Positions 1 through 64,000 of a DNA stretch of 64,000 nt are shown here, piece by piece. Source of the DNA: Gammaproteobacteria bacterium. GTDB lineage: Bacteria > Pseudomonadota > Gammaproteobacteria > Chromatiales > Chromatiaceae. The notes beneath the pieces are model-generated. The model made no database searches, was not told where the DNA came from, and saw only the letters and a list, made by a program, of their open reading frames with translations. Each line of letters opens with the position of its first letter. Position 1 is the stretch's first letter. The translations under genes and the position numbers were made by a program. The stretch covers positions 1 to 64,000 of the forward strand of contig WFXD01000062.1 of assembly GCA_015490795.1 (NCBI GenBank), read 5' to 3'.

Positions 1-318
1 CATGGCGGCAATCGTTAATGCCGGGGCCGTGTTGCGCCCTGCAGGCTCAAGCATAATTGAGGCGGGAGAGTGATCCAGCAACCGGAACTGCTCAGCAACC
101 AAAAAGCGATGAGCCTCGTTACAGACCACAACGGTATCAGCAAGCATAATCCCTGACTCTGGGTGCTCCTGCTCAAGTGCTGTAAGCCTCAACAGTGTCG
201 ATTGAAATAGCGAATGAGGGCCTGAAAGAGGCAAGAACTGTTTGGGGTAGGCCCCTCGCGATAGCGGCCAAAGGCGGGTTCCGGATCCACCGGAAAGTAC
301 GACGGGCTGAAGATTCAT
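1..318 (-). CDS. manC: Mannose-1-phosphate guanylyltransferase (5' part, truncated by window edge)
   Basis: The first 106 codons are inside the window and the gene runs off the left edge. The N-terminus reads [20 protein letters not shown], which carries the nucleotidyltransferase signature [12 protein letters not shown] and then YPKQFLPL. These are hallmarks of the GDP-mannose pyrophosphorylase family (ManC/AlgA/CpsB, often fused to a mannose-6-phosphate isomerase domain that would lie outside). The motif [11 protein letters not shown] binds the sugar phosphate. The enzyme makes GDP-mannose for exopolysaccharide or O-antigen. The start ATG at 318-316 is the first possible before GGSGTR. Whether the isomerase domain is present cannot be seen. 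Confidence 0.93.
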
Positions 319-415
319 GGCGCAATCCTGATCGACAAAGATTTTGCCAGATTAAATTAACTGTATAACTGCGTCAAATTCAGCCTTGGGATTAAAGCCA
401 TGCTGGAGGCATTGC

Positions 416-718
416 TTACGCTATGGAAAACAGCTTGTCAAAATTTGCAATACGCAGGATTTCACGAATGCCATCGTTGCCATTAATGAGGCGAACATCC
501 TTGTTGCTTTTGCTATACTCCCGAAGCTGTAACAGCATCCCCATTGCGGAGCTGTCTATATAATCAGCCCCTTTAAGATCCACGATAAAAGCGACCTCTC
601 CTTTAGGGTACTCTTTGTATGCGCCAACGAAATCCCGGTGAGTGGAAAAATCAAAGCGCCCCGTCAGATGAATAGTTACTTCACTTTTGTCTGATGATAC
701 TGTGGTTTTAACACTCAT
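416..718 (-). CDS. STAS-domain protein (anti-sigma factor antagonist-like)
   Basis: A 100-residue single-domain STAS protein. The motif DYIDSSAMGMLLQL (about residues 52-65) matches the SpoIIAA-type phosphorylation loop, with the Asp-Ser pair that is phosphorylated in that family. The C-terminal helix ending FDKLFSIA is also typical. Such proteins switch partners according to phosphorylation. It is the last gene of the leftward chemosensory cluster, 9 bp after a second STAS gene, so the two are probably co-translated. No serine kinase (RsbW type) or PP2C phosphatase is visible nearby. The partner may therefore be encoded elsewhere, or the protein may act within the chemosensory array. Function beyond STAS is inference. 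Confidence 0.85.
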   Translation of the reverse strand: MSVKTTVSSDKSEVTIHLTGRFDFSTHRDFVGAYKEYPKGEVAFIVDLKGADYIDSSAMGMLLQLREYSKSNKDVRLINGNDGIREILRIANFDKLFSIA

Positions 719-727
719 ACTGTCACC

Positions 728-1036
728 TTAGTTACTAAATTTAAAAAGCCTGTCCAAATGGGTGATATCCATAATCTGCTGTACAGATGGCCGGCATGAT
801 CTCAAAATGATTTTAGCACCATCACCGCCGGCACGCTCTCTCAGTACCAGCAGCATGCCTAGCGCAGCACTGTCAATATATTCAGTTTTTGCAAAGTCAA
901 TTGTAATCTCAAGTTGATCGGGGTCAAGCGAGCAGTATGTATCACGAAACTCGCTGTGGCATGAGAAATCAAACCGGTCACCCAATACGATTGTCAATTT
1001 TTTTTCATGTTCTATAAATTTTGAGCTGATGCCCAT
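728..1036 (-). CDS. STAS-domain protein (second copy)
   Basis: A 102-residue STAS domain related to the neighbour at 416-718. The motif EYIDSAALGMLLVL again has the Asp-Ser pair of phosphorylatable anti-sigma factor antagonists, and the ending HLDRLFKFSN parallels FDKLFSIA next door. This suggests a tandem duplication followed by divergence. It lies 24 bp after the receptor gene at 1061-2287, in the same orientation. A role as a phosphorylation-dependent adaptor of this chemosensory system is inferred from position only. Confidence 0.85.
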   Translation of the reverse strand: MGISSKFIEHEKKLTIVLGDRFDFSCHSEFRDTYCSLDPDQLEITIDFAKTEYIDSAALGMLLVLRERAGGDGAKIILRSCRPSVQQIMDITHLDRLFKFSN

Positions 1037-1060
1037 AGTACACTCCCAGCCAAGTGCTGC

Positions 1061-2287
1061 TTAAAAAAGCTCAACTTCACCCTCGCTCATATTTTTCTGT
1101 GAAACCGGGTTATGCAGCTTGACTCGTGTTGCCTCATCCAGTGCAGCAACCCGCTTGCATACATCTTCCAGTCCCTTGATATAAGCATCGATCCCATCAT
1201 CTGAACTCAGGAGCAAATCCTTAATACCCTCATCAATGCTCTGAATCATGCTTTCTACGCACCCTAAATGGCCGCTGGTAAATTCGGTTAATTGCCCAAC
1301 AATATCCTCAAATTGCAGCGAACGCACCGCATCCCCAACATGACTGTCAATGCAGCTGGTTATATCAGATATTTCAGCGATATGTGCCTCGGTTTTTTTA
1401 TTTACCGTACTGATATGCTTCATCATTTCATCCACGCGGGATTTTGATTTAAGCGCAAAGTTCATGTCTTTTGATGCCAGCTCTCCAACTGTAGCACGTG
1501 CATCATTGACATTTTCCTGCGCGGCAGCCAGCACTGTGCGAATCTCTTCATTAAATCGGGCAGATCTTTGCGACAGCTTACGCACCTCGTCTGCAACCAC
1601 CGCAAAGCCCCGACCTGAGTCGCCTGCTCTTGCCGCCTCAATTGCTGCATTTAACGCCAGAAGATTTGTCTGGTCTGCAATGGCTTTCACATCATCCAAC
1701 AGGTTATCAACCTCATCCATACGGTCAGACATATCATCTATTTGCCCAACCATGTTCATGCTGCCTGCACTGAGGTTAACCACATAATCAATGAAATAGC
1801 GCAGTACTTCATCGGTATGCTCTGTAAATGCAGTAAATGAACCTTTGTTGCTCTGCCCATCTTCCGTGCCCTTCATTCCGCTAACCAGCTCATTCACAAT
1901 GGCTTGTTGCATGTTAACCTGCTGGCTTAATCCTTCAAAACTCTGTTGCAATGTCTTTACTGCATCGGAAACCAGGTTTCGAATAGAGGTCAGCTCACCC
2001 CGCATTTGATGCGCTACGCCCGTAAATCCTGCATCCAAACCAAGAACCAGCCCGCGAACAGCATTATCCAAACTCTCCCGCTCCGCTTTGTTCTTAAAGC
2101 AAAGCTGTTTAAATGCAGCATCTGGCTGTTCTGAACGTATAGTCATAATAATCCAAAAACAGAGCACCAGCAGACCACTCAATGCAGCGGCAGGAGAAAG
2201 AATTAGTCCAGACACCAACAATACAGCAACACTGGCTATCAATGGAAGTCGATACTTCTTCAAATATGCTGCATTCAGAATTTTCAT
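1061..2287 (-). CDS. Methyl-accepting chemotaxis-like signalling protein without a periplasmic sensor domain
   Basis: A 408-residue protein. Two closely spaced hydrophobic segments (about residues 13-50) anchor it, with almost no periplasmic loop. Next is a short linker, then an MCP signalling hairpin whose tip reads [20 protein letters not shown] and continues [14 protein letters not shown], the CheA/CheW contact region. There is no ligand-binding domain, so it must sense a membrane or cytoplasmic signal or be controlled by partners. The protein ends in EGEVELF, nearly identical to the CheD tail (EGEIELF) encoded at 3539-4177. It lies 78 bp after cheB in the leftward cluster. Family assignment is firm; the stimulus is unknown. 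Confidence 0.9.
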
Positions 2288-2365
2288 TTACAGCCTCTGC
2301 AATTGCTTTTTATAGGCTTATTATCGGAAAGTTGTTTAAAAACTTAAATCCACCACCTCTCGCCT

Positions 2366-3427
2366 CTACCGTCTGGCCAGTGACATCAACTTGCGCGCAA
2401 TTTTATGCAGTGGCAATATTTCATCGGCAAACCCACGTTTGACAACCTCGCCAGGCATGCCCCAAACCACACTGCTTTTTTCATCTTGCACAACAATGGG
2501 TGCTCCAGCTTCTTTCATCTCACCCATCCCCTCTGCACCATCTGCTCCCATTCCTGTTAGCATAATACCTATCGCATTTGAACCTGCATTCTGTGCTAAT
2601 GATCTAAACAGCACATCAACTGATGGTTTGTGCCGATTAACCGGCGGCCCATCATTGAGCGCACATACATACCGGGCGCCATCTCGTTTAACCAGCAGGT
2701 GTTGATCCCCCGGTGCTATATAGACATGTCCAGAAAGAATCTGCTGGCCGTCAACCGCCTCCGAGACAGCTACTTTACACATTGCGTTTACCCGGTTTGC
2801 AAATGGCTTGCTGAATGCAGCTGGAATATGTTGGCAGATAACGATGCCTGGCATATCTGGAGGCAATCCGACCAAAACACTTTTTATTGCCTCTGTTCCA
2901 CCTGTGGAGGAGCCAATACCTATGATTTTATCCGTTGTACGAAAGTGCCTGCTCTTGGCCTGCTTTGACAATATGGCATCCGCCGAATGTCTCCCCTCTA
3001 CCTTTTTGGGCAAACTTTGCATTGTACGCACACGGGCACCCGCTGCGGCCTTTACTTTTGCAACGATATCATCTGCATATTCATCCAGTCCCTGAGCAAC
3101 ATCCATCTTTGGTTTTGATACAAAATCAACCGCCCCTAGCTCCAGTGCCTGTAAAGTAACATCTGCACCCGCTTCAGTCAGGGTAGAGATCATGACGACG
3201 GGCATTGGGCGCAGACGCATTAAATTACCCAGGAAGGTAATGCCATCCATACGCGGCATTTCAATATCAAGCGTTAGCACATCAGGGCTTAATTTTTTGA
3301 TTTTTTCACGCGCAGCATAAGGGTCAACAGCCGTACCAACCACTTTTATACCCGGCGCTTTATCAAGGATTTCAGTCAGCAGTTGCCGTACCAGTGCTGA
3401 ATCATCAATTATCAGAACTTTAATCAT
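2366..3427 (-). CDS. cheB: Chemotaxis response regulator protein-glutamate methylesterase CheB
   Basis: A 353-residue CheB of full length. The N-terminal receiver domain has the acidic pair near residues 8-9 ([11 protein letters not shown]) and phosphoacceptor Asp54 in [12 protein letters not shown]. The C-terminal methylesterase domain carries the catalytic triad motifs GSSTGGTEA (Ser), CQHIPAAFS (His) and [11 protein letters not shown] (Asp). It removes methyl groups from receptor glutamates when phosphorylated by CheA and so resets receptor sensitivity. It follows cheR and cheD in the same direction, which gives a complete adaptation set within the cluster. Confidence 0.97.
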
Positions 3428-3538
3428 ATTTAATAGCTCAGATTTACGTTTGTTACCGCGTAACCATTCAGCTCATCCCTGAACACTTACAGGCATTTTT
3501 TCAGGGGTGGCGAAAGTTACGTTACCGTTTGATTTATA

Positions 3539-4177
3539 TTAAAATAGCTCGATCTCACCCTCCACCGGTTTTTGGTCAAGTGTGTGCTGATATGCTTTTT
3601 CACGTTTAACAATAGTATCATTATGCAGATCCTTTAGTTTCTTCATCAAGACTCGTCCAGTTGCAGGAAAATATAATACCTTTCTTGGATAGATGTCACC
3701 CAAATCTTCTCCCGTGACCTTTAATCTTTCCTGTGCAAGATAATCCTGTACAAATTTAATATTTTTGTTTCCAACGTCCGTCATACTCGACATTATTTTG
3801 CCACCACCAAACACCTTTACCTCAAGGTTACAACGGAGTCCTCCATGAGTAAGGATATCATTAATCATATGCTCCATTGCATAGTTGCCATATCGTGTTG
3901 CGGTGCTGATAACACTGTCTGAACCACCCCAGTTTCCATCTTCCGATATAGGCAACATAAAGTGATTCATGCCGCCAATGCCTGTTCTTCTATCACGTAC
4001 ACATGCAGAGACACATGATCCAAGAACTGTGCAGATCATCTCGTTTTGATTTGTAACGTAGTATTCGCCAGGCAATATTTTAGCAGCGATAATTTTGCGC
4101 TGCTTATCCCAATAGCGGCTAATATCCTCAAACCCGTTAATAGGTGGTGGAAACTCCGTTTTTTTCAGAATTGTCAT
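3539..4177 (-). CDS. cheD: Chemoreceptor glutamine deamidase CheD
   Basis: A 212-residue CheD. The motif MICTVLGSCVSACVRD contains the catalytic cysteine, and GIGGMNHFMLP contains the catalytic histidine. The segment VKVFGGGKIM is also conserved in the family. It deamidates receptor glutamines to glutamates to create methylation sites. The start ATG (4177) lies 9 bp after the cheR stop, consistent with co-translation. The last residues, EGEIELF, form a tail outside the core CheD fold that is nearly the same as the tail of the receptor-like protein at 1061-2287. This may be a docking peptide (inference). Confidence 0.96.
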   Translation of the reverse strand: MTILKKTEFPPPINGFEDISRYWDKQRKIIAAKILPGEYYVTNQNEMICTVLGSCVSACVRDRRTGIGGMNHFMLPISEDGNWGGSDSVISTATRYGNYAMEHMINDILTHGGLRCNLEVKVFGGGKIMSSMTDVGNKNIKFVQDYLAQERLKVTGEDLGDIYPRKVLYFPATGRVLMKKLKDLHNDTIVKREKAYQHTLDQKPVEGEIELF

Positions 4178-4186
4178 TACTTGACT

Positions 4187-5035
4187 CTACCTTACCTTTT
4201 GATAAATAGTATTGCCTATAAGCTCAAAACGGTCTGTTATTTTATATAACGATTCAGAATGTCCGATAAAAAGATAACCACCATCTTTCAGGTTGTCTGC
4301 ATAACGGTTTACCAGCCTGGTTTTTGATTCACGATCAAAATAGATGACTACATTTCGGCAAAATATTACATCTTTTATATCACCAGCACTCCAGTTTTCC
4401 ATTAGATTTAGTTGCCCAAAATTAATCAGTGACCTGACTTCTGGCTTTACTCTAACAGACCCTGCATTTGAACCTTTTCCTTTCATAAACCAGCTGCGTA
4501 ATGTTTTGCTGTTCATGTCCTTTACTCTATCTTCTGTATAGATACCTTTGGATGCTTTCGCCAGAACATTTGAGTCAATATCTGTAGCTAGTATCTCTAT
4601 ATCCCAGTGCAGGTTTGCAGGTAAACTCTCTTTTAGCGTTATGGCCAGTGAGTATGGCTCTTCTCCTGTTGAGCACCCTGCAGACCATATCCGTATTTTT
4701 TTTTCATCTCTGTTTTCCTTTAACAGCTTTGGGAGCACTGTTTTACTTAGGAACTCAAAGTGGTGATTCTCTCTAAAAAAGGCAGTCAGGTTTGTTGTAA
4801 CTGCGTTGATAAGCTCAAGTATCTCATCACCTGCTCTGTCGCTGGCAACAAAATCACAATACTGACTGAAGCTGCTAAAACCAAGTTTACGCACACGCCT
4901 GGACAGCCGCGCATAAAACATATCAAATTTATCATCAGTAACGACAATGCCTGTACGAGCATTTGAGATTTTACGCAAAAAATCAAAGTCTTTTTTCGTA
5001 AATGCGAATTCCCTATTTTGTGGCGCCACATTCAT
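4187..5035 (-). CDS. cheR: Chemotaxis protein methyltransferase CheR
   Basis: A 282-residue SAM-dependent methyltransferase that methylates receptor glutamates. An N-terminal helical domain comes first. The catalytic domain follows, with the SAM-binding motif RIWSAGCSTGEEPYSLAI (about residues 118-135), FCRNVVIYFDRESK and GHSESLYKI. Length and motifs are those of a stand-alone CheR. It sits between the STAS gene at 5132-5593 and cheD, all leftward. Only the receptor at 6932-9547 ends in an aromatic pentapeptide (EWAEF) of the kind that tethers CheR/CheB in other bacteria. Confidence 0.97.
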   Translation of the reverse strand: MNVAPQNREFAFTKKDFDFLRKISNARTGIVVTDDKFDMFYARLSRRVRKLGFSSFSQYCDFVASDRAGDEILELINAVTTNLTAFFRENHHFEFLSKTVLPKLLKENRDEKKIRIWSAGCSTGEEPYSLAITLKESLPANLHWDIEILATDIDSNVLAKASKGIYTEDRVKDMNSKTLRSWFMKGKGSNAGSVRVKPEVRSLINFGQLNLMENWSAGDIKDVIFCRNVVIYFDRESKTRLVNRYADNLKDGGYLFIGHSESLYKITDRFELIGNTIYQKVR

Positions 5036-5131
5036 ATCCTCTAAAACCGCTCAGAATTATTACAAACATTCCTTTTAAATTTTTTTGTTGGCAGATAATG
5101 CATTGTTCTCCATGCCCTATGCAGGGCCAGA

Positions 5132-5593
5132 TTACGCAGTCTGGCATATATCATTTAGCTGCAATATTTCTGTTAATCCAAGTTGAGATGCAGCATTGCA
5201 CAATGCTGATGAGGCACCACACCATTTAAACGCAACATGCGTTTTTTCAGCCTCCAGAATACAGGTTGCAAGCAGCTGCAGCCCTGCACCATCAATCTGC
5301 TCTATTTCAGCGCCATCGATAATAAGATCGCTACCACTTTGCAACGTCTCTAGCAAGGCACATCGGCTAGCCTCTACATCGCTAATAACAAGAGAGCACC
5401 CTAAATCAATGGCATTACTGCTTTGTTTGCTTGCTGCTGCTTCAGAAGTTTCTTCACTCTCACTAGTTGCAGACTCTGTTATTACGCCCCCCTCATTATG
5501 TGGCTCTTCCGACATTGAGAGTGGGTCATGTTTAATGACTTTTTTGGGCGTGCACTTTTTTTTGGTCGTTGCAGTTTTATTTTGTTTGGCCAT
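5132..5593 (-). CDS. STAS-domain protein with a charged N-terminal extension
   Basis: A 153-residue protein. Residues 1-62 are low-complexity, Lys-rich and then Glu/Ser-rich, probably disordered. Residues 63-153 form a STAS fold with DLIIDGAEIEQIDGAGLQLL. Where the two STAS proteins at 416-1036 have Asp-Ser, this one has Asp-Gly (IDGAG), so it lacks the usual phospho-acceptor serine. Its ATG overlaps the parA stop by one base (TAATG), indicating translational coupling with the ParA-like ATPase. A structural or constitutive partner role is plausible, but the function is not known. Confidence 0.82.
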   Translation of the reverse strand: MAKQNKTATTKKKCTPKKVIKHDPLSMSEEPHNEGGVITESATSESEETSEAAASKQSSNAIDLGCSLVISDVEASRCALLETLQSGSDLIIDGAEIEQIDGAGLQLLATCILEAEKTHVAFKWCGASSALCNAASQLGLTEILQLNDICQTA

Positions 5594-6348
5594 TAGTGGG
5601 TTCTCCTTTCAACCAGATCCTGGGCAAGCTGCGTGAAGCCTTGTGCCGCGCTGCTTGTCCTTCGGAATTCAAAAATTGTTCTTCCAGCTGCCGGACACTC
5701 TGCCAGTGCTGCCGCCTCTTTGATTTCAGTCTTCAGCACCCTGTCTGGAAAATGGCCAATCAGTTTGCTGCGTACCTCTTTGGACAGCCGCCGCCGGGAA
5801 TGAAACCGGCTCATAACGACCCATCGCTGAAGTGTGGCCAAGCGTAAGGTTTCAAATTTTTTCAATGTGGTCAGCAGATGCGCCACACCATTGAGTGAGA
5901 GGTAGTCACCACTTACAGGTATCAGCACCTCATCTGCCGCCATGATTGCATTTGCAGAGAGAAGGCCGGAGGCAGGTGGACAATCTATCAGTATAAAATC
6001 TTGCTGTGGATTTTGTTGCTGAAGTGCAGCATCCAGTAATGTAGCCCGGCTTACACCACCATTATTGAGGTGCTCTACCTCCATCAATTGACTCCCTGCT
6101 GGCACTAGCACTATATTCTCCCTTGTATGTATCTCTACTGTTTTCAGCAGCATTTGATCAAGCAATACCCTGTCAATCCCTTTTTTTGGCAGCCGGAATA
6201 TGCCCAGGCTTGTCGTCAATTGCGCTTGGGGATCCATATCAATCAGCATGACTCGGTACCCTGCAATCTGAAGGGCATGGCCTAGATTTGCGGTAATTGT
6301 GGTTTTGCCGACCCCACCTTTTTGATTGATTACCGCAATTATTCTCAT
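5593..6348 (-). CDS. ParA/MinD-family ATPase of the chemosensory cluster
   Basis: A 251-residue ParA-like ATPase. The deviant Walker A motif KGGVGKTT lies at residues 10-17, Walker A' is LIDMDPQAQ and Walker B is FILIDCPPA. It lacks the N-terminal HTH of plasmid ParA. ParA homologues inside che clusters (ParC in Vibrio, PpfA in Rhodobacter) position chemoreceptor arrays at poles or midcell and promote their segregation. That role is inferred here from its location between cheW and the STAS/cheR genes. It is 6 bp downstream of cheW and coupled by a TAATG overlap to the next gene. Confidence 0.92.
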   Translation of the reverse strand: MRIIAVINQKGGVGKTTITANLGHALQIAGYRVMLIDMDPQAQLTTSLGIFRLPKKGIDRVLLDQMLLKTVEIHTRENIVLVPAGSQLMEVEHLNNGGVSRATLLDAALQQQNPQQDFILIDCPPASGLLSANAIMAADEVLIPVSGDYLSLNGVAHLLTTLKKFETLRLATLQRWVVMSRFHSRRRLSKEVRSKLIGHFPDRVLKTEIKEAAALAECPAAGRTIFEFRRTSSAAQGFTQLAQDLVERRTH

Positions 6349-6354
6349 CGTCCC

Positions 6355-6879
6355 TTATCCGCTTTCTGTGCATTTACCCAGTGTTTCAGAGAGCCCCATC
6401 TCTTGCAGATTAAGCAATTTATTAACATCCAGCAGAATGACCATTCTATCCTCTATCGTTATCATTCCCCTGATGTAATACTGGCTTATTGCACCCCCTA
6501 GATTGGGCGCTTCACGTACGTTATTCGGCAATACATCAAGCACGTCAGAGACACCATCAACCACGACACCAACCACATGTTGCTGCTCTTCATGCTCTAC
6601 TGATAATACGATGATGACCGTTGTCGGTGTATATTCACAGCTTGCCAACTGAAAACGAATACGAAGATCAACAATGGGCACAATGACGCCGCGCAGATCC
6701 AGCACGCCTTTTATGTAGTCGGGCATATCCGGTAACGGGCGCACCTCTTCCCAGCCTTTAATCTCACGCACCTTCAGGATATCAACACCATAGATTTCAC
6801 CTGCAAGCTCGAAGCTCAGATATTGACTCGCCTGCTCTTCAAGGTTTGAAGCATCATCAACAGCCATTGCATCACTCAT
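6355..6879 (-). CDS. cheW: Chemotaxis coupling protein CheW (copy 1)
   Basis: A 174-residue CheW. Conserved motifs include LSFELAGEIYGVDILKVREI, GVLDLRGVIVPIVDLR and a VVVDGVSDVLDV segment, spanning the two SH3-like subdomains that bridge receptor tips and CheA. It is a close paralogue of the CheW at 9574-10101. The two flank the large NIT-domain receptor, so each may serve a different receptor or both may build one array. It is followed after 6 bp by the parA-like gene. Confidence 0.96.
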   Translation of the reverse strand: MSDAMAVDDASNLEEQASQYLSFELAGEIYGVDILKVREIKGWEEVRPLPDMPDYIKGVLDLRGVIVPIVDLRIRFQLASCEYTPTTVIIVLSVEHEEQQHVVGVVVDGVSDVLDVLPNNVREAPNLGGAISQYYIRGMITIEDRMVILLDVNKLLNLQEMGLSETLGKCTESG

Positions 6880-6931
6880 CTCCTGCCTCCTTCACACGCT
6901 GTGTTAACCATAACAATGGAAACACAACCAC

Positions 6932-9547
6932 TTAAAATTCAGCCCATTCACCGCCATTATCATCGCTGCTCACCGAGGTTACGGTTGATGCGGCTTTTGA
7001 TGCTGGCTTGGGTGCCTGAGCCGGACTGGTAACGGCCTTGGAGGGAGGGGGTTGCCGTCTGGCTGCCGGGGCAGCAACCCCGCCCGGCACACTAAAAAAG
7101 TTCATCATCTCATTCATCTCCCGCGCTTTATCCGTCATGGAGGCTGATGCCGCTGACGTCTCTTCCGCTAATGCTGCATTTTGCTGGGTCAGTTCATCCA
7201 TGCTGGTCACTGCCTGATTGATCTGATCAATACCTGCTGACTGCTCCTGACTTGCTGCTGTGATCTCCGAAATGATGTCACCTACTTTTTTAACAGCACC
7301 CACAATCTCCTCAAGCGTATCACCAGAGCTATTTACCAGCTCAGCACCAACTCTTACCTTCTCTCCACTATCCTGGATGAGCTCTTTGATCTCTTTTGCT
7401 GCCGTTGCGCTCCGGCCAGCAAGGTTTCTAACCTCTGTCGCAACCACTGCAAATCCTCGGCCCTGCTCGCCTGCCCTTGCTGCTTCAACCGACGCATTCA
7501 ATGCGAGCAGATTGGTCTGGAAGGCAATCTCATCAATAACCCCAATGATTTCTGCAATCTTGTTACTGGCTACATTGATATCTTCCATGGCGACTACGGC
7601 TTTGCCTACCACATCGCCCCCATGTTCAGCTGTCTGCCTGGCGGTTATTGCCACCTGGTTGGCCTGATGTGCATTATCGGCATTGTTCCTTACTGTACTT
7701 GTCAGCTGTTCCATGCTTGACGCAGTCTCTTCCAGTGCACTGGCTTGTTGTTCCGTGCGTTCTGAAAGACTGTTATTACCTGCTGAAATCTCTTCTGCTG
7801 CAGTATTGATCAGATCAGCAGATTCACGCAATTGCGAAATGATATCCGCCAGGTTTTCACGCGTTCCATTGACATCATTTTTAACCTCAGCAAACATGCC
7901 TTGGTATTCGCCCGTCATACTTTCTGTTAAATCCCCTTTGGCCAATGCAGCCATTACACCGGCAAGATCATTAAACACCAGGCTCAATGTTTCGGTCAGG
8001 TCATTAATGCCAACACTCAGTTCACGGAAAAACCCCTGCTTGTCATCTATATTTATCCGGCGATCTACATCACCTGCACGCACGCTGTTTACCATGGCCT
8101 GAATATCATTCTCAATCACCTCTCTGATCTTATTGATTGTGGCATTGGCATCTTGTTTAAGTTGATTGAAAGATCCATTGTAGTCGTTTGTAATTGACTC
8201 GCTTAAATCACCCTGCGCCAAGGCACCAAATACACGAACGGTATCATCAACTACACTCTCACTCACCTCCAGCAGGTCATTAACACCCCCACTCAGTTTT
8301 GCATAAAAACCCTCCTTCCCTTCGAGTGGAACACGCTGGCTTAGATCACCATTTCGCGCCGAATCTACAATGGACTGAATATCATTTTCAATCACATCCG
8401 CAAGCCTGCGTTGCATTTTTACCATTGCTGCATAAGCCCCTACGTGTTCTGCATTGCTGTCTATATCTAAACTCAGCTCACCATTTGCAATATTATTGGC
8501 AATTTCTGCAATCTCTCCCGGCTCGCCACCCATCTGTGCCCGGATGCCACGACCAATGGCCGTACCCAAGATAACTGCCACCAGGAAGCCAACTACCGCT
8601 AGAATGAGGCTGAGAATAAGATCACTTGTTGCACTCTTGTCTAGTGCTTCTGCCTTCTCAATCAACCCTGCGGCAAGGCCATCTTCAACCTTTTTCAATA
8701 GATTGATTTTGCCAGTTTGCTTTTTGAACCAGTAAACTGAATCAATACCAAAATCACCCGTTGTTGCATTTTCTATTGCAACCTTGCGCATCCTCTCAGT
8801 CTCATCAATATATTCACCTGCCATTGTCTGCCGATAAAGGTCAGTTGCTTCCTTGGTTGCCAGAGAGAGAAAAACATTGGTGTAAATTGTTTGTGTTGTG
8901 ACAAGCGACATAAATCTATTGAACATATCACCAAAATCATCTTTGGCAAAAACGCTGGAGAGCACAGCACGCTCAATACCAGCACGTTCTTTACCTTGCA
9001 GATAATTTGCATAGGCTGCCGTCATTATTGCAAGCTCACCGTCAGGGCTGACCGTTGACAATTCTGATATCAGCCCAAGAAAGGATGCATTTATGCTTGT
9101 GTAGTAGCCCAATGCATCATTTAATTGAATGTTTTGTGTATCAACTGCATCACGCTTTAAATCAATTTGTTTTAGGAGGTCAAGCGCCTTATCCAGGCCG
9201 CTTTTAAAACTTTTGCTCATTGATGAGAGGTCAAAGCCGCCTAAATACTGATCCAATATTTCTGCTTTCTCATCTGTTGAACGGCGCTGCTCTTTTATTT
9301 CTGAGCTGAACTTGGCACCTTTACTGCCAAGAAATCCGGCCGTCATGCCGCGCTCTTTTTGTAGCTCATGCACAAGATTGCTGGTATGAACCCCTAGTGC
9401 TGTCATATCTTCCAGCTTTATAGCCGTCTGCCGCAATGACAGCGCAGATGTTGCCTGTACTGCTGCAAACCCCAGCATGACAACAACCGGAATCATTACC
9501 ATTAACTGCAACTTCTGTGACAATTTCATATTGTTTAGAAAATTCAT
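6932..9547 (-). CDS. NIT-domain methyl-accepting chemotaxis protein (probable nitrate/nitrite receptor)
   Basis: An 871-residue receptor. TM1 is near residues 13-32. A periplasmic NIT-type helical sensor spans about 45-300, with the family hallmark [21 protein letters not shown]2 lies near 307-328. Repeated HAMP-like modules cover about 330-560 (for example [15 protein letters not shown] and [15 protein letters not shown]). The signalling domain has the tip [23 protein letters not shown] domains are known nitrate/nitrite sensors (NasR, receptor kinases). A Pro/Ala-rich linker leads to the terminal EWAEF, which fits the aromatic x-W-x-x-F tether for CheR/CheB. It lies beside nitrate-respiration genes and behind an FNR-type box, which suggests taxis toward nitrate or nitrite. 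Ligand identity is inferred. Confidence 0.92.
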
Positions 9548-9573
9548 AACCTTTGCCTCAATAAAACATCAAT

Positions 9574-10101
9574 CTATTTTGCTGCCGTCAGTTCCTGCTC
9601 ACTCTCCTGATCCTGACCAAGCAATTTATCCACATCCAGAAGCATCACCATCTTGTCCCCGGCAGAGACAAGACCTGCGATAAATTCAGTAGCCACTCGA
9701 CTACCGAAATCCGGGGCATTTGCAAGCCCGCTGCTATTGGCATTTAATACATCTGAAACAGCATCGACAATAATGCCCATTATGCGCCTGCCTGTCTCAC
9801 CATTAACACGCAATACGATTACTACTGTATCTTTGGTGTACTCCTGGCTCGACAGATCAAAACGCTCACGCAGATCAAAAATGGGAACAATTGCACCACG
9901 CAGGTTTAATACTCCCTTTACATATGACGGGGTATTTGGAACCCGAGTCACTACATCCCACCCTCTTATCTCCTGCACCCGTAGAATATCGACACCATAA
10001 TCCTCATCTGCAAGCTCAAAAGTAAGATACTGAGCATTTTGTTCATCAGCCAAACCTTCATTCTGTAGATTTTTCAGTTCTGCCACTTGTGGTTCAGCCA
10101 T
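9574..10101 (-). CDS. cheW: Chemotaxis coupling protein CheW (copy 2)
   Basis: A 175-residue CheW paralogous to the one at 6355-6879. It shares LTFELADEDYGVDILRVQEI, GVLNLRGAIVPIFDLRERF and IIVDAVSDVLN. It couples receptors to the CheA kinase. It lies between cheA (30 bp upstream) and the NIT-domain receptor (26 bp downstream) in a tight leftward operon. The acidic ends of the protein are variable in the family and say nothing about function. Confidence 0.96.
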   Translation of the reverse strand: MAEPQVAELKNLQNEGLADEQNAQYLTFELADEDYGVDILRVQEIRGWDVVTRVPNTPSYVKGVLNLRGAIVPIFDLRERFDLSSQEYTKDTVVIVLRVNGETGRRIMGIIVDAVSDVLNANSSGLANAPDFGSRVATEFIAGLVSAGDKMVMLLDVDKLLGQDQESEQELTAAK

Positions 10102-10131
10102 GACTCATACCTTGATTAATAGAACAACTGT

Positions 10132-12222
10132 TTATGCACTCTTTCTAGGAGCCTGATTAAAAGCTACGGACACATTACCTGCCATACGGATAAGCCCGGG
10201 AATATCAAGAATTAACGCGACGGAACCATCTCCTAAAATTGTTGCGCCTGATAGCCCGCTAATCTTTCTATAATTTGCTTCAAGCGATTTAATGACGACT
10301 TGTTGTTGCCCAAGCAGGTCATCTACAAAAAGGCCACACCGCCGTCCTTCACCCTCAACAACAACCAGCAGCCCTTCATTCAGCTCTTTTGCTTTGGCAT
10401 CTTTAACGCCTAAAACTTCATGCAACCGCACAATAGGAAGATACTCTTCTCTTAGCTTGAAGGTTTCACCTTTACCTGCAAGCATATTTACCATGTTTTC
10501 TTTAACCTGAATGGATTCAATGATTGAAACCAGAGGCACAATGTAGGTCTCACTGCCGACCGATACTGTCTGTCCGTCCAGTATTGCCAGTGTTAATGGC
10601 AGACGAATAATAAATGACGATCCAACACCTGCTTCTGAATGTATTTCGATATTGCCACCCAGCTCATTGATGTTTCTTCGCACAACATCCATGCCAACAC
10701 CGCGTCCGGAGACATCGCTAACCTCTTCTGCTGTTGAAAAGCCAGCTGTAAAAATCAACTCATAAATCTGTTGGTCACCCAGCATTGCATCAGGAGGCAC
10801 CAGGCCTCGCTCAATTGCCTTGTCCAGTAAACGGTCTTTATCAAGCCCTTTGCCATCATCCTTGATTTCAATAATGATGTTGCCACCACGGTGATAGGCA
10901 TTAAGCTCTACTGTTCCAGTTTCCGGCTTTCCTGCTGCAACCCTGTCTTCTGGCATTTCAATGCCATGATCCAAACTGTTGCGCACAAGGTGCACCAATG
11001 GATCACCTATTTTTTCAATGACTGTTTTATCAACCTCTGTCGTCTCTCCCGTCATTTTCAGTTCGATCTGTTTGCCCATTTTTGTGCTTAAATCATGCAC
11101 TAGCCGGGGGAAACGGCTGAATGTAAAACTGATTGGGAGCATCCTGATCTGCATGACGCTCTCTTGCATCTCTCGCGTATGCCGCTCAAGTTGAGCCAGG
11201 CCCTCACGCAAACGCTCAATCTGGCTGATATCAAACTCATCACCCAGCATGCCCAGCATTGATTGGGTGATAACCAGTTCGCCGACCATGTTGATCAATA
11301 CATCAATCTTGCTGATGTCTACCCGTATCGAGCTTGTTCCACCACTGGATGCTGTTTTTTTGGCGCTCCCTTTTTGACCTGATGCCCGACGATCAGTACC
11401 TACACGTCGTTCAGTGGGGGCGGGTACCGACTTGATCTCTGCTTTTGGCTCTGGCTTGCTGGTTATTTCGGATGCAACAGGCGGGGCTTTTTGTGCGGGA
11501 CAGATCGGGTCAATCAAAAGATCACAGTCATCTTCAACCCAATCAAAAATATCATCAATTTGTTCTTTGGAGACATCGCCCATCAGGTGCAAGTCCCAAC
11601 TAAGATATGAATCTTCTGGCTCATACTCTGATAGCGGGGGAAGTGATTCCACATCCACTTCTACTGTTAATTCACCCAGGCCTTGCAGCTCACGAACCAG
11701 ACGCAATGGGTCATTGCCCGTACGCATCATATGGGAGTGGGGACGAAAAGTAATATGCCAGCCTGTTTGTTTATTTGCGGCTGGCGCCTCTTCTGCATTA
11801 TCAGGTTCAGCAACCTCTGCTGCTGCAGTTTCACCTGCCAAAATCCGGTCAAGTTCTGCTTTTTGTGCCTTTACTCTTTCAGGATCAACCTCGGCATCTT
11901 CACTGGTTGCTGTCAGCATTTCGCGTAATACATCGACCGATGCAAGAAGAACGTTGACCGCCTCAGTGGTTACCTGGCGCCTGCCATCCCTCATTTCATC
12001 CAGCAGTGTCTCCATCACATGGGTGAAATCAGCTATGTTTGTAAACCCGAAAGTGCCACTCCCTCCCTTTATGGAGTGGGCTGCCCGGAATATTGAGTTG
12101 ATCTGCTCAGGGTCGGCACTACCTGGATCCATCTCCAGCAGCCCCGATTCCATAATGTCTAGCCCTTCAAAGCTCTCATCAAAAAAAACCTGATGAAATT
12201 GCGCCATGTCTATGGTCATCAT
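10132..12222 (-). CDS. cheA: Chemotaxis sensor histidine kinase CheA
   Basis: A 696-residue CheA. The P1 domain has the phosphorylated His49 in FRAAHSIKGGSGTFGF. A P2-like region (about 150-240) precedes a low-complexity linker rich in Pro, Lys and Ser. P3 dimerisation follows, then the P4 kinase with the N box LVRNSLDHGIE and G boxes DDGKGL and GRGVGMDVV. The C-terminal P5 CheW-like domain ends near residue 690. It phosphorylates CheY (12263-12625) and CheB (2366-3427). Second gene of the leftward operon, 40 bp after cheY. Confidence 0.97.
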   Translation of the reverse strand: MMTIDMAQFHQVFFDESFEGLDIMESGLLEMDPGSADPEQINSIFRAAHSIKGGSGTFGFTNIADFTHVMETLLDEMRDGRRQVTTEAVNVLLASVDVLREMLTATSEDAEVDPERVKAQKAELDRILAGETAAAEVAEPDNAEEAPAANKQTGWHITFRPHSHMMRTGNDPLRLVRELQGLGELTVEVDVESLPPLSEYEPEDSYLSWDLHLMGDVSKEQIDDIFDWVEDDCDLLIDPICPAQKAPPVASEITSKPEPKAEIKSVPAPTERRVGTDRRASGQKGSAKKTASSGGTSSIRVDISKIDVLINMVGELVITQSMLGMLGDEFDISQIERLREGLAQLERHTREMQESVMQIRMLPISFTFSRFPRLVHDLSTKMGKQIELKMTGETTEVDKTVIEKIGDPLVHLVRNSLDHGIEMPEDRVAAGKPETGTVELNAYHRGGNIIIEIKDDGKGLDKDRLLDKAIERGLVPPDAMLGDQQIYELIFTAGFSTAEEVSDVSGRGVGMDVVRRNINELGGNIEIHSEAGVGSSFIIRLPLTLAILDGQTVSVGSETYIVPLVSIIESIQVKENMVNMLAGKGETFKLREEYLPIVRLHEVLGVKDAKAKELNEGLLVVVEGEGRRCGLFVDDLLGQQQVVIKSLEANYRKISGLSGATILGDGSVALILDIPGLIRMAGNVSVAFNQAPRKSA

Positions 12223-12262
12223 TCCTCTCCCCGGTCAGATCACGGATTCAGCCATTAACTCT

Positions 12263-12625
12263 TTAACCGAGCACTTTTTTTACTGTATTTAGTAACTGCT
12301 CTGGATTAAAAGGCTTAACAATCCAGCCTGTTGCCCCGGCTGCTCTTCCCTGTTGTTTCTTTTCAGGGCTTGATTCTGTGGTCAACATCAGCAGCGGTGT
12401 AAATTTATAATTTGGCAGCTTGCGCAGCTCCCCTATCAGGGTAATCCCATCCATCCTGGGCATATTTACATCCGTTATCACCAAGTCGACTCCACGTTTT
12501 TTTGCGATATCCAGTGCATACTGCCCATCTGTCGCCTCCACTACATCATAGCCAGCACCCTTCAAAGTAAATGCCACCATCTGGAGCATGGAAGCAGAGT
12601 CATCTACGGCTAATATGCTTGCCAT
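12263..12625 (-). CDS. cheY: Chemotaxis response regulator CheY
   Basis: A 120-residue stand-alone receiver domain. Acidic residues Asp8-Asp9 (AVDDSASML), phosphoacceptor Asp52 (LVITDVNMPRMDG), a Thr in LLMLTTES and Lys in WIVKPFNP are all present. The start chosen is the ATG at 12625 because AGGAG lies 8 bases upstream and the reading MASILAVDDS begins the domain directly. A longer in-frame start at 12679 would add 18 residues with no domain content. It is the first gene of the chemosensory operon. No cheZ is visible here. Confidence 0.95.
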   Translation of the reverse strand: MASILAVDDSASMLQMVAFTLKGAGYDVVEATDGQYALDIAKKRGVDLVITDVNMPRMDGITLIGELRKLPNYKFTPLLMLTTESSPEKKQQGRAAGATGWIVKPFNPEQLLNTVKKVLG

Positions 12626-12928
12626 TCTCATTTCTCCTGAAAATTTAGTAGGTTTTCTCCAACATTGGGCAACACTCAATCACCCAGCTTTCACGCATAA
12701 GGCCTTCTGCGGAGCAGATATGCAGGCTTATATAAACCCTGCCTTACCTCTGAACTCAGTACCCTTGCAGATATTTTAACGGCGGAGGAAGAACAATCTT
12801 TAGGAATTAAACTCGATAGCGAGGTTAACAGCTGGCATCATGTCATCTGCTGCCACTAAACGTTGGCAACCAGCTGATAATAAAATGATTTACCACTTTT
12901 GAAGATTGGCCAATCCCAGATCATCAAT

Positions 12929-12942
12929 ATGATCTAAATCAT
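12929..12942. promoter_or_regulatory. FNR/DNR-type palindrome upstream of the chemosensory operon
   Basis: ATGATCTAAATCAT is a near-perfect inverted repeat with the TGAT-N4-ATCA core of FNR-class sites (consensus TTGAT-N4-ATCAA). It lies in the 420-bp gap 12626-13045 that precedes cheY, and nothing else was recognised in that gap. If it acts at about -41 on the minus strand, transcription would start near 12894 and run through the che genes with a leader of about 270 bases. Activity is inferred. The palindrome itself is directly visible. Confidence 0.6.
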
Positions 12943-13045
12943 GTCTGTTTACAGCGATATATCCACAATTGAACAGGGGGCTTTCAAGCGTATTAAGCAG
13001 AGAAGTTTTACTGTGAGCAGTTGGGCACCGGGACGTTCGGTTTCA

Positions 13046-13273
13046 TCAGGTATCCAGCTTTTTCAGATTGATCAGTTTACTGTTCTGATCCAACTCAAGC
13101 TCGAATCGGCCCACAATACCTTGTTGACTCACAAAAGAACGCAGGCTGTTGGCAGGGATTTGTACCCGGAGGCCATCATCTGCCTGCACGACAACCACTG
13201 AGGCCGCCCCCTGATAGTAGCGAAGAAATGCTTCAGGGGATATATTCAGTGAAAAGCGTATACGGTGCGCCAT
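13046..13273 (-). CDS. DUF2835 family protein
   Basis: A 75-residue protein starting MAHRIRFSLNISPEAF, with YYQGAASVVVVQADDGLRVQ and LRSFVSQQGIVGRFELE. These match my knowledge of the DUF2835 family, small basic gammaproteobacterial proteins of unknown function. It is 19 bp downstream of the glpD-like gene in the same direction, so it is probably the last gene of that operon. An in-frame TTG at 13285 would add four residues, but the ATG at 13273 is preferred. No catalytic motif is visible. Confidence 0.85.
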   Translation of the reverse strand: MAHRIRFSLNISPEAFLRYYQGAASVVVVQADDGLRVQIPANSLRSFVSQQGIVGRFELELDQNSKLINLKKLDT

Positions 13274-13292
13274 TTGAGAGACCAAACAACTG

Positions 13293-14447
13293 CTATGGCA
13301 GGCGCAGGTGTTTAACGTCAGCCCGCTGTGCTCGCTCTGGCAACCGCGGTTTTACAAGTTTGATCACCCGCTCACCTGTTGCCCGGTAGGCCGTTAGCTT
13401 TCCGCCATAGACCGTAACTACCTGGGGATTTGTGGCATCACTGTGAATCATGATATCCCTTGATCGGCTAAAGGCATCACCACCTGTCGGCAGGACACGC
13501 AATCCGGCAAAGGCTCGCTTAACATCCGAGCGGCAGATGGTATTTTGAAAATAGTGGTTGTAGACCTCAATCAAATACTCAATATCTGATTCTGGCGGCT
13601 CCACCTGATCCGGCGAACCATGAAACGCTGTCTCTGTTGTGCCAACCAAAATACCATCCGACCAGGAGAGAACAAAGACTGCTCTTTGGTCCTGTGGGGC
13701 TTCCATGTAATACATGCCATGCTCAAGTGATCCGGGAACAATAATGTGGGTTCCCAACACCAGATCCATGTCGACCTGCGGTGGCCTGGGGGTGATTCTT
13801 TGCAACACCAGATTAGCCCATGGCCCAGCTGCATTAATAATGATTTTTGCCGAAATCCGCTTTTGCTCATCACCCTGTCTATACAGTGCCTCACATAACT
13901 CTGCACCGCATTGTGCAGAGATCAGCTCCGCGCTGGATATAAATTCAGCCCCAAGCTGCTGCGCAGAGCACATGACTGATTCAGTCAGACGCTGGTCATC
14001 TGTCTGCCCATCATGGTATCTATAGACAACAAGCAGATCCTTTGTATTGAGGCCATCCAGTTCACCCCATTTTTTCCTTGGGATTTTGCTGAACCATTTT
14101 CTGCTGAGCAACGCATATAACGCAAGACCAAGCCAAATCATCCACGGTTTACGTTTACTGTCTTTATATACAGGTATATAAAAGGGTTCCAGTTTTACCA
14201 GATGGGGGGCATTGCGTAACAGCAAGCCACGTTCAGAGAGGCACTCATGCACCAATTTGATCTGTGCTGTCTCCAGGTAGCGCAACCCACCATGAATCAG
14301 CTTGCTGGATTTGCATGAGGTACCCAGGCCCGGGCGGTCATATTTTTCCAGCACTGCAACCCTGTACCCGGCAGCAGCAGCCGCTTGCGCACAGCCTGCA
14401 CCCTGTATGCCTCCACCAATAATAAGGATGTCGTAGGGCACACTCAT
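13293..14447 (-). CDS. glpD: FAD-dependent glycerol-3-phosphate dehydrogenase (short form)
   Basis: A 384-residue flavoprotein. An N-terminal Rossmann FAD motif (ILIIGGGIQGAGCAQAAAAAG) is followed by SSKLIHGGLRYLE, characteristic of GlpD/GlpA, then IINAAGPWAN and TVYGGKLTAYR. It oxidises glycerol-3-phosphate to dihydroxyacetone phosphate and passes electrons to quinone. It is shorter than typical GlpD (about 500 residues) because the C-terminal helical domain is absent after the TVYGGKLTAYR region. It overlaps the upstream phosphodiesterase gene by 4 bp. The operon order kinase, phosphodiesterase, dehydrogenase points to use of glycerol and deacylated phospholipid head groups. Confidence 0.9.
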   Translation of the reverse strand: MSVPYDILIIGGGIQGAGCAQAAAAAGYRVAVLEKYDRPGLGTSCKSSKLIHGGLRYLETAQIKLVHECLSERGLLLRNAPHLVKLEPFYIPVYKDSKRKPWMIWLGLALYALLSRKWFSKIPRKKWGELDGLNTKDLLVVYRYHDGQTDDQRLTESVMCSAQQLGAEFISSAELISAQCGAELCEALYRQGDEQKRISAKIIINAAGPWANLVLQRITPRPPQVDMDLVLGTHIIVPGSLEHGMYYMEAPQDQRAVFVLSWSDGILVGTTETAFHGSPDQVEPPESDIEYLIEVYNHYFQNTICRSDVKRAFAGLRVLPTGGDAFSRSRDIMIHSDATNPQVVTVYGGKLTAYRATGERVIKLVKPRLPERAQRADVKHLRLP

Positions 14448-15184
14448 GGCTTTTGAGCAAACAGTGGATGTTTCAGCATGCTACAGATATCCCGTGTCTC
14501 TATTAGCGCGACATGATTTGCATATTCACAACAAAGTTTTGGATCTGTAATATCATACAGCATCCACTCCCAGTCACCTGCCCATGGCGCCTCATCTTTA
14601 ATCAGTTTTGTATGATTCACAATCAAATAATCTGGCCTTAGCTGCTGCGCAAAACCATGGTGTTGCAGATCATATTTCTCCAGTACATAGCCGGTTTTTA
14701 ATACGCTGTTATCTCTTACATATTGAATCGCCTCTTTGTGAAAAGAGATCACCACGGCCTGCTGCGCTATCGGCTCAATCTCCTTCAATAGTTGTTTACA
14801 GGTCGTATCAACACCAAACCGGTCAACACTCTCGTTCTTTATCTCTACAAAGGCCGTTGCATCGGGATAACGCAGCAACAGATTAACAACATTGTTTAGT
14901 GTTGGAACAGGCTCACTAAAAGCATTTTTTGGAAACCGGCCTGGTTCGCTCACACGGATGGTTTTAAGCACTTCGAACGGCATTTCAAAGAGGTTGCCTG
15001 CAACACCTGTTACACGCTCCAACTCAACATCATGAAACACAACCAATACGCCATCGGCCGTACTCTGTACATCAAATTCAACATTGTGCGCACCACATTG
15101 TAGTGCCGCCTCAAGAGCTGGCAGGCTGTTTTCCGGGTAGTTCTCCATCTGCCCTCTGTGGGCAACCAGTGCCGGCATTTTCAT
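14444..15184 (-). CDS. Cytoplasmic glycerophosphodiester phosphodiesterase
   Basis: A 246-residue GDPD-family enzyme. It has the N-terminal VAHRGQMENYPENSLPALEAA (catalytic His-Arg, Glu), then EFDVQSTADGVLVVFHDVELE (metal-binding Glu/Asp and second catalytic His) and AFVEIKNE. There is no signal peptide, so it resembles the cytosolic UgpQ rather than periplasmic GlpQ. It releases glycerol-3-phosphate from glycerophosphodiesters. It sits between a glycerol-kinase-like gene (6 bp) and the glpD-like gene (4-bp overlap), so its product is the substrate of the next enzyme. Confidence 0.93.
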   Translation of the reverse strand: MKMPALVAHRGQMENYPENSLPALEAALQCGAHNVEFDVQSTADGVLVVFHDVELERVTGVAGNLFEMPFEVLKTIRVSEPGRFPKNAFSEPVPTLNNVVNLLLRYPDATAFVEIKNESVDRFGVDTTCKQLLKEIEPIAQQAVVISFHKEAIQYVRDNSVLKTGYVLEKYDLQHHGFAQQLRPDYLIVNHTKLIKDEAPWAGDWEWMLYDITDPKLCCEYANHVALIETRDICSMLKHPLFAQKP

Positions 15185-15190
15185 AACGGA

Positions 15191-16603
15191 TCAGCCATCA
15201 CAAAGCGCTTTGATTTCAGTGCTGAATCTCTCATATCTTTTTTGCAATGCGCTGTTTTTATCTGGTGTGAAATTTCTGTCTATCACCGGTTTCAACCATT
15301 TTTCAGGAGCGCCCATCGCCAGCCATGCCGCCCCTCTGGCCGTGCTCTCCAGCTCTTGAAATCTGACAACCTGTAAACCACTGAGATCAGCCAGCCGTTG
15401 GCAGAGTCCATCCAGCCGTGAGAGGCCACCTCCCAGATGCAGTGTGGTTAAGCAATTTATCTGCTGTAGCCGTTCCAGATTGCACTGCAGCAGAAAGACG
15501 ATACTTTCAATTATAGACACGTAATAATTTTCGACAGATGCAGCTGCATGATCGACAAAACAGGGGGCGCAACCGGCCTTCCACCAGGGGGAACCCAACC
15601 CTCCCACTGTATTGATAAAAATTGGCGGTGATTGAATTTGCGCAAGCCAGTCATCCAGGCTGCCAAACAGGTTGTCCACCGGCCACTGCTGTTGTGCCCA
15701 GGTCAGGGCTGACCCCGCACCATTTACTGTGCCTTCTATTAGATAGAGGCAATTTTTTCCGTCACTTTTTGCTACCCCTTGCAGCAATCTCATTGGGTGA
15801 TGCGTCATGGCATTGATCGGCATCAAAACAAAGGCACCAGTGCCGAGATTAACCACCGCTGTATTCCTGGGCACCTCACCCTGTGCAAACAGCGCAGCAT
15901 TCTGGTCACCGCATACGGCTGTTAACGGGATAGCACGCCCATTGAGCCTACCCCATTCACCCTGCACAGGTTGTGGACGGGGCAGGCAGTCAGCCGGGAT
16001 TTCAAACCGTTGAAGGAGCGATTTCGACCAGGCAAGCGCGGCAAGATCAAACAGCAGGGTTCGATGTGCATTGCTGTGATCCACCCGGTGCGGCGCACCT
16101 GAAAGCAGGTGGCACAGGATGTAGCTCACTAACGGCCCAAGACAGAGTGAGCCACGTTTAAGTGCATCCTGAACCGCTTCATGGTTGTGCAACAGCCAGC
16201 GCAGCTTGCCGGCACCGTAATGTGGCGAGAGGGGCAGTCCAGTAATACGGGTAATCTCCGCCTCTTCTGACTTAAACTGCGTCAGATCATCTGATGCGCG
16301 CCTGTCCTGCCAACTCAATGCCGGACTTAATGCTCGGCCACTGTTTTTGTCCCAGGCAAGAACCGTAGATCGCTGTGTTGCCAAAGCTGCCCGCCCGACA
16401 GGCATCCGGTTTCTCGCCAGAAGTGTAGCGGTGGCATGCTGGATTGATTCCAGGATCTGCCGGGGATCTTGTTCAACCCGCTCATGATCAATTCGAACAA
16501 GATCAATGGGCACCTCAACCTGATCAATCAGCTCTCCCGATGCAGCGTAGAGTATGGCTCGTGATGCATGGGAGCCTTGATCAATTACCAGAGTGGCCTG
16601 CAT
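15191..16603 (-). CDS. FGGY-family carbohydrate kinase, glycerol kinase-like
   Basis: About 470 residues from the chosen ATG at 16603, which has GGAGGAG just upstream. The track start 39 bases further upstream adds no domain. The N-terminal phosphate loop reads DQGSHASRA instead of the usual DQGTTSSRA of glycerol kinase, and HERVEQDP replaces a typical E-x-VEHDP. SWQDRRA and AVCGDQNAALF are the second FGGY signature regions. Context (GDPD, glpD) favours glycerol as substrate, but the divergent motifs leave another polyol possible. First gene of the leftward glp-like operon; its promoter region is shared with nosZ. Confidence 0.82.
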   Translation of the reverse strand: MQATLVIDQGSHASRAILYAASGELIDQVEVPIDLVRIDHERVEQDPRQILESIQHATATLLARNRMPVGRAALATQRSTVLAWDKNSGRALSPALSWQDRRASDDLTQFKSEEAEITRITGLPLSPHYGAGKLRWLLHNHEAVQDALKRGSLCLGPLVSYILCHLLSGAPHRVDHSNAHRTLLFDLAALAWSKSLLQRFEIPADCLPRPQPVQGEWGRLNGRAIPLTAVCGDQNAALFAQGEVPRNTAVVNLGTGAFVLMPINAMTHHPMRLLQGVAKSDGKNCLYLIEGTVNGAGSALTWAQQQWPVDNLFGSLDDWLAQIQSPPIFINTVGGLGSPWWKAGCAPCFVDHAAASVENYYVSIIESIVFLLQCNLERLQQINCLTTLHLGGGLSRLDGLCQRLADLSGLQVVRFQELESTARGAAWLAMGAPEKWLKPVIDRNFTPDKNSALQKRYERFSTEIKALCDG

Positions 16604-16665
16604 TGTCTCCTCCCCCATCGCATGGACTCCCCGGCACATCAACCAACCATTTTGGCTGCGGCAAT

Positions 16666-16679
16666 TTGACGCAGGTCAA
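16666..16679. promoter_or_regulatory. FNR/DNR-like palindrome between the glycerol kinase-like gene and nosZ
   Basis: TTGACGCAGGTCAA is a perfect inverted repeat (TTGAC-N4-GTCAA), extended by one further T/A pair. It belongs to the Crp/Fnr-superfamily site class recognised by DNR/NnrR-like regulators. It lies 63 bp upstream of the kinase start and 278 bp upstream of nosZ. Its position fits the kinase promoter as well as, or better than, nosZ. The regulator is not proven. Confidence 0.6.
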
Positions 16680-16887
16680 ACGATGTAATAGGGTGCCGTA
16701 TTAGCATGCATGCGTACCCACGCGAACTTGCATTAAGTGACTGTAGAGAGCCGGGAGTCCGGCAATTACCCAGAGAGACAGCAAGGGTATCCCAAGCTCT
16801 GGCACTAAGGCTGTTCGCACAACTTGAACAACATGCACAGCATAGCCATTAATGCAGGCCTTGGCACTGTTATTAATGATTTACCGA

Positions 16888-16901
16888 TTGATTTATATCC
16901 A
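16888..16901. promoter_or_regulatory. Probable FNR/DNR site of nosZ
   Basis: TTGATTTATATCCA has a perfect left half-site and one mismatch in the right half (ATCCA for ATCAA). It lies 55 bp before the nosZ ATG. An activator centred here at -41 would start transcription near 16936 and give a leader of about 20 bases, a common arrangement. The rest of the 353-bp gap 16604-16956 shows only the palindrome at 16666-16679. Confidence 0.55.
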
Positions 16902-16956
16902 GCAAGTTACACTGCCGGGCACCCCTTTGAATGAATATTAACAAACCGAGGTTACC

Positions 16957-18825
16957 ATGACCGAGAAAAAAGACGACCATAAGGACGAAATCAAAACCAG
17001 CGAAGCAGAGCCTTCACGCAGAGCATTTTTTAAGACCGCTGCAACCGGGCTGGCTGGAGCCGGTGCCGTTTCGATGGGCATCCTGCCCTTTGGCACAGCC
17101 ACAGATGCACAAGCCAGCTCGAAGTCTGGCCCTAAAGAGCATGTTGGCCCGGGCGAGCTGGATGAGTACTACGGTTTCTGGTCTGGCGGTCAATCCGGTG
17201 AAGTCCGGATTATTGGTATACCTTCCGGTAGAGAGCTGAAGCGCATCCCCGTCTTCAACTGGGATGCAGCCTACGGCTGGGGCACAACCAACTTCAGCAA
17301 GAGCCTGATGAAAGGCCGGATCTCCGGTGACACCCACCATTTTCACCTCTCCTATAAAGATGGCACCTATGACGGCAAGTACGGCTTTGTAAACGACAAG
17401 TCCCAGGCTCGTCTGGCACGTATCCGCCTGGACATGATGGTAACCGACAGGATCATCGACATTCCGAACTCCGCAGGCACCCACGGAATCTTCCCTTCAC
17501 GCCATAAAATCGATGCCGTCTACTGCAACTCTGAGTTCCGCATCCCGCTGCCCAATGATGGCCGTGACCTGGAAGACCCGACAAAATATGGCTGCCTGCA
17601 CAGCTGCGTCGATGCCGAGAGCATGGAGGTGCGCTGGCAGATCATGGTCGATGGCAACCTCGATCTCTGCGCCACCGATTACGAAGGCAAGTACTCCATG
17701 GCTTGCTGCTACAACTCTGAAGAGGGGGTAACGCTGCCTGAAATGATGGCCAAGGATCGCGATTGGCTGGTCGTCTTCAACCTGGAGCGCATCGAGGCTG
17801 CAATCAAAGCAGGCAAAGGGATCAAGATTGGCGACTCCGATGTGCCTGTACTGGATGGCCGGGGTGACTCAGAGTACACCCTCTACATCCCTGTTCCCAA
17901 AAGCCCGCACGGCGTCAACGTTGATCCAACCGGCAAATATGCCGTCTGCTCCGGCAAGCTCTCACCCACCGTATCTGTTGTTGAGCTGAGTAAGGTGGAT
18001 GATGCCTTCGCAGGCAAGATCAAACCACGCGACTGCGTCATTGCCGAGCCAGAGGTTGGCCTTGGCCCGCTGCATACCGCCTTCGATAACAGAGGCAATG
18101 CCTACACCTCCATCTTCCTCGACTCTGTCGTCACCAAGTGGAACATCGCCAAAGCGATTGCCGGTGAAAACCCGGTAATCGAAAAGGTTGACGTACACTA
18201 TCAGATCGGCCACATCAACGCCTCCATGAGTGAGACCAAAGATGCCGACGGCAACTGGATGATTGCACTGTGCAAATTCTCCAAGGATCGCTTCCTGCCA
18301 GTTGGACCTTTCCGCGCAGAGAATGAGCAGCTGTTCAACATCTCTGGCAAAAAGATGAAGATGGTGCATGAAGGGGCTGCTCACGCAGAGCCACATGACG
18401 CACTCATTGTTACCCGCGACCTGATCCGCCCCAAAAAGGTGTGGTCACAGGATGACCCACGCTTTGAATTTGAGCGCGCACTGGCCAAAAAGCACGGCGT
18501 TACGCTACAAGCTGCCGCCAATGTTATTCACGATGGCAACCACACCTACGTCTTCATGGTAAGCATCGCGCCTGCATTCTCTCTCCCCAAGTTCAATGTG
18601 CCACTGGGTAATACCGTCACCGTTGTAGTAACCAACATGGACGGCGTAGAGGATCTCTCCCACGGCTTCTGCCTGACCCAGCACGACATCAATTTCGGGG
18701 TTTCACCCAAGGAGATCGCATCAGTCACCTTCAAGGCCGACAAGAAAGGGGTATTCTGGTACTACTGCCCCTGGTTCTGCCACGCCCTGCATCTTGAGAT
18801 GCGCGGCAGAATGATTGTCTCCTGA
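16957..18825 (+). CDS. nosZ: Nitrous oxide reductase NosZ (Tat-exported, clade I type)
   Basis: A 622-residue precursor. The Tat signal SRRAFFKTAATGLAGAGAV is at residues 21-39, so it is exported folded, as in clade I enzymes. The beta-propeller contains the CuZ histidine motif DTHHFHLS. The C-terminal cupredoxin domain has the CuA motif WYYCPWFCHALHLEM with its Cys, Cys, His and Met ligands. It reduces N2O to N2 in the periplasm. The ATG at 16957 is preceded by GAGG. It begins the nosZRDFYL cluster, and a strong hairpin separates it from nosR. Confidence 0.98.
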   Translation: MTEKKDDHKDEIKTSEAEPSRRAFFKTAATGLAGAGAVSMGILPFGTATDAQASSKSGPKEHVGPGELDEYYGFWSGGQSGEVRIIGIPSGRELKRIPVFNWDAAYGWGTTNFSKSLMKGRISGDTHHFHLSYKDGTYDGKYGFVNDKSQARLARIRLDMMVTDRIIDIPNSAGTHGIFPSRHKIDAVYCNSEFRIPLPNDGRDLEDPTKYGCLHSCVDAESMEVRWQIMVDGNLDLCATDYEGKYSMACCYNSEEGVTLPEMMAKDRDWLVVFNLERIEAAIKAGKGIKIGDSDVPVLDGRGDSEYTLYIPVPKSPHGVNVDPTGKYAVCSGKLSPTVSVVELSKVDDAFAGKIKPRDCVIAEPEVGLGPLHTAFDNRGNAYTSIFLDSVVTKWNIAKAIAGENPVIEKVDVHYQIGHINASMSETKDADGNWMIALCKFSKDRFLPVGPFRAENEQLFNISGKKMKMVHEGAAHAEPHDALIVTRDLIRPKKVWSQDDPRFEFERALAKKHGVTLQAAANVIHDGNHTYVFMVSIAPAFSLPKFNVPLGNTVTVVVTNMDGVEDLSHGFCLTQHDINFGVSPKEIASVTFKADKKGVFWYYCPWFCHALHLEMRGRMIVS

Positions 18826-18846
18826 TACAATCCGTTAGCGCCTGAA

Positions 18847-18880
18847 CTCCGCCCCTTCTTCTTCGGGAGAAGGGGCGGAG
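18847..18880 (+). other. Strong hairpin after nosZ
   Basis: CTCCGCCCCTTCT at 18847-18859 pairs perfectly with AGAAGGGGCGGAG at 18868-18880 across an 8-base loop containing TTCG. No T-tract follows, so it is more likely an mRNA-stabilising 3' end or leaky attenuator than a full intrinsic terminator. A second, smaller hairpin follows at 18906-18927. Confidence 0.7.
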
Positions 18881-18905
18881 CCGCATTAGAATATCAGTAA
18901 ATACT

Positions 18906-18927
18906 AAAATTGCTGGGTAGCAATTTT
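18906..18927 (+). terminator. Possible intrinsic terminator in the nosZ-nosR gap
   Basis: AAAATTGCT (18906-18914) and AGCAATTTT (18919-18927) pair around a GGGT loop, and the 3' arm itself ends in TTTT. An outer pair ATACTAA (18901-18907) and TTAGTAT (18940-18946) could extend the structure. With the hairpin at 18847-18880 it would lower nosR expression relative to nosZ. The stem is AT-rich, so termination strength is doubtful. Confidence 0.4.
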
Positions 18928-19040
18928 CGTCAAATTCCCTTAGTATTCTGCTTGGTTAATTTGGGACTTGGCTCCCAGGAGCCTCTCCAGCTCATCGCTC
19001 AGGCAGGCTTATAAGTTATTTGAGACAGATTTCTACCCAC

Positions 19041-21278
19041 ATGCCCAACAACAGACACCTTCAACCGCCCGCCTCTCTTTTCCCAGGCATCTCCAGCCTG
19101 TTCCGCAAACGCCAATACCTCCAGCTACTGTTGATCTTGCTGCTGTTCAGCAGCCCAGGCTGGGGCGCCAATGGGCTCACGCTAAAAGATGGAAAGCCCT
19201 TTTGTGAAGCCTATAAGTGTAGCCATATACTGCCGGAAGCCGATAGCTTCCAGCAATCAAAGACGATCTCCCTGCCTGTCATTGAGGCACTGAAAGGGGG
19301 CAAGGTCTTCGCCTATATTTTTCTCTCGACCGATCTGGTTGATATCCCCGCCTACTCTGGCAAGCCGATGGTGACACTCATCGCTATCAGCCCTGAAGGT
19401 ACTATCCTGAACGCCGAAATTGTCCACCATAGCGAACCTATCCTGCTGGTCGGAATTCCGGAATCTGTACTTGGGATCTTTATGGGGCAATATATCGGCA
19501 AAAATATTGCCGATAAATTTGAGATTACCTCCGGTGGAACACTCAGCCAGGGGGCAGATAAAGCTGAAAGCGAACCGCAACATGGCAAGGCCTCAGGGGC
19601 CGGTGGAAATGTCCCCATCGACATGATCACGGGGGCCACTGTAACCGCTCAGGTGATGGATCAAACCCTGATCACCTCTGGCCGCATGGTCGCGCAGGCA
19701 CTGGGCATTCTGCCACCCGACGAGACCCGCATCGTCACCTGGCATGCAGAGTATCAACCCAAGACCTGGGACGATCTGGTCAAAGAGGGGAGCATCGGTC
19801 ATCTCTTTGTGCCCACGGCTGATCTGGTCTCAACCGCAGACAAAGACGAGGCCTGGGTCGACATCTATTTTGCCGACATCACACAGCCTGTCATCGGCAT
19901 CAACATGCTGGGCGAATCAAACTACAACTGGGCAAAGGAGAATGCAGGAGAAGACGGCAAGATCTTTATTATCGTCTCCAACGGCAAGGACAGCTACAAG
20001 GGGTCGGGCTTTGTCCGCGGTGGCATATTCGAACGCTTCTATTTTCAGCAGGGGTTCAATAAATATGTTTTTCGCGACCTCAACTACGAGCACCTTTATG
20101 GAATAAAGATCGAAGGCGCCCCGGACTTTAAAGAGAGTGGCCTCTTTTTTCTGCACGATGCCAATTTCGATTCATCCGACCGCTGGCAGTTCTACTATAT
20201 CGCCAGCCATCTGACCGGCGAGACCGCCACCTCGAAGGTATTTAAAACCTACAGCGTAGATTTTCAACTCCCCGAAAAGTATTTTGATCTCAAGATTATC
20301 GAGAAAGAGCATGAACCCACGCTGGTTGAAAAGATGTGGAAGATGAAGCTTGGAGAGGTGATACTGCTCACCATCTTCCTGGCGGTCACTCTCTTTCTGT
20401 TTGTCCGGCGTGACCTGATCAGAAGCTCTGCCAGACGGCTGGATGCGGTGCACATCACCATCCTGATACTCTCCGTGGTGATTGTGGGGCTGATACTGAA
20501 ATCTCCCCCCTCCATGACCCATCTCTACCCGCTGCTGCACAGCTTTGAGAATGGCTTTCAGCTGGATCTCTATCTCTCCGATCCCGTCCAGTTCGTCTTT
20601 TGGATCGCTATTGCACTGAGCCTCATCTGGTTTGGGCGCGGCTGGTTTTGCGGCTGGATCTGCCCCTATGGCGCACTGCTTGAACTTACTCACCGCCTGT
20701 CACGGCGCATACTGCCCAAAAAGTATAACTACAACTTTCCACCCAGGGTGCATGAGGTGTTGAGGAGGCTGCGCTATGTGATCTTCTTTGCGCTGATCGG
20801 CATCTCTCTTTTCTCGGTTGAGATGGCCGAACGCCTCACTGAAGTGGAGCCTTTCAAGACCACCTGGCTGGTCGGCATCTTCTCCCGCGAGTGGTATCTG
20901 GTGCTCTACTGGTTTGCGCTGTTTGGCATTGGCATCTTTATCTACCGTTTTTTCTGTCGCTATCTCTGCCCATTGGGTGCCGCATTCTCCATCGCCAGCT
21001 ACTTCCAGATCGACCGAATCAAGCGCTACGACTTCTGCAAAAGCTGCAACGTCTGCGAGGTCAACTGTGACTCCATGGCGATCAATCGCAAGGGGGAGAT
21101 CAACCGCTATGAGTGCTACTCCTGCTTTGAATGCGAGCAGGCCTATCATGACGAAGAGGTCTGCCCTCCACTTGTCTATCTGAAGAAGGGCAAACTGGAA
21201 AAGATAAGCAAGGCGGATCTGAAAACCATTCAGGAGCGGTTGAAACACCAAGACAGTTGCGGGAAAGGCGCTCATTGA
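19041..21278 (+). CDS. nosR: NosR, membrane flavo-iron-sulfur protein of N2O respiration
   Basis: About 745 residues from the ATG at 19041; an in-frame TTG at 19020 is an alternative, and no clear ribosome binding site decides. An N-terminal signal anchor is followed by a periplasmic FMN-binding domain with the flavinylation motif ITGATVTAQ (near residue 197). Several TM helices follow, with two CX3CP motifs, CGWICPYG and CRYLCPLG. The cytoplasmic tail has two 4Fe-4S motifs (CKSCNVCEVNC and CYSCFECEQA...C). NosR passes electrons from quinol toward NosZ and supports its expression or maturation. The 3' end is close to the nosD start. Confidence 0.95.
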   Translation: MPNNRHLQPPASLFPGISSLFRKRQYLQLLLILLLFSSPGWGANGLTLKDGKPFCEAYKCSHILPEADSFQQSKTISLPVIEALKGGKVFAYIFLSTDLVDIPAYSGKPMVTLIAISPEGTILNAEIVHHSEPILLVGIPESVLGIFMGQYIGKNIADKFEITSGGTLSQGADKAESEPQHGKASGAGGNVPIDMITGATVTAQVMDQTLITSGRMVAQALGILPPDETRIVTWHAEYQPKTWDDLVKEGSIGHLFVPTADLVSTADKDEAWVDIYFADITQPVIGINMLGESNYNWAKENAGEDGKIFIIVSNGKDSYKGSGFVRGGIFERFYFQQGFNKYVFRDLNYEHLYGIKIEGAPDFKESGLFFLHDANFDSSDRWQFYYIASHLTGETATSKVFKTYSVDFQLPEKYFDLKIIEKEHEPTLVEKMWKMKLGEVILLTIFLAVTLFLFVRRDLIRSSARRLDAVHITILILSVVIVGLILKSPPSMTHLYPLLHSFENGFQLDLYLSDPVQFVFWIAIALSLIWFGRGWFCGWICPYGALLELTHRLSRRILPKKYNYNFPPRVHEVLRRLRYVIFFALIGISLFSVEMAERLTEVEPFKTTWLVGIFSREWYLVLYWFALFGIGIFIYRFFCRYLCPLGAAFSIASYFQIDRIKRYDFCKSCNVCEVNCDSMAINRKGEINRYECYSCFECEQAYHDEEVCPPLVYLKKGKLEKISKADLKTIQERLKHQDSCGKGAH

Positions 21279-21361
21279 TCACCCTGCCACTATTTCACCG
21301 CCCAACTTCAAGATTCAATGGCCGCGCACTGCCGCGCAGCAAACCGATATTGCTTTCGGAG

Positions 21362-22699
21362 ATGGGGCCTGCCCCCGGTTTTTGGGCGCCCCTGTCCCGC
21401 TTCCGGTTTCTGCTTGACAAGAGACAGAGAGGCATTGCCTCATCTCTGTTGCTGCTCTTTGCCGCCACCACACCTGCGGCCGATCTTCAGGTTCCCAGCA
21501 GGCAGTTTCCCACCATCAGCAGCGCCATCAGCGCTGCCAATGATGGTGACAGCATCCATCTCGCCACTGGTGTTTTTCAAGAGAACATCACGCTTGATAA
21601 AGCGCTTACGCTACTTGGCAGCCCGGATAACAGATCCATTATCGACGGCTCAGGCAGCGGCACCGTTATTACCATAACCAGCCCAAATGCCCGTGTTTCC
21701 GGGGTGGCAGTGCGCAATAGCGGCGATATTATTGAAGATTCGGACGCCTGCATCTATGCCACGAAAGAGGCCACCAACATAAAGCTGGATGGCAACTCAC
21801 TCACTCAGTGCGCCTTTGGCATCTGGATCAATGGCAGCCACAATCCGGTGGTGATCAACAACACGGTTACAGGGTATCAAAAGAGGCTCATCTCTGACCG
21901 TGGAAACGGCATCCATATCTGGAACATTCAGAACGGGCTGATCAAAGAGAACCGGGTGTTCGGGGTTCGCGATGGCATCTATCTCTCAAACACCAGCCGA
22001 TCATCCATTGAAGACAATGTCATGGATTCAGTGCGCTTCGGCATCCACTATATGTATAACGACAACAACCGGGTTACCGGCAATACCACCTGCAACTCCA
22101 CGGTTGGGCAGGCCATGATGTTCTCAAAACGGCTGGTCATCAGCCATAATGCCATGATCAATAACAGAGACCACGGTATGCTGCTGCGCGCCATCTATGA
22201 CTCCAAAATCCATGGCAACATTGCCTATGGCAACAACAAGGGCATCTTCATCAACGACTCCGACTTCAATGAAATCACAGGCAACTGGGTTGAAGGAAAC
22301 GCCGTTGGCGTCGCAGTGATGGCTGGCGCTGAAAATACCCAGGTGGTTGGCAACAATTTTGTCTCAAACCCGGTGCAGGTGCTCTTCTCCTGGCGCTTTT
22401 CACTCTATTGGAACAATGAAGAGAGGGGCAACTACTGGAGCGATTATCTTGGCTGGGACTACGATGGTGATGGGATAGGTGACAGGATATACTACGCCTC
22501 AAATCGAATGGATCATCTGATGCATCGCCACCCAAAAATGAGGCTGCTTGCATTGAGTCCGGTGATTCAGCTTCTACAGGCCCTTGAGACCCGCTTTCCC
22601 GTACTGCGTTCAGCCAGCGTTATTGATAAAAAACCTGCTATGCACCCGACAACACCCATACCAGACCAGGTCACGGCTCCGGAAAAGGCATGTCTGTAA
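21362..22699 (+). CDS. nosD: NosD, periplasmic copper-site maturation protein
   Basis: A right-handed beta-helix protein of the NosD family. A signal peptide (RGIASSLLLLFAATTPAADL) is followed by FPTISSAISAANDGDSI and many degenerate 22-24 residue repeats with N-x-I/V-x-x-N turns (for example GNNKGIFINDSDFNEITGN). It helps NosFY assemble the CuZ centre. The start is uncertain. The ATG at 21362 is used, but a TTG at 21257 would extend the protein and overlap nosR. The 3' end overlaps nosF by 10 bp. Confidence 0.93.
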   Translation: MGPAPGFWAPLSRFRFLLDKRQRGIASSLLLLFAATTPAADLQVPSRQFPTISSAISAANDGDSIHLATGVFQENITLDKALTLLGSPDNRSIIDGSGSGTVITITSPNARVSGVAVRNSGDIIEDSDACIYATKEATNIKLDGNSLTQCAFGIWINGSHNPVVINNTVTGYQKRLISDRGNGIHIWNIQNGLIKENRVFGVRDGIYLSNTSRSSIEDNVMDSVRFGIHYMYNDNNRVTGNTTCNSTVGQAMMFSKRLVISHNAMINNRDHGMLLRAIYDSKIHGNIAYGNNKGIFINDSDFNEITGNWVEGNAVGVAVMAGAENTQVVGNNFVSNPVQVLFSWRFSLYWNNEERGNYWSDYLGWDYDGDGIGDRIYYASNRMDHLMHRHPKMRLLALSPVIQLLQALETRFPVLRSASVIDKKPAMHPTTPIPDQVTAPEKACL

Positions 22700-23685
22700 C
22701 CGCACCGTCACCCACCGTTATGACCAGCGCCGGAGCTACCAGCTCCGCGCAAGGGGCCGCGCCTATTCTCTCCCTCTCCGGGATAGGCAAGCATTTCCCC
22801 GGCAAAGAGGTGCTGAAATCCATTGACCTGCACATTGCACCCGGGCAGCTGATGGCGCTGGTTGGCAACAATGGTCAAGGCAAGACAACGCTGATGAAAC
22901 TGATCCTTGGCCTGCTTGCACCCGATGCAGGCAAGATCCTGATCAACGGAGAGACCGCCGGCACCAGCCGGTCAACCGCTCAAAAGGCTATCTTTGGCTA
23001 TCTACCCGAGACCACCGCTTTCTACCCCAACCTGACCGGTCAAGAGACATTACGCTACCTCTCATCACTCAAGCAGGGGGGAGAGACCAGAATCACCGAG
23101 GCGCTGGCAATTGTTGGCTTGGAACATGCTGCAAAACAGCGCATAAAGACCTACTCAAAAGGGATGAAACAGCGCCTTGGGCTGGCCCAGGCACTGCTTG
23201 GTGACCCAAAACTGCTGCTGCTCGATGAGCCTACAAACGGACTGGACCCTTCCGGTATTCATGAGTTCTATCAAATCCTAGGCCAGCTCAAAGCCCAAGG
23301 CGTTGCTATATTAATGTCCAGTCATCTGCTGGCGGAGATTGAACCCAGGTCAGACACCATCGCACTGCTTAAGGATGGCATCATCAGCGCGCATGGAACC
23401 GTTGATAAACTCATAAACGACGCTGAGCTGCCCAGCATTATTAAGTTTCAGAAAGGCCCCCGTTTTAACGAAGAAGCCCTGGACCAAATACTCCAGCAGC
23501 ACACCACAGAGAAGAGATACCTTGAGCAGTCAGGGCTCTTTGTGCTTACATGCCACCCTGTCCACAAGCAGGCACTGCTATTGGCGCTGCTCTCTGCTGA
23601 CAGGCTGGTTGGCAAACTTATCGTTAACGACCCTGGCCTTGAAGAGCTTTTTCTACAGCTAAACAGCGGCCTGAAAATAACCTGA
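22690..23685 (+). CDS. nosF: NosF, ABC transporter ATPase for NosZ maturation
   Basis: A 331-residue ABC ATPase. Walker A is NNGQGKTT; the degenerate signature region is KTYSKGMKQRLGLA, and Walker B is LLLLDEPTNGLDP. The Q-loop and H-loop (MSSHLL) are in place. The first about 20 residues are an unconserved Ser/Thr/Ala-rich extension. With NosY it forms the transporter thought to supply sulfur or an intermediate for CuZ. It overlaps nosD by 10 bp and precedes nosY by 13 bp. Confidence 0.95.
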   Translation: MSVTAPSPTVMTSAGATSSAQGAAPILSLSGIGKHFPGKEVLKSIDLHIAPGQLMALVGNNGQGKTTLMKLILGLLAPDAGKILINGETAGTSRSTAQKAIFGYLPETTAFYPNLTGQETLRYLSSLKQGGETRITEALAIVGLEHAAKQRIKTYSKGMKQRLGLAQALLGDPKLLLLDEPTNGLDPSGIHEFYQILGQLKAQGVAILMSSHLLAEIEPRSDTIALLKDGIISAHGTVDKLINDAELPSIIKFQKGPRFNEEALDQILQQHTTEKRYLEQSGLFVLTCHPVHKQALLLALLSADRLVGKLIVNDPGLEELFLQLNSGLKIT

Positions 23686-23698
23686 CAGCAGATCCTTA

Positions 23699-24514
23699 AT
23701 GTCTACCTCCACCATCTTGTTTGCCATAGCACGAAAAGAGTTCATTGACCATCTGCGCAACGGCTGGATCATTGCTGTTGGCCTGGCCTTTGCGGTCTTC
23801 TCACTCCTTATCACCTTTGCCGGCTTTGGGTTTACCGGCTCTGTCGGGGTTGGGCAGGAACAGGGTACGCTCTTCAGCCTAATCAACCTGGTGATCTACC
23901 TCGTTCCACTGCTTGGCCTGCTGCTAAGCTATGACGGGATAGCCGGTGAACACGAGCGCGGCACCCTTGACCTGTTAAGAAGCTATCCATTCAATACCGC
24001 TCTTTTGCTCTATGGCAAATGGCTTGGACTGTTTATGGTGCTTACTGCAACCCTGATTGTCGGATTAACTGCACCAGCAGCTATCTCTATATACAGCGGA
24101 CACACCCTGCAAGCCTGGACGCTGCTGCTTATAACCTCAGTATGGATTGGCGCCATCTTTATCTCCATCGCCATCATGTTTTCTGTTTTGATTCTGGATC
24201 GTGGAAAACTGATCGCCATCGCCATTGGCATCTGGCTGCTGTTTGTTGTGCTGTTTGATCTTGGCATTATCGGCATATTGGTCTCCACAGAGGGCAATGT
24301 TCCAATGAGCCTGGTTAATCTTCTCTTTTATCTGAACCCCACAGCACTCTATCGCCTTCTCTCTATTGACCTCATGATGGATGATGCGATGATCACGCAA
24401 CTCGGGTTAATGGGGCAGATCCCTCCAACACCTGCACTTTTTGCTGCCATTACGACCTGGACTATCATACCCACAGCCATTGCCGGATGGCGCATCAGCG
24501 CCTTAGGCAAATAG
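23699..24514 (+). CDS. nosY: NosY, ABC transporter permease for NosZ maturation
   Basis: A 271-residue membrane protein with about six TM segments (first at 22-47). The cytoplasmic loop GIAGEHERGTLDLLRSYP is typical of ABC-2 type permeases and of NosY. It partners NosF and NosD. It begins 13 bp after nosF and ends 14 bp before the nosL start, inside one operon. Confidence 0.94.
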   Translation: MSTSTILFAIARKEFIDHLRNGWIIAVGLAFAVFSLLITFAGFGFTGSVGVGQEQGTLFSLINLVIYLVPLLGLLLSYDGIAGEHERGTLDLLRSYPFNTALLLYGKWLGLFMVLTATLIVGLTAPAAISIYSGHTLQAWTLLLITSVWIGAIFISIAIMFSVLILDRGKLIAIAIGIWLLFVVLFDLGIIGILVSTEGNVPMSLVNLLFYLNPTALYRLLSIDLMMDDAMITQLGLMGQIPPTPALFAAITTWTIIPTAIAGWRISALGK

Positions 24515-24528
24515 AACTGGACCAAGAG

Positions 24529-25104
24529 ATGAACAGATACCCTCATGTTTTATTTTTATTACTGACCATGACGCTCTCCAGCGGCTGTAGTGAAGACAGC
24601 AATAACAACGCCACAATCTCCCCCAAGAATCTGACACGGGATGCCGTATGCATGCTGGATGGCATGATACTGCTTGATCACCCCGGCCCCAAGGGGCAGG
24701 TCATCTTCAAAAACGGTGAGTCACACTTTTTTTGTGATACTAAAGGACTATTCTCTGCGCTCTACGATCCCAACTACAAAATGAAAATCAAGCAGGCCTT
24801 TGTTCAGGATTTTGGCAAACGCAAATGGGGCAGCTATAATGATCGCTGGATTACTGTAGAGCAGGCCTTTTTTGTACTGGGCAGCAGCAAGCTTGGCGCT
24901 ATGGGACCTACCCTGGCCACGTTTAGCGTCCGCGCTGATGCCGATAACTTCGCAAAAGAGTTTGGCGGTTCAGTGCTGGCCTTTAACGAACTCGATGAAG
25001 AGAAGTTTGAAGCCTATCAGACACACATCCGCCAACAGCTGCGAGACACCATGAGCGATACTTCAGCCCCTGATAGCAGCGAGGCGGTGCATCAGCATCA
25101 CTAG
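24529..25104 (+). CDS. nosL: NosL, outer-face copper chaperone lipoprotein
   Basis: About 191 residues from the ATG at 24529. This start puts the lipobox LSSGC at the end of a normal signal peptide; the upstream in-frame start at 24487 would bury it. NosL signatures include RDAVCMLDGMILLDHPGPKG, FKNGESHFFCDTKG and the later AFFVLGSSKLGAMGP. It delivers Cu(I) to apo-NosZ. The C-terminus ends HQHH, a possible metal ligand. Its TAG stop (25102-25104) is formed by the first bases of the inverted repeat of the element at 25100-25294, so the native C-terminus may have been altered by that insertion. Confidence 0.93.
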   Translation: MNRYPHVLFLLLTMTLSSGCSEDSNNNATISPKNLTRDAVCMLDGMILLDHPGPKGQVIFKNGESHFFCDTKGLFSALYDPNYKMKIKQAFVQDFGKRKWGSYNDRWITVEQAFFVLGSSKLGAMGPTLATFSVRADADNFAKEFGGSVLAFNELDEEKFEAYQTHIRQQLRDTMSDTSAPDSSEAVHQHH

Positions 25105-25294
25105 GGGGTGTTCTCAATTACCTAAGTGAGCGTGATTCTGAGGTATTTTTTGTGCTGGCACCAACAGTAGGCGCTTTGGGCGAGGTGCGGTGAGGCGTAC
25201 GTAATAGCTACTCTATTGCAACGAACCGCAACGCCGCCAGCGTGAAAAAGGGCCAGAATCTCGCCACGAACGGTGATTGAGAACACCCCCTAGT
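25100..25294. mobile_element. MITE-like element with 23-bp terminal inverted repeats
   Basis: A 195-bp stretch with no gene. The ends are ACTAGGGGGTGTTCTCAATT... and its inverse, 23 bp long (25100-25122 and 25272-25294) with one mismatch. Similarity continues inward in patches (GATTCTG, TTTTT, GCTGGC). The middle can pair (TGCGGT...ACCGCA), so the whole element may fold as one long imperfect hairpin. No transposase is present, so it would be non-autonomous. The CTAG at each end could be a target duplication or part of the repeat. It sits between convergent nosL and the nuclease gene and could act as a two-way terminator. Confidence 0.75.
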
Positions 25295-25300
25295 TACTGA

Positions 25301-25843
25301 TTATGGATCATGAGGCGCATTCTCTTTGGGCGGCTCATGATTTCCGCTACGCCACTCCCATGGCATCACAAATTTAGCACGCCATAATCCAAGCCTCAGG
25401 GTGCGTGCAACACCCTGAACGCGCTTATATCTATCACTTTGCGCCGGATCATACACCGCCCAACCACCCAGCACTGCCTGCTGATTAATGTCAATCCGCT
25501 GAGGCGGATCACCAACCCAGCAAGTCGCCATCAGACGACCTTTGTCATCGGTTTTGGTGCCCTCACAGCTCAATGGGTTATGGGCAATCAATTTTGCAAG
25601 TTTCTCTGCGGCAACCACACCACAGCGAAACTTGTAATACTCCTTTTTAGTGAAACAGATCTGATCCAGGTCTGGGGCATCCATCTCCTGCATCACAACC
25701 TGCTGACCATTGATCTCAACCGTTCTGCCATCAATAACTTTGGCATCCCCTTTGACAATCCAGGTGACCTCCGCAAACACCATACAAGGAGCAAGCAGCA
25801 ACACCGCTACACCAACTCGCATCACACGCAATGATTGAACCAT
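25301..25843 (-). CDS. Secreted thermonuclease-family (SNase-like) protein
   Basis: A 180-residue protein with a signal peptide (VAVLLLAPCMVFAEV). An SNase-like barrel follows: DAKVIDGRTVEINGQQVVMQ, EMDAPDLDQIC, CGVVAAEKLAKLI, LSCEGTKTDDKGRLMATCWV and GGWAVYD. The spacing fits the thermonuclease family, but typical catalytic arginines are partly replaced (DAPDLDQ for the usual DAPE...Q). Nuclease activity is therefore not certain. Paired cysteines suggest disulfides. It lies 42 bp after ctaA, same strand, and converges with nosL across the MITE-like element. Confidence 0.75.
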   Translation of the reverse strand: MVQSLRVMRVGVAVLLLAPCMVFAEVTWIVKGDAKVIDGRTVEINGQQVVMQEMDAPDLDQICFTKKEYYKFRCGVVAAEKLAKLIAHNPLSCEGTKTDDKGRLMATCWVGDPPQRIDINQQAVLGGWAVYDPAQSDRYKRVQGVARTLRLGLWRAKFVMPWEWRSGNHEPPKENAPHDP

Positions 25844-25885
25844 ACTATTTGAACCCCTGGAAAGATTTTAAAGATAAGCAACTGG

Positions 25886-26941
25886 CTACTCACCATTTGC
25901 CTGGGCCTTGGAAGCCATCGTCAGCTGTTGCAATACAAAGAGCGCCGCAGTGAAGAGCAAAAGCCCCCCTCCCTGATGAGCTGAGGCCAAAGGTATAGGG
26001 ACGTGCAGCAACAGAGTCGAAATACCCAGTGTAACCTGAAGCAGCAGCGCCCCAAGCAGGAGGTTCATCCCCAGACGCACCCTCGAACTTAGTTCAAATT
26101 GTCTTGAGCGCCACCAGAGTATCGGAATCAGAAAAAACAGCAGCGTTGCCAAAACGCGATGATCGAACTGGACTGTTGCAATATTTTCAAAAAAATTCCT
26201 CCATAGCGGAGCAAGCCGAAAAATGCCCTCCGGTATAATCTGGCCATTCATCAACGGAAAGGTATTATAGGCAAACCCGGCCTTTAATCCTGCAACAAAG
26301 CCGCCTGACAGCAGCGTAATAAAAATCAAGCCGGTAACGATACGGGAGAACCCCAAAACCTGTCTGGCATCGCCGAAAGAGCGCTCCGGTTCGCGCTTGA
26401 AGAAGAGTCCCAGCGCCACCCAGAATATATAGCCATAAACCAGCACCGCCAGCCCAAAATGCGCAGTTAAACGATATTGGCTTACCTGCGGGTTATCAAC
26501 CAGTCCGCTTTTCACCATGTACCACCCCAGCAGCCCTTGCAACCCACCCAGCACAAACATTGCAACCAGTTTGGGCGTGAGCTTGCGGCTGACCTGGCGT
26601 GTGGCGATAAAAAAGAGCATGGGAAGGAGGAAGAGTATACCAATAAGCCGCCCCAGGATACGATGCAGATACTCAAACCAGAAAATGGACTTGAACTCCT
26701 CCAGATTGAAATGGGAGTTTACCTTCTTATACTGCGGCGAATGCTGATACAGCTCAAAGACCGCATTCCACTCCACCTGGTTCATTGGCGGAAGCACGCC
26801 CGTAATCGGCTCCCACTTCACCATAGAAAGCCCGGAGCCTGTCAGGCGCGTGACGCCTCCGAGTATAACCATGGCAAAGATTGTGACACAACAGACAAAT
26901 AACCAGATCGCAACAGGTCGCTGGTTTGTGGTAGATTTCAT
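25886..26941 (-). CDS. ctaA: Haem A synthase (CtaA/COX15 family)
   Basis: About 351 residues from the ATG at 26941 (MKSTTNQRPVAIWLF), chosen because it places TM1 at the N-terminus; the track start upstream adds 13 polar residues. Eight TM helices. Family motifs are GGVTRLTGSGLSMVKWEPITG, FKSIFWFEYLHRILGR (haem His), RLTAHFGLAVLVYG, FDHRVLA and ASAHQGGG. It converts haem O to haem A. With the haem O synthase at 30051-30911 it supplies the haem for the divergently encoded oxidase-like enzyme at 27413-29922. Confidence 0.93.
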   Translation of the reverse strand: MKSTTNQRPVAIWLFVCCVTIFAMVILGGVTRLTGSGLSMVKWEPITGVLPPMNQVEWNAVFELYQHSPQYKKVNSHFNLEEFKSIFWFEYLHRILGRLIGILFLLPMLFFIATRQVSRKLTPKLVAMFVLGGLQGLLGWYMVKSGLVDNPQVSQYRLTAHFGLAVLVYGYIFWVALGLFFKREPERSFGDARQVLGFSRIVTGLIFITLLSGGFVAGLKAGFAYNTFPLMNGQIIPEGIFRLAPLWRNFFENIATVQFDHRVLATLLFFLIPILWWRSRQFELSSRVRLGMNLLLGALLLQVTLGISTLLLHVPIPLASAHQGGGLLLFTAALFVLQQLTMASKAQANGE

Positions 26942-27067
26942 GGCTTCTGCTCTGCCCTCGAGACCGGGCTTAAATAACAAAGACCGGCGATATTACCAAA
27001 TAGATCCCCAATGGCAAACAGCCACCTGAAAAGTTGACATAAAAAGCGGGTTAAAATCTGCGACAAA

Positions 27068-27081
27068 TTGACACAGATCAA
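27068..27081. promoter_or_regulatory. FNR/DNR-like palindrome between ctaA and the oxidase-like operon
   Basis: TTGACACAGATCAA (TTGAC-N4-ATCAA) matches the FNR/DNR class at all but one position. It lies 126 bp upstream of ctaA and 331 bp upstream of the small subunit gene at 27413, and could serve either. It is the only site recognised in the 471-bp gap 26942-27412. Its presence in front of an oxidase-like operon suggests expression at low oxygen or in NO, not under full aeration. Confidence 0.6.
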
Positions 27082-27412
27082 AAGCAAACCGTGCGACCGA
27101 TGCTCTAATGCCGAGGAACCTGAAAATGGGTCGCTGTGACGTTAATCCCCCTTCACTTTTTAGGGGCTTTTCAGGCACTTACCAAAGCATGACTGGCTCC
27201 AGCCGTATATTGACCGAGTGGGAATAGAGGGCAGGAGAGAGTACTGTTTTTCTTCTGGGCCAAGCGATTAAGCAGGCCTGGGGCAGGTAGGCTCTGAAAA
27301 ATATATGAAAAATGTCTGCATTTTTCTGTTACGCAGGATGGTGCAGGGGCATCGCAGCGAAAATAAATTGCCGGTTTACACCATTTTACAACAACAGCAT
27401 AGGAGACAGCCC

Positions 27413-27583
27413 ATGGCTGACGAAAACAACACTGATGAGAGAGAAGAAGAAAAGATCTCTCCGTGGCAACAAATGATCGACAATCCGTTTCTACTGCTTT
27501 TTATCGGCGTAGCAATGCCTACTGTGTTCTACACGCTGTGGGGAGTCATGGAAATTGCTTCACTTCCTGTCGCTCCATACTAG
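27413..27583 (+). CDS. Small single-TM subunit (subunit IIa-like) of the haem-copper enzyme
   Basis: A 56-residue protein with an acidic N-terminus (DENNTDEREEEK) and one TM helix at about residues 19-45. It starts at the ATG at 27413, with AGGAGA 7 bases upstream; longer in-frame starts lack this site. The position, directly before subunits II and I, mirrors the order IIa-II-I of ba3-type oxidases, whose subunit IIa is a single helix. The assignment rests on size, topology and context, not on clear sequence identity. Confidence 0.75.
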   Translation: MADENNTDEREEEKISPWQQMIDNPFLLLFIGVAMPTVFYTLWGVMEIASLPVAPY

Positions 27584-27636
27584 GCCACACAGCTTAGTCA
27601 CAGTATTTACTTGAATTTATAAGAGGGGAGTAACGC

Positions 27637-28179
27637 ATGACTTCATTTTTGCCTCCAGCCCAGAAGAACTGGTGGGCCGTGCCGGTGGGTCGCCAGGAGA
27701 TCATCTGGATTGCAATTGCGCTGGTTTGGTGCCTGATTATGTTTTTCATGATGCCTCTATGGCATGTGTATGGTAACCAGAACATCGCTAACGAAGCGTA
27801 CAAGGTCACACCGGCCAAGTACCAAGCAAAAGTTAACGAGATGATCGAAAAGTACAAGGTTCGCGAAGAGACCGCCATGAAAATACCCGTGGTCGCACCG
27901 CCTGATGGCGCCGATGTCTACCTGCTGGCGCGCCTTTGGCAGTGGTACCCAATGCTGGAACTCAAAAAAGACGTAACCTATCGTCTTCACCTGAACTCCA
28001 TCGACTGGAACCATGGCTTTTCCTTGCAGCCTGTCAATATCAATATTCAGGTCGTCCCGGGCTACGAAATGGTCCTGAACATAACGCCTAACAAAGCAGG
28101 TGAGTACACGATTGTCTGTAATGAATATTGCGGCATCATGCACCACAGCATGCTGGGCAAGATCTGGGTGAAGGAGTAA
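27637..28179 (+). CDS. CuA-containing subunit II of a B-family haem-copper oxidoreductase
   Basis: A 180-residue protein with one TM helix (about residues 21-41), then a periplasmic cupredoxin domain. The CuA ligands are all present: His126 (WNHGF), Cys161 and Cys165 in CNEYCGIMHHSM, His169 and Met172. It accepts electrons from a periplasmic cytochrome c or cupredoxin and feeds subunit I. A spacer of about 50 residues between helix and cupredoxin (ANEAYKVTPAKYQAKVNEMI) is predicted helical. Followed 6 bp later by subunit I. In an NO reductase reading, this is the CuA subunit seen in NorSY-type enzymes. Confidence 0.9.
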   Translation: MTSFLPPAQKNWWAVPVGRQEIIWIAIALVWCLIMFFMMPLWHVYGNQNIANEAYKVTPAKYQAKVNEMIEKYKVREETAMKIPVVAPPDGADVYLLARLWQWYPMLELKKDVTYRLHLNSIDWNHGFSLQPVNINIQVVPGYEMVLNITPNKAGEYTIVCNEYCGIMHHSMLGKIWVKE

Positions 28180-28185
28180 TTAAAA

Positions 28186-29922
28186 ATGGCACAATTTAGA
28201 CAATGTCCTGATACCGGACTGTTTTTCCACAAAGAAGCAGAAAACCTGATGAAGGCTAACGCCGTCGCAGGTGTTGTATGCCTGCTGATTGCCGGCATCC
28301 TCGCTCTGCTGGTTGTTCTGACTCGCTGGCCTGCTGTCCACCTGCTGCCGGCTGACACCTTCTACATGGTACTGACTGCCCACGGTGTTTGCGCACTGAT
28401 TTTCTGGGTAATCTTCTTCGAGATAGCCATCCTCTACTTTGCGGGCTCTACCCTGCTGCGCAGCAGGCTGGCAACGCCCCGCTGGGCATGGGCTGGCTTT
28501 GTACTGATGATTGTCGGCGCTGTCATGACAATGGCCGCAATCTTCGCCGGCAAGTCCAGCGTGATGATGACCTCGTACGTGCCTATGCGTGCAGAACCGC
28601 ACTTCTATCTGGGTCTGGTTATCTTCGCTGTTGGCGCACTGATCGGCTGCTTTGTATATCTTGGCACCCTGGTTGTTGCAAAGAACGAGAAGACCTATGA
28701 AGGCTCTGTACCACTGGTCACCTTTGGTGCCACGGTAGCCTGCATCATCGCTATCTTTACCATAGCCTCTGGTGCTGAGATCCTGATCCCGACCTATCTG
28801 TGGTCTATTGGCTACATCAGCCATATTGATCCAGCCATGTACCGGCTCATCTGGTGGGCACTGGGTCACTCTTCACAACAGATCAACGTCTCTGCTCACG
28901 TAGCCGTCTGGTATCTTATCGCTGGTGTTATTTTTGGCGCTCGCCCAATGTCGGAGAAGGTCAGCCGAGCAGCATATCTGCTCTACATCTTCTTCCTGCA
29001 GTTGGCCTCTGCCCACCACCTGTTAACAGATCCAGGCCTCAGCGTCGAATGGAAACTCTTCAACACCTCATACGCCATGTATCTGGCTGTGCTGGCTTCC
29101 ATGATCCACGGCCTGACCGTTCCTGGTGCCATCGAGGTGGCTCAACGCAAGAAAGGGCTGACCAATGGCGCTTTTGAATGGCTGCGTAAAGCCCCCTGGG
29201 ATAACCCGGTCTTCTCCAGTATGTTTATCTCCCTGGTAGGCTTTGGCTTCCTTGGCGGTATCTCTGGTGTGGTCATGGGTACCGAGCAGATCAGCATCAT
29301 CATCCACAACACCATCTATGTGCCAGGCCACTTCCACGCTACAGTGGTAATCGGCACTACCATGGCATGGATGGGGTTGACCTACTTGTTGATCCCAGTG
29401 CTGTTCCGCCGCAAGATGATCATGCCGCAGGCAGCTAAACTACAGCCGTACGTCTTCGCACTGGGCATGTCTCTGGTCGCCATTTTCCACATGGCAGCCG
29501 GCACCCTGGGTGTTGCACGTCGCCACTGGGACATGGGCTTTGCAGGCAATCCGCTGGGCTTTGAATACCCGGCTACGGCCTACCTGCTGATGGGCATTGC
29601 CGGTGTTGGTGGTGTCATCGCTGTGGTTGGTGGCGCCATGTTCATCGTCATCGCCGTTGGCTCACTGGTGTTCGGTGAAAAGCTGCAGAAAGAGGCAGGG
29701 CTTTTGCAGAGCTTTGGATTTCCTCTTGCTGATTCAGCCTACACGGATGAAAAACCTGCACGCCTGCCTATGGCTCCATCCGAGGCTGTAGAGGCACACC
29801 ACGATGAATCCAGCTTTGAGGCTCCGGGAACCTTTATCCTGGCTATGGTCTTGCTGGTAAGCTTCGTGATCTACTACTTCATCAACTGGAAGTATCTGTC
29901 TGAAGTTTGGGGCCTCTCTTAA
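28186..29922 (+). CDS. Haem-copper oxidoreductase subunit I, B-family-like; candidate NO reductase (NorSY/sNOR type)
   Basis: A 578-residue membrane protein. His66 (TAHGV) and His384 are candidate low-spin haem ligands, His382 (VPGHFHA) the active-site haem ligand, and His228, His277 and His278 (AHHLLTDPG) the CuB/FeB ligands. HHLLTDPG and HNTIYVPGHFH are B-family (ba3-like) signatures. In ba3 the helix VI motif is GHPIVY, whose Tyr is cross-linked to the CuB His. Here it is GHSSQQ, so Gln232 stands where Tyr should be. Loss of this Tyr is expected in NO reductases, which do not need four-electron O2 chemistry. The following SenC gene and nearby nos genes fit that reading. An oxygen reductase is not excluded. 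Confidence 0.85.
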   Translation: MAQFRQCPDTGLFFHKEAENLMKANAVAGVVCLLIAGILALLVVLTRWPAVHLLPADTFYMVLTAHGVCALIFWVIFFEIAILYFAGSTLLRSRLATPRWAWAGFVLMIVGAVMTMAAIFAGKSSVMMTSYVPMRAEPHFYLGLVIFAVGALIGCFVYLGTLVVAKNEKTYEGSVPLVTFGATVACIIAIFTIASGAEILIPTYLWSIGYISHIDPAMYRLIWWALGHSSQQINVSAHVAVWYLIAGVIFGARPMSEKVSRAAYLLYIFFLQLASAHHLLTDPGLSVEWKLFNTSYAMYLAVLASMIHGLTVPGAIEVAQRKKGLTNGAFEWLRKAPWDNPVFSSMFISLVGFGFLGGISGVVMGTEQISIIIHNTIYVPGHFHATVVIGTTMAWMGLTYLLIPVLFRRKMIMPQAAKLQPYVFALGMSLVAIFHMAAGTLGVARRHWDMGFAGNPLGFEYPATAYLLMGIAGVGGVIAVVGGAMFIVIAVGSLVFGEKLQKEAGLLQSFGFPLADSAYTDEKPARLPMAPSEAVEAHHDESSFEAPGTFILAMVLLVSFVIYYFINWKYLSEVWGLS

Positions 29923-29935
29923 GCGTCCCTGTAAA

Positions 29936-29971
29936 CGGGGCGGATCCAGCCTGGATTCGCCTCGTTTTTTT
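29936..29971 (+). terminator. Intrinsic terminator after subunit I
   Basis: A 12-bp stem (CGGGGCGGATCC with GGATTCGCCTCG, two G-T pairs) and a five-base loop, followed by seven T residues. It lies 14 bp after the subunit I stop, so the haem O synthase gene at 30051 may have its own promoter or rely on read-through. Confidence 0.8.
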
Positions 29972-30050
29972 CAGATAAAGTAGTATAATTATCTGCTCTG
30001 CACAGAAGCATTAAATCAATCCTTGTAAACGGCAGCATTTCAGATTCCAG

Positions 30051-30911
30051 ATGGTCAAGCAACTTATTAACCTACTAAAACTACGTATCGGCATTGTTAT
30101 GTCCGTTACTGCCGTTGTTGCAATGACCGTTACCCCAGGCCAGCCTGTGACAGGCTGGGAAGTAGTGATCCTCGCTTTGACGGTTCTTATTGCTGCTGGT
30201 GGGGCAGGCGCATTCAATCAGTATTATGAGATTGATCTCGATATTAAAATGAAGCGGACGCAAGGGCGCCCATTCATAAACGGGTATTTTCAACACAACC
30301 GCACCTGGCTATTTTTTATCTCTGGCCTGGTGCTGGCCGGAGTAGCTGGTGCCGGTTTTGCACTAAACGGGTTGACCGCCCTGTTCATATTCCTTGGCGC
30401 CTTTTTCTACGCCATTGTATATACTGTCTTACTCAAGCGCCGGACATGGCTCAACATCGTTATCGGTGGGGCGTCCGGAAGCTTTGCTGTACTGGCTGGA
30501 GCAGCCGTAGCCGACCCAAGTGGTATCGGCCCCATCCCGGCGCTGCTCGCCGTTGTCCTTTTCCTTTGGACTCCTTCACATTTTTGGAGTTTGGCCATTG
30601 CCCAGCATGATGATTATGCCGCTGCTGGTGTGCCTATGCTCCCTGTTGTCGTTGGCGACCAAACCGCTGCCAAAGCCGTGCTTTTCAATACACTCGCCTT
30701 GGTAACTGTATCCATACTGCCATTCTTCTTTGGGCTGAGCTGGATCTATCTTTTTGGTGCCGTGGCTGGTGGCGGCTATTTCATCTATCGCAATATTCAG
30801 CTTGTAAATGACCCATCACGCAAAGTGGCAATGAGCAGCTTCTTTGCATCGCTTGTGCAGCTTGGCCTCTTGTTGGTTTGCGCCACTATTGATGTCAGCC
30901 TGCTAGGCTGA
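30051..30911 (+). CDS. ctaB: Haem O synthase (protohaem IX farnesyltransferase)
   Basis: A 286-residue UbiA-superfamily prenyltransferase with about eight TM helices. The first Asp-rich motif NQYYEIDLDIKMKRTQGRP (about residues 62-80) binds the farnesyl diphosphate with magnesium, and FFYAIVYTVLLKRRT and LWTPSHFWSLAIAQHDDYA are family signatures. It makes haem O, the substrate of CtaA (25886-26941). The start ATG is at 30051. The 296-bp gap after it (30912-31207) holds no recognisable gene or site. Confidence 0.95.
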   Translation: MVKQLINLLKLRIGIVMSVTAVVAMTVTPGQPVTGWEVVILALTVLIAAGGAGAFNQYYEIDLDIKMKRTQGRPFINGYFQHNRTWLFFISGLVLAGVAGAGFALNGLTALFIFLGAFFYAIVYTVLLKRRTWLNIVIGGASGSFAVLAGAAVADPSGIGPIPALLAVVLFLWTPSHFWSLAIAQHDDYAAAGVPMLPVVVGDQTAAKAVLFNTLALVTVSILPFFFGLSWIYLFGAVAGGGYFIYRNIQLVNDPSRKVAMSSFFASLVQLGLLLVCATIDVSLLG

Positions 30912-31207
30912 ACTTGATCGGTGGTGGCTATGGCCCTCCACAGCGCCGGGCTGGCCTTTGATTTCTGCCTCTTCTCTAAAACCAGGGGATTCCACAGATT
31001 ATGCGCAGCATCGTTTATTTGTTGATTTTACAGGGGGTATTCCCTCAGTCACCCGTAGTTGCCAATACGAGGCTCATTCAAAATTTCCCCTGTGAGAACC
31101 TCATATTCTGCATGATGGCGCACATGGATGCCCTAATGCACGAAAGCAGGATCTGAGAGCGCCCTTTGTACACATCTATGAAATTTCCGGGCTAAATTTA
31201 CGCACTC

Positions 31208-32053
31208 ATGCAATCTATAAAATTTTTCACTGGTGCGCTTTTTCTTGCGCTGACTCTTTTGGCCTCAGCCCAGGCAGAGCCACCAACAATCACCCCACAG
31301 CCCGGCACCTCAACCCAGGATGCTTCCGGGTTTGACTACAAAGAGGCATTGAAAACCAGCCAGCAGGCCATTGGTAACAGGCTCAGTAACCACCGGTTCA
31401 TGTCCAGCACGGGCGGCGTGCTGTTCATGGAAGAGCTAAAAGGCAAACCGCTCGTCATCAGCCTGATCTACACCAGTTGCTTTCACACCTGTCCGATGAC
31501 CACCCGCAATCTCGCCAAGGTTGTCGCAAAAGCCAAAGATGCTTTGGGAGATCAATCCTTTAACGTTGCCCTCATTGGTTTTGATGTCGAGAATGATACA
31601 CCTAGTGCAATGCGCTACTTTGGGCGCCAAAATGATATTGATGGTAATGACTGGAAATTACTCAGCACAGACCAGGCGACCAGGGATCTACTCATAAAAG
31701 AGCTGGGGTTCATCTATTTCCCCTCAATACGCGGGTTCGACCATCTGGTGCAATCCACAGTGGTTGACGCTGACGGTACTGTTTACCGGCAGGTATATGG
31801 AGAGGTAATCGATACGCCGCTCCTCGTAGAACCCCTAAAAGACCTCGTATTTGGGCGCCCCTCATCTGCGCAAACATTCATTGGTGATATGGTGAACAGG
31901 GTAAAGCTCTTTTGCACCACTTATGACCCGGTTCGAGACACTTATATTTTTGACTACTCTCTGTTTATTGGAATTTTCGCTGGTTTGTCCGTAATCATCT
32001 TCGTGCTGATCTTCATCATACGTGAATGGAAGCGCACCGGGCGGCAGCGGTAA
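31208..32053 (+). CDS. SCO1/SenC-family copper chaperone with a C-terminal membrane anchor
   Basis: A 281-residue protein. Signal peptide about 1-23 (ASAQAEPP). The thioredoxin-like domain has the copper/redox motif TSCFHTCPMTTRNL (two Cys) and the distal His in RGFDHLVQS. Unlike most SCO proteins it ends in a TM helix (YSLFIGIFAGLSVIIFVLIF) and a short basic tail, so it may be anchored at both or only its C-terminal end. SCO proteins load or reduce CuA. Its place after the CuA enzyme and haem O synthase matches SenC in NorSY-SenC clusters as I know them. A second SCO gene is at 37230-37874. Confidence 0.93.
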   Translation: MQSIKFFTGALFLALTLLASAQAEPPTITPQPGTSTQDASGFDYKEALKTSQQAIGNRLSNHRFMSSTGGVLFMEELKGKPLVISLIYTSCFHTCPMTTRNLAKVVAKAKDALGDQSFNVALIGFDVENDTPSAMRYFGRQNDIDGNDWKLLSTDQATRDLLIKELGFIYFPSIRGFDHLVQSTVVDADGTVYRQVYGEVIDTPLLVEPLKDLVFGRPSSAQTFIGDMVNRVKLFCTTYDPVRDTYIFDYSLFIGIFAGLSVIIFVLIFIIREWKRTGRQR

Positions 32054-32109
32054 AACAATGCTCTGCAGCAAATTAAAAGAGCATCGACTCATCCCTAACA
32101 GCTGCCATT

Positions 32110-32130
32110 TATGCCCATATTTTGGGCATT
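32110..32130. other. Small inverted repeat in the 330-bp gap 32054-32383
   Basis: AATGCCCA-type arms (ATGCCCA at 32111-32117 and TGGGCAT at 32123-32129) pair around TATTT. It may help end the SCO transcript, but there is no convincing T-tract. The rest of the gap up to the TTG start at 32384 shows no gene and no FNR-type box. Confidence 0.3.
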
Positions 32131-32383
32131 TCAGCATCATGAAACGGTAACTCACCAACATCCTTTTCGATAGCCACGTAAAGAATCCGAGCTAAAACCC
32201 AAGCAATGCTTTCCAATTTCAAGGCATGGAGCACTGGAGACCGTGCAGGCCTGATGGAAATCAATGACGAATCCGTCAGCGGATGGTAGTATGGCTAGCG
32301 TTAAACCCAACTGAATTAGTCAACATTAATTTAACTGCATATTTGCCCTCTAAATTCGTGCCGATACCGCGAGGATCAGACAA

Positions 32384-33952
32384 TTGAAATTAAGTGCTAA
32401 CCCCATTAAACGCGGCTACCTCTATCTGGAAGAGTGGTTTAACCTCTCCTTTGGGAAAGAGTGGAACCCCCTCTACCACCTTGGGCCACTCACCTTCTTT
32501 TTCTTTTGGATAGCGCTCATTTCCGGCCTCTATCTCTATATCTTCTTCAATACTACAGTTGACCAGGCTCATGCATCGCTTGAAGCCATTGTTCATGGGC
32601 ATGTGCTTGGAATTGGCAGCCTTATGCGCAGTCTGCATCGATATGCCTCTGATGCGGCTATTATAACCATCATGCTGCATGTATTTAGAGAGTTCTCACT
32701 GGATCGCTACCGAGGTACACGCTGGTACTCCTGGTTTACCGGCATCCCCACTCTCTGGATGGTTGTGCTTCTTGGTATAACAGGTTACTGGATGGTATGG
32801 GATGAGCTGGCGCTGTATGTATCAATGGGCGCTTCTCACCTGCTGGATGCCCTGCCTATCTTCTCTGACTCAATGGCTCGAAACTTTTTGCCTGGCAATC
32901 TGAGCGACCGCTTCTCTACGCTTCTGGCCTTTTTGCACCTGCTTGGGCAGCCCATGTTTTTAATCTTTATGCTCTGGTTCCATGTTAGACGCCTGACTCA
33001 CGTTGAAGTCACTGCACCAAAAGGGCTGGCCATAGGTTGCCTTATTGCATTGACGGCACTCTCCATCTATATGCCTGCTCTCAGCCATCCCCCGGTCAAC
33101 CTTTCAAAGGTGCCCACGGAGATCCACCTGGATTGGTTTTACCTGAATATCTTTCCTCTATTGCAGTATTGGTCCCCTGGTGAGATCTGGCTGCTGGTCG
33201 CTGGTGTTACTACCTTTATGCTATTCATGCCATGGCTGCCTAAAAAGAATGAGGGCATCCCGGCAATCGTTGATTTGGAGCACTGTAATGGCTGTGCCCA
33301 ATGCGTTGTCGACTGTCCCTTTGATGCGATCAGCCTGCAGGCCCGTACCGATGGTGCCAAATGGGAAAATGAGGTCATCGTGCAGCCCGAGCTATGTGCT
33401 GCCTGCGGTATCTGCACCGGCTCATGCCCATCTTCCAGCCCATTCCGCAAAATGACCGAAGATGGCAGCCTGAAGACCGGCATCGACATGCCGGAGCTGC
33501 CTCTGGATAAATTTAAGCAACAGACCGATGATGCTCTGGCTAAACTGGCTGGCGACAACAGGATCATAGTCTTTGGCTGCGGGCATGGTTACGATATTGA
33601 TGCTTTCAGTGCGCCCAATGTGGCCACTGTGCATCTCTTTTGCACCGGCATGATGCCCGCCTCCCTTGCTGAGTATGCCCTCAAAAACGGGGCCGACGGG
33701 GTCGTTGTTTCCGGCTGCCGCTCTGGCGACTGTTACTACCGGTTCGGCAACCACTGGCTGGATCTCAGAATACAGGGCAAGCGAATGCCGGCGATTCGAT
33801 CCAGAGTGGACAAGGAGCGGATCAAGATCCTTGGAGGTGCAGAGATTGACGGCAAAAAACTGCACAAGCAGCTTGACCTCTTTCGCCAGTCTCTTGTGCA
33901 AAAAACAGCCACACCCTCCGTGACTACAGCCAAGGAGGTGAACCATGACTAG
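32384..33952 (+). CDS. Cytochrome b6 / 2x[4Fe-4S] ferredoxin / MvhD-like fusion protein
   Basis: A 522-residue fusion. Residues 1-285 are a cytochrome b6-like membrane domain with two haem b pairs, His85/His99 (14 apart) and His186/His201 (15 apart, the b6 spacing). Residues 298-352 are a two-cluster ferredoxin: Cys302/305/308/312 and Cys339/342/345/349. Residues 393-500 resemble MvhD, the iron-sulfur subunit linking hydrogenase and heterodisulfide reductase (IIVFGCGHG, FCTGMMP, GADGVVVSGCRSGDCYYRFGN). The start is TTG with GAGGA about 8 bases upstream. The protein could move electrons between a cytoplasmic carrier and quinone or haem. It overlaps the next gene by 8 bp. No hydrogenase or Hdr gene is in the window. 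Confidence 0.88.
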   Translation: MKLSANPIKRGYLYLEEWFNLSFGKEWNPLYHLGPLTFFFFWIALISGLYLYIFFNTTVDQAHASLEAIVHGHVLGIGSLMRSLHRYASDAAIITIMLHVFREFSLDRYRGTRWYSWFTGIPTLWMVVLLGITGYWMVWDELALYVSMGASHLLDALPIFSDSMARNFLPGNLSDRFSTLLAFLHLLGQPMFLIFMLWFHVRRLTHVEVTAPKGLAIGCLIALTALSIYMPALSHPPVNLSKVPTEIHLDWFYLNIFPLLQYWSPGEIWLLVAGVTTFMLFMPWLPKKNEGIPAIVDLEHCNGCAQCVVDCPFDAISLQARTDGAKWENEVIVQPELCAACGICTGSCPSSSPFRKMTEDGSLKTGIDMPELPLDKFKQQTDDALAKLAGDNRIIVFGCGHGYDIDAFSAPNVATVHLFCTGMMPASLAEYALKNGADGVVVSGCRSGDCYYRFGNHWLDLRIQGKRMPAIRSRVDKERIKILGGAEIDGKKLHKQLDLFRQSLVQKTATPSVTTAKEVNHD

Positions 33953-34454
33953 CCGTCCAGCAGTTCGCTATCTTTTACAGGCCTTTAACCTGACTATTTT
34001 TATGGCACTGATTGCTGCATTTTCCGCTGGCCCTACCGTCAAACAGCTTGAAGATGGCCTGGCTGTTGTTACGCTGGCTTTTGGGCATGCCGGTGAACCT
34101 GTGCGTGCCTGCCATGTACGAACCGCTGAGGAGCTGGCAGCATTGGCGCCCAATATGCGGGCACCACTGGACTGCCCCAGGGAACGCTCTGTCATTAAGG
34201 TTGAGCTTTTAATGGATGGCAAAACCATCCTTGATCTCACCATCCCTCCCCCAGGGACATTCAAGGATCAAGGTGTGGATGTTTACCAGAATGTCGAGGT
34301 GCCCGTGGGTCGGCATGAGTTCACGGTGCGAATGAATGATAATGCATTGGTAGATGGCTATACCTACACCAATAGCTATACGGCAGATCTGGCACCTGCC
34401 CAGCTTCTTTTTATTGATTTCAATCAGCGGATTGGCGGATTTACCTTTAATTAA
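33945..34454 (+). CDS. Unknown membrane-anchored periplasmic protein of the cytochrome b6-fusion operon
   Basis: A 169-residue protein I do not recognise. One hydrophobic segment at about residues 9-29 (LLQAFNLTIFMALIAAFSAG) acts as signal or anchor. The rest is predicted beta-rich and periplasmic. Cys56 (RACHVR) and Cys77 (LDCPRE) could form a disulfide or bind metal. The ending LLFIDFNQRIGGFTFN is notable. It overlaps the b6 fusion by 8 bp, and its stop directly abuts the ATG of the haem-copper-like gene at 34455. The three genes are therefore tightly coupled and probably form one complex. Confidence 0.75.
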   Translation: MTSRPAVRYLLQAFNLTIFMALIAAFSAGPTVKQLEDGLAVVTLAFGHAGEPVRACHVRTAEELAALAPNMRAPLDCPRERSVIKVELLMDGKTILDLTIPPPGTFKDQGVDVYQNVEVPVGRHEFTVRMNDNALVDGYTYTNSYTADLAPAQLLFIDFNQRIGGFTFN

Positions 34455-35822
34455 ATGGCTGAATATTTTTCTCTTGACGTGTCGGCGGATCGCACGATCC
34501 GTCGGCAAACCACCGCATGGCTTATCCTGGCCCTTGCCTCATTGGTCATTGGCGGCCTGTTTGTCGTCCTCATCGTGCTCTCCCGAACGCCAGGCATTCA
34601 AGATATCATTCCCTGGGTAGACTTCTTCAAGACCGCCCTCGTGATACATGTCGATATGACTGTACTGGTCTGGTTTCTCGCCTTTGCAGGCCTCTTTTGG
34701 AGCCTGAACAATAATGGCAACTGCGTTGCCTGCGGTTGGCCGGCAATCTTTCTGGCAGCTCTGGGCATGCTTGGAATTGCTGCATCACCATTCCTTGGGG
34801 CCGGAAAACCGCTGATGAACAACTATGTTCCGGTGCTGCAAGACCCTATATTTTTTACGGCTCTGGGCATCTTTGGGCTGGGCTTTACACTGCAGATTTT
34901 GAATGGACTGATCCACTCCAGAGCTGTGGGCAGGTTCATGGATGGCAATGCCGCACTCCGCTTCGGACTCTACACCGCACTGGTTGCTGCACTTATCGCC
35001 ATGATGTCAATCGGCTGGTCATACAGCATGATGCCAGCAGAGATAGAGGGGCAGCGCTACTATGAGCTGCTGTTCTGGGGCGGCGGCCACGTCATCCAGT
35101 TTACACATACCCAGCTAATGCTTGCAGTCTGGTTGTGGTTGGCAAGCGTCTCTGGCATTGCCATCAAAGCCAACCCGCGCTTGATTCTCATACTCTTTGC
35201 ATTGGGCGCAATGCCTGTCCTGTTTGCACCTCTCATCTATCTTGCCTACCCGGTAGATAACCCAGGTTACGCCATTAGCTTTACCTGGCTCATGAAATAC
35301 GGCGGCGGCCTCGCCGCACTGCCCCTTGGACTTATACTTATCACCTCCATTTTCAGCAGTGACAAACCCGCTGACCTGTACCGTGCCGAGCGCTCGGCAT
35401 TGATCTTCTCCATACTGCTGTTTGGCACAGGCGGGATCATCGGGTTTATGATTACAGGCAGTAATGTACGCGTCCCCGCCCACTACCATGGCTCGATCAT
35501 TGGCGTCACCATGGCATTTATGGGCATCACCTATTATCTCTTGCCGCGCCTGGGTTTTCGCAAGCCTATGGGGAAATGGGCGCTACGGCAGCCCGCTATT
35601 TATGGCACGGGACAGATGATCTGGGTACTCGCCATGGCCTATACCGGCGGGCACGGCGTTCAGCGCAAGACAGCAGGCGCCGCTCAAGGGCTGAAGTCCA
35701 TGGGCGAACATATCGCCATGGCGCTAATGGGGATCGGCGGGATCATCGCCATCACTGGCGGAATAATCTATCTGGTTGTGGTCTATAAGGCCATGCGCCC
35801 TGAGAAGAGGCTGACTACTTAA
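34455..35822 (+). CDS. Haem-copper oxidoreductase-like subunit I with an incomplete CuB site
   Basis: A 455-residue protein with about 12 TM helices. His65 (VIHVDMTV) and His343/His345 (RVPAHYHGSIIGVT) are in the positions of the haem ligands. Helix VI has FWGGGHVIQFTHT: His212 aligns with the first CuB ligand and Phe216 with the cross-linked Tyr, with an extra His218. In helix VII, where all known oxidases and NO reductases have His-His, the sequence is IYLAYPVDNPG, so two CuB ligands are missing. A GGHGVQRK motif occurs near residue 400, as in cbb3/NOR-like proteins. It may be a cytochrome b electron conduit, a reductase with altered metal site, or an NO-binding protein. Confidence 0.8.
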   Translation: MAEYFSLDVSADRTIRRQTTAWLILALASLVIGGLFVVLIVLSRTPGIQDIIPWVDFFKTALVIHVDMTVLVWFLAFAGLFWSLNNNGNCVACGWPAIFLAALGMLGIAASPFLGAGKPLMNNYVPVLQDPIFFTALGIFGLGFTLQILNGLIHSRAVGRFMDGNAALRFGLYTALVAALIAMMSIGWSYSMMPAEIEGQRYYELLFWGGGHVIQFTHTQLMLAVWLWLASVSGIAIKANPRLILILFALGAMPVLFAPLIYLAYPVDNPGYAISFTWLMKYGGGLAALPLGLILITSIFSSDKPADLYRAERSALIFSILLFGTGGIIGFMITGSNVRVPAHYHGSIIGVTMAFMGITYYLLPRLGFRKPMGKWALRQPAIYGTGQMIWVLAMAYTGGHGVQRKTAGAAQGLKSMGEHIAMALMGIGGIIAITGGIIYLVVVYKAMRPEKRLTT

Positions 35823-35845
35823 AGCCATTCTCTCTTCACAAATTC

Positions 35846-35875
35846 AGGGCCATGTAGAGGTGCATGGCCCTTTTT
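35846..35875. terminator. Intrinsic terminator between convergent genes
   Basis: AGGGCCATG (35846-35854) pairs with CATGGCCCT (35863-35871) and is followed by TTTT on the plus strand. It ends the operon 32384-35822; the next gene (35880-36176) converges on it. Confidence 0.8.
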
Positions 35876-35879
35876 CATG

Positions 35880-36176
35880 CTAATCAACCGGAGGCAGTGC
35901 GGGTGACCGCAGGGGCTCTGGCATTGGTGACCCGGGTATTGGCTCAACCATTGATTCAGACTGTTCCATCGCAGCAGGCCCACTGGGCAGAACATCAGTA
36001 AAAAAGTGCTGAATAGCTTCAAATGTTGTCACAGAAAGTATCATAATAATCATAAAAAAGACGATACTCCTGCTGACAAAAGGCTTTCCCCGCCATTTCT
36101 CCAGTCCAATCAATATCCGGTCTGAGACCACATAAAGCACAATCGCAGTCACTGTATACATAAGCATTTGCTGCAT
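35880..36176 (-). CDS. Small membrane protein of unknown function
   Basis: A 98-residue protein with two hydrophobic segments (about residues 5-22 and 35-56). It ends in a Pro/Met/Glu-rich tail (SMVEPIPGSPMPEPLRSP) that is probably disordered. I recognise no family. It follows the DUF420 gene by 93 bp on the same strand, and converges with the haem-copper-like gene. A role in assembly or stability of the neighbouring respiratory proteins is only a guess from position. Confidence 0.55.
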   Translation of the reverse strand: MQQMLMYTVTAIVLYVVSDRILIGLEKWRGKPFVSRSIVFFMIIMILSVTTFEAIQHFFTDVLPSGPAAMEQSESMVEPIPGSPMPEPLRSPALPPVD

Positions 36177-36269
36177 AATCTATTTTCACCTCTTTATTTC
36201 GAATCTGTAGGGCACGGGTTTGAACCTGCAACCATTAATTAAACACGTATGGCATAACTACCGGCTATC

Positions 36270-36710
36270 TTACGACAGACCGACCTGGGGTGGATAGAGA
36301 TGAAAAGCCATGAGATAGATAACAACACCGCTCACGCAAACATAGATCCAGAGTGGAAAGGTCCACCTGGCAATGCGCCTGTGGCGTTCATAGCGGCCTC
36401 TCAATGCGAGAAATGCCGTGCCGATCACCATTGGCACAATGAGTGCGGCAAGGATGATATGAGAGGCAAGAATTGTAAAATAGAAGGGACGCACCCCGCC
36501 AACTCCCGCAAATTTCACATTACCCACCTGGCTGTGATAGGTCAGATATGAAACCATGAACAGCGCCGACACCACCAATGCTGCCACCATAAACTGTCGA
36601 TGCACCCTGTGGTTTTCCCGACGAATATTGTAGTAGGCGATACTGATCAGGCAAACTGTTGTGATATTCAGCCCCGCCTGTAGATGAGGCAATACCGGGA
36701 TAATCTCCAC
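36270..36710 (-). CDS. DUF420 (CtaM-like) membrane protein
   Basis: A 146-residue protein with four TM helices. Conserved polar motifs are HLQAGLNITTV, RRENHRVHRQFM, TYHSQVG, RPFYFTILASHIILAALIVP and RIARWTFPLW. These match the DUF420 family, whose Bacillus member CtaM is required for haem-copper oxidase assembly. Translation starts with GTG, overlapping the TAG stop of the gene at 36710-37060 by one base (TAGTG). The gene is convergent with the haem-copper-like operon and suggests that one of the two local haem-copper proteins needs it. Confidence 0.88.
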   Translation of the reverse strand: MEIIPVLPHLQAGLNITTVCLISIAYYNIRRENHRVHRQFMVAALVVSALFMVSYLTYHSQVGNVKFAGVGGVRPFYFTILASHIILAALIVPMVIGTAFLALRGRYERHRRIARWTFPLWIYVCVSGVVIYLMAFHLYPPQVGLS

Positions 36711-37060
36711 TAGCTGCTCTCGCTTTTGCCATCCAAAGTCGGCTTGGGAGCCACCTTATGTTTCTTCCACTCTTTCCACAGCAGCGCAAAAAATACCGTT
36801 ATCAAGGTCAGGTTTACTACAATGCCGCCAATTACAATCCCCGTCATCTCTCGTGGGTTATCAAAAGATAACAGCCACTTTTTCTCTTCCACCTTTACAT
36901 CACTCGCTGGCGCACCTGCCAGCCCGGGTTGCTCTGCGCTGCCGGCGATACTGGGCAGATCCGCCTCCCCCCACGCCGGTGAGCAGGCCGCTAAAAGGAT
37001 GATAGCAAAGAGCAGTTGCTGGCAAAGTGATTTAAAAGGCAAGTCGATAACACGATGCAT
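36710..37060 (-). CDS. Membrane-anchored periplasmic protein of unknown function
   Basis: A 116-residue protein. An N-terminal signal peptide (LLFAIILLAACSPAWG, with a possible lipobox LAAC) is followed by an Ala/Pro-rich stretch, KKWLLSFDNPREM, and a TM helix at about 74-95 (IVIGGIVVNLTLITVFFALLW). The end is a basic cytoplasmic tail. I do not recognise a family. It is coupled to the DUF420 gene by a TAGTG overlap. Topology resembles small assembly factors of cytochrome oxidases, but that is inference. Confidence 0.65.
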   Translation of the reverse strand: MHRVIDLPFKSLCQQLLFAIILLAACSPAWGEADLPSIAGSAEQPGLAGAPASDVKVEEKKWLLSFDNPREMTGIVIGGIVVNLTLITVFFALLWKEWKKHKVAPKPTLDGKSESS

Positions 37061-37145
37061 GGGGTTTACCTGAGATCATATTTGGCAGGGAATTGTATCA
37101 AAAATCTGGTACCTCTTTTGGGGCGAGCAGAGACCCCGGCGCAGG

Positions 37146-37182
37146 CTAGTACACCGTCAAGGTTATATTGACGGTGTACTAG
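37146..37182. other. Perfect 15-bp inverted repeat downstream of the second SCO gene
   Basis: CTAGTACACCGTCAA (37146-37160) and TTGACGGTGTACTAG (37168-37182) are perfectly complementary across a seven-base loop. It lies 48 bp after the SCO stop and 86 bp before the start of the gene at 36710-37060. There is no clear T-tract on the minus strand. It may be a terminator or attenuator, or a double-stranded protein site. The CTAG end recalls the termini of the element at 25100-25294, but the rest differs. Confidence 0.65.
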
Positions 37183-37229
37183 GCTCTTATTTTGCTCTTT
37201 GCCATAAAGACCAAGCACCAGGGCGAGGA

Positions 37230-37874
37230 TCAACCCCGCAATTTTAGAATCCCCAAATACTGCTCGGTAATCACTTTGGGGTTGTGAGGCGGAGAAAATG
37301 CACCGTGCACGCGCTGTTTGGGACCGATCAGGTAGATCGAGCCTGTATGACTGACCTGATAACTGCCACCCTCTTCAGGCTCCTCTCTGATATAACCTGC
37401 GCTCATCTGTTTGGCCAGCCCATCAACTGCCTTAACCGGGCCAGTCACGCCAATAAAATTCTTGTCAAAATAGGCTGCATATTCAGCTACATGCTCTGGT
37501 GAGTCACGCTCTGGATCGACAGAGACAAATACCACCTGGGTTTTTGCCTGGATCTGTGGATATTCAGCCAGGTCATCATAGACCGCTTTCATAACAGAAA
37601 GCGCCATTGGGCAGACATCCGGGCAGCTGGTATAGCCAAAAAATAGCAGAGTCCATCTATCTTCCAGGCGTGACAGATCTAACGCCTTCCCTCCCGCCTC
37701 AGGCAATTCGAAAGATGTCAGTTGCCGAGGTTCAGGCCAAAGCACCGCCTGCAACTCTGCTGGCACTACCTCTTTTGGCGGTGCCTTTAATAAAAAAACG
37801 GATGCAAACAGCAGCGCTATAATGCCAATGCCAATCAAGGCCTTCATTGGGCTGTTTTTAGATTCAGAACTCAT
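37230..37874 (-). CDS. SCO1/SenC-family protein (second copy)
   Basis: A 214-residue protein. An N-terminal anchor at about 10-27 is followed by a thioredoxin-like domain with FFGYTSCPDVCPMALS (two copper/redox Cys) and the His in VSHTGSIYLIG. This is the classic SCO arrangement (about 200 residues, N-terminal anchor only), unlike the copy at 31208-32053. In the same orientation as the DUF420 set downstream, so it probably takes part in haem-copper enzyme assembly. Having two different SCO proteins fits the presence of two different haem-copper-like subunits. Confidence 0.93.
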   Translation of the reverse strand: MSSESKNSPMKALIGIGIIALLFASVFLLKAPPKEVVPAELQAVLWPEPRQLTSFELPEAGGKALDLSRLEDRWTLLFFGYTSCPDVCPMALSVMKAVYDDLAEYPQIQAKTQVVFVSVDPERDSPEHVAEYAAYFDKNFIGVTGPVKAVDGLAKQMSAGYIREEPEEGGSYQVSHTGSIYLIGPKQRVHGAFSPPHNPKVITEQYLGILKLRG

Positions 37875-37961
37875 ATTCAGGGGGTCTCACTGTAGGTTAA
37901 CCAACAACTTCGTTGGCAATCATCCATACACTGGATCGTTTGTAGCGAAAATAGTTCAAGC

Positions 37962-38267
37962 CTAACCATGTGTTCTCGCAACATCTGCCGTTATTAAAAC
38001 CAAAGCAGTAAACATCAAGACATTTTGCATAAAGGATTTAATCAATATGGATTTAATATTGCTGTCCAGCTCTTTAGTGGCAGTAAGCCGCTCTGATTCC
38101 GGTAACTCCTCAACTTCCCGATATTTGTCCTTTTTTATTCTTATCTGATCCACACCCTGCGTTAAGCAGACCACCAGAATGGCCATGCTTATCCCTTCAG
38201 GGGTATACGTAAAATAGTATGGGCCAAAAAACCCTATCAACGCATGCATCGCAAAGTTCCACAACAT
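37962..38267 (-). CDS. Small membrane protein of unknown function
   Basis: A 101-residue protein. Hydrophobic segments lie near residues 5-38 and at the C-terminus (about 80-96), with a charged central part (IRIKKDKYREVEELPESERL) that is probably helical and cytoplasmic. I recognise no family. It lies 87 bp upstream of the SCO gene and 63 bp downstream of the narI terminator, same strand, so it may begin the SCO/DUF420 transcript. No function can be assigned. Confidence 0.55.
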   Translation of the reverse strand: MLWNFAMHALIGFFGPYYFTYTPEGISMAILVVCLTQGVDQIRIKKDKYREVEELPESERLTATKELDSNIKSILIKSFMQNVLMFTALVLITADVARTHG

Positions 38268-38330
38268 AGTCGTTCCCGATTTAGCTTTATTTGTTGTTTA
38301 ATTCTAACCTGTTTGATTATCTCAAGGCGA

Positions 38331-38360
38331 AAAAAAGCCCGCCTGGAGGCGGGCTTTTTC
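38331..38360. terminator. Intrinsic terminator after narI
   Basis: AAAAAAGCCCGCC-TGGA-GGCGGGCTTTTT is a strong GC stem (GCCCGCC/GGCGGGC) flanked by A and T runs, so it works in both directions. It lies 16 bp past the narI stop and ends the nar operon. Confidence 0.9.
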
Positions 38361-38375
38361 ATGGTTACATAACCA

Positions 38376-39068
38376 TTAACGGCAAACTTGCCCCCTTGTG
38401 CGAACAACCTGGTAAGCACGACCGAGGTAGCTGATAGGAACACTCCAGACATGTACCATACGCGTGAATGGAAACACCAGAACCAGTGTCATGCCAAAGA
38501 ACATGTGCAGCTTATACACAAAGCTCACATCCTTCAGCAGGGTTGGATCTACGCTCAGTGTCACTACGCTCTTCAGATACTCGGACAATGCAAGCATTGT
38601 TGAAGCATCCTGGTGACTGGCATGATACATGGAGGCTGGAACTGTCATTAGACCAAGAAAAGCTGTCGCAGCAATCCAGAGAATAACAAAGTTGTCCCGG
38701 CCACGGCTAACCGCCTTGATCCGCTCATTTGTCAGGCGACGCCTGGCCAGCAGGCCAGCACCAACCAGTGCAGCGATACCAAATGCCGAACCCGCATAGA
38801 TAGCAATATTCTGGTGGGCCAGATCACTGATCCCAAGCGCCAGAAACCAGCTATGAGGGGTCAGCAGGCCTACGAAATGGCCCAGAAAAATGCCTATCAC
38901 GCCAACATGAAACAGATTGCTGTACAAACGCATATTGGTGTTGTCAAGTAGCTGACTTGAGTCAGCCTTCCAGGTGTATTGCTCACGATCAAATCGAATC
39001 CAGCATCCAACCGCGAAGATGGTACCCGCCAGATACGGGTAGGCTCCAAAGATAAAATCAGACATCAT
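38376..39068 (-). CDS. narI: Respiratory nitrate reductase gamma subunit NarI
   Basis: About 230 residues, five TM helices, carrying two haem b groups that oxidise quinol. Family features: FGAYPYLAGTIFAVGCWIRF at the start, NLFHVGVIGIFLGHFVGLL with haem-ligating His, and YKLHMFFGMTLVLVFPFTRMVHVWS with the second set near the C-terminus. The start at 39068 (MMSDF) has GAGGAG upstream and overlaps the narJ stop region only by position; the track start at 39080 would overlap narJ. Last gene of the narK2-GHJI operon, followed by a strong terminator. Confidence 0.96.
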   Translation of the reverse strand: MMSDFIFGAYPYLAGTIFAVGCWIRFDREQYTWKADSSQLLDNTNMRLYSNLFHVGVIGIFLGHFVGLLTPHSWFLALGISDLAHQNIAIYAGSAFGIAALVGAGLLARRRLTNERIKAVSRGRDNFVILWIAATAFLGLMTVPASMYHASHQDASTMLALSEYLKSVVTLSVDPTLLKDVSFVYKLHMFFGMTLVLVFPFTRMVHVWSVPISYLGRAYQVVRTRGQVCR

Positions 39069-39076
39069 TATGCTCC

Positions 39077-39592
39077 TCAAGCTGCCTGGGCTAAGCGCCC
39101 ACGGTTTTCAATGATTCGAAGCACCCTTGCATAAGGGCTTTCGATTTTCTCTAGATTTTCAGCAATAACAGCGACGACTTTGCCGGCATCTCCCAAAAAG
39201 ACACGCGCCTGCATATCATCCAGAGTCGATACATACTCCAGAATCAGTGGCAGGTAGTCAGGGATCTCTTTTGCATCAACAGCCAGACCATTGGCCTTGT
39301 AGTGCTCGTTAAGATCGATCAATGCAGGGCCACGCCCCCGGTCATCACCAAACAGGTGATGCGTCAGATGCAGATCATGCTCAGGCGTCATGTCGAACGT
39401 CTGCACATAATTTTGCTGCAGGCCGATCAAATCATGCACCTGCATCCATGCAATGAGATCCATCATCCCTTTGCGCTCTCCCTCGGTGATGCCCTGATCC
39501 GTTTTGACCGTATCGATTATTGCCGGGAAGTTCTCAACGAGCTCTTCCGTCGGATAATCCAGCAAGCGCGACAATATTGTGTATATACGCAT
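39077..39592 (-). CDS. narJ: Nitrate reductase assembly chaperone NarJ
   Basis: A 171-residue cytoplasmic chaperone of the TorD/NarJ group. LSRLLDYPTEELVENF near the start and YVQTFDMTPEHDLHLTHHLFGDDRGRGPALIDL are characteristic NarJ signatures. It inserts molybdenum cofactor and Fe-S into NarG before membrane attachment. It lies between narH (16 bp) and narI. Length is slightly below the E. coli NarJ (about 236), typical of shorter homologues. Confidence 0.96.
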   Translation of the reverse strand: MRIYTILSRLLDYPTEELVENFPAIIDTVKTDQGITEGERKGMMDLIAWMQVHDLIGLQQNYVQTFDMTPEHDLHLTHHLFGDDRGRGPALIDLNEHYKANGLAVDAKEIPDYLPLILEYVSTLDDMQARVFLGDAGKVVAVIAENLEKIESPYARVLRIIENRGRLAQAA

Positions 39593-39608
39593 TTATATAC
39601 CCCTGTAT

Positions 39609-41171
39609 TTACGCTTTGGATTTAGGCCGTTTCTGTATGCCCATCGGAGTTACCGTGCGCTTACGTGGAGCAGGAAAGAGAGTATAGTCATCCTGACCCG
39701 CTTTTTCGCCATGAGAGCTGGTATTGCCACCAGAGAAGCCATTCTGACCCTGGAAGCCGTAAGGATCATCATTGCGGATCTCTTCATGGCTGGTTGGGAT
39801 CACAAAACGGTCCTCATAGTTGGCGATACCCAGGTAGCGGTACATCTCTTGTGCCTCCTCTTCGGTAAGACCCGCAGAACTCAGTACGTCAAGATCCGCC
39901 TCTTGCTCAACATTAACCGAGCGCTGGTAGCTGCGCATGGCCAGCATGCGATTGATTGCACTCAGAATTGGCGCTTCATCACCTGCCGTCAGCAGATTTG
40001 CCAGATACCGTACCGGGAAGCGCAGTGCCTCAGACTTGGGAATAACACCATCTGCCTCAGTGGGTAGCGTGCCCTGGTCAATCTGGGACTGCACAGGGGA
40101 CAGCGGTGGCACATACCACATCATGGGCAGGGTGCGGTACTCAGGGTGGATTGGAAAGGCAATCTTCCAGTCAATGGCCATCTTGTAGACAGGTGAGTTC
40201 TGTGCGGCATCGATCCAGCTCTGCGGCACACCATCCTCCAATGCCTGTTCAACAATCAGCGGATCATTTGGATTCAGGAAGATATCAGTTTGTGCCTGAT
40301 AGAGATCCTTATCATTTTTAGTTGTTGCCGCTTCACTGATACGGTCTGCATCGTACAGTACAACACCCACATAACGAATGCGGCCCACACAGGACTCGGC
40401 GCAGGCGGGAGGCATTCCAGACTCAATACGTGGAAAACAGAGGATACACTTCTCTGACTTGCCTGACTCCCAGTTGTAATAGACCTTTTTGTAGGGGCAT
40501 GCGGTGACGCACATACGCCAGCCACGGCAGCGATCCTGATCGATCAGAACGATGCCATCCTCTTCACGCTTATAGATCGCGCCGGATGGACAGGAGGCCA
40601 CACAGGCAGGGTTCAGACAGTGGTTACAGAGGCGGGGCAGATACAGGTGAAAGGTCTTTTCAAACTCTTTGTAGATCTGCTTTTGCATACCGTCAAAGTT
40701 CTGATCCACTGAGCGGTGCTCGAATTCACCTGCCAAATCATCTTCCCAGTTCGGTGCCCAATGGATCTTCTCCATATGCTTCCCGGTAATCTGAGAGACA
40801 GGGCGCGCGGTTGGGCAGGCCTCTGAAAGCGGCTTATTCTGCAACTTGGCATAGTCGTAATCAAACGGCTCATAGTAGTCATCAATCTGCGGCATATCCG
40901 GGTTGGCAAAGATGTTGAGCAGTTTGCTCAAACGATTGCCCGCCTTCAGCTCCAGCTTGCCGTCAGAGAGTGTCCAGCCACCTCTCCATTTGTCCTGATT
41001 CTCCCACTCCTTTGGAAAACCGATGCCTGGCTTGCTTTCAACGTTGTTAAACCAAGCGTACTCAACACCCTTTCTGTTAGTCCAGATGTTCTTGCAGGTC
41101 ACCGAACAGGTGTGGCAACCAATGCACTTGTCCAGGTTAAGGACCATTGCAATTTGTGCACGTATTTTCAT
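39609..41171 (-). CDS. narH: Respiratory nitrate reductase beta subunit NarH
   Basis: A 520-residue iron-sulfur protein. The cysteine groups are CIGCHTCSVTC near residue 16, CNHCLNPACVASCP, CRGWRMCVTACPYKK (where Trp replaces one Cys to give the 3Fe-4S cluster, as in NarH) and CILCFPR...CAESC. It passes electrons from NarI haem to NarG. Its C-terminal 35 residues are basic and unconserved. GAGG precedes the ATG at 41171. A 12-bp perfect hairpin occupies the narG-narH gap. Confidence 0.97.
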   Translation of the reverse strand: MKIRAQIAMVLNLDKCIGCHTCSVTCKNIWTNRKGVEYAWFNNVESKPGIGFPKEWENQDKWRGGWTLSDGKLELKAGNRLSKLLNIFANPDMPQIDDYYEPFDYDYAKLQNKPLSEACPTARPVSQITGKHMEKIHWAPNWEDDLAGEFEHRSVDQNFDGMQKQIYKEFEKTFHLYLPRLCNHCLNPACVASCPSGAIYKREEDGIVLIDQDRCRGWRMCVTACPYKKVYYNWESGKSEKCILCFPRIESGMPPACAESCVGRIRYVGVVLYDADRISEAATTKNDKDLYQAQTDIFLNPNDPLIVEQALEDGVPQSWIDAAQNSPVYKMAIDWKIAFPIHPEYRTLPMMWYVPPLSPVQSQIDQGTLPTEADGVIPKSEALRFPVRYLANLLTAGDEAPILSAINRMLAMRSYQRSVNVEQEADLDVLSSAGLTEEEAQEMYRYLGIANYEDRFVIPTSHEEIRNDDPYGFQGQNGFSGGNTSSHGEKAGQDDYTLFPAPRKRTVTPMGIQKRPKSKA

Positions 41172-41203
41172 TTTATGTTCCTCGAAGTTCTTTCACCACC
41201 GGG

Positions 41204-41237
41204 GCGGGTTGCGAGGTGTTCGTATCTCGCAACCCGC
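41204..41237. other. Perfect 12-bp hairpin between narG and narH
   Basis: GCGGGTTGCGAG (41204-41215) pairs with CTCGCAACCCGC (41226-41237) around a 10-base loop in the 89-bp gap. On the minus (coding) strand it follows the narG stop by 23 bp and has no T-tract. It may protect or process the narG mRNA 3' end and tune subunit ratios. Confidence 0.7.
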
Positions 41238-41260
41238 ACGTTGATATTTAATCGATAACC

Positions 41261-44200
41261 TTAGTTATTGATCCCCGGAGGATTAAGTTGGGCTTCACGC
41301 TCAGGTGTCAGCGGACGTTCTAACCAATCGATATCTGCATCTTCGATCTTATGCACGATAACGTGTTCATCTCGCTGACAGCCTACCGTACCGTAATAGT
41401 TGAAAGCATATGAGAGCTGCGCATAGCCTCCAATCATATTGGTCGGTTTGATGATCACCTTGGTCACACTATTCAGAATACCGCCACGCTTGCCGGTAGT
41501 ATTTGAACCCGGCACGTTGACGTTCTTCTCCTGGGCGTGATACATCAATGCCATACCGCGTGGCACACGCTGGCTGACAACAACACGCGCCACGGTTGCA
41601 CCGTTGGCGTTTACCGCCTCTACCCAGTCATTATCTTTCAGACCGATAGATTTGGCATCGTCCTCAGCTACCCAGAAGTAAGGGCCGCCACGGAACAGTG
41701 TCAACATACGCAGATTATCCTGATAGGTGGAGTGAATGCCCCACTTGGAGTGCGGAGTAATCCAGTTCAGAACCAGCGTCTTCTTGCCTTGCAGCTTGCT
41801 TGCCAGCTCTTTAGGCAGATTCTTGTGTGCCTTCAGATCCTGTGGCGGACGGAAGCAGCAGAGACCTTCACCGAAATCCAGCATCCACTCGTGATCGAGA
41901 TAGAATGAAGCACGCCCGGTTAGCGTACGGAACGGGATGTGCTCATGGATATTGGTGTAACCCGCATTGTAGCTGACCTCTTCAGACTCGATGCCTGACC
42001 AGGTAGGCGCGGTGATGATCTTGCGTGGTTGCGCCACAATGTCATCATAGGTGATCTTGTCTTCATGACGGCCCTCGTAAAGATGGCTGTGGTCGATGCC
42101 CGTCTTCTTGGAGAGTGCGGTCCATGACTTGTGGGCAACTTCCCCACAGGTCTCAGGCGCCATACGAAGAACGGTGTCACATACAGCAATGTCCTTCTCA
42201 AGCGAAGGCCTGCCTTTGGATACGCCCTCTTCCTTGATCACTCCATTTAATGATGCAAGCTGCTCAATCTCAAGGTCGGTATTCCAGTCAATGCCTTTTA
42301 TGTTATTGCCCAACTTATTCATCAAAGGGCCAAGAGCCGAGTACTTTTTATAGGTGTTTGGATAATCACGCTCAATCACCTTCAGAACTGGCAGCGTCTT
42401 ACCAGGCACTGGTTCACATTCACCGCGCTTCCAGTCTTTGACCTGGCCCAGAGGTGTTGCCAACGCCATTGGGCTATCGTGCTGCATAGGCATCGCAACG
42501 ACATCTTTACGGGTACCAAGATGGGTCTCTGACAGTTCAGAGAATTTCTTGGCGATAGAGCGGAAAATCTGCCAGTCTGATTTGGCCTCCCATGCTGGAT
42601 CTACAGCCTTACCCAGGGGATGGATAAAAGGATGCATATCTGTGGTGTTAAGATCAGCCTTCTCATACCAGGTAGCTGTTGGCAGAATGATATCTGAGTA
42701 AGCCCCTGTTGAGTTAAGGCGGAAGTTGATATCAACCATCAGATCCAGCTTGCCAACTGGAGCCTTTTCGTGCCATTTGATCTCTTTTGAGCGCTGGCCA
42801 TCAACACCTTCCTGCATAACGCCATTTTGGGCACCAACCAGATGCTTCAGGAAGTACTCATGGCCTTTTGCTGAGCAACCCAGCAGGTTCGCACGCCATA
42901 CAAACAGGTTACGCGGATGATTCTCTTCCGCATCAATGTCTTCAGAGGCAAAGGCCAGATCACCGCTCTTAAGGCGGTCAATCATATTAGCAACTACTCC
43001 CGCTTCATCAGTTGCGCCATCCTTCTCAGCCGCTTCAACGATTGCAAGCGGGTTCTGGTTGAAGTGCGGAGCAGAAGGCAACCAGCCCAGACGTTGAGAG
43101 ACCACGTTGTAGTCGCCCAGCTGATACCCTTTGTAGTTACCTTTAGCGGTAGCACCCATGACATCATCCGCTTCGACCTTCTCATAGCGCCACTGATCGG
43201 TATGAAAGTACCAATAGGTGGTACTGTTCATGTGGCGCGGCGGACGATGCCAGTCAAGCGCAAAGGCAACAGGCGCCCAACCGGCTTGCGGGCGCAGCTT
43301 TTCCTGTCCAACATAGTGAGCCCAACCGCCACCTGACTGACCGACACAGCCACAGATATGCAGCATGTTCATAATGCTGCGGTAGCCCATGTCATTGTGG
43401 TACCAGTGGTTGATAGCTGCGCCCATGATAACCATGGATTTGCCGCGCGTCTTGGAGGCATTATCAGCAAACTCGCGACCTGTACGCTCAAGCAGATCAG
43501 CTCTAACGCCGGTAATCTTTTCGCCCCAGGCTGGCGTGTAGGCAATGGAGGCGTCATCGTAGCTGGTAGCAAGGTTATCACCAAGGCCACGGTCAATACC
43601 GTACTGGCCAATCAACATATCGTAGACAGAAGTCACTAATGTCTCTTCACCATCGATAGTGAGTTTGCGCACAGGCACATTGCGCTGGATCGTATTCTCT
43701 TCACCTGGCGCAAAATGTGGAAAAGTGACAGTTACCACATCATCACTGTTGCCAATGCCAGTCAGTTCAGCCTCAATCTCTGACTGATCGGCTGCATTCT
43801 TTGGCAGCAGATTCCATTTACCCTCTTCGCCCCAGCGGAATCCAACCGAACCATTAGGCACCACAAATGCCTTGGTTTTGGAATCGTAAACGACTGTCTT
43901 CCACTCTGGGTTATTCGTTTCACCCATGTTTTTATCGAAATCAGAGGCGCGGAGGAAACGATCTGAAACGTAGCGATCCCCATCTTTACGCAACATGACC
44001 TGCATCGGCATATCGGTGTAGGTTCGCGCATATTCCAGAAAGTATGGATCCTGCTTCTGAACATGGAACTCCTTGAGTGCAACATGAGCCATACACATGA
44101 AGGCAGCAGAGTCAGTACCCTGCTTGACTGGCATCCACAGATCAGCAAACTTCACAAACTCCGCATAATCCGGCGCCATGGATACGATCTTGGTGCCGTT

Positions 44201-45019
44201 ATAGCGTGACTCAATGGCAAAGTGCGCATCAGGCGTGCGGGTCATCGGCAGGTTAGCACCGCAGATGATCAGGTACTTAGAGTTATACCAGTCCGCCGCT
44301 TCTGGCACGTCAGTCTGCTCACCCCAAACCTGCGGTGAGCCAGCAGGCAGATCGCAGTACCAATCATAGAAAGAACCGCATGCGCCACCAATCAGTGAGA
44401 GGTAGCGAGAACCCGCCGCATAACTGATCATGGACATCGCAGGAATCGGCGAAAAGCCATAGATGCGATCCGGCCCCCACTTCTTGATGGTATAGACGTT
44501 AGCAGCTGCAATCACCTCAGTGACCTCATCCCAGTCACTGCGAACAAAACCACCCAGACCGCGAACAGCCGTATATTTTTTACGCTTTGCAGGGTCTGCC
44601 TGGATGGCAGCCCAGGCATCGACTGGATCTTGCCCGGCAGCGCGTTCAGCGCGATAAAGCTCCATCAAACGGCCACGCATCAGCGGGTATTTAATACGGT
44701 GCGGACTGTAGAGATACCATGAGAAGCTGGCGCCGCGCTGGCAACCACGAGGCTCGTGGTTAGGCAGATCATCACGGGTACGCGGGTAATCTGTCTGCTG
44801 CATTTCATAAGCAACCAGACCATTTTTGACAAAAATCTTCCAGGAGCAACCACCGGTGCAATTTACACCGTGAGTGGAACGAACAACCTTGTCGTGACGC
44901 CAACGATTGCGATAGGTATCCTCCCATGCCCTATCATCGTTGGTCACTATGCCGTGCCCCTTGGAAAAGGTTTCTGGCGTCTTCGAAAAGAATCGTAGAC
45001 GGTCAATGAAGTGACTCAT
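41261..45019 (-). CDS. narG: Respiratory nitrate reductase alpha subunit NarG
   Basis: A 1252-residue molybdenum bis-MGD enzyme. The N-terminus SHFIDRLRFFSKTPETFSKG lacks a functional Tat motif, as in NarG. The FS0 4Fe-4S site is STHGVNCTGGCSWKIFV with a His first ligand and a distal Cys in PRGCQRGASFSWY. Downstream regions include YIPTPAMSM-like SPIPAMSMISYAAGSRYLSL and the MGD-binding C-terminal domain. It reduces nitrate to nitrite on the cytoplasmic side, with NarH and NarI. It follows narK2 by 125 bp across a hairpin. Confidence 0.98.
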   Translation of the reverse strand: MSHFIDRLRFFSKTPETFSKGHGIVTNDDRAWEDTYRNRWRHDKVVRSTHGVNCTGGCSWKIFVKNGLVAYEMQQTDYPRTRDDLPNHEPRGCQRGASFSWYLYSPHRIKYPLMRGRLMELYRAERAAGQDPVDAWAAIQADPAKRKKYTAVRGLGGFVRSDWDEVTEVIAAANVYTIKKWGPDRIYGFSPIPAMSMISYAAGSRYLSLIGGACGSFYDWYCDLPAGSPQVWGEQTDVPEAADWYNSKYLIICGANLPMTRTPDAHFAIESRYNGTKIVSMAPDYAEFVKFADLWMPVKQGTDSAAFMCMAHVALKEFHVQKQDPYFLEYARTYTDMPMQVMLRKDGDRYVSDRFLRASDFDKNMGETNNPEWKTVVYDSKTKAFVVPNGSVGFRWGEEGKWNLLPKNAADQSEIEAELTGIGNSDDVVTVTFPHFAPGEENTIQRNVPVRKLTIDGEETLVTSVYDMLIGQYGIDRGLGDNLATSYDDASIAYTPAWGEKITGVRADLLERTGREFADNASKTRGKSMVIMGAAINHWYHNDMGYRSIMNMLHICGCVGQSGGGWAHYVGQEKLRPQAGWAPVAFALDWHRPPRHMNSTTYWYFHTDQWRYEKVEADDVMGATAKGNYKGYQLGDYNVVSQRLGWLPSAPHFNQNPLAIVEAAEKDGATDEAGVVANMIDRLKSGDLAFASEDIDAEENHPRNLFVWRANLLGCSAKGHEYFLKHLVGAQNGVMQEGVDGQRSKEIKWHEKAPVGKLDLMVDINFRLNSTGAYSDIILPTATWYEKADLNTTDMHPFIHPLGKAVDPAWEAKSDWQIFRSIAKKFSELSETHLGTRKDVVAMPMQHDSPMALATPLGQVKDWKRGECEPVPGKTLPVLKVIERDYPNTYKKYSALGPLMNKLGNNIKGIDWNTDLEIEQLASLNGVIKEEGVSKGRPSLEKDIAVCDTVLRMAPETCGEVAHKSWTALSKKTGIDHSHLYEGRHEDKITYDDIVAQPRKIITAPTWSGIESEEVSYNAGYTNIHEHIPFRTLTGRASFYLDHEWMLDFGEGLCCFRPPQDLKAHKNLPKELASKLQGKKTLVLNWITPHSKWGIHSTYQDNLRMLTLFRGGPYFWVAEDDAKSIGLKDNDWVEAVNANGATVARVVVSQRVPRGMALMYHAQEKNVNVPGSNTTGKRGGILNSVTKVIIKPTNMIGGYAQLSYAFNYYGTVGCQRDEHVIVHKIEDADIDWLERPLTPEREAQLNPPGINN

Positions 45020-45100
45020 AATTTGTAACCTCTCATTTGACTATGCGCTTGTAGAAACATATTTTTCATGTGTGTTTTTCAGACTTCTAAGCCGCGAAAA

Positions 45101-45126
45101 GCGGCAGCAATCGAAATTGCTGCCGC
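45101..45126 (-). terminator. Hairpin between narK2 and narG (attenuator or terminator)
   Basis: GCGGCAGCAAT and ATTGCTGCCGC form a perfect 11-bp stem with a four-base CGAA loop. On the minus strand the stem is followed by CTTTTCGCGG. It lies 18 bp after the narK2 stop. It could lower narGHJI transcription relative to narK2 or mark an RNA-processing site. The short T-run makes full termination uncertain. Confidence 0.6.
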
Positions 45127-45144
45127 TCTCTTCAGCAGGTAATA

Positions 45145-46755
45145 CTAAGGGTTATCGTACTCCCGCTTAGGTCCAAGGTAATACCACCAGTTCAGAACCA
45201 AGCAAATAAAGTAGAAAATGGCAAAACCGTACAAAGCATTCTCGGGTGTGGTTGCCTTGATCTGCTCACCAAACACCTTGGGAATAATGAAGGCACCATA
45301 AGCCGCAACCGCTGAGGTCCAACCCAGCACAGGGCCTGCCTGCTCCTTATCAAACACCATTGCAATGGTGCGGAAAGTCGATCCATTGCCGATACCGGTT
45401 GCTGCAAACAACAACAGGAAGAGCAGGAAGAAGGGCCAGAAATACTCTTCTGGTGTTGCAGAGGCGTAAGCCGCTTTCATAAAGTAAGCAACACCCAGAG
45501 CGCTGCCGATCATGGTGATCGCCACATAATGGGTCACTTTGGCTCCACCGACCTTATCAGAAATCCAGCCCCCAAGCGGCCGAATGAAAGCGCCAATGAA
45601 TGGCCCCATCCAGGCATACCTCAGTGCAGAGGGGCCATTTGGGTTTTTCTGCGAATGATCCATCACTCCCGTTACCGCATCTGCAATATGCTGAAAGCCG
45701 AAGACCACTTTGATTGAGAGCGGAAAGCCTGCTGCATAACCGATAAAGCTACCGAAGGTCATGATGTAGATAATACTCATGATCCAGGTGTGCTTATGGT
45801 GGAAAATCTTGAACTGGCGCGCAAGGTTCGGCTTGATATCGCCAGGAACCATCTTCATCATCATAACCACGAAGAAGAGCACAAAGATAATCACCGGCCA
45901 CTTGGCCCAGTTTGGCGCACCCAGCCCAACTGGGTCTGGCAGAATGATGAAGAGCCCGGAAGCAGCACCGATAAAACCGATCAGCAGCAAGCCTGTGATC
46001 TTGCCAAAGGCACTGATTGGCGAGCCGATATGCGGTGAAACATGCTCAGTACGGATATTATTCATCCCAAACCAGCCAGCGACAGCCAGTGGAATCAGAA
46101 AAACCAGCCAGATAAAACCGGCATTATGAAGGTAGGTTTCTGTGCCAGCAGGAATCTTGCCAATCAGCGTGCCAGAGGTGCTCTGCAAAATCATGGGGTC
46201 ACCGCCAAAAATCCCCATGGTCATCGCCAATGGCACCAGAATCTGCATGGTGGTCACACCCGCATTACCCAGGCCAGCATTCAGCCCAAGCGCAAGGCCC
46301 TGCTTGCTCTTCGGAAAAAAGAAGCTGATATTGGACATTGATGAAGCAAAGTTGCCGCCACCAAAACCAGAAAGAAAGGCCAGACACTGGAACACCCAAA
46401 GCGGGGTATTTGCATCCTGCAATGCGATGCCCGTGCCAGCAGCAGGAATCATCAACAGCGCCGTAGTGAAGAAGATGGTATTGCGCCCACCTGCTATACG
46501 GATAAAAAAGCTACTGGGGACACGCAGTGTTGCGCCGGTAAAACCCGCAATCGCCATCAGTGTAAAAAGTTCGGATTTCTCAAATGGAAACCCGAGGTTA
46601 AGCATTTGTACCGTAATAATGCCCCAGTAGAGCCATACCGCAAACCCGCAAAGCAGGCTTGGCACAGATATCCAAAGGTTACGGTTGGCAACCTTCTTTC
46701 CTTCTCGTTCCCAGAATGCCTCATCCTCCACATTCCATTCTTTAATATCAGCCAT
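45145..46755 (-). CDS. narK: MFS nitrate/nitrite transporter NarK (copy 2, first gene of the nar operon)
   Basis: About 536 residues from the ATG at 46755 (MADIKEWNVED), preceded by GAGGCTGAAGAG; a GTG at 46788 would add 11 residues. Twelve TM helices. The first nitrate signature is GLNAGLGNAGVTTMQ and the second lies in LFAATGIGNGSTFRTIAM. Both match NNP-family transporters. Compared with copy 1 (48231-49595) it has long inserts between helices, typical of NarK2-type. It imports nitrate and/or exports nitrite for NarGHI encoded next. Confidence 0.95.
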   Translation of the reverse strand: MADIKEWNVEDEAFWEREGKKVANRNLWISVPSLLCGFAVWLYWGIITVQMLNLGFPFEKSELFTLMAIAGFTGATLRVPSSFFIRIAGGRNTIFFTTALLMIPAAGTGIALQDANTPLWVFQCLAFLSGFGGGNFASSMSNISFFFPKSKQGLALGLNAGLGNAGVTTMQILVPLAMTMGIFGGDPMILQSTSGTLIGKIPAGTETYLHNAGFIWLVFLIPLAVAGWFGMNNIRTEHVSPHIGSPISAFGKITGLLLIGFIGAASGLFIILPDPVGLGAPNWAKWPVIIFVLFFVVMMMKMVPGDIKPNLARQFKIFHHKHTWIMSIIYIMTFGSFIGYAAGFPLSIKVVFGFQHIADAVTGVMDHSQKNPNGPSALRYAWMGPFIGAFIRPLGGWISDKVGGAKVTHYVAITMIGSALGVAYFMKAAYASATPEEYFWPFFLLFLLLFAATGIGNGSTFRTIAMVFDKEQAGPVLGWTSAVAAYGAFIIPKVFGEQIKATTPENALYGFAIFYFICLVLNWWYYLGPKREYDNP

Positions 46756-46999
46756 CTCTTCAGCCTCGTAAATGTTATAGGTCTCCACCCGGTTTTGGTG
46801 GATTAAAAATTATCAATTATCAAATTGATACACATTGCACTAGCAGGGGCTCGCCATATCGATGAACGCTAGAGAGCCTCACCAAACCGGGGATCCAACT
46901 GCATATAATGGTACCGATAAAATAAACTATTCAACATGACTCTTGCCTGGTCACTTGTAACAGTGCAGATAGCTTAAACCCACCTCCACCTTACAGCCC

Positions 47000-47013
47000 A
47001 TGATCTACATCAA
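47000..47013. promoter_or_regulatory. FNR-type box 1 upstream of narK2-narGHJI
   Basis: ATGATCTACATCAA matches the FNR consensus TTGAT-N4-ATCAA at all but the first conserved base. It lies 245 bp upstream of the narK2 ATG, 17 bp (centre to centre) from a second box at 47017-47030. Two TACCGAT heptamers (46912-46918 and 47081-47087) resemble NarL half-sites, but their match is short and may be chance. Confidence 0.65.
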
Positions 47014-47016
47014 AAA

Positions 47017-47030
47017 ATGATCTAGATCAT
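47017..47030. promoter_or_regulatory. FNR-type box 2 upstream of narK2-narGHJI
   Basis: ATGATCTAGATCAT is a perfect 14-bp palindrome with the TGAT-N4-ATCA core. Together with box 1 it suggests strong oxygen-responsive control of the nar operon. The remainder of the gap 46756-47239 shows no gene. Confidence 0.65.
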
Positions 47031-47239
47031 AAAATTTAACTTAAGCAAAAAAAAACCTGAATAGTCCAAAACGCTCTCGGTACCGATCTACCCAGAAGAT
47101 CTTACTTAGGAGTTGCGCATAAAACAGCCTACTCCAACAACACTGAAAACTATTTCATTACTGCTTGCAAGCAACAAATAGCTCTTATTTTTAAGTGAAT
47201 CAACAGCTTGTTCTTTACGATTCTCGTCGCAGTCATCTT

Positions 47240-47395
47240 CTAGGATGAAAAATATTTTAGGTACTCCCTTACCAAATTGAGCAACGGCTCCGAGTAGTCC
47301 GAGAGCAGGATCAAACTGGTTACCAAACCAACCAACCCCACTCCCGCAACCATCGGAATATACCGCTCAACCTTTACTGAATCCTTATCTGACAT
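47240..47395 (-). CDS. Small single-TM protein of the narK1 operon
   Basis: A 51-residue protein from the ATG at 47395 (MSDKDSVKVERYIPMVAG); the longer in-frame start at 47425 would run into the uspA 3' end. One TM helix at about residues 13-32 (VAGVGLVGLVTSLILLSDYS) and a short tail. I recognise no family. It lies 5 bp after the universal stress protein gene and ends the narK1 set. Its size and linkage suggest an accessory membrane peptide, but nothing proves function. Confidence 0.55.
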   Translation of the reverse strand: MSDKDSVKVERYIPMVAGVGLVGLVTSLILLSDYSEPLLNLVREYLKYFSS

Positions 47396-47400
47396 GGGAC

Positions 47401-47847
47401 TCAGCTTACGAACATTACAGGGCAAGGCGCTTCGCTAACCAGGGTGCGCACAGTTATTCTCTGCTGGCCTTTACCAAAAAAGCCGCCCAAACGCTTCACT
47501 CTGCCACCCAATGACATCACGATAAGATCAGCGCCTATCTCATTAGCCAGCTCGACCACCTCAGCGGTAATATCGCCTTCCCGAATCTCAAGCCTGATCT
47601 CCAGGCCGCGCTCCTTCGCCATAGCCTCAAGATCGGCAAGCGTGCTCTTTGCCTTCTCCTGAAGATCTTCTCTGATCGCCTCCCACAGATTGTCTGAGGG
47701 AACTATTGTCTCAAAGGAAAATGAAATAACCTTTAAGCCCGTCAGTTCTGCACCACTCTCTTCGGCCAGTTCCATTGCCTTTTCGGCTGCCCTCTTGCAA
47801 GCCTGCGACCCATAGTAAGGGATTAGAATCTTTTTGAACGTCGCCAT
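47401..47847 (-). CDS. Universal stress protein UspA family
   Basis: About 148 residues from the ATG at 47847 (MATFKKILIPYYGSQACKRA). The Usp fold is clear: the N-terminal strand, AMELAEESGAELTGLKV, and IGADLIVMSLGGR with the glycine-rich ATP loop GGRVKRLGGFFGKGQQRITVR, ending CPVMFV. It is of the ATP-binding type. Usp genes beside narK occur in other denitrifiers and are usually low-oxygen responsive. Part of the narK1 leftward set. Confidence 0.92.
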   Translation of the reverse strand: MATFKKILIPYYGSQACKRAAEKAMELAEESGAELTGLKVISFSFETIVPSDNLWEAIREDLQEKAKSTLADLEAMAKERGLEIRLEIREGDITAEVVELANEIGADLIVMSLGGRVKRLGGFFGKGQQRITVRTLVSEAPCPVMFVS

Positions 47848-47886
47848 AGTTTTAGGTCTCTTTTCCACATCAAATTGATTTCAGTG

Positions 47887-48171
47887 CTACTTGTTCGATG
47901 CTGCCGCCTTCAAGCACTCCTCTTGCAGATGCTTTTCAAGCGCTTGACAGCGCTGCTCTACAGGTGTTTGCGCCTCTTGCGCCTGCTCTGCTTTTGGTTT
48001 TTCATGCACCATCTTCTTTTTGAACTGCACCGTCTGCCCGGAGAAGCTCATTGAAAGCGAGTAGATAGTTACACCAATAGCAATAGCCGCTTCAAAGAAC
48101 AGGAAGTAGATCCCGTATTTGTACCAGGGTTCATATACATATGACTCATCAGGTTGTACGTGGCCACCCAT
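47887..48171 (-). CDS. Small membrane protein between narK1 and uspA
   Basis: A 94-residue protein. GGHVQPDESYVYEPWYKYG is followed by one TM helix at about 19-42 (GIYFLFFEAAIAIGVTIYSL), then a Lys/Glu/Gln-rich cytoplasmic tail with two Cys (QRCQALEKHLQEECLKA) that is probably helical. I do not recognise a family. Spacing to narK1 (59 bp) and uspA (39 bp) suggests co-transcription. It could be an accessory to the transporter or a redox-sensing peptide; this is inference. Confidence 0.6.
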   Translation of the reverse strand: MGGHVQPDESYVYEPWYKYGIYFLFFEAAIAIGVTIYSLSMSFSGQTVQFKKKMVHEKPKAEQAQEAQTPVEQRCQALEKHLQEECLKAAASNK

Positions 48172-48230
48172 AATATTTACCTCTATTTATTCTTCAACAA
48201 TTGTTAACGTTGATTACGGCAATCAATGAC

Positions 48231-49595
48231 TCAGGCCTTTTCGCCCAACCATTTCTCTTTGCTGCCAAAGCCATGATCCTCCGGGTGAACATCCCAATGC
48301 ATTGCCCAGACGTAGTAGATGATAAACGGGATGAACATAAAGATTGCAACAATCGCATAACCCATGTGGATGCCACCCTCTGGAAACCAGCCGGCAGCCT
48401 GGCCATAAATCAGTGGGTAGATGATGCCTCCTGAACAGGATACGCCACCAATAAAGCCAGTAGCAGTGCCTGGTCGTTCTCTAAACATCAGCGGAACGAT
48501 AGCGAATGTTCCACCCGTACCAAAACTCACTGTTATGCCGAACACAGCCAGGAAGAGCACGGACCAGATCAGGTTGCCTGACAGGCCTGCGACTGTCAGC
48601 AGGATCATGGTGACGGTAATAGAGAGCAGTGCAAACATCAGGAAGTGAATGCGTGGTGCATACTCAAGTTTCTTGGAGAGTATCGGGAACGGCGTCCAGC
48701 CGTTTCTCTGCCAGATATCCGAAATCCAGCCCGAGAACGGTCGAAAGAGCGATGCATTGAATGATTGAACCGCAGCAAACGAACCCGCAGCAATCTGCAC
48801 ATCGACCAGCGTCTCAAAACCGAGCCCTTTGATGGCCTCGGCAAAGCCCATCTTGTAATAACCCGGCAACCAGGCATTCATGCCGATCTCAAGACCAAAG
48901 CACATGGCATACGCAAACATCAGTGCAATTGCGGCATGGCGCGTCCAGACAAAGCAGGTATCCTTGAAGGTCGCCGTCTTCTTGGCCATTGCAGCCTGCT
49001 CCAGGTTCTTGGCTGGCACGCCCCGGAAAAAGATCCAGGCTGCGATAATAAAGGCCACGATTCCAAGATGGATAAAGGCCGTATGGTAATCCAGTCCATA
49101 GAGCCTGGGCAGCATCAGCGCACCCACTCCCGCCCCCACATTGCCTGTACCCGCATAGAGCCCCTCGGCAGCCCCCATCTCCTCCGACTCGAACCACTGC
49201 GCAACATGCTGGATACCCACAACAAATGCGATACCAGCAGTTGCCACAATGACGCGTGACCAGAACAGAAACTGATACTCAGTCATGCCAATTGCCGGCC
49301 CCAGCGTCTTGGAATAGGCAGAGAGGATACTGAACCCGCCCGTGACAACCAGGATAAGCACAAAGGCCTTTGGCGCACCGAACTTATCTGCCGCCCAGCC
49401 TGCCAGCGGCCTGGCAATGGGAGCTGTCCAGATAGCAGAGCTGGCAAGCAGCGCCACACCCTTGACACCCAGACCAAACTCCGAGGCGATTGTAGGGACG
49501 AATGCCGCACTGGCAAACCACAACAGGAAGCACCAGAAGAAGCCTACTGCAGCCATGACCAACTGTTCTACTTTATGCGTTTTTACATTTGACAT
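48231..49595 (-). CDS. narK: MFS nitrate/nitrite transporter NarK (copy 1)
   Basis: A 454-residue transporter with 12 TM helices. Signature motifs: GLYAGTGNVGAGVGALMLP (first nitrate signature), GWAADKFGAPKAFVL (MFS loop 2-3), and SFGTGGTFAIVPLMFRE plus GFIGGVSCSGG (second). It is shorter than copy 2 and resembles NarK1-type proton-coupled nitrate importers. It has its own upstream region with an FNR-like box at 49780-49793. Confidence 0.95.
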   Translation of the reverse strand: MSNVKTHKVEQLVMAAVGFFWCFLLWFASAAFVPTIASEFGLGVKGVALLASSAIWTAPIARPLAGWAADKFGAPKAFVLILVVTGGFSILSAYSKTLGPAIGMTEYQFLFWSRVIVATAGIAFVVGIQHVAQWFESEEMGAAEGLYAGTGNVGAGVGALMLPRLYGLDYHTAFIHLGIVAFIIAAWIFFRGVPAKNLEQAAMAKKTATFKDTCFVWTRHAAIALMFAYAMCFGLEIGMNAWLPGYYKMGFAEAIKGLGFETLVDVQIAAGSFAAVQSFNASLFRPFSGWISDIWQRNGWTPFPILSKKLEYAPRIHFLMFALLSITVTMILLTVAGLSGNLIWSVLFLAVFGITVSFGTGGTFAIVPLMFRERPGTATGFIGGVSCSGGIIYPLIYGQAAGWFPEGGIHMGYAIVAIFMFIPFIIYYVWAMHWDVHPEDHGFGSKEKWLGEKA

Positions 49596-49779
49596 TTTCT
49601 TTCTACCCTAAGGGAATAAGGGATGGGATCTTTTATTATGTTATTGAAGGTGATTATCAGCACTTAAACTCCTGTAACAATCCGCCATATTTGCAATTTA
49701 AAGCCGACTATCACAATTACAATTAAGTACCGCAATCAAATTCAAAACAGACGGTAGCACCGGGGGGTAAAACGGAAAA

Positions 49780-49793
49780 ATGATGTAGGTCAA
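49780..49793. promoter_or_regulatory. FNR/DNR-like box upstream of narK1
   Basis: ATGATGTAGGTCAA (on the other strand TTGACCTACATCAT) has both half-sites with one mismatch each relative to TTGAT-N4-ATCAA. It lies 185 bp before the narK1 start. At -41 it would give a leader of about 150 bases. Confidence 0.55.
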
Positions 49794-49853
49794 TTTCCAC
49801 CGTTTTGTAGGTGAATTATTGCACTATTTTATCGACGGGGCGGATTTTGTAAT

Positions 49854-49910
49854 TACTTGATTATTATACTTATATATTTACTTGACTGCTGCGCTTGTGT
49901 ATATACTTGA
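49854..49910. repeat. Three TACTTGA direct repeats at exact 25-bp spacing
   Basis: TACTTGA occurs at 49854, 49879 and 49904, each 25 bp apart, with TACTTGT at 49942. The surrounding DNA is very AT-rich. The gap 49596-50136 lies between narK1 and the DUF2892 gene, both leftward. Regular spacing suggests a tandem protein site, but AT-rich DNA gives such matches by chance more often. Confidence 0.45.
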
Positions 49911-50136
49911 GTGTTTTTGTAATGTAATAAACCAACCATTTTACTTGTGTATTTTTTGCTTTTTTATGGCCACTTTTTGTCTGCTGTTTCGAGGTAAACT
50001 GCCTGTATATTTTTCCAGTTTCCATGGTTTTTATATACGTCAAGCGCCCATGATCGCCGGCGCCCCTTGTTGCCTCCAGCACATTAAATGGCAGCAAACA
50101 ACGGTAGCTCTCCAGCCATGCAGGGGGGCACAGCAG

Positions 50137-50376
50137 TCAATCATTTTCTGCTGTGTTAATGCCAAACAGGCCATAAATTGGGCAGTGCGACACAACGCCC
50201 GACATTAGACCAAGCCAGCCGACAAGAACCAGCCAGAACTCCTGATCCCGTGTGACAAAGTCCATGAAAGAGGCCGCAATCAAAACCACTCCACACACTA
50301 TGCGCACTGTTCGCTCTGATTTTCCAACATTAGAGGGGAAGGTTTTTTTGAGATATTTCACTATTACATCAATCAT
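50137..50376 (-). CDS. DUF2892 (YgaP transmembrane domain-like) protein
   Basis: A 79-residue protein with two TM helices. FPSNVGKSERTVRIVCGVVL and WLGLMSGVVSHCPIYGLFGI are hallmarks of the DUF2892 domain, including the conserved Cys in HCPIY. These small proteins often accompany sulfur- or nitrogen-oxide genes, and the YgaP rhodanese carries the domain. It lies 34 bp after the Crp/Fnr-family regulator gene and is probably co-transcribed. Confidence 0.9.
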   Translation of the reverse strand: MIDVIVKYLKKTFPSNVGKSERTVRIVCGVVLIAASFMDFVTRDQEFWLVLVGWLGLMSGVVSHCPIYGLFGINTAEND

Positions 50377-50410
50377 GACTTGCTCTCTTCGGCCTTTGGC
50401 AATCTTTGGG

Positions 50411-51103
50411 TTAAATCCCTTTTCTGATCCTGTCCAGCTCTCTGGACCTCAGGATTTTTATATCTTTATTGATGATTTGTATAACACCGCTTCTATCAAA
50501 GTCATTCAAAACACGCACAACAGACTCATAGGTTGCTCCAATCATGCTGGAAAAATCCTTCCGGCTTAATGCATGGCTTAATACTTTTTTTCTTTTCCTG
50601 CTGTATCCAAATGTTTTCAGATTATAGATGAGCGCCTCTGCCATGCGCTGCCGCACATCCAGATTCGCAAAACTCTTCAGATGCGCCTCGGAAGCACGCA
50701 GCTCTTCAGCAAAAAACATCATAAAACGATAACAAAACAGATTATTTGCCATTAAGGCCTCTTGAAAAAGCTCCAGCGGGATATGTGCTACCGTAGTGTC
50801 CACCAGCGCCTTGCAACTTACTGAATACTGTTGATCGCCGCCAAACCCTCTGTGTCCGACTATTTGACCATTGGTCGCCAGGCGAACGATCTGCTCTCTT
50901 CCGGTTTTATAGGTGAGAAATACCTTCGCTTTCCCTTTTATAATGATTTTAGTCCGTTTAGCTGCCTCTCCCTCCCTGAAGATATAGCTACCTTTTGCAT
51001 ACCGCATTACATCCCTGTTCTCTTCCAGAATCGTCCTCCATTGCGAAGAACAACACTCTGCAATCAGTTCATCAACCTGCTGAATGCTTGCCATCTCATT
51101 CAT
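50411..51103 (-). CDS. Crp/Fnr-family transcriptional regulator
   Basis: A 230-residue regulator. The cyclic-nucleotide-binding-like beta domain spans about 20-130 (GSYIFREGEAAKRTKIIIKG), then the dimer helix and a C-terminal winged HTH with recognition helix region ATYESVVRVL. Glu and Arg at the base-contacting positions are kept, while FNR's Ser is replaced by Val. The four-Cys oxygen-sensing set of FNR is absent; only Cys17-Cys18 occur near the N-terminus. It is therefore a DNR/NNR-like or other effector type rather than FNR. It may act on some of the seven local palindromes. Effector unknown. Confidence 0.85.
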   Translation of the reverse strand: MNEMASIQQVDELIAECCSSQWRTILEENRDVMRYAKGSYIFREGEAAKRTKIIIKGKAKVFLTYKTGREQIVRLATNGQIVGHRGFGGDQQYSVSCKALVDTTVAHIPLELFQEALMANNLFCYRFMMFFAEELRASEAHLKSFANLDVRQRMAEALIYNLKTFGYSRKRKKVLSHALSRKDFSSMIGATYESVVRVLNDFDRSGVIQIINKDIKILRSRELDRIRKGI

Positions 51104-51401
51104 TTAATACACCAACTCTAAATTAAAAGATTCAACACCCTTTTTACACCAAGCATATTGACTGCCGGTTTTGCTCAGCCATATTCATGTTAGCTATTAT
51201 GATTATTTGCGCCTGTTATCCATGCGCGCAGCAAGGGCATGCGATTGATCAACAATCTTTAAAGATCAGATACATCTGACTGCATGGGAGGTAATCTATT
51301 ATTTCTTTACCGCTAATACAACATTGAAATGCTATTTTATCGCGCTGGATGCAGAGGGCATTGCAAACACTGCCAAACCGGCGGCTCGCCTTGGCGAATA
51401 A

Positions 51402-51468
51402 AAAAAAAGAGGGGGGTGACAGCAGGAGCAACCCCACCTGACCCATAGCAGGCAGCACTGCTCCTGCA
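51402..51468 (-). terminator. Probable terminator after the nitrite/sulfite reductase gene
   Basis: On the minus strand, GCAGGAGCA and TGCTCCTGC arms (51422-51430 and 51460-51468) form a stem with a long loop. A run of nine T residues follows about 10 bases later (A-run at 51402-51410 on plus). The long loop makes it imperfect. The rest of the 378-bp gap 51104-51481 shows only a 12-bp palindrome (ATCTTTAAAGAT at 51255-51266). Confidence 0.5.
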
Positions 51469-51481
51469 ACCTGTAGTTTAA

Positions 51482-53518
51482 CTACTTTTTATTGCGACTG
51501 GCCTGCATGCTGCGACAAGACATGCGCGCACGTTTCAGCCAGGCATCGGTCTCTTCCATTAGTTTGGGGTAGATCAGCTCATCCAGATCAGCCGACCATG
51601 CTGCAAATGCGGCATAGCGCTCGGCATAGGCCTCTGCTGTAGCCTGATCATCCGGCAAGGCCGCTGCAACTGCCGCTACCATCTGATCCTCTGCCGGACT
51701 CTCCTCTTCGGCGCCTGAGGCAATCAGCAGCGCACGTCCAATCAGGGAGAATACATTCTCCATACTCTCCGCTGCCTCTTTGAATTTACGCTTGGCTGCA
51801 AAGGCATCCCGCAGGTTGCGCTCATAGGCAATGTCCAGCAGCAGCTTATCGACAGGATCAATGGATGCGCCGGCACACTCACCAACCCCGGTCGATTGCA
51901 CCTTGAACACAGTGCTGTTGCCATGATCCCGCTGTAGCATCGGCAGCTCAAACTCACGCACCTGAACCAGATCTTCCAGCAGTGTGTCAAAAAAGGCCGG
52001 CCCGACCCGGCGGCTCCAACTGGAGAATTTCTCACCCTCCTCACGCTGTTCTGCAAAGGTATCGGTGATCCGCTTGGTGGCCACCGGGACACGCACCGCA
52101 GGAACCTCCGGCCCACTGAAGGCAAGGTTGCCACCCGCCATTCCACTGCCACCAAGGCGTATCGCGTAAGTGGGTATTAACTGACCAAAGTGGCGGCGCC
52201 CCTTCCCATAAAAACCAATATCGGCAATATCGGAATGGGCGCAGTTGTTCTGGCAGCCATTCACACGTACCGTCAGGTCATTGGAACCACCGTTCAGCAG
52301 CCGGGCAACCACGCGGGATGAGGTGATACCCAACTGGCAAGTCGTTGTGCCGGGGCAGGCAACCACATTGGAGCCTGGCTCCACCAGCCCAAGATCCAGT
52401 GCCTTCAGCCCCTCAGCCAGCGCAGGGACACCCTGTTCCGGGACATTGAATACAATCAGCTCCTGGTCCTGGGTTGCACGCAGGTGGGAGTAGCCCAGCT
52501 CTGTCAACAGCTTATACAGCCCTCGAAGCTGAGCCGCCGTCAGGTCGCCGCCCGGCACATGCACCGGCACTGCAAACAGGCCGGGTTGATGCTGCGCCGT
52601 TATCTGGCGCGGCGCCCCGTGGCCACAGGCTGCCGCATCCTCCTGCGCCTGCCGCCATTGGCCCTTGGGGGCCAAATCCGCATCAAAGGCGGCAGCGGTG
52701 CGCTTCAGCTCTTCACGGTACTTTTCAATGAAGCCCTCCTGGCCAAAGCGCTCAACCAGGAACTTGATACGCGAGCGGGATTTCCGCTTGCGGTCTGAGT
52801 ATTTATCATGCATCGCCAGCACGGCCTGTGATGCGGGCAGCAGCATCTCCTCAGGCAAAAACTCTTCGATAACAATGGCCTGGCGCGATTGAGGCCCCAA
52901 GCCACCACCGGCAAGCACCTTAAACCCAGGCTCTCCCTCTTTGTTGCGCGTTGCGACAAAGCCAAGATCCTGGATGGCGCCCTGGGCGCAATCGGCCTCG
53001 CAGCCAGAGAAGGTGATCTTGAATTTACGCGGCAGCGACTGGGTCAGCGGGTTACGCACCAGATAGGCGGCCGTCGACTCGATGTAGGGCATGATATCCA
53101 CATGCTCACGCTGGCAGGCACCCGCCATCGGGCAGCCAGAGACATTTCGGACTGTATTGCCACAGGCCTCGCGCGTGGTGATGTTATGCGTTGCCAGCAG
53201 CCGCAGCAGCTTTGGCGTCTGGTCCAGTGGCACATCGTTGTACTGGATATCCTGCCGGGTCGTGATATGCACCGTCTCCATGCATTCAACGGCATCCAGC
53301 CCCTCTGCATAACCCAGGAGATAGGGGAGTGGCAGATCACCACCCGGCAGCTTGGAGCGCACCATGCAGAGATTCTCCTGCCACTGCCCATACACCCCAA
53401 GCATCAGACGCTCACCAACCAGCTGGTTGTGATCAATCTTCTCGTCCAAATAATCTTGCAGGGCCACCTCTAACTGATCAAAATCCTCCTGCCTGATATA
53501 TTTTTCCGCTTCAATCAC
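51482..53518 (-). CDS. Siroheme nitrite/sulfite reductase with Cys motifs in both halves
   Basis: About 678 residues from the GTG at 53518, with GAGGA 7 bases upstream; the longer track start overlaps the ilvB terminator. Two repeated NiR/SiR halves. The second half has the siroheme-4Fe-4S ligands Cys388/Cys394 (CPGTTTC) and Cys422/Cys426 (GCQNNC). The first half also has a full CX5C...CX3C set, Cys129/Cys135 (GCPMAGAC) and Cys173/Cys177 (GCEADC), where most family members lose it. A helical C-terminal extension of about 120 residues follows. It reduces sulfite or nitrite with six electrons. Which substrate cannot be told. Confidence 0.88.
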   Translation of the reverse strand: MIEAEKYIRQEDFDQLEVALQDYLDEKIDHNQLVGERLMLGVYGQWQENLCMVRSKLPGGDLPLPYLLGYAEGLDAVECMETVHITTRQDIQYNDVPLDQTPKLLRLLATHNITTREACGNTVRNVSGCPMAGACQREHVDIMPYIESTAAYLVRNPLTQSLPRKFKITFSGCEADCAQGAIQDLGFVATRNKEGEPGFKVLAGGGLGPQSRQAIVIEEFLPEEMLLPASQAVLAMHDKYSDRKRKSRSRIKFLVERFGQEGFIEKYREELKRTAAAFDADLAPKGQWRQAQEDAAACGHGAPRQITAQHQPGLFAVPVHVPGGDLTAAQLRGLYKLLTELGYSHLRATQDQELIVFNVPEQGVPALAEGLKALDLGLVEPGSNVVACPGTTTCQLGITSSRVVARLLNGGSNDLTVRVNGCQNNCAHSDIADIGFYGKGRRHFGQLIPTYAIRLGGSGMAGGNLAFSGPEVPAVRVPVATKRITDTFAEQREEGEKFSSWSRRVGPAFFDTLLEDLVQVREFELPMLQRDHGNSTVFKVQSTGVGECAGASIDPVDKLLLDIAYERNLRDAFAAKRKFKEAAESMENVFSLIGRALLIASGAEEESPAEDQMVAAVAAALPDDQATAEAYAERYAAFAAWSADLDELIYPKLMEETDAWLKRARMSCRSMQASRNKK

Positions 53519-53543
53519 ATTGCATTCCTCTATAAAACCAAAA

Positions 53544-53568
53544 TAAAAAACCCGGCTGAACAACCGGG
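53544..53568 (-). terminator. Intrinsic terminator after the acetolactate synthase gene
   Basis: On the minus strand, ACCCGG and CCGGGT arms enclose an eight-base loop and are followed by TTTTTTATTTT. It ends the leftward ilvB transcript and lies just before the reductase start codon at 53518. This argues that the reductase has its own promoter or a short leader, and against the longer reductase start. Confidence 0.8.
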
Positions 53569-53668
53569 TATAGTGCGCCATTTTACATGATGCCGCTTAT
53601 CCCCAGAATGGGGTATTCGCTCTATTGCTAGCACTTATTGGAATAAGGAAGAGGGAGCCTCCTCCACG

Positions 53669-55420
53669 TTAATCTTCTGTGCAGCAGGCACAACCGGGGG
53701 CAAGGTGCATCCTGTGCTGACCCTGGCCTGCCTCGATCATCGGGTAGACATTCTCTTCCGGATCGATCACCACCTCAACCAGCACCAGCCGATCCTTTAT
53801 CGCGAACGCCTTGCGCAACACGGCCTCCAGTTCATCAGGCTTTTCCACCCGCATGCCCAGGTGGCCATAGGCCTCGGCCACTTTGACAAAGTCTGGTGAC
53901 CCTTCCAGCGCCACTGCGGTATAGCGCGCATCAAAGAAAAACTCCTGCAGCTGGCGCACCATGCCTAAATGGTTGTTATTGAGCAGGACGATCTTCAGCG
54001 GCAGATTGTACTGCTTGCAGGTCGCCAGCTCCTGAATATTCATCTGCAGACTGCCATCGCCCGTTATACAGACCACCTCCGACGCAGGATGCGCCAGCTT
54101 GGCACCCATGGCCGCTGGCAGGCCAAAGCCCATAGTGCCAAAGCCCCCAGAGTTGAGCCAGCGCCCAGGCTGGTCAAACCTGAAATATTGCGCCGCCCAC
54201 ATCTGATGCTGCCCCACATCCGAGGCCATATAGAGATCATCACCGGCCACCTTTTGCAGGGTTTCAAGCGCAAACTGGGGCTTTATCAACTCATCCCCTT
54301 GCTCATATTGCAGGCACCCTCTCTCTCGCCACTCATTGATCTGTAACCACCAGGATTTAAGCGCTTCTGCATCCGGTTGGCTTTCATGCCCTTTCACCAT
54401 CCTGACCATCTCGGCCAGCACCTCCTGCACCAACCCGACAATGGGGATATGCACCCGCACATTCTTGGAGATGGATGCCGGGTCGATGTCGATATGGATA
54501 ATCCTGGCATCCGGGCAAAACTCTTTAATCTTGCCGGTGACACGATCATCAAAACGGGCGCCAATGGCTACCAGCACATCACAGCCATGCATGGCCATGT
54601 TGGCCTCATAGGTGCCGTGCATCCCCAACATGCCGAGAAACTGCTCATCTCGACCAGGGTAAGCCCCCAGCCCCATCAGGGTGCTGGTAATAGGGAAACC
54701 CAATATTTTCACCAGCTCGCGCAGCTCCTTGACGCCATTGCCAATCACCACGCCTCCACCGGAATAGATCATCGGCCGCCTGGCTGACAGCATCAGATCC
54801 ACCGCCTTTTTGATCTGCCTCTTGTGCCCCTTCTTTACCGGGTTGTAGGAGCGCAGCCTGACCTGTCTGGAGTAGTGGTACGGAATCTTGACCGATGGGT
54901 CAGTCACATCCTTTGGCACATCAATAACAACCGGCCCAGGCCGCCCAGAGGTGGCGATATAGAATGCCTTTTTGATCGTCTCCGCCAGATCCCGCACATC
55001 CTTGACCAGAAAACTGTGTTTTACGCAGGGGCGCGTGATGCCGATAGCGTCCACCTCCTGAAAGGCATCGCTGCCAATAAACGGCGTGGGTACCTGGCCG
55101 GTAAAGACCACCAGCGGGATCGAGTCCATAAAAGCGGTGGCGATACCTGTCAACGCATTGGTTGCACCAGGGCCAGAGGTGACCAGCGCAACACCGGGCT
55201 TTCCGGTTGCGCGGGCATAGCCATCCGCTGCATGGAGAGCCGCCTGCTCATGCCGCACCAGAACGTGCTGAACCTGCTGCTGCTGGAAGATTGCATCATA
55301 GATATGCAACACAGCTCCGCCCGGGTAGCCAAACAGATACTCTACGCCCTCTTTTTTCAGGCTCTGAACCAGAATTTTAGCACCGCTTAATTCCACACTA
55401 TCACTCCCAAACCAACTCAT
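53669..55420 (-). CDS. ilvB: Acetolactate synthase large subunit
   Basis: A 583-residue ThDP enzyme. The catalytic Glu lies in RHEQAALHAADGYARATGKPG; the middle domain contains GARFDDRVTGK (FAD-binding region), and the ThDP-binding motif GDGSLQMNIQELATCKQYN ends in LNNNHLGMV. It condenses pyruvates (or pyruvate with 2-ketobutyrate) for branched-chain amino acids. No small regulatory subunit (ilvH/ilvN) follows; a terminator comes next. The C-terminus GCACCTED has three Cys, unusual for the family. A second copy with ilvH may exist elsewhere. Confidence 0.95.
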   Translation of the reverse strand: MSWFGSDSVELSGAKILVQSLKKEGVEYLFGYPGGAVLHIYDAIFQQQQVQHVLVRHEQAALHAADGYARATGKPGVALVTSGPGATNALTGIATAFMDSIPLVVFTGQVPTPFIGSDAFQEVDAIGITRPCVKHSFLVKDVRDLAETIKKAFYIATSGRPGPVVIDVPKDVTDPSVKIPYHYSRQVRLRSYNPVKKGHKRQIKKAVDLMLSARRPMIYSGGGVVIGNGVKELRELVKILGFPITSTLMGLGAYPGRDEQFLGMLGMHGTYEANMAMHGCDVLVAIGARFDDRVTGKIKEFCPDARIIHIDIDPASISKNVRVHIPIVGLVQEVLAEMVRMVKGHESQPDAEALKSWWLQINEWRERGCLQYEQGDELIKPQFALETLQKVAGDDLYMASDVGQHQMWAAQYFRFDQPGRWLNSGGFGTMGFGLPAAMGAKLAHPASEVVCITGDGSLQMNIQELATCKQYNLPLKIVLLNNNHLGMVRQLQEFFFDARYTAVALEGSPDFVKVAEAYGHLGMRVEKPDELEAVLRKAFAIKDRLVLVEVVIDPEENVYPMIEAGQGQHRMHLAPGCACCTED

Positions 55421-55492
55421 TTAACTCAACAATACCACCAGAGAATGGAGATTATCTACCCCCCAGGGAGGAGGCGCAGGGGTGCGCCAAAC

Positions 55493-55526
55493 AAAAAAAG
55501 CCCCGCGAAATCCAGCGGGGCTTTTT
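55493..55526. terminator. Intrinsic terminator after groEL
   Basis: A-run, then GCCCCGC-GAAATCCA-GCGGGGC, then TTTTT. The strong stem with flanking A and T runs works in both directions. It ends the groESL transcript 24 bp past the groEL stop. Confidence 0.9.
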
Positions 55527-55549
55527 GGACTACCGTTGTTACAGACAGC

Positions 55550-57220
<1,671 letters not shown>

Positions 57221-57302
57221 TTAGGTATTTGTCAGTCTGCCAAAGCCGGGATTGCAGCGATTTATCGCGCAGAATGGCTCGGCGGTTACTTGATGAGAGG
57301 GA

Positions 57303-57593
57303 TTAAGACTCCACCACGCCCATAATATCTTCTTCACGCATAACGAGAAGATCCTGGCCTCCAACCTTTACCTCTGTACCGGAGTACTTACCAAAGAGCA
57401 CGGTGTCACCAACCTGTACATCCAGAGGGCGCACATCGCCGTTTTCCAGGATCTTGCCTTTGCCAGCAGCCATAATCTCACCCAGAACAGGTTTCTCTGT
57501 AGCGGCATCTGGAAGAATGATGCCACCTGCGGTGGTGCGCTCCTCTTCTTTACGACGAACGATCACGCGATCGTGCAGCGGACGAATATTCAT
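57303..57593 (-). CDS. groS: 10-kDa co-chaperonin GroES
   Basis: A 96-residue Gro[20 protein letters not shown], the mobile loop [12 protein letters not shown], and [14 protein letters not shown] are all present, ending in [10 protein letters not shown]. It caps GroEL. It is the first gene of the bicistronic operon and lies 66 bp downstream of the CIRCE operator. Confidence 0.99.
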
Positions 57594-57659
57594 TGATTGC
57601 TATCTCCGTAGTAGTAGCTGGATAAATTATTTCTAACACATTTCCAAAGCAGCAAGCGC

Positions 57660-57686
57660 TTAGCACTCGCCGCAAGTGAGTGCTAA
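57660..57686. promoter_or_regulatory. CIRCE operator of groESL (HrcA binding site)
   Basis: TTAGCACTC at 57660-57668, nine bases, GAGTGCTAA at 57678-57686: a perfect match to the CIRCE inverted repeat. It lies in the groES leader/promoter, so HrcA should repress groESL. HrcA itself is not in the window. The rest of the 235-bp gap 57594-57828 holds the two divergent promoters. Confidence 0.95.
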
Positions 57687-57828
57687 TAATAGGGGCGAAA
57701 AGTGCAGAGTCAAGGGTCGGGCACAAAAAAAGATTATTATTCACCCTGCCCGCCCATTCCAACGCTGTCACACGGCATGAACAGGCCAGCTATAATCAAA
57801 TCAAATAAGCAAAACAGATACAGCAGAT

Positions 57829-60465
57829 ATGACCCAGCAAATTGACAGCATCACAAAAGGCCTCGTTGCGCAGAAAAGCATCCTTCAGGATCTGGAGCGT
57901 GGCGAGACCGACTCCCTGAAAAAGCTGATCCAAAGCAATGAGGCGCTGCTTAATGAGGCAAAGGCAACGCTACAGCAAAGAAGCGTCTATCTGGACAACA
58001 TCCTTAGCTCTTCGATTGATAGCGCCATTGTTGCAACCGACCCCGGCTTCCGCATCACCTACTTTAACCCCAAGGCCGAGAAACTGTTCGAGTGCGAAGC
58101 CGGGGATGTCATTGGCCGCACAGTGATGGAGATCCATAAAGACAGGGGCATAAAATCACAGCGCCTTGAGGATGCCATAGAGAAGGTCGCCAAAGAGGGA
58201 GAGCACTGCTTTTCATTCAGCACCCTGTCGAGCGAGGGAGAGAGACTGCTCGAAGCGAGGATCTCAGCTGTTCAGGATAGAGAGAACAACACCGTAGGCT
58301 ACGCCTTTATATCCCGTGATATCACAGAGCAGCGGCAGGTCGAGCAGGCCATCCACACCCTGATGGAGACAACCGCCGGCGCTATTGGCGACAAGTTCTT
58401 CGAAACGATCGTACACCGCCTCTCTGCCTGGCTCCATATAGATATTGCACTGGTTGGCCTGCTCGAAGGGCCGGGGCGCGTCACAACCCTCTCCATGCAG
58501 ATTGACGGCAAACCTGTCGCCAATACCACCTATGAGCTGGAAAATACCCCTTGCAATAAAGCCACATGCAGTGGTTATTGCTTTTATCCAAAAAACCTTA
58601 CCCAACTCTTCCCAAACAACAAAACGCTCGATATGCTCAAGGCTGAAGGCTATGTTGGCGTCCCGCTGAAAAACAAAGACAACCAGACCATTGGCATTCT
58701 CTGCGGCATCTCACGCAAGGAGCTTACCCTGCCCAAAAATGCCAAGGAGGTTCTGAACATCATCGCCGCAAGGGCAGGCGCAGAGCTGGAGCGAAAGCTC
58801 TCTGAAGAGAAGCTGATGCTCGCCTCCCATGTATACGAAAACACCATTGAAGGCATTATGGTGACCGATACAAAGGGGCGCATCCTCTCTGTAAACCCCG
58901 CCTTTACAGCCATCACAGGCTATAGCGCAGAGGAGGCCATCGGCAACACCCCCCGGCTGCTGAAATCGAACAGGCATGAGCGGCCGTTCTACAAGCAGAT
59001 GTGGAAATCCATCATCACACAAGGCTCCTGGAAAGGGGAGATATGGAACCGGCGCAAAAGCGGAGAGGTCTATCCAGAGCGCCTGGCCATCTCGACCATC
59101 AGAGACTCAGCCGGCAACGCCATCCGCTACACCGCCATCTTCTATGACATTACCGACATCAAGGAGAGCGAAGACAAAATCAGACACCGCGCCTTTCATG
59201 ATCCACTCACCGAACTGCCCAACCGGCTGCTGTTCCAGGATCGCCTGCTGCAGGCCATTGCCCACGCCAAAAGAGGCAACGATCAGCTGGCCATCATGTT
59301 TATGGACGTTGACCACTTTAAAAACCTCAACGACAGCCTTGGACACCACATGGGGGATATCTTTCTGCACCGGCTGGCCACCCAGCTCACCCAGATCATT
59401 CGGATAGAGGATACCGTCTCGCGCATGGGGGGTGACGAGTTCACCATCCTGCTGACCCAGCTATCCAGCGAGGCCGATGCCGCCTCAATCGCCAACAAGA
59501 TACTGGCGCTGTTCAAAACCCCATTCGATCTGGGTGGACACAACATCCACCTGGGCGCCAGCATTGGCATTGCACTCTACCCCAACGATGGTGACAACAC
59601 CGACACACTGATCAGAAATGCGGATACCGCCATGTACCATGCCAAGGAGCGGGGAAGAAACAACTACCAGTTCTTTACCGCAGAGATGGAGAGCCGCGTC
59701 AGGGAGCGCGTCATCCTGGAGGCCGACCTGAGGAAAGGGCTGGAGCGGGATGAATTCAACCTCTACTACCAGCCCATCTACCACCTTAGCACCGAAACCG
59801 TCATGGGTTTCGAGGCACTGATCCGATGGCAGCACCCGGAATCCGGCTTCGTATCACCGGCAAAGTTTATCCCCATAGCAGAAGAGCGCGGCCTCATCAT
59901 CCCGATCGGGGAGTGGGTGCTCAAAAAGGCCTGCCAGCAGCTGGATCACTGGAGCGACCAGCTCAACAGCTCACTCTACATGTCCATCAACATCTCTGCC
60001 CACCAATTCACCAAAAAGGATTTCATGCACACCGTAAACAGGATATTGAGCAACAGCAGATTCAGACCTGAACAGCTCATCTTTGAGATCACAGAGACCG
60101 CCATGATGGATAATGTAGGCCATACCATCCAGACCCTGAAGCAGCTGCGGGCAATAGGCATCCAGATTGCAATGGATGACTTTGGCACCGGCTACTCATC
60201 CTTCACCTATCTGAGGCAGCTGCCCATTGATATTCTGAAACTGGATCACACCTTCATGCGGGATGTGATGCACGACCCCGACTCTGCCGAGATTGCAGCA
60301 AGCATCATCGATCTCGCCAAGAAGCTGCAACTCAATGTAATTGCAGAGGGCATTGAGACGGCAGAACAGCTGGAATTTCTTAAAAAGCACCAGTGCGCAA
60401 GAGGCCAGGGCTTTCTCTTCAGCAAACCCGTGCCCCAGGAGGAGGCGGGCAAGCTACTCGCGTGA
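57829..60465 (+). CDS. PAS-GAF-PAS-GGDEF-EAL cyclic-di-GMP signalling protein
   Basis: An 878-residue cytoplasmic protein. Residues about 1-50 are a helical coiled region. PAS 1 is about 50-165 (IVATDPGFRITYFNPKAEKL). A GAF-like domain spans about 180-330. PAS 2 is about 335-455 (GIMVTDTKGRILSVNPAFTA). The GGDEF domain has an intact MGGDEF near 533-538, and the EAL domain an intact EAL near 661 (GFEALIRWQHPESGF) with DDFGTGYSSF. Both diguanylate cyclase and phosphodiesterase activities are possible. There are no TM helices. It diverges from groES and overlaps the fxsA gene tail to tail by 12 bp. Confidence 0.94.
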   Translation: MTQQIDSITKGLVAQKSILQDLERGETDSLKKLIQSNEALLNEAKATLQQRSVYLDNILSSSIDSAIVATDPGFRITYFNPKAEKLFECEAGDVIGRTVMEIHKDRGIKSQRLEDAIEKVAKEGEHCFSFSTLSSEGERLLEARISAVQDRENNTVGYAFISRDITEQRQVEQAIHTLMETTAGAIGDKFFETIVHRLSAWLHIDIALVGLLEGPGRVTTLSMQIDGKPVANTTYELENTPCNKATCSGYCFYPKNLTQLFPNNKTLDMLKAEGYVGVPLKNKDNQTIGILCGISRKELTLPKNAKEVLNIIAARAGAELERKLSEEKLMLASHVYENTIEGIMVTDTKGRILSVNPAFTAITGYSAEEAIGNTPRLLKSNRHERPFYKQMWKSIITQGSWKGEIWNRRKSGEVYPERLAISTIRDSAGNAIRYTAIFYDITDIKESEDKIRHRAFHDPLTELPNRLLFQDRLLQAIAHAKRGNDQLAIMFMDVDHFKNLNDSLGHHMGDIFLHRLATQLTQIIRIEDTVSRMGGDEFTILLTQLSSEADAASIANKILALFKTPFDLGGHNIHLGASIGIALYPNDGDNTDTLIRNADTAMYHAKERGRNNYQFFTAEMESRVRERVILEADLRKGLERDEFNLYYQPIYHLSTETVMGFEALIRWQHPESGFVSPAKFIPIAEERGLIIPIGEWVLKKACQQLDHWSDQLNSSLYMSINISAHQFTKKDFMHTVNRILSNSRFRPEQLIFEITETAMMDNVGHTIQTLKQLRAIGIQIAMDDFGTGYSSFTYLRQLPIDILKLDHTFMRDVMHDPDSAEIAASIIDLAKKLQLNVIAEGIETAEQLEFLKKHQCARGQGFLFSKPVPQEEAGKLLA

Positions 60466-60909
60466 GTCATCCTCACGCCGATACTCCGCATCAATAATAC
60501 GGGGATCAGGCCGGGAGTGCGGCTGCGTCGGCGGCGCAGCAGGCCGGATCATGCTGCTGCGCTGGAGAAACCACAGCACCATGTTGCGGCGGACGGCAGG
60601 GATCAGGCAGATAAAACCGAGGGCATCGGTAATAAACCCCGGCAGCAGCAGCGACAGGCCGGCCACCAGCAACACCGCCCCCTCCATCATCTCAACCGCC
60701 GGGATCTCACCCCGCCCCATGCTCTCTCTGACCCGCATGGCAGTAGCAAACCCCTGCAACCGCACCAATACCCCGCCCAGGGCAGCCGTAAACAGCACCA
60801 GCATCACGGTAGAAAAGGCACCGATCTGGGCACCCACCTGTATCATGAAATAGAGCTCAACAACCGGAGCGCCGACAAAGATCAGTAAAAATACAAAACC
60901 AGGGTTCAT
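60454..60909 (-). CDS. fxsA: FxsA family membrane protein
   Basis: A 151-residue protein with about three TM segments. The start MNPGFVFLLIFVGAPVVELY, VGAQIGAFSTVMLVLFTAALGG and AVLLVAGLSLLLPGFITDALG are FxsA signatures. E. coli FxsA modulates exclusion of phage T7 by the F plasmid; its normal role is unclear. Linkage to groESL is common in gammaproteobacteria. It converges with the cyclic-di-GMP gene, overlapping by 12 bp. Confidence 0.93.
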   Translation of the reverse strand: MNPGFVFLLIFVGAPVVELYFMIQVGAQIGAFSTVMLVLFTAALGGVLVRLQGFATAMRVRESMGRGEIPAVEMMEGAVLLVAGLSLLLPGFITDALGFICLIPAVRRNMVLWFLQRSSMIRPAAPPTQPHSRPDPRIIDAEYRREDDSRE

Positions 60910-61044
60910 GGCAAAAATGGATTAAGAGCGGAGCGAACACCATACCCTGACCCCTGCCTCCTGACAACTGCCCGCTTTTTTCACATCCAACGGGTTTACA
61001 GGCAATAACTGACAACCACCCGCATTATCCTGTATCTTTGCGCG

Positions 61045-61368
61045 ATGCCAACATCCACCCTGATAACACTCTGCACCTGTCCAAACCAGACCGTAGCGGA
61101 AGAGATTGCCAATGCACTGATCGAACAGCGGGTTGCCGCCTGCATCAACATCATCCCAACCATCACCTCCATCTATAAGTGGCAAGGCAAGCTGGAGAGC
61201 GAGCGTGAGGCACTCATGCTGATCAAAACAGACCAGTCACGCTACCCGGATCTCGAACAGGCGCTCGCCAGGCTGCACCCCTATGAACTTCCCGAAATCA
61301 TCGCTGTCCCTGTAGAGCAGGGCCTGGCCGGGTACCTGAACTGGGTTACGCAATGCACAAAAAACTAG
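61045..61368 (+). CDS. cutA: Divalent-cation tolerance protein CutA
   Basis: A 107-residue trimeric ferredoxin-like protein. LCTCPNQTVAEEIANALIEQ, RVAACINIIPTITSIYKWQG, EREALMLIKT and HPYELPEIIAVPV match CutA1. Its exact role is still debated; metal tolerance phenotypes in E. coli belong partly to the downstream dsbD. It overlaps dsbD by 16 bp, as in other gammaproteobacteria. Confidence 0.97.
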   Translation: MPTSTLITLCTCPNQTVAEEIANALIEQRVAACINIIPTITSIYKWQGKLESEREALMLIKTDQSRYPDLEQALARLHPYELPEIIAVPVEQGLAGYLNWVTQCTKN

Positions 61369-63218
61369 CAAAAAAACTTCTTCTCCTTCTTCTGCCACTG
61401 CTGATCTCACTCTCTGCACAGGCAGAGGGCTTTCTCTCCAGCCTGAAATTTGGCAGCAGCGACGAACCCCTGCGGGTAGAGGAGGCCTACCAGTTCAGCG
61501 CCGAGGTGGCCGGGCCGGAACAGCTGCGCCTGCTGTGGCAGATCGCAGATGAAACCTACCTCTATCACGACAAGATCCAGCTGCGGCTCATCGATGCCGA
61601 AGGGGTCAGCATCGGCGACTACGGCCTGCCAGAACCCATCGTCAAACAGGATGCCCTGCGCATCGATGGCACCATTGGCGAACTGCCCGTCTACTACGAC
61701 GGTATCGAGCTGCTGGTGCCACTCATACGCAGCGACACCGCAGCAACCACCATTGAGCTGGAGGTGAAATATCAGGGCTGCGCCGACCTTGGCATCTGCT
61801 ACCCGCCCGTCACGCAGCGAACCACACTTGAGCTGCCGGCACTGGCGGCACCCACAGCCAGCAGCGCCACACCCAGTCCACCCCCCCCTGCCGCAGCCAA
61901 AGAGGAGGTCGTTGCCGAACAGGATCGCCTGGCCAACATCCTGGCCAACCAGAGCATCTGGCTGGTATTGGCCGTATTTTTTGGCGCCGGGCTGGCGCTG
62001 GCGCTTACACCCTGCGTCTTCCCCATGATCCCCATCCTCTCCGGCATCATCGCCGGGCAGGGCGAAAAGATCACCCAAAGCAGGGGCTTCATCCTCTCGC
62101 TGGTCTATGTACTGGCCATGGCCGTCACCTATACCACCATTGGCATTGCCGCAGGTCTGCTGGGCGGCAACCTGCAGGTGACATTTCAAGACCCCTGGGT
62201 CTTAAGCTCCTTTGTGGCTGTTTTTATCTTTCTGGCGCTCTCCATGTTTGGCTTCTACGAACTGCAACTGCCACACAGACTACAGACCAAACTGACTGAA
62301 GTAAGCAACAGACAGCGCCGCGGAAGCCTGATTGGCGTTGCCATTATGGGGTTTCTCTCTGCCCTGATCGTAGGTCCCTGCGTAGCACCGCCACTGGCCG
62401 CAGCACTGATCGTAATTGGCCAGACCGGCGACTGGGTGCGCGGCGGCATCAGCCTGTTTGCACTCAGCATGGGCATGGGCACACCGCTGCTGATACTCGG
62501 CGCCTCTGCCGGAAAGCTGCTGCCCAAAGTCGGCCCCTGGATGAACACCGTCAAGGCGGTATTCGGCGTAGGCCTGCTGGCCGTTGCCATTGTGATGCTG
62601 GAACGCATCATCCCCGCCTCGATCGCCATGGCGCTGTGGGGCACCCTGCTGGTGGTCAGCGCCATCTACATGGGCGCGCTGCGCAACCTGCCGATCGAGG
62701 CCAGCGGCTGGGATCACCTCTGGAAAGGGCTGGGCGTGGTTTTGATGATCTATGGCGCACTGATGCTGGTAGGCACCGCCGCCGGTGGCAAGGATACCGT
62801 ACAACCCCTGCGCGGGCTGAGCACAATGGCCGGCGCGGCAACTCCGGCACATGCCGAGTTCAAGCGGATCAAAAGCGTGGCCGATCTTGACCGCGAACTC
62901 GCCGCTGCCAGCGCCCAGGGCAGACCCGTCATGCTCGATTTCTATGCCGACTGGTGCGTTTCGTGCAAAGAGATGGAGCGCTACACCTTTTCAGATCCCG
63001 AGGTGCTCCGTATACTCTCCAGCTACCAGCTGCTACAGGCCGATGTCACCGCCTATGACGATACCGATAAGGCACTGATCGAAGGGCGCTTCGGCCTGCC
63101 CGGCCCACCCGGCATCATCTTTTATGACCGCAACGGGCAGGAGCGCCGCAACCACCGGCTTGTCGGCTTCATGGCAGCCGATGAGTTTGCCGCCCATGCA
63201 CAACGGGCGCTCCGCTGA
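61353..63218 (+). CDS. dsbD: Thiol:disulfide interchange protein DsbD
   Basis: A 621-residue protein. Signal peptide to about residue 24. The N-terminal periplasmic domain has the redox pair in CADLGICYPP. Eight TM helices follow, with Cys in ALALTPCVFPM and LIVGPCVAPP. The C-terminal thioredoxin domain has DWCVSCKEME. It moves electrons from cytoplasmic thioredoxin to periplasmic DsbC/CcmG and so supports cytochrome c and CuA/CuZ protein maturation. It overlaps cutA by 16 bp. Confidence 0.97.
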   Translation: MHKKLAKKLLLLLLPLLISLSAQAEGFLSSLKFGSSDEPLRVEEAYQFSAEVAGPEQLRLLWQIADETYLYHDKIQLRLIDAEGVSIGDYGLPEPIVKQDALRIDGTIGELPVYYDGIELLVPLIRSDTAATTIELEVKYQGCADLGICYPPVTQRTTLELPALAAPTASSATPSPPPPAAAKEEVVAEQDRLANILANQSIWLVLAVFFGAGLALALTPCVFPMIPILSGIIAGQGEKITQSRGFILSLVYVLAMAVTYTTIGIAAGLLGGNLQVTFQDPWVLSSFVAVFIFLALSMFGFYELQLPHRLQTKLTEVSNRQRRGSLIGVAIMGFLSALIVGPCVAPPLAAALIVIGQTGDWVRGGISLFALSMGMGTPLLILGASAGKLLPKVGPWMNTVKAVFGVGLLAVAIVMLERIIPASIAMALWGTLLVVSAIYMGALRNLPIEASGWDHLWKGLGVVLMIYGALMLVGTAAGGKDTVQPLRGLSTMAGAATPAHAEFKRIKSVADLDRELAAASAQGRPVMLDFYADWCVSCKEMERYTFSDPEVLRILSSYQLLQADVTAYDDTDKALIEGRFGLPGPPGIIFYDRNGQERRNHRLVGFMAADEFAAHAQRALR

Positions 63219-63355
63219 ACCGGGCAAAAAAATGCACGATCTGACTCTATCTTTCAACAAAACTGGACAAACTTCCAGATATTCTGCAAAATCCGCGCAA
63301 CAGAGAACGGCAGCAGAAGCGCCGGATTCAGCATCCAAAACCTGAGTCGACAGCC

Positions 63356-63814
63356 ATGTCCACCATCCTAGTCATCAATGGCCCGAACCTGAACCTGCTG
63401 GGCAGCCGCGAGCCAGCACTGTATGGCCGCGACACCCTGGACTCAATCCAGGCACGGATGGAGAGCCTTGCGCAGCAGGCTGGCCACCGGCTCCACTTCA
63501 TGCAGAGCAATGCCGAACATGAACTGGTGGAGCAGATCCACCAGGCGCAACGCAACCAGGTTGCCTACATCATCATCAATCCCGCCGCGTTCACCCATAC
63601 CAGTATCGCGTTGCGGGATGCACTACTGGGTACTGGCATCCCATTCATTGAGCTGCACCTCTCCAACGTGCACGCCCGGGAAGAATTTCGCCACCACTCC
63701 TATTTCTCCGACATCGCTCAAGGGACAATCTGCGGCCTTGGTGCCCAAGGCTATGAGCTTGCCCTGCAGGCCGCTATCCAGCGGCTAGAAGATGCGGACA
63801 GAGACAAAACATAG
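63356..63814 (+). CDS. aroQ: 3-dehydroquinate dehydratase, type II
   Basis: A 152-residue type II dehydroquinase. [16 protein letters not shown] has the catalytic loop Arg and Tyr, [18 protein letters not shown] the Asn/His region, and [15 protein letters not shown]...S the substrate site. Third step of the shikimate pathway. It precedes accB by 15 bp, the usual gammaproteobacterial order aroQ-accB-accC. Confidence 0.98.
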
Positions 63815-63829
63815 AGACAGGCCATATCA

Positions 63830-64000
63830 ATGGATATCAGAAAAGTTAAAAAACTTATCGAGCTGCTGGAAGAGTCCGATATTGCGGAGATCGAAATCCA
63901 CGAAGGTGAGGAGTCCGTCCGCATCAGCAGAGCCAGCGCCTTCCCCGCTCAAACCACCCAGGTTGCTGCTGCCGCTGCGCCCGGTGCTGTGGCCGCTGCC
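63830..64000 (+). CDS. accB: Biotin carboxyl carrier protein AccB (5' part, cut by window edge)
   Basis: The first 57 codons: [33 protein letters not shown], and an Ala/Pro-rich linker. This is the N-terminus of the acetyl-CoA carboxylase biotin carrier; the biotinyl domain lies outside the window. Position after aroQ supports the call. Confidence 0.96.

Follow-up and report, generated by a model that had tools for sequence, protein, structure and literature searches.

Gene organization of the locus

Three genes, here designated A, B and C, close a single cluster in the order norS-norY-cyoE-SCO-A-B-C within the 64,000-nucleotide stretch of DNA that was analysed (the window). The norS-norY pair (27637-29922) lies upstream of A-B-C, and nos and nar operons flank the whole cluster (Table 1). 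Genes A and B have 8 bp in common, and the stop codon of B (TAA) is followed immediately by the start codon of C (ATG), so that the three-gene coupling described in the initial annotation stands. Putative FNR/NnrR-type boxes occur 10 times in the window compared with 3.4 expected, and 0 of 100 shuffles contained as many as 10.

Table 1. Genes and predicted regulatory elements in and around the norSY-A-B-C cluster, numbered from the first nucleotide of the window
Feature	Position	Strand	Remarks
CtaA/COX15 haem A synthase	25886..26980	-	divergent from norS
putative FNR/NnrR-type box TTGACACAGATCAA	27068..27081	+	ctaA-norS divergent region
norS-like CuA subunit II of eNOR	27637..28179	+	CxExCxxxHxxM motif in 54/56 homologues
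norY-like catalytic subunit I of eNOR	28186..29922	+	GHSSQQ, HH, HxH; Gln 54/54
cyoE-type haem O synthase	30051..30911	+	TIGR01473 above cut-off
SCO1/SenC copper chaperone	31208..32053	+	
putative FNR/NnrR-type box CTGATGGAAATCAA	32251..32264	+	~120 bp upstream of A
A	32384..33952	+	TTG start
B	33945..34454	+	
C	34455..35822	+	
terminator-like hairpin	35846..35871	+	11-bp stem, then TTTTT; ends A-B-C unit
small membrane protein	35880..36176	-	recurrent neighbour
DUF420 membrane protein	36270..36710	-	recurrent neighbour
small secreted/membrane protein	36710..37060	-	recurrent neighbour
second SCO1/SenC protein	37230..37874	-	recurrent neighbour

NorS and NorY as a candidate eNOR-type nitric-oxide reductase

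eNOR is a NO reductase that is related to the B family and has a CuA subunit II; it has been characterised biochemically according to PMC11388526, and glutamine at the position of the crosslinked tyrosine in helix VI is diagnostic for it (PMC8756737). NorY carries this glutamine (GHSSQQ), as do all 54 homologues (54/54), and its metal sites are intact (helix VI His, helix VII HH, helix X HxH), with a norS-like CuA subunit II encoded by the adjacent gene. Judged by sequence, the norS/norY pair is a candidate eNOR-type NO reductase. Family searches, by which the gene content of this genome was assessed, identified cbb3, NorY and C as its only haem-copper proteins (HCOs) and also recovered nar, four cd1-domain proteins and nosZ; NorSY is thereby the sole haem-copper NO-reductase candidate.

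Databases label such norSY genes cytochrome oxidase, and the PDB proteins closest to NorY are ba3-type oxidases. Both observations would suit a reading in which NorSY is an oxygen reductase or some other HCO and the whole set belongs to O2 respiration, but we regard this as extremely improbable given the invariant glutamine, the location of NorSY between nos and nar, and its being the only HCO-type NOR candidate beside nar, cd1 proteins and nosZ.

Protein A joins a cytochrome b to Fe-S and FlpD domains

Protein A consists of a cytochrome b with six transmembrane helices and two b haems (residues 1-290), a 2x[4Fe-4S] ferredoxin (residues 294-352) and a FlpD/MvhD-like domain (residues 399-504). 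All three matches (Cytochrome_B, Fer4 and FlpD) exceed their Pfam cut-offs, and residues 288-505 align to NF040770 with a score under the threshold of that family. Among 18 homologues the haem-b histidines (His 85, 99, 185 and 200), the eight [4Fe-4S] cysteines (301-348) and C399, C420 and C445 of the FlpD domain show no variation and C450 almost none, indicating that these cofactor sites are under selection rather than present by chance. The domain composition read from the DNA at the outset is upheld by both lines of evidence. An orphan paralogue of A is present in the same genome (L069).

A Foldseek search with the AF2 model of A (pLDDT 86) retrieved bc1 cytochrome b (E 1e-8), and the bc-type homology runs through the PEWY region, where the segment of A aligned to PetD reads L-D-W-F-Y. 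In Proteobacteria and Nitrospinota this position is (L/I)DWFY, with DWFY nearly invariant, and in Gemmatimonadota it is degenerate. Rieske and cytochrome c1/f genes are absent among the annotated genes of the cluster.

These features bear on an alternative in which A oxidises quinol at a Qo-like site and sends one electron via CuA to NO and the other via the b haems and Fe-S clusters to cytosolic ferredoxin, NAD+ or Hdr, with NO reduction driving the uphill step. Such bifurcation would draw on the cytochrome b fold through helix F with its cd1 and ef elements, on the near-invariance of D-W-F-Y at the place of P-E-W-Y in Proteobacteria and Nitrospinota, and on the NAD(P)H level of the cytosolic modules that are swapped in at other loci (see below). 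Against it stand the lack of a Rieske or cytochrome c1 gene, the alteration of PEWY and its further decay in Gemmatimonadota, and the strongly downhill nature of NAD(P)H-to-NO transfer, which makes bifurcation unneeded; we consider it unlikely. The proposal that a Rieske-less bc-type cytochrome b splits quinol electrons in autotrophic denitrifiers, one going to eNOR and one to ferredoxin/NAD(P)+, is decidedly unlikely, and if true would have these organisms meet the cost of low-potential reductant through NO reduction.

Proteins B and C

Protein B matched no Pfam or NCBIfam family. Its model (pLDDT 91) comprises a transmembrane helix (5-27) and a beta sandwich, a PDB fold search with this model gave no match at E<0.001, and Cys56 and Cys77 are conserved; as modelled, B is a membrane-anchored periplasmic beta-sandwich protein. 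It adjoins A in 56 of the 64 A copies, and natural A-B fusions occur at L047 and L083/L068. Two identities were ruled out for B, that of a cytochrome c because the A-B fusions have no CxxCH, and that of a known copper protein because neither a family nor a fold was matched.

Protein C has a COX1 match just above the Pfam cut-off and keeps the helix VI His, the helix II His and the helix X HxH. The helix VII HH, two of the three CuB His ligands, is missing in all of the C-family sequences that were examined (39/39), in keeping with the haem-copper-like subunit with a changed metal site described initially. C is a CuB-less paralogue of eNOR subunit I (NorY) with retained haem ligands, and its role is probably that of an accessory or assembly subunit rather than a catalyst; the lost CuB ligands exclude a nitric oxide dismutase or a catalytic NOR. 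Neither a PDB sequence search nor a plasmid search with C returned a match. C also occurs alone, adjoining oxidase-assembly genes, and 10 of the 29 C-positive genomes are without A or eNOR, while A loci of Gemmatimonadota and Nitrospinota are without C. The unit is thus A+B and not the three-gene set, and C represents a second unexplained, conserved HCO family.

Distribution and co-occurrence with eNOR

The class survey (274 genomes) contained A in 24 genomes, NorY in 23 and both in 22 (Fisher 4e-29), and the phylum survey (249 genomes) contained A in 32, NorY in 29 and both in 28 (P 1e-31), P values that ignore phylogeny and are overstated because related genomes were counted and some genomes are common to both surveys; a single family accounts for about half of the eNOR genomes of the phylum survey. 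Copies of norY and C were tallied from direct HMM searches rather than from greedy ORF lists, in which longer antisense ORFs displace some of these copies at high-GC loci.

The order norS-norY-cyoE-SCO-A-B-C is kept in gammaproteobacterial loci (L004, L006-L010), in L012 with cyoE not detected, and in L014 with wider gaps, and in Gemmatimonadota, Nitrospinota, a deltaproteobacterium and a plasmid of an alphaproteobacterium A adjoins norSY with the genes oriented differently. In the L129 eNOR operon the slot of A is filled by the same cytochrome b fused to a ferredoxin-FAD-NAD(P)H reductase (cytb-Fer2-FAD-NAD), whose gene shares 8 bp with B; the L084 cluster holds a cytb-diflavin reductase. Conversely, Thermus (L049), Thermomicrobium (L050), Gemmatimonadota (L040) and G333 have eNOR without A nearby, so an eNOR does not always require A; a few genomes carry A without a detected eNOR.

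These data bear on the view, taken in the initial annotation, that A-B-C is an independent three-subunit complex conducting electrons from Hdr or ferredoxin to an unknown periplasmic acceptor. The respiratory genes are indeed conserved outside this genome, and a connection across the membrane between cytoplasmic Fe-S carriers and the quinol and periplasmic side is supported as an interpretation. Independence is not, since the eNOR genes upstream had been missed and A+B track adjacent norS/norY (22/24 and 28/32) through rearranged gene orders. The close spacing of A-B-C in near relatives and the HdrA-MvhD-FrhB-like cluster elsewhere in this genome would agree with a free-standing complex, but C does not always accompany A, eNOR is the partner upstream in the cluster, and the inspected loci showed no recognisable hydrogenase or heterodisulfide reductase gene next to A in a non-exhaustive screen that combined visual inspection with homology to known parts. 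We find such a complex very unlikely. Hydrogenase and sHdr were likewise dropped as partners of A: the Hdr-like cluster has its own MvhD, and the place of A can be occupied by a cytochrome b fused to an NAD(P)H reductase.

Proposed electron transfer to NO

With a probability of about 0.6, we propose that A and B form a dedicated electron-transfer module of the eNOR-type NO reductase, from cytosolic carriers to NorSY, with C as an accessory. The cytoplasmic Fe-S/FlpD domain of A would exchange electrons with a soluble low-potential partner (at the NAD(P)H, ferredoxin or Hdr level), the two b haems would pass them on to the periplasmic side of the membrane, and B may there organise contact with the CuA subunit NorS. 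NorY would reduce NO to N2O, and quinol may or may not be exchanged at the cytochrome b of A; C, keeping its haem ligands, probably serves an accessory or assembly role beside NorY. The sequences themselves show the protein anatomy, the cofactor ligands, the gene linkage, the co-occurrence, the domain swap and the A-B fusion; that there is a physical complex, that electrons run from cytosol to NOR, what kind of soluble partner takes part and what B and C do is our inference.

A further possibility, which we judge improbable, is that A+B act as a stand-alone cytosolic-donor:quinone reductase within the eNOR regulon, with cytochrome c feeding eNOR as usual. A can be an orphan, detached A-B often lie near nirS rather than norSY, a cytochrome b may hold a Qi site, and FNR-type boxes are common to A and norS; however, this leaves B and the operon position unexplained and sits poorly with the near one-to-one co-occurrence of A with eNOR in several phyla.

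To our knowledge eNOR, a widely distributed source of N2O, has no established physiological electron donor, and A as its near one-to-one partner makes the donor question directly testable. The swappable cytosolic reductase domains suggest that NO reduction is wired to NAD(P)H or ferredoxin, a route that might bypass both bc1 and cytochrome c. A-B is moreover a marker that helps to tell eNOR-type NO reductases from the oxidases named in annotation.

Comparison with known systems

A literature search that covered sources other than the primary eNOR paper (Murali 2024) did not turn up any account of a cytochrome b-FlpD-NOR system. One protein, RME88945.1, has cytochrome b6, Fe-S and FlpD in one ORF and is tabulated without interpretation (PMC8756737, Table A3); it differs from A by an additional cytochrome c (C1) domain. 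Protein A resembles the cytochrome b of bc1/b6f complexes in its fold through helix F, its four haem ligands and a motif at the PEWY position, and departs from it in having (L/I)DWFY for PEWY, a cytosolic Fe-S/FlpD extension and a gene cluster that lacks Rieske and c1/f genes. The arrangement of ferredoxin and FlpD is that of MvhD/FlpD and the HdrA2 C-terminus, whereas the cytochrome b fusion, with no hydrogenase or HdrA recognised alongside, is not.

The sNOR of ammonia oxidisers has the gene order norSY-senC-orf1. The present locus shares the succession of CuA subunit, HCO subunit and SCO gene, but sNOR has Asn where this locus has Gln (PMC8756737), and an sNOR assignment of NorSY was rejected for this reason. 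As compared with eNOR from sources other than its primary paper (Murali 2024), the locus is alike in the glutamine at the tyrosine position, the CuB and haem ligands, the CuA subunit II and the nearby CyoE and SCO genes, and it has in addition the cytochrome b/Fe-S/FlpD and B module and the CuB-less paralogue.

A candidate nitric oxide reductase upstream of the three genes

Directly upstream of A-B-C, and overlooked in the initial annotation, lie norS and norY, encoding the CuA subunit II and the haem-copper oxidase (HCO) subunit I of eNOR; genes for haem O synthase and then an SCO protein follow norY. Helix VI of subunit I reads GHSSQQ, in which Gln takes the place of Tyr, the substitution by which eNOR is recognised in the literature (PMC8756737). 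This Gln is present in 54/54 subunit I homologues, and CuB and haem ligands are intact in nearly all. Since the only COX1-family genes in this genome (99% complete) are CcoN of a cbb3 oxidase, subunit I and C, a search that covered HCO-type enzymes leaves subunits I and II as the sole candidate for the NO reductase of an otherwise complete denitrification pathway. The genome also encodes nosZ and four separate cytochrome d1-domain proteins, the latter on contigs C48 and C107 (L074-L077).

Features of the eNOR/A-B-C cluster and its flanks
Feature	Position	Remark
FNR-type box	16888	before nosZ; pattern match
nosZ, nosD, nosL	16957-25104	one flank of the cluster; nar genes form the other
FNR-type box	27068	before norS; pattern match
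norS	27637-28179	CuA subunit II
norY	28186-29922	HCO subunit I
FNR-type box	32251	before A; pattern match
A	32384-33952 (+)	cytochrome b, Fe-S, FlpD/MvhD-like
B	33945-34454 (+)	membrane-anchored periplasmic protein
C	34455-35822 (+)	CuB-less HCO-like protein
Terminator-like hairpin	35846-35871	end of A-B-C unit

FNR-type boxes (TTGAT-N4-ATCAA, at most one mismatch) number 10 in the window against 3.4 expected, a count reached in 0/100 shuffles. A perfect box, TTGATCGGCATCAA, lies at 15813-15826, inside the ORF at 15191-16642 and at some distance upstream of nosZ. Boxes before both norS and A would suit the alternative that A and B form a quinone reductase in a common regulon with eNOR, which we consider improbable.

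Anatomy of A, B and C

The positions of the three ORFs are confirmed; A and B share 8 bp, and the B stop lies directly before the C start. A was correctly annotated as a cytochrome b, Fe-S and MvhD-like fusion, with Cytochrome_B, Fer4 and FlpD each exceeding Pfam cut-offs. Across 18 homologues (identity down to about 30%), none of its four haem His (85, 99, 185 and 200), its eight [4Fe-4S] Cys or C399/C420/C445 varies, and C450 is nearly invariant. B gave no family match; its confident predicted structure, a TM anchor with a beta sandwich, matched no PDB fold at E<0.001.

A and B are a unit: a recognisable B adjoins A in 56/64 A copies (a locus set including some duplicate stretches), and the two form a single ORF in L047 and L083/L068. 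The modelled topology fits this pairing, with six predicted TM helices of A leading to a cytoplasmic end (bc1 topology assumed) and B beginning with a TM helix leading into the periplasm.

The changed metal site proposed for C is also upheld: this COX1 homologue retains helix II His, helix VI His and helix X HxH, and the helix VII HH is missing in 39/39 family sequences. In a tree, all C proteins form one clade (100/100) on a long stem beside subunit I, separate from aa3 and cbb3 rows, some outgroup branches being long and weakly placed. Co-occurrence of the three genes beyond this genome holds for A with B and less strictly for C, which in the class sample occurs in 19 of the eNOR/A genomes plus 10 without eNOR/A. 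In several of the latter it adjoins a gene for haem O/A synthase, SCO, aa3 oxidase or a heavy-metal ATPase (L013, L051, L057, L058, L059), and in two a sigma factor gene (L053, L056); loci with C lacking eNOR are L013, L051 and L053-L060. C is probably an accessory or assembly relative, not a catalyst.

Association of A with eNOR

A occurs in 24, subunit I in 23 and both in 22 of 274 genomes in the class sample (Fisher P 4e-29), and in 32, 29 and 28 of 249 in the phylum sample, P values overstating the independent evidence because the samples share some genomes and many positives are close relatives. At least two class-sample exceptions (G264, G215) have contigs ending near the junction. More telling is the wider phylogenetic spread of A beside norSY, in Gemmatimonadota (usually divergent), Nitrospinota, one deltaproteobacterium and one alphaproteobacterial plasmid. 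Exceptions with eNOR and no A nearby are Thermus and Thermomicrobium plasmids and G333. Detached A-B pairs are often close to nirS and haem d1 genes (L078, L081, L082, L062).

Other arrangements were also observed. A is duplicated in tandem in G397, G462 and G487 (family f190) and in L035, and a hemerythrin-family gene adjoins A-B in two unrelated lineages (L048:17523-17927, L062:6335-6727). Contig C101 of this genome carries a second A (L069:7072-8715), which shares 52% identity with the first and has no B, C or eNOR beside it; the gene before it encodes a cyclic-nucleotide-binding/rhodanese protein. Contig C27 carries an HdrA-MvhD-FrhB-like/Hdr cluster (L070:3897-11208) that has an MvhD of its own, encoded as a stand-alone protein.

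Proposed electron route and comparison with known systems

The strongest functional clue is a domain swap, suggesting that the cytosolic part trades electrons with NAD(P)H-level carriers and that B goes with the cytochrome b part. The cytochrome b module, including its D-W-F motif, is fused to Fer2-FAD-NAD in L085, L129, L131, L132 and L134 and to flavodoxin-FAD-NAD in L084. In L129 (norS-norY-cyoE-SCO-[cytb-Fer2-FAD-NAD]-B-C-A), the fusion overlaps B by 8 bp, exactly the A/B overlap here. As the remaining Fer2 fusions (L085, L130-L134) lie apart from eNOR, the operon evidence consists of L129, plus L084 for the diflavin form. By eye, genes resembling those for NiFe hydrogenase or for hydrogenase maturation were noticed within a few kb of the fusions of L085, L130 and L134.

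The most likely reading (probability roughly 0.6) is that a cytosolic carrier would pass electrons to the Fe-S/FlpD part of A, from there through its haems b to the periplasmic face (B, CuA), and on to eNOR, reducing NO to N2O, with quinol exchange as an optional addition. The physical complex, the direction of flow and the soluble partner are all inferred.

eNOR itself is known and biochemically characterised (PMC11388526). A literature search that did not take in the primary eNOR paper found no description of the A-B module, and a supplementary table (PMC8756737) lists a related cytb6-FeS-FlpD ORF with a cytochrome c domain, giving no interpretation; we therefore regard the novelty of the module beside eNOR as provisional.

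The (L/I)-D-W-F-Y motif of A is nearly invariant in Proteobacteria and Nitrospinota and degenerate in Gemmatimonadota. With this PEWY-position motif conserved in part, and neither Rieske nor cytochrome c1 genes in the eNOR/A-B-C cluster, a Qo-type reaction by A is possible as judged from sequence; quinol bifurcation seems to us unlikely, and the route from cytosol to eNOR is preferred. By fold and profile, A matches bc1 cytochrome b as far as helix F, and its motif aligns with P-E-W-Y of PetD (1vf5_B; profile, residues 175-290, E 2e-5).
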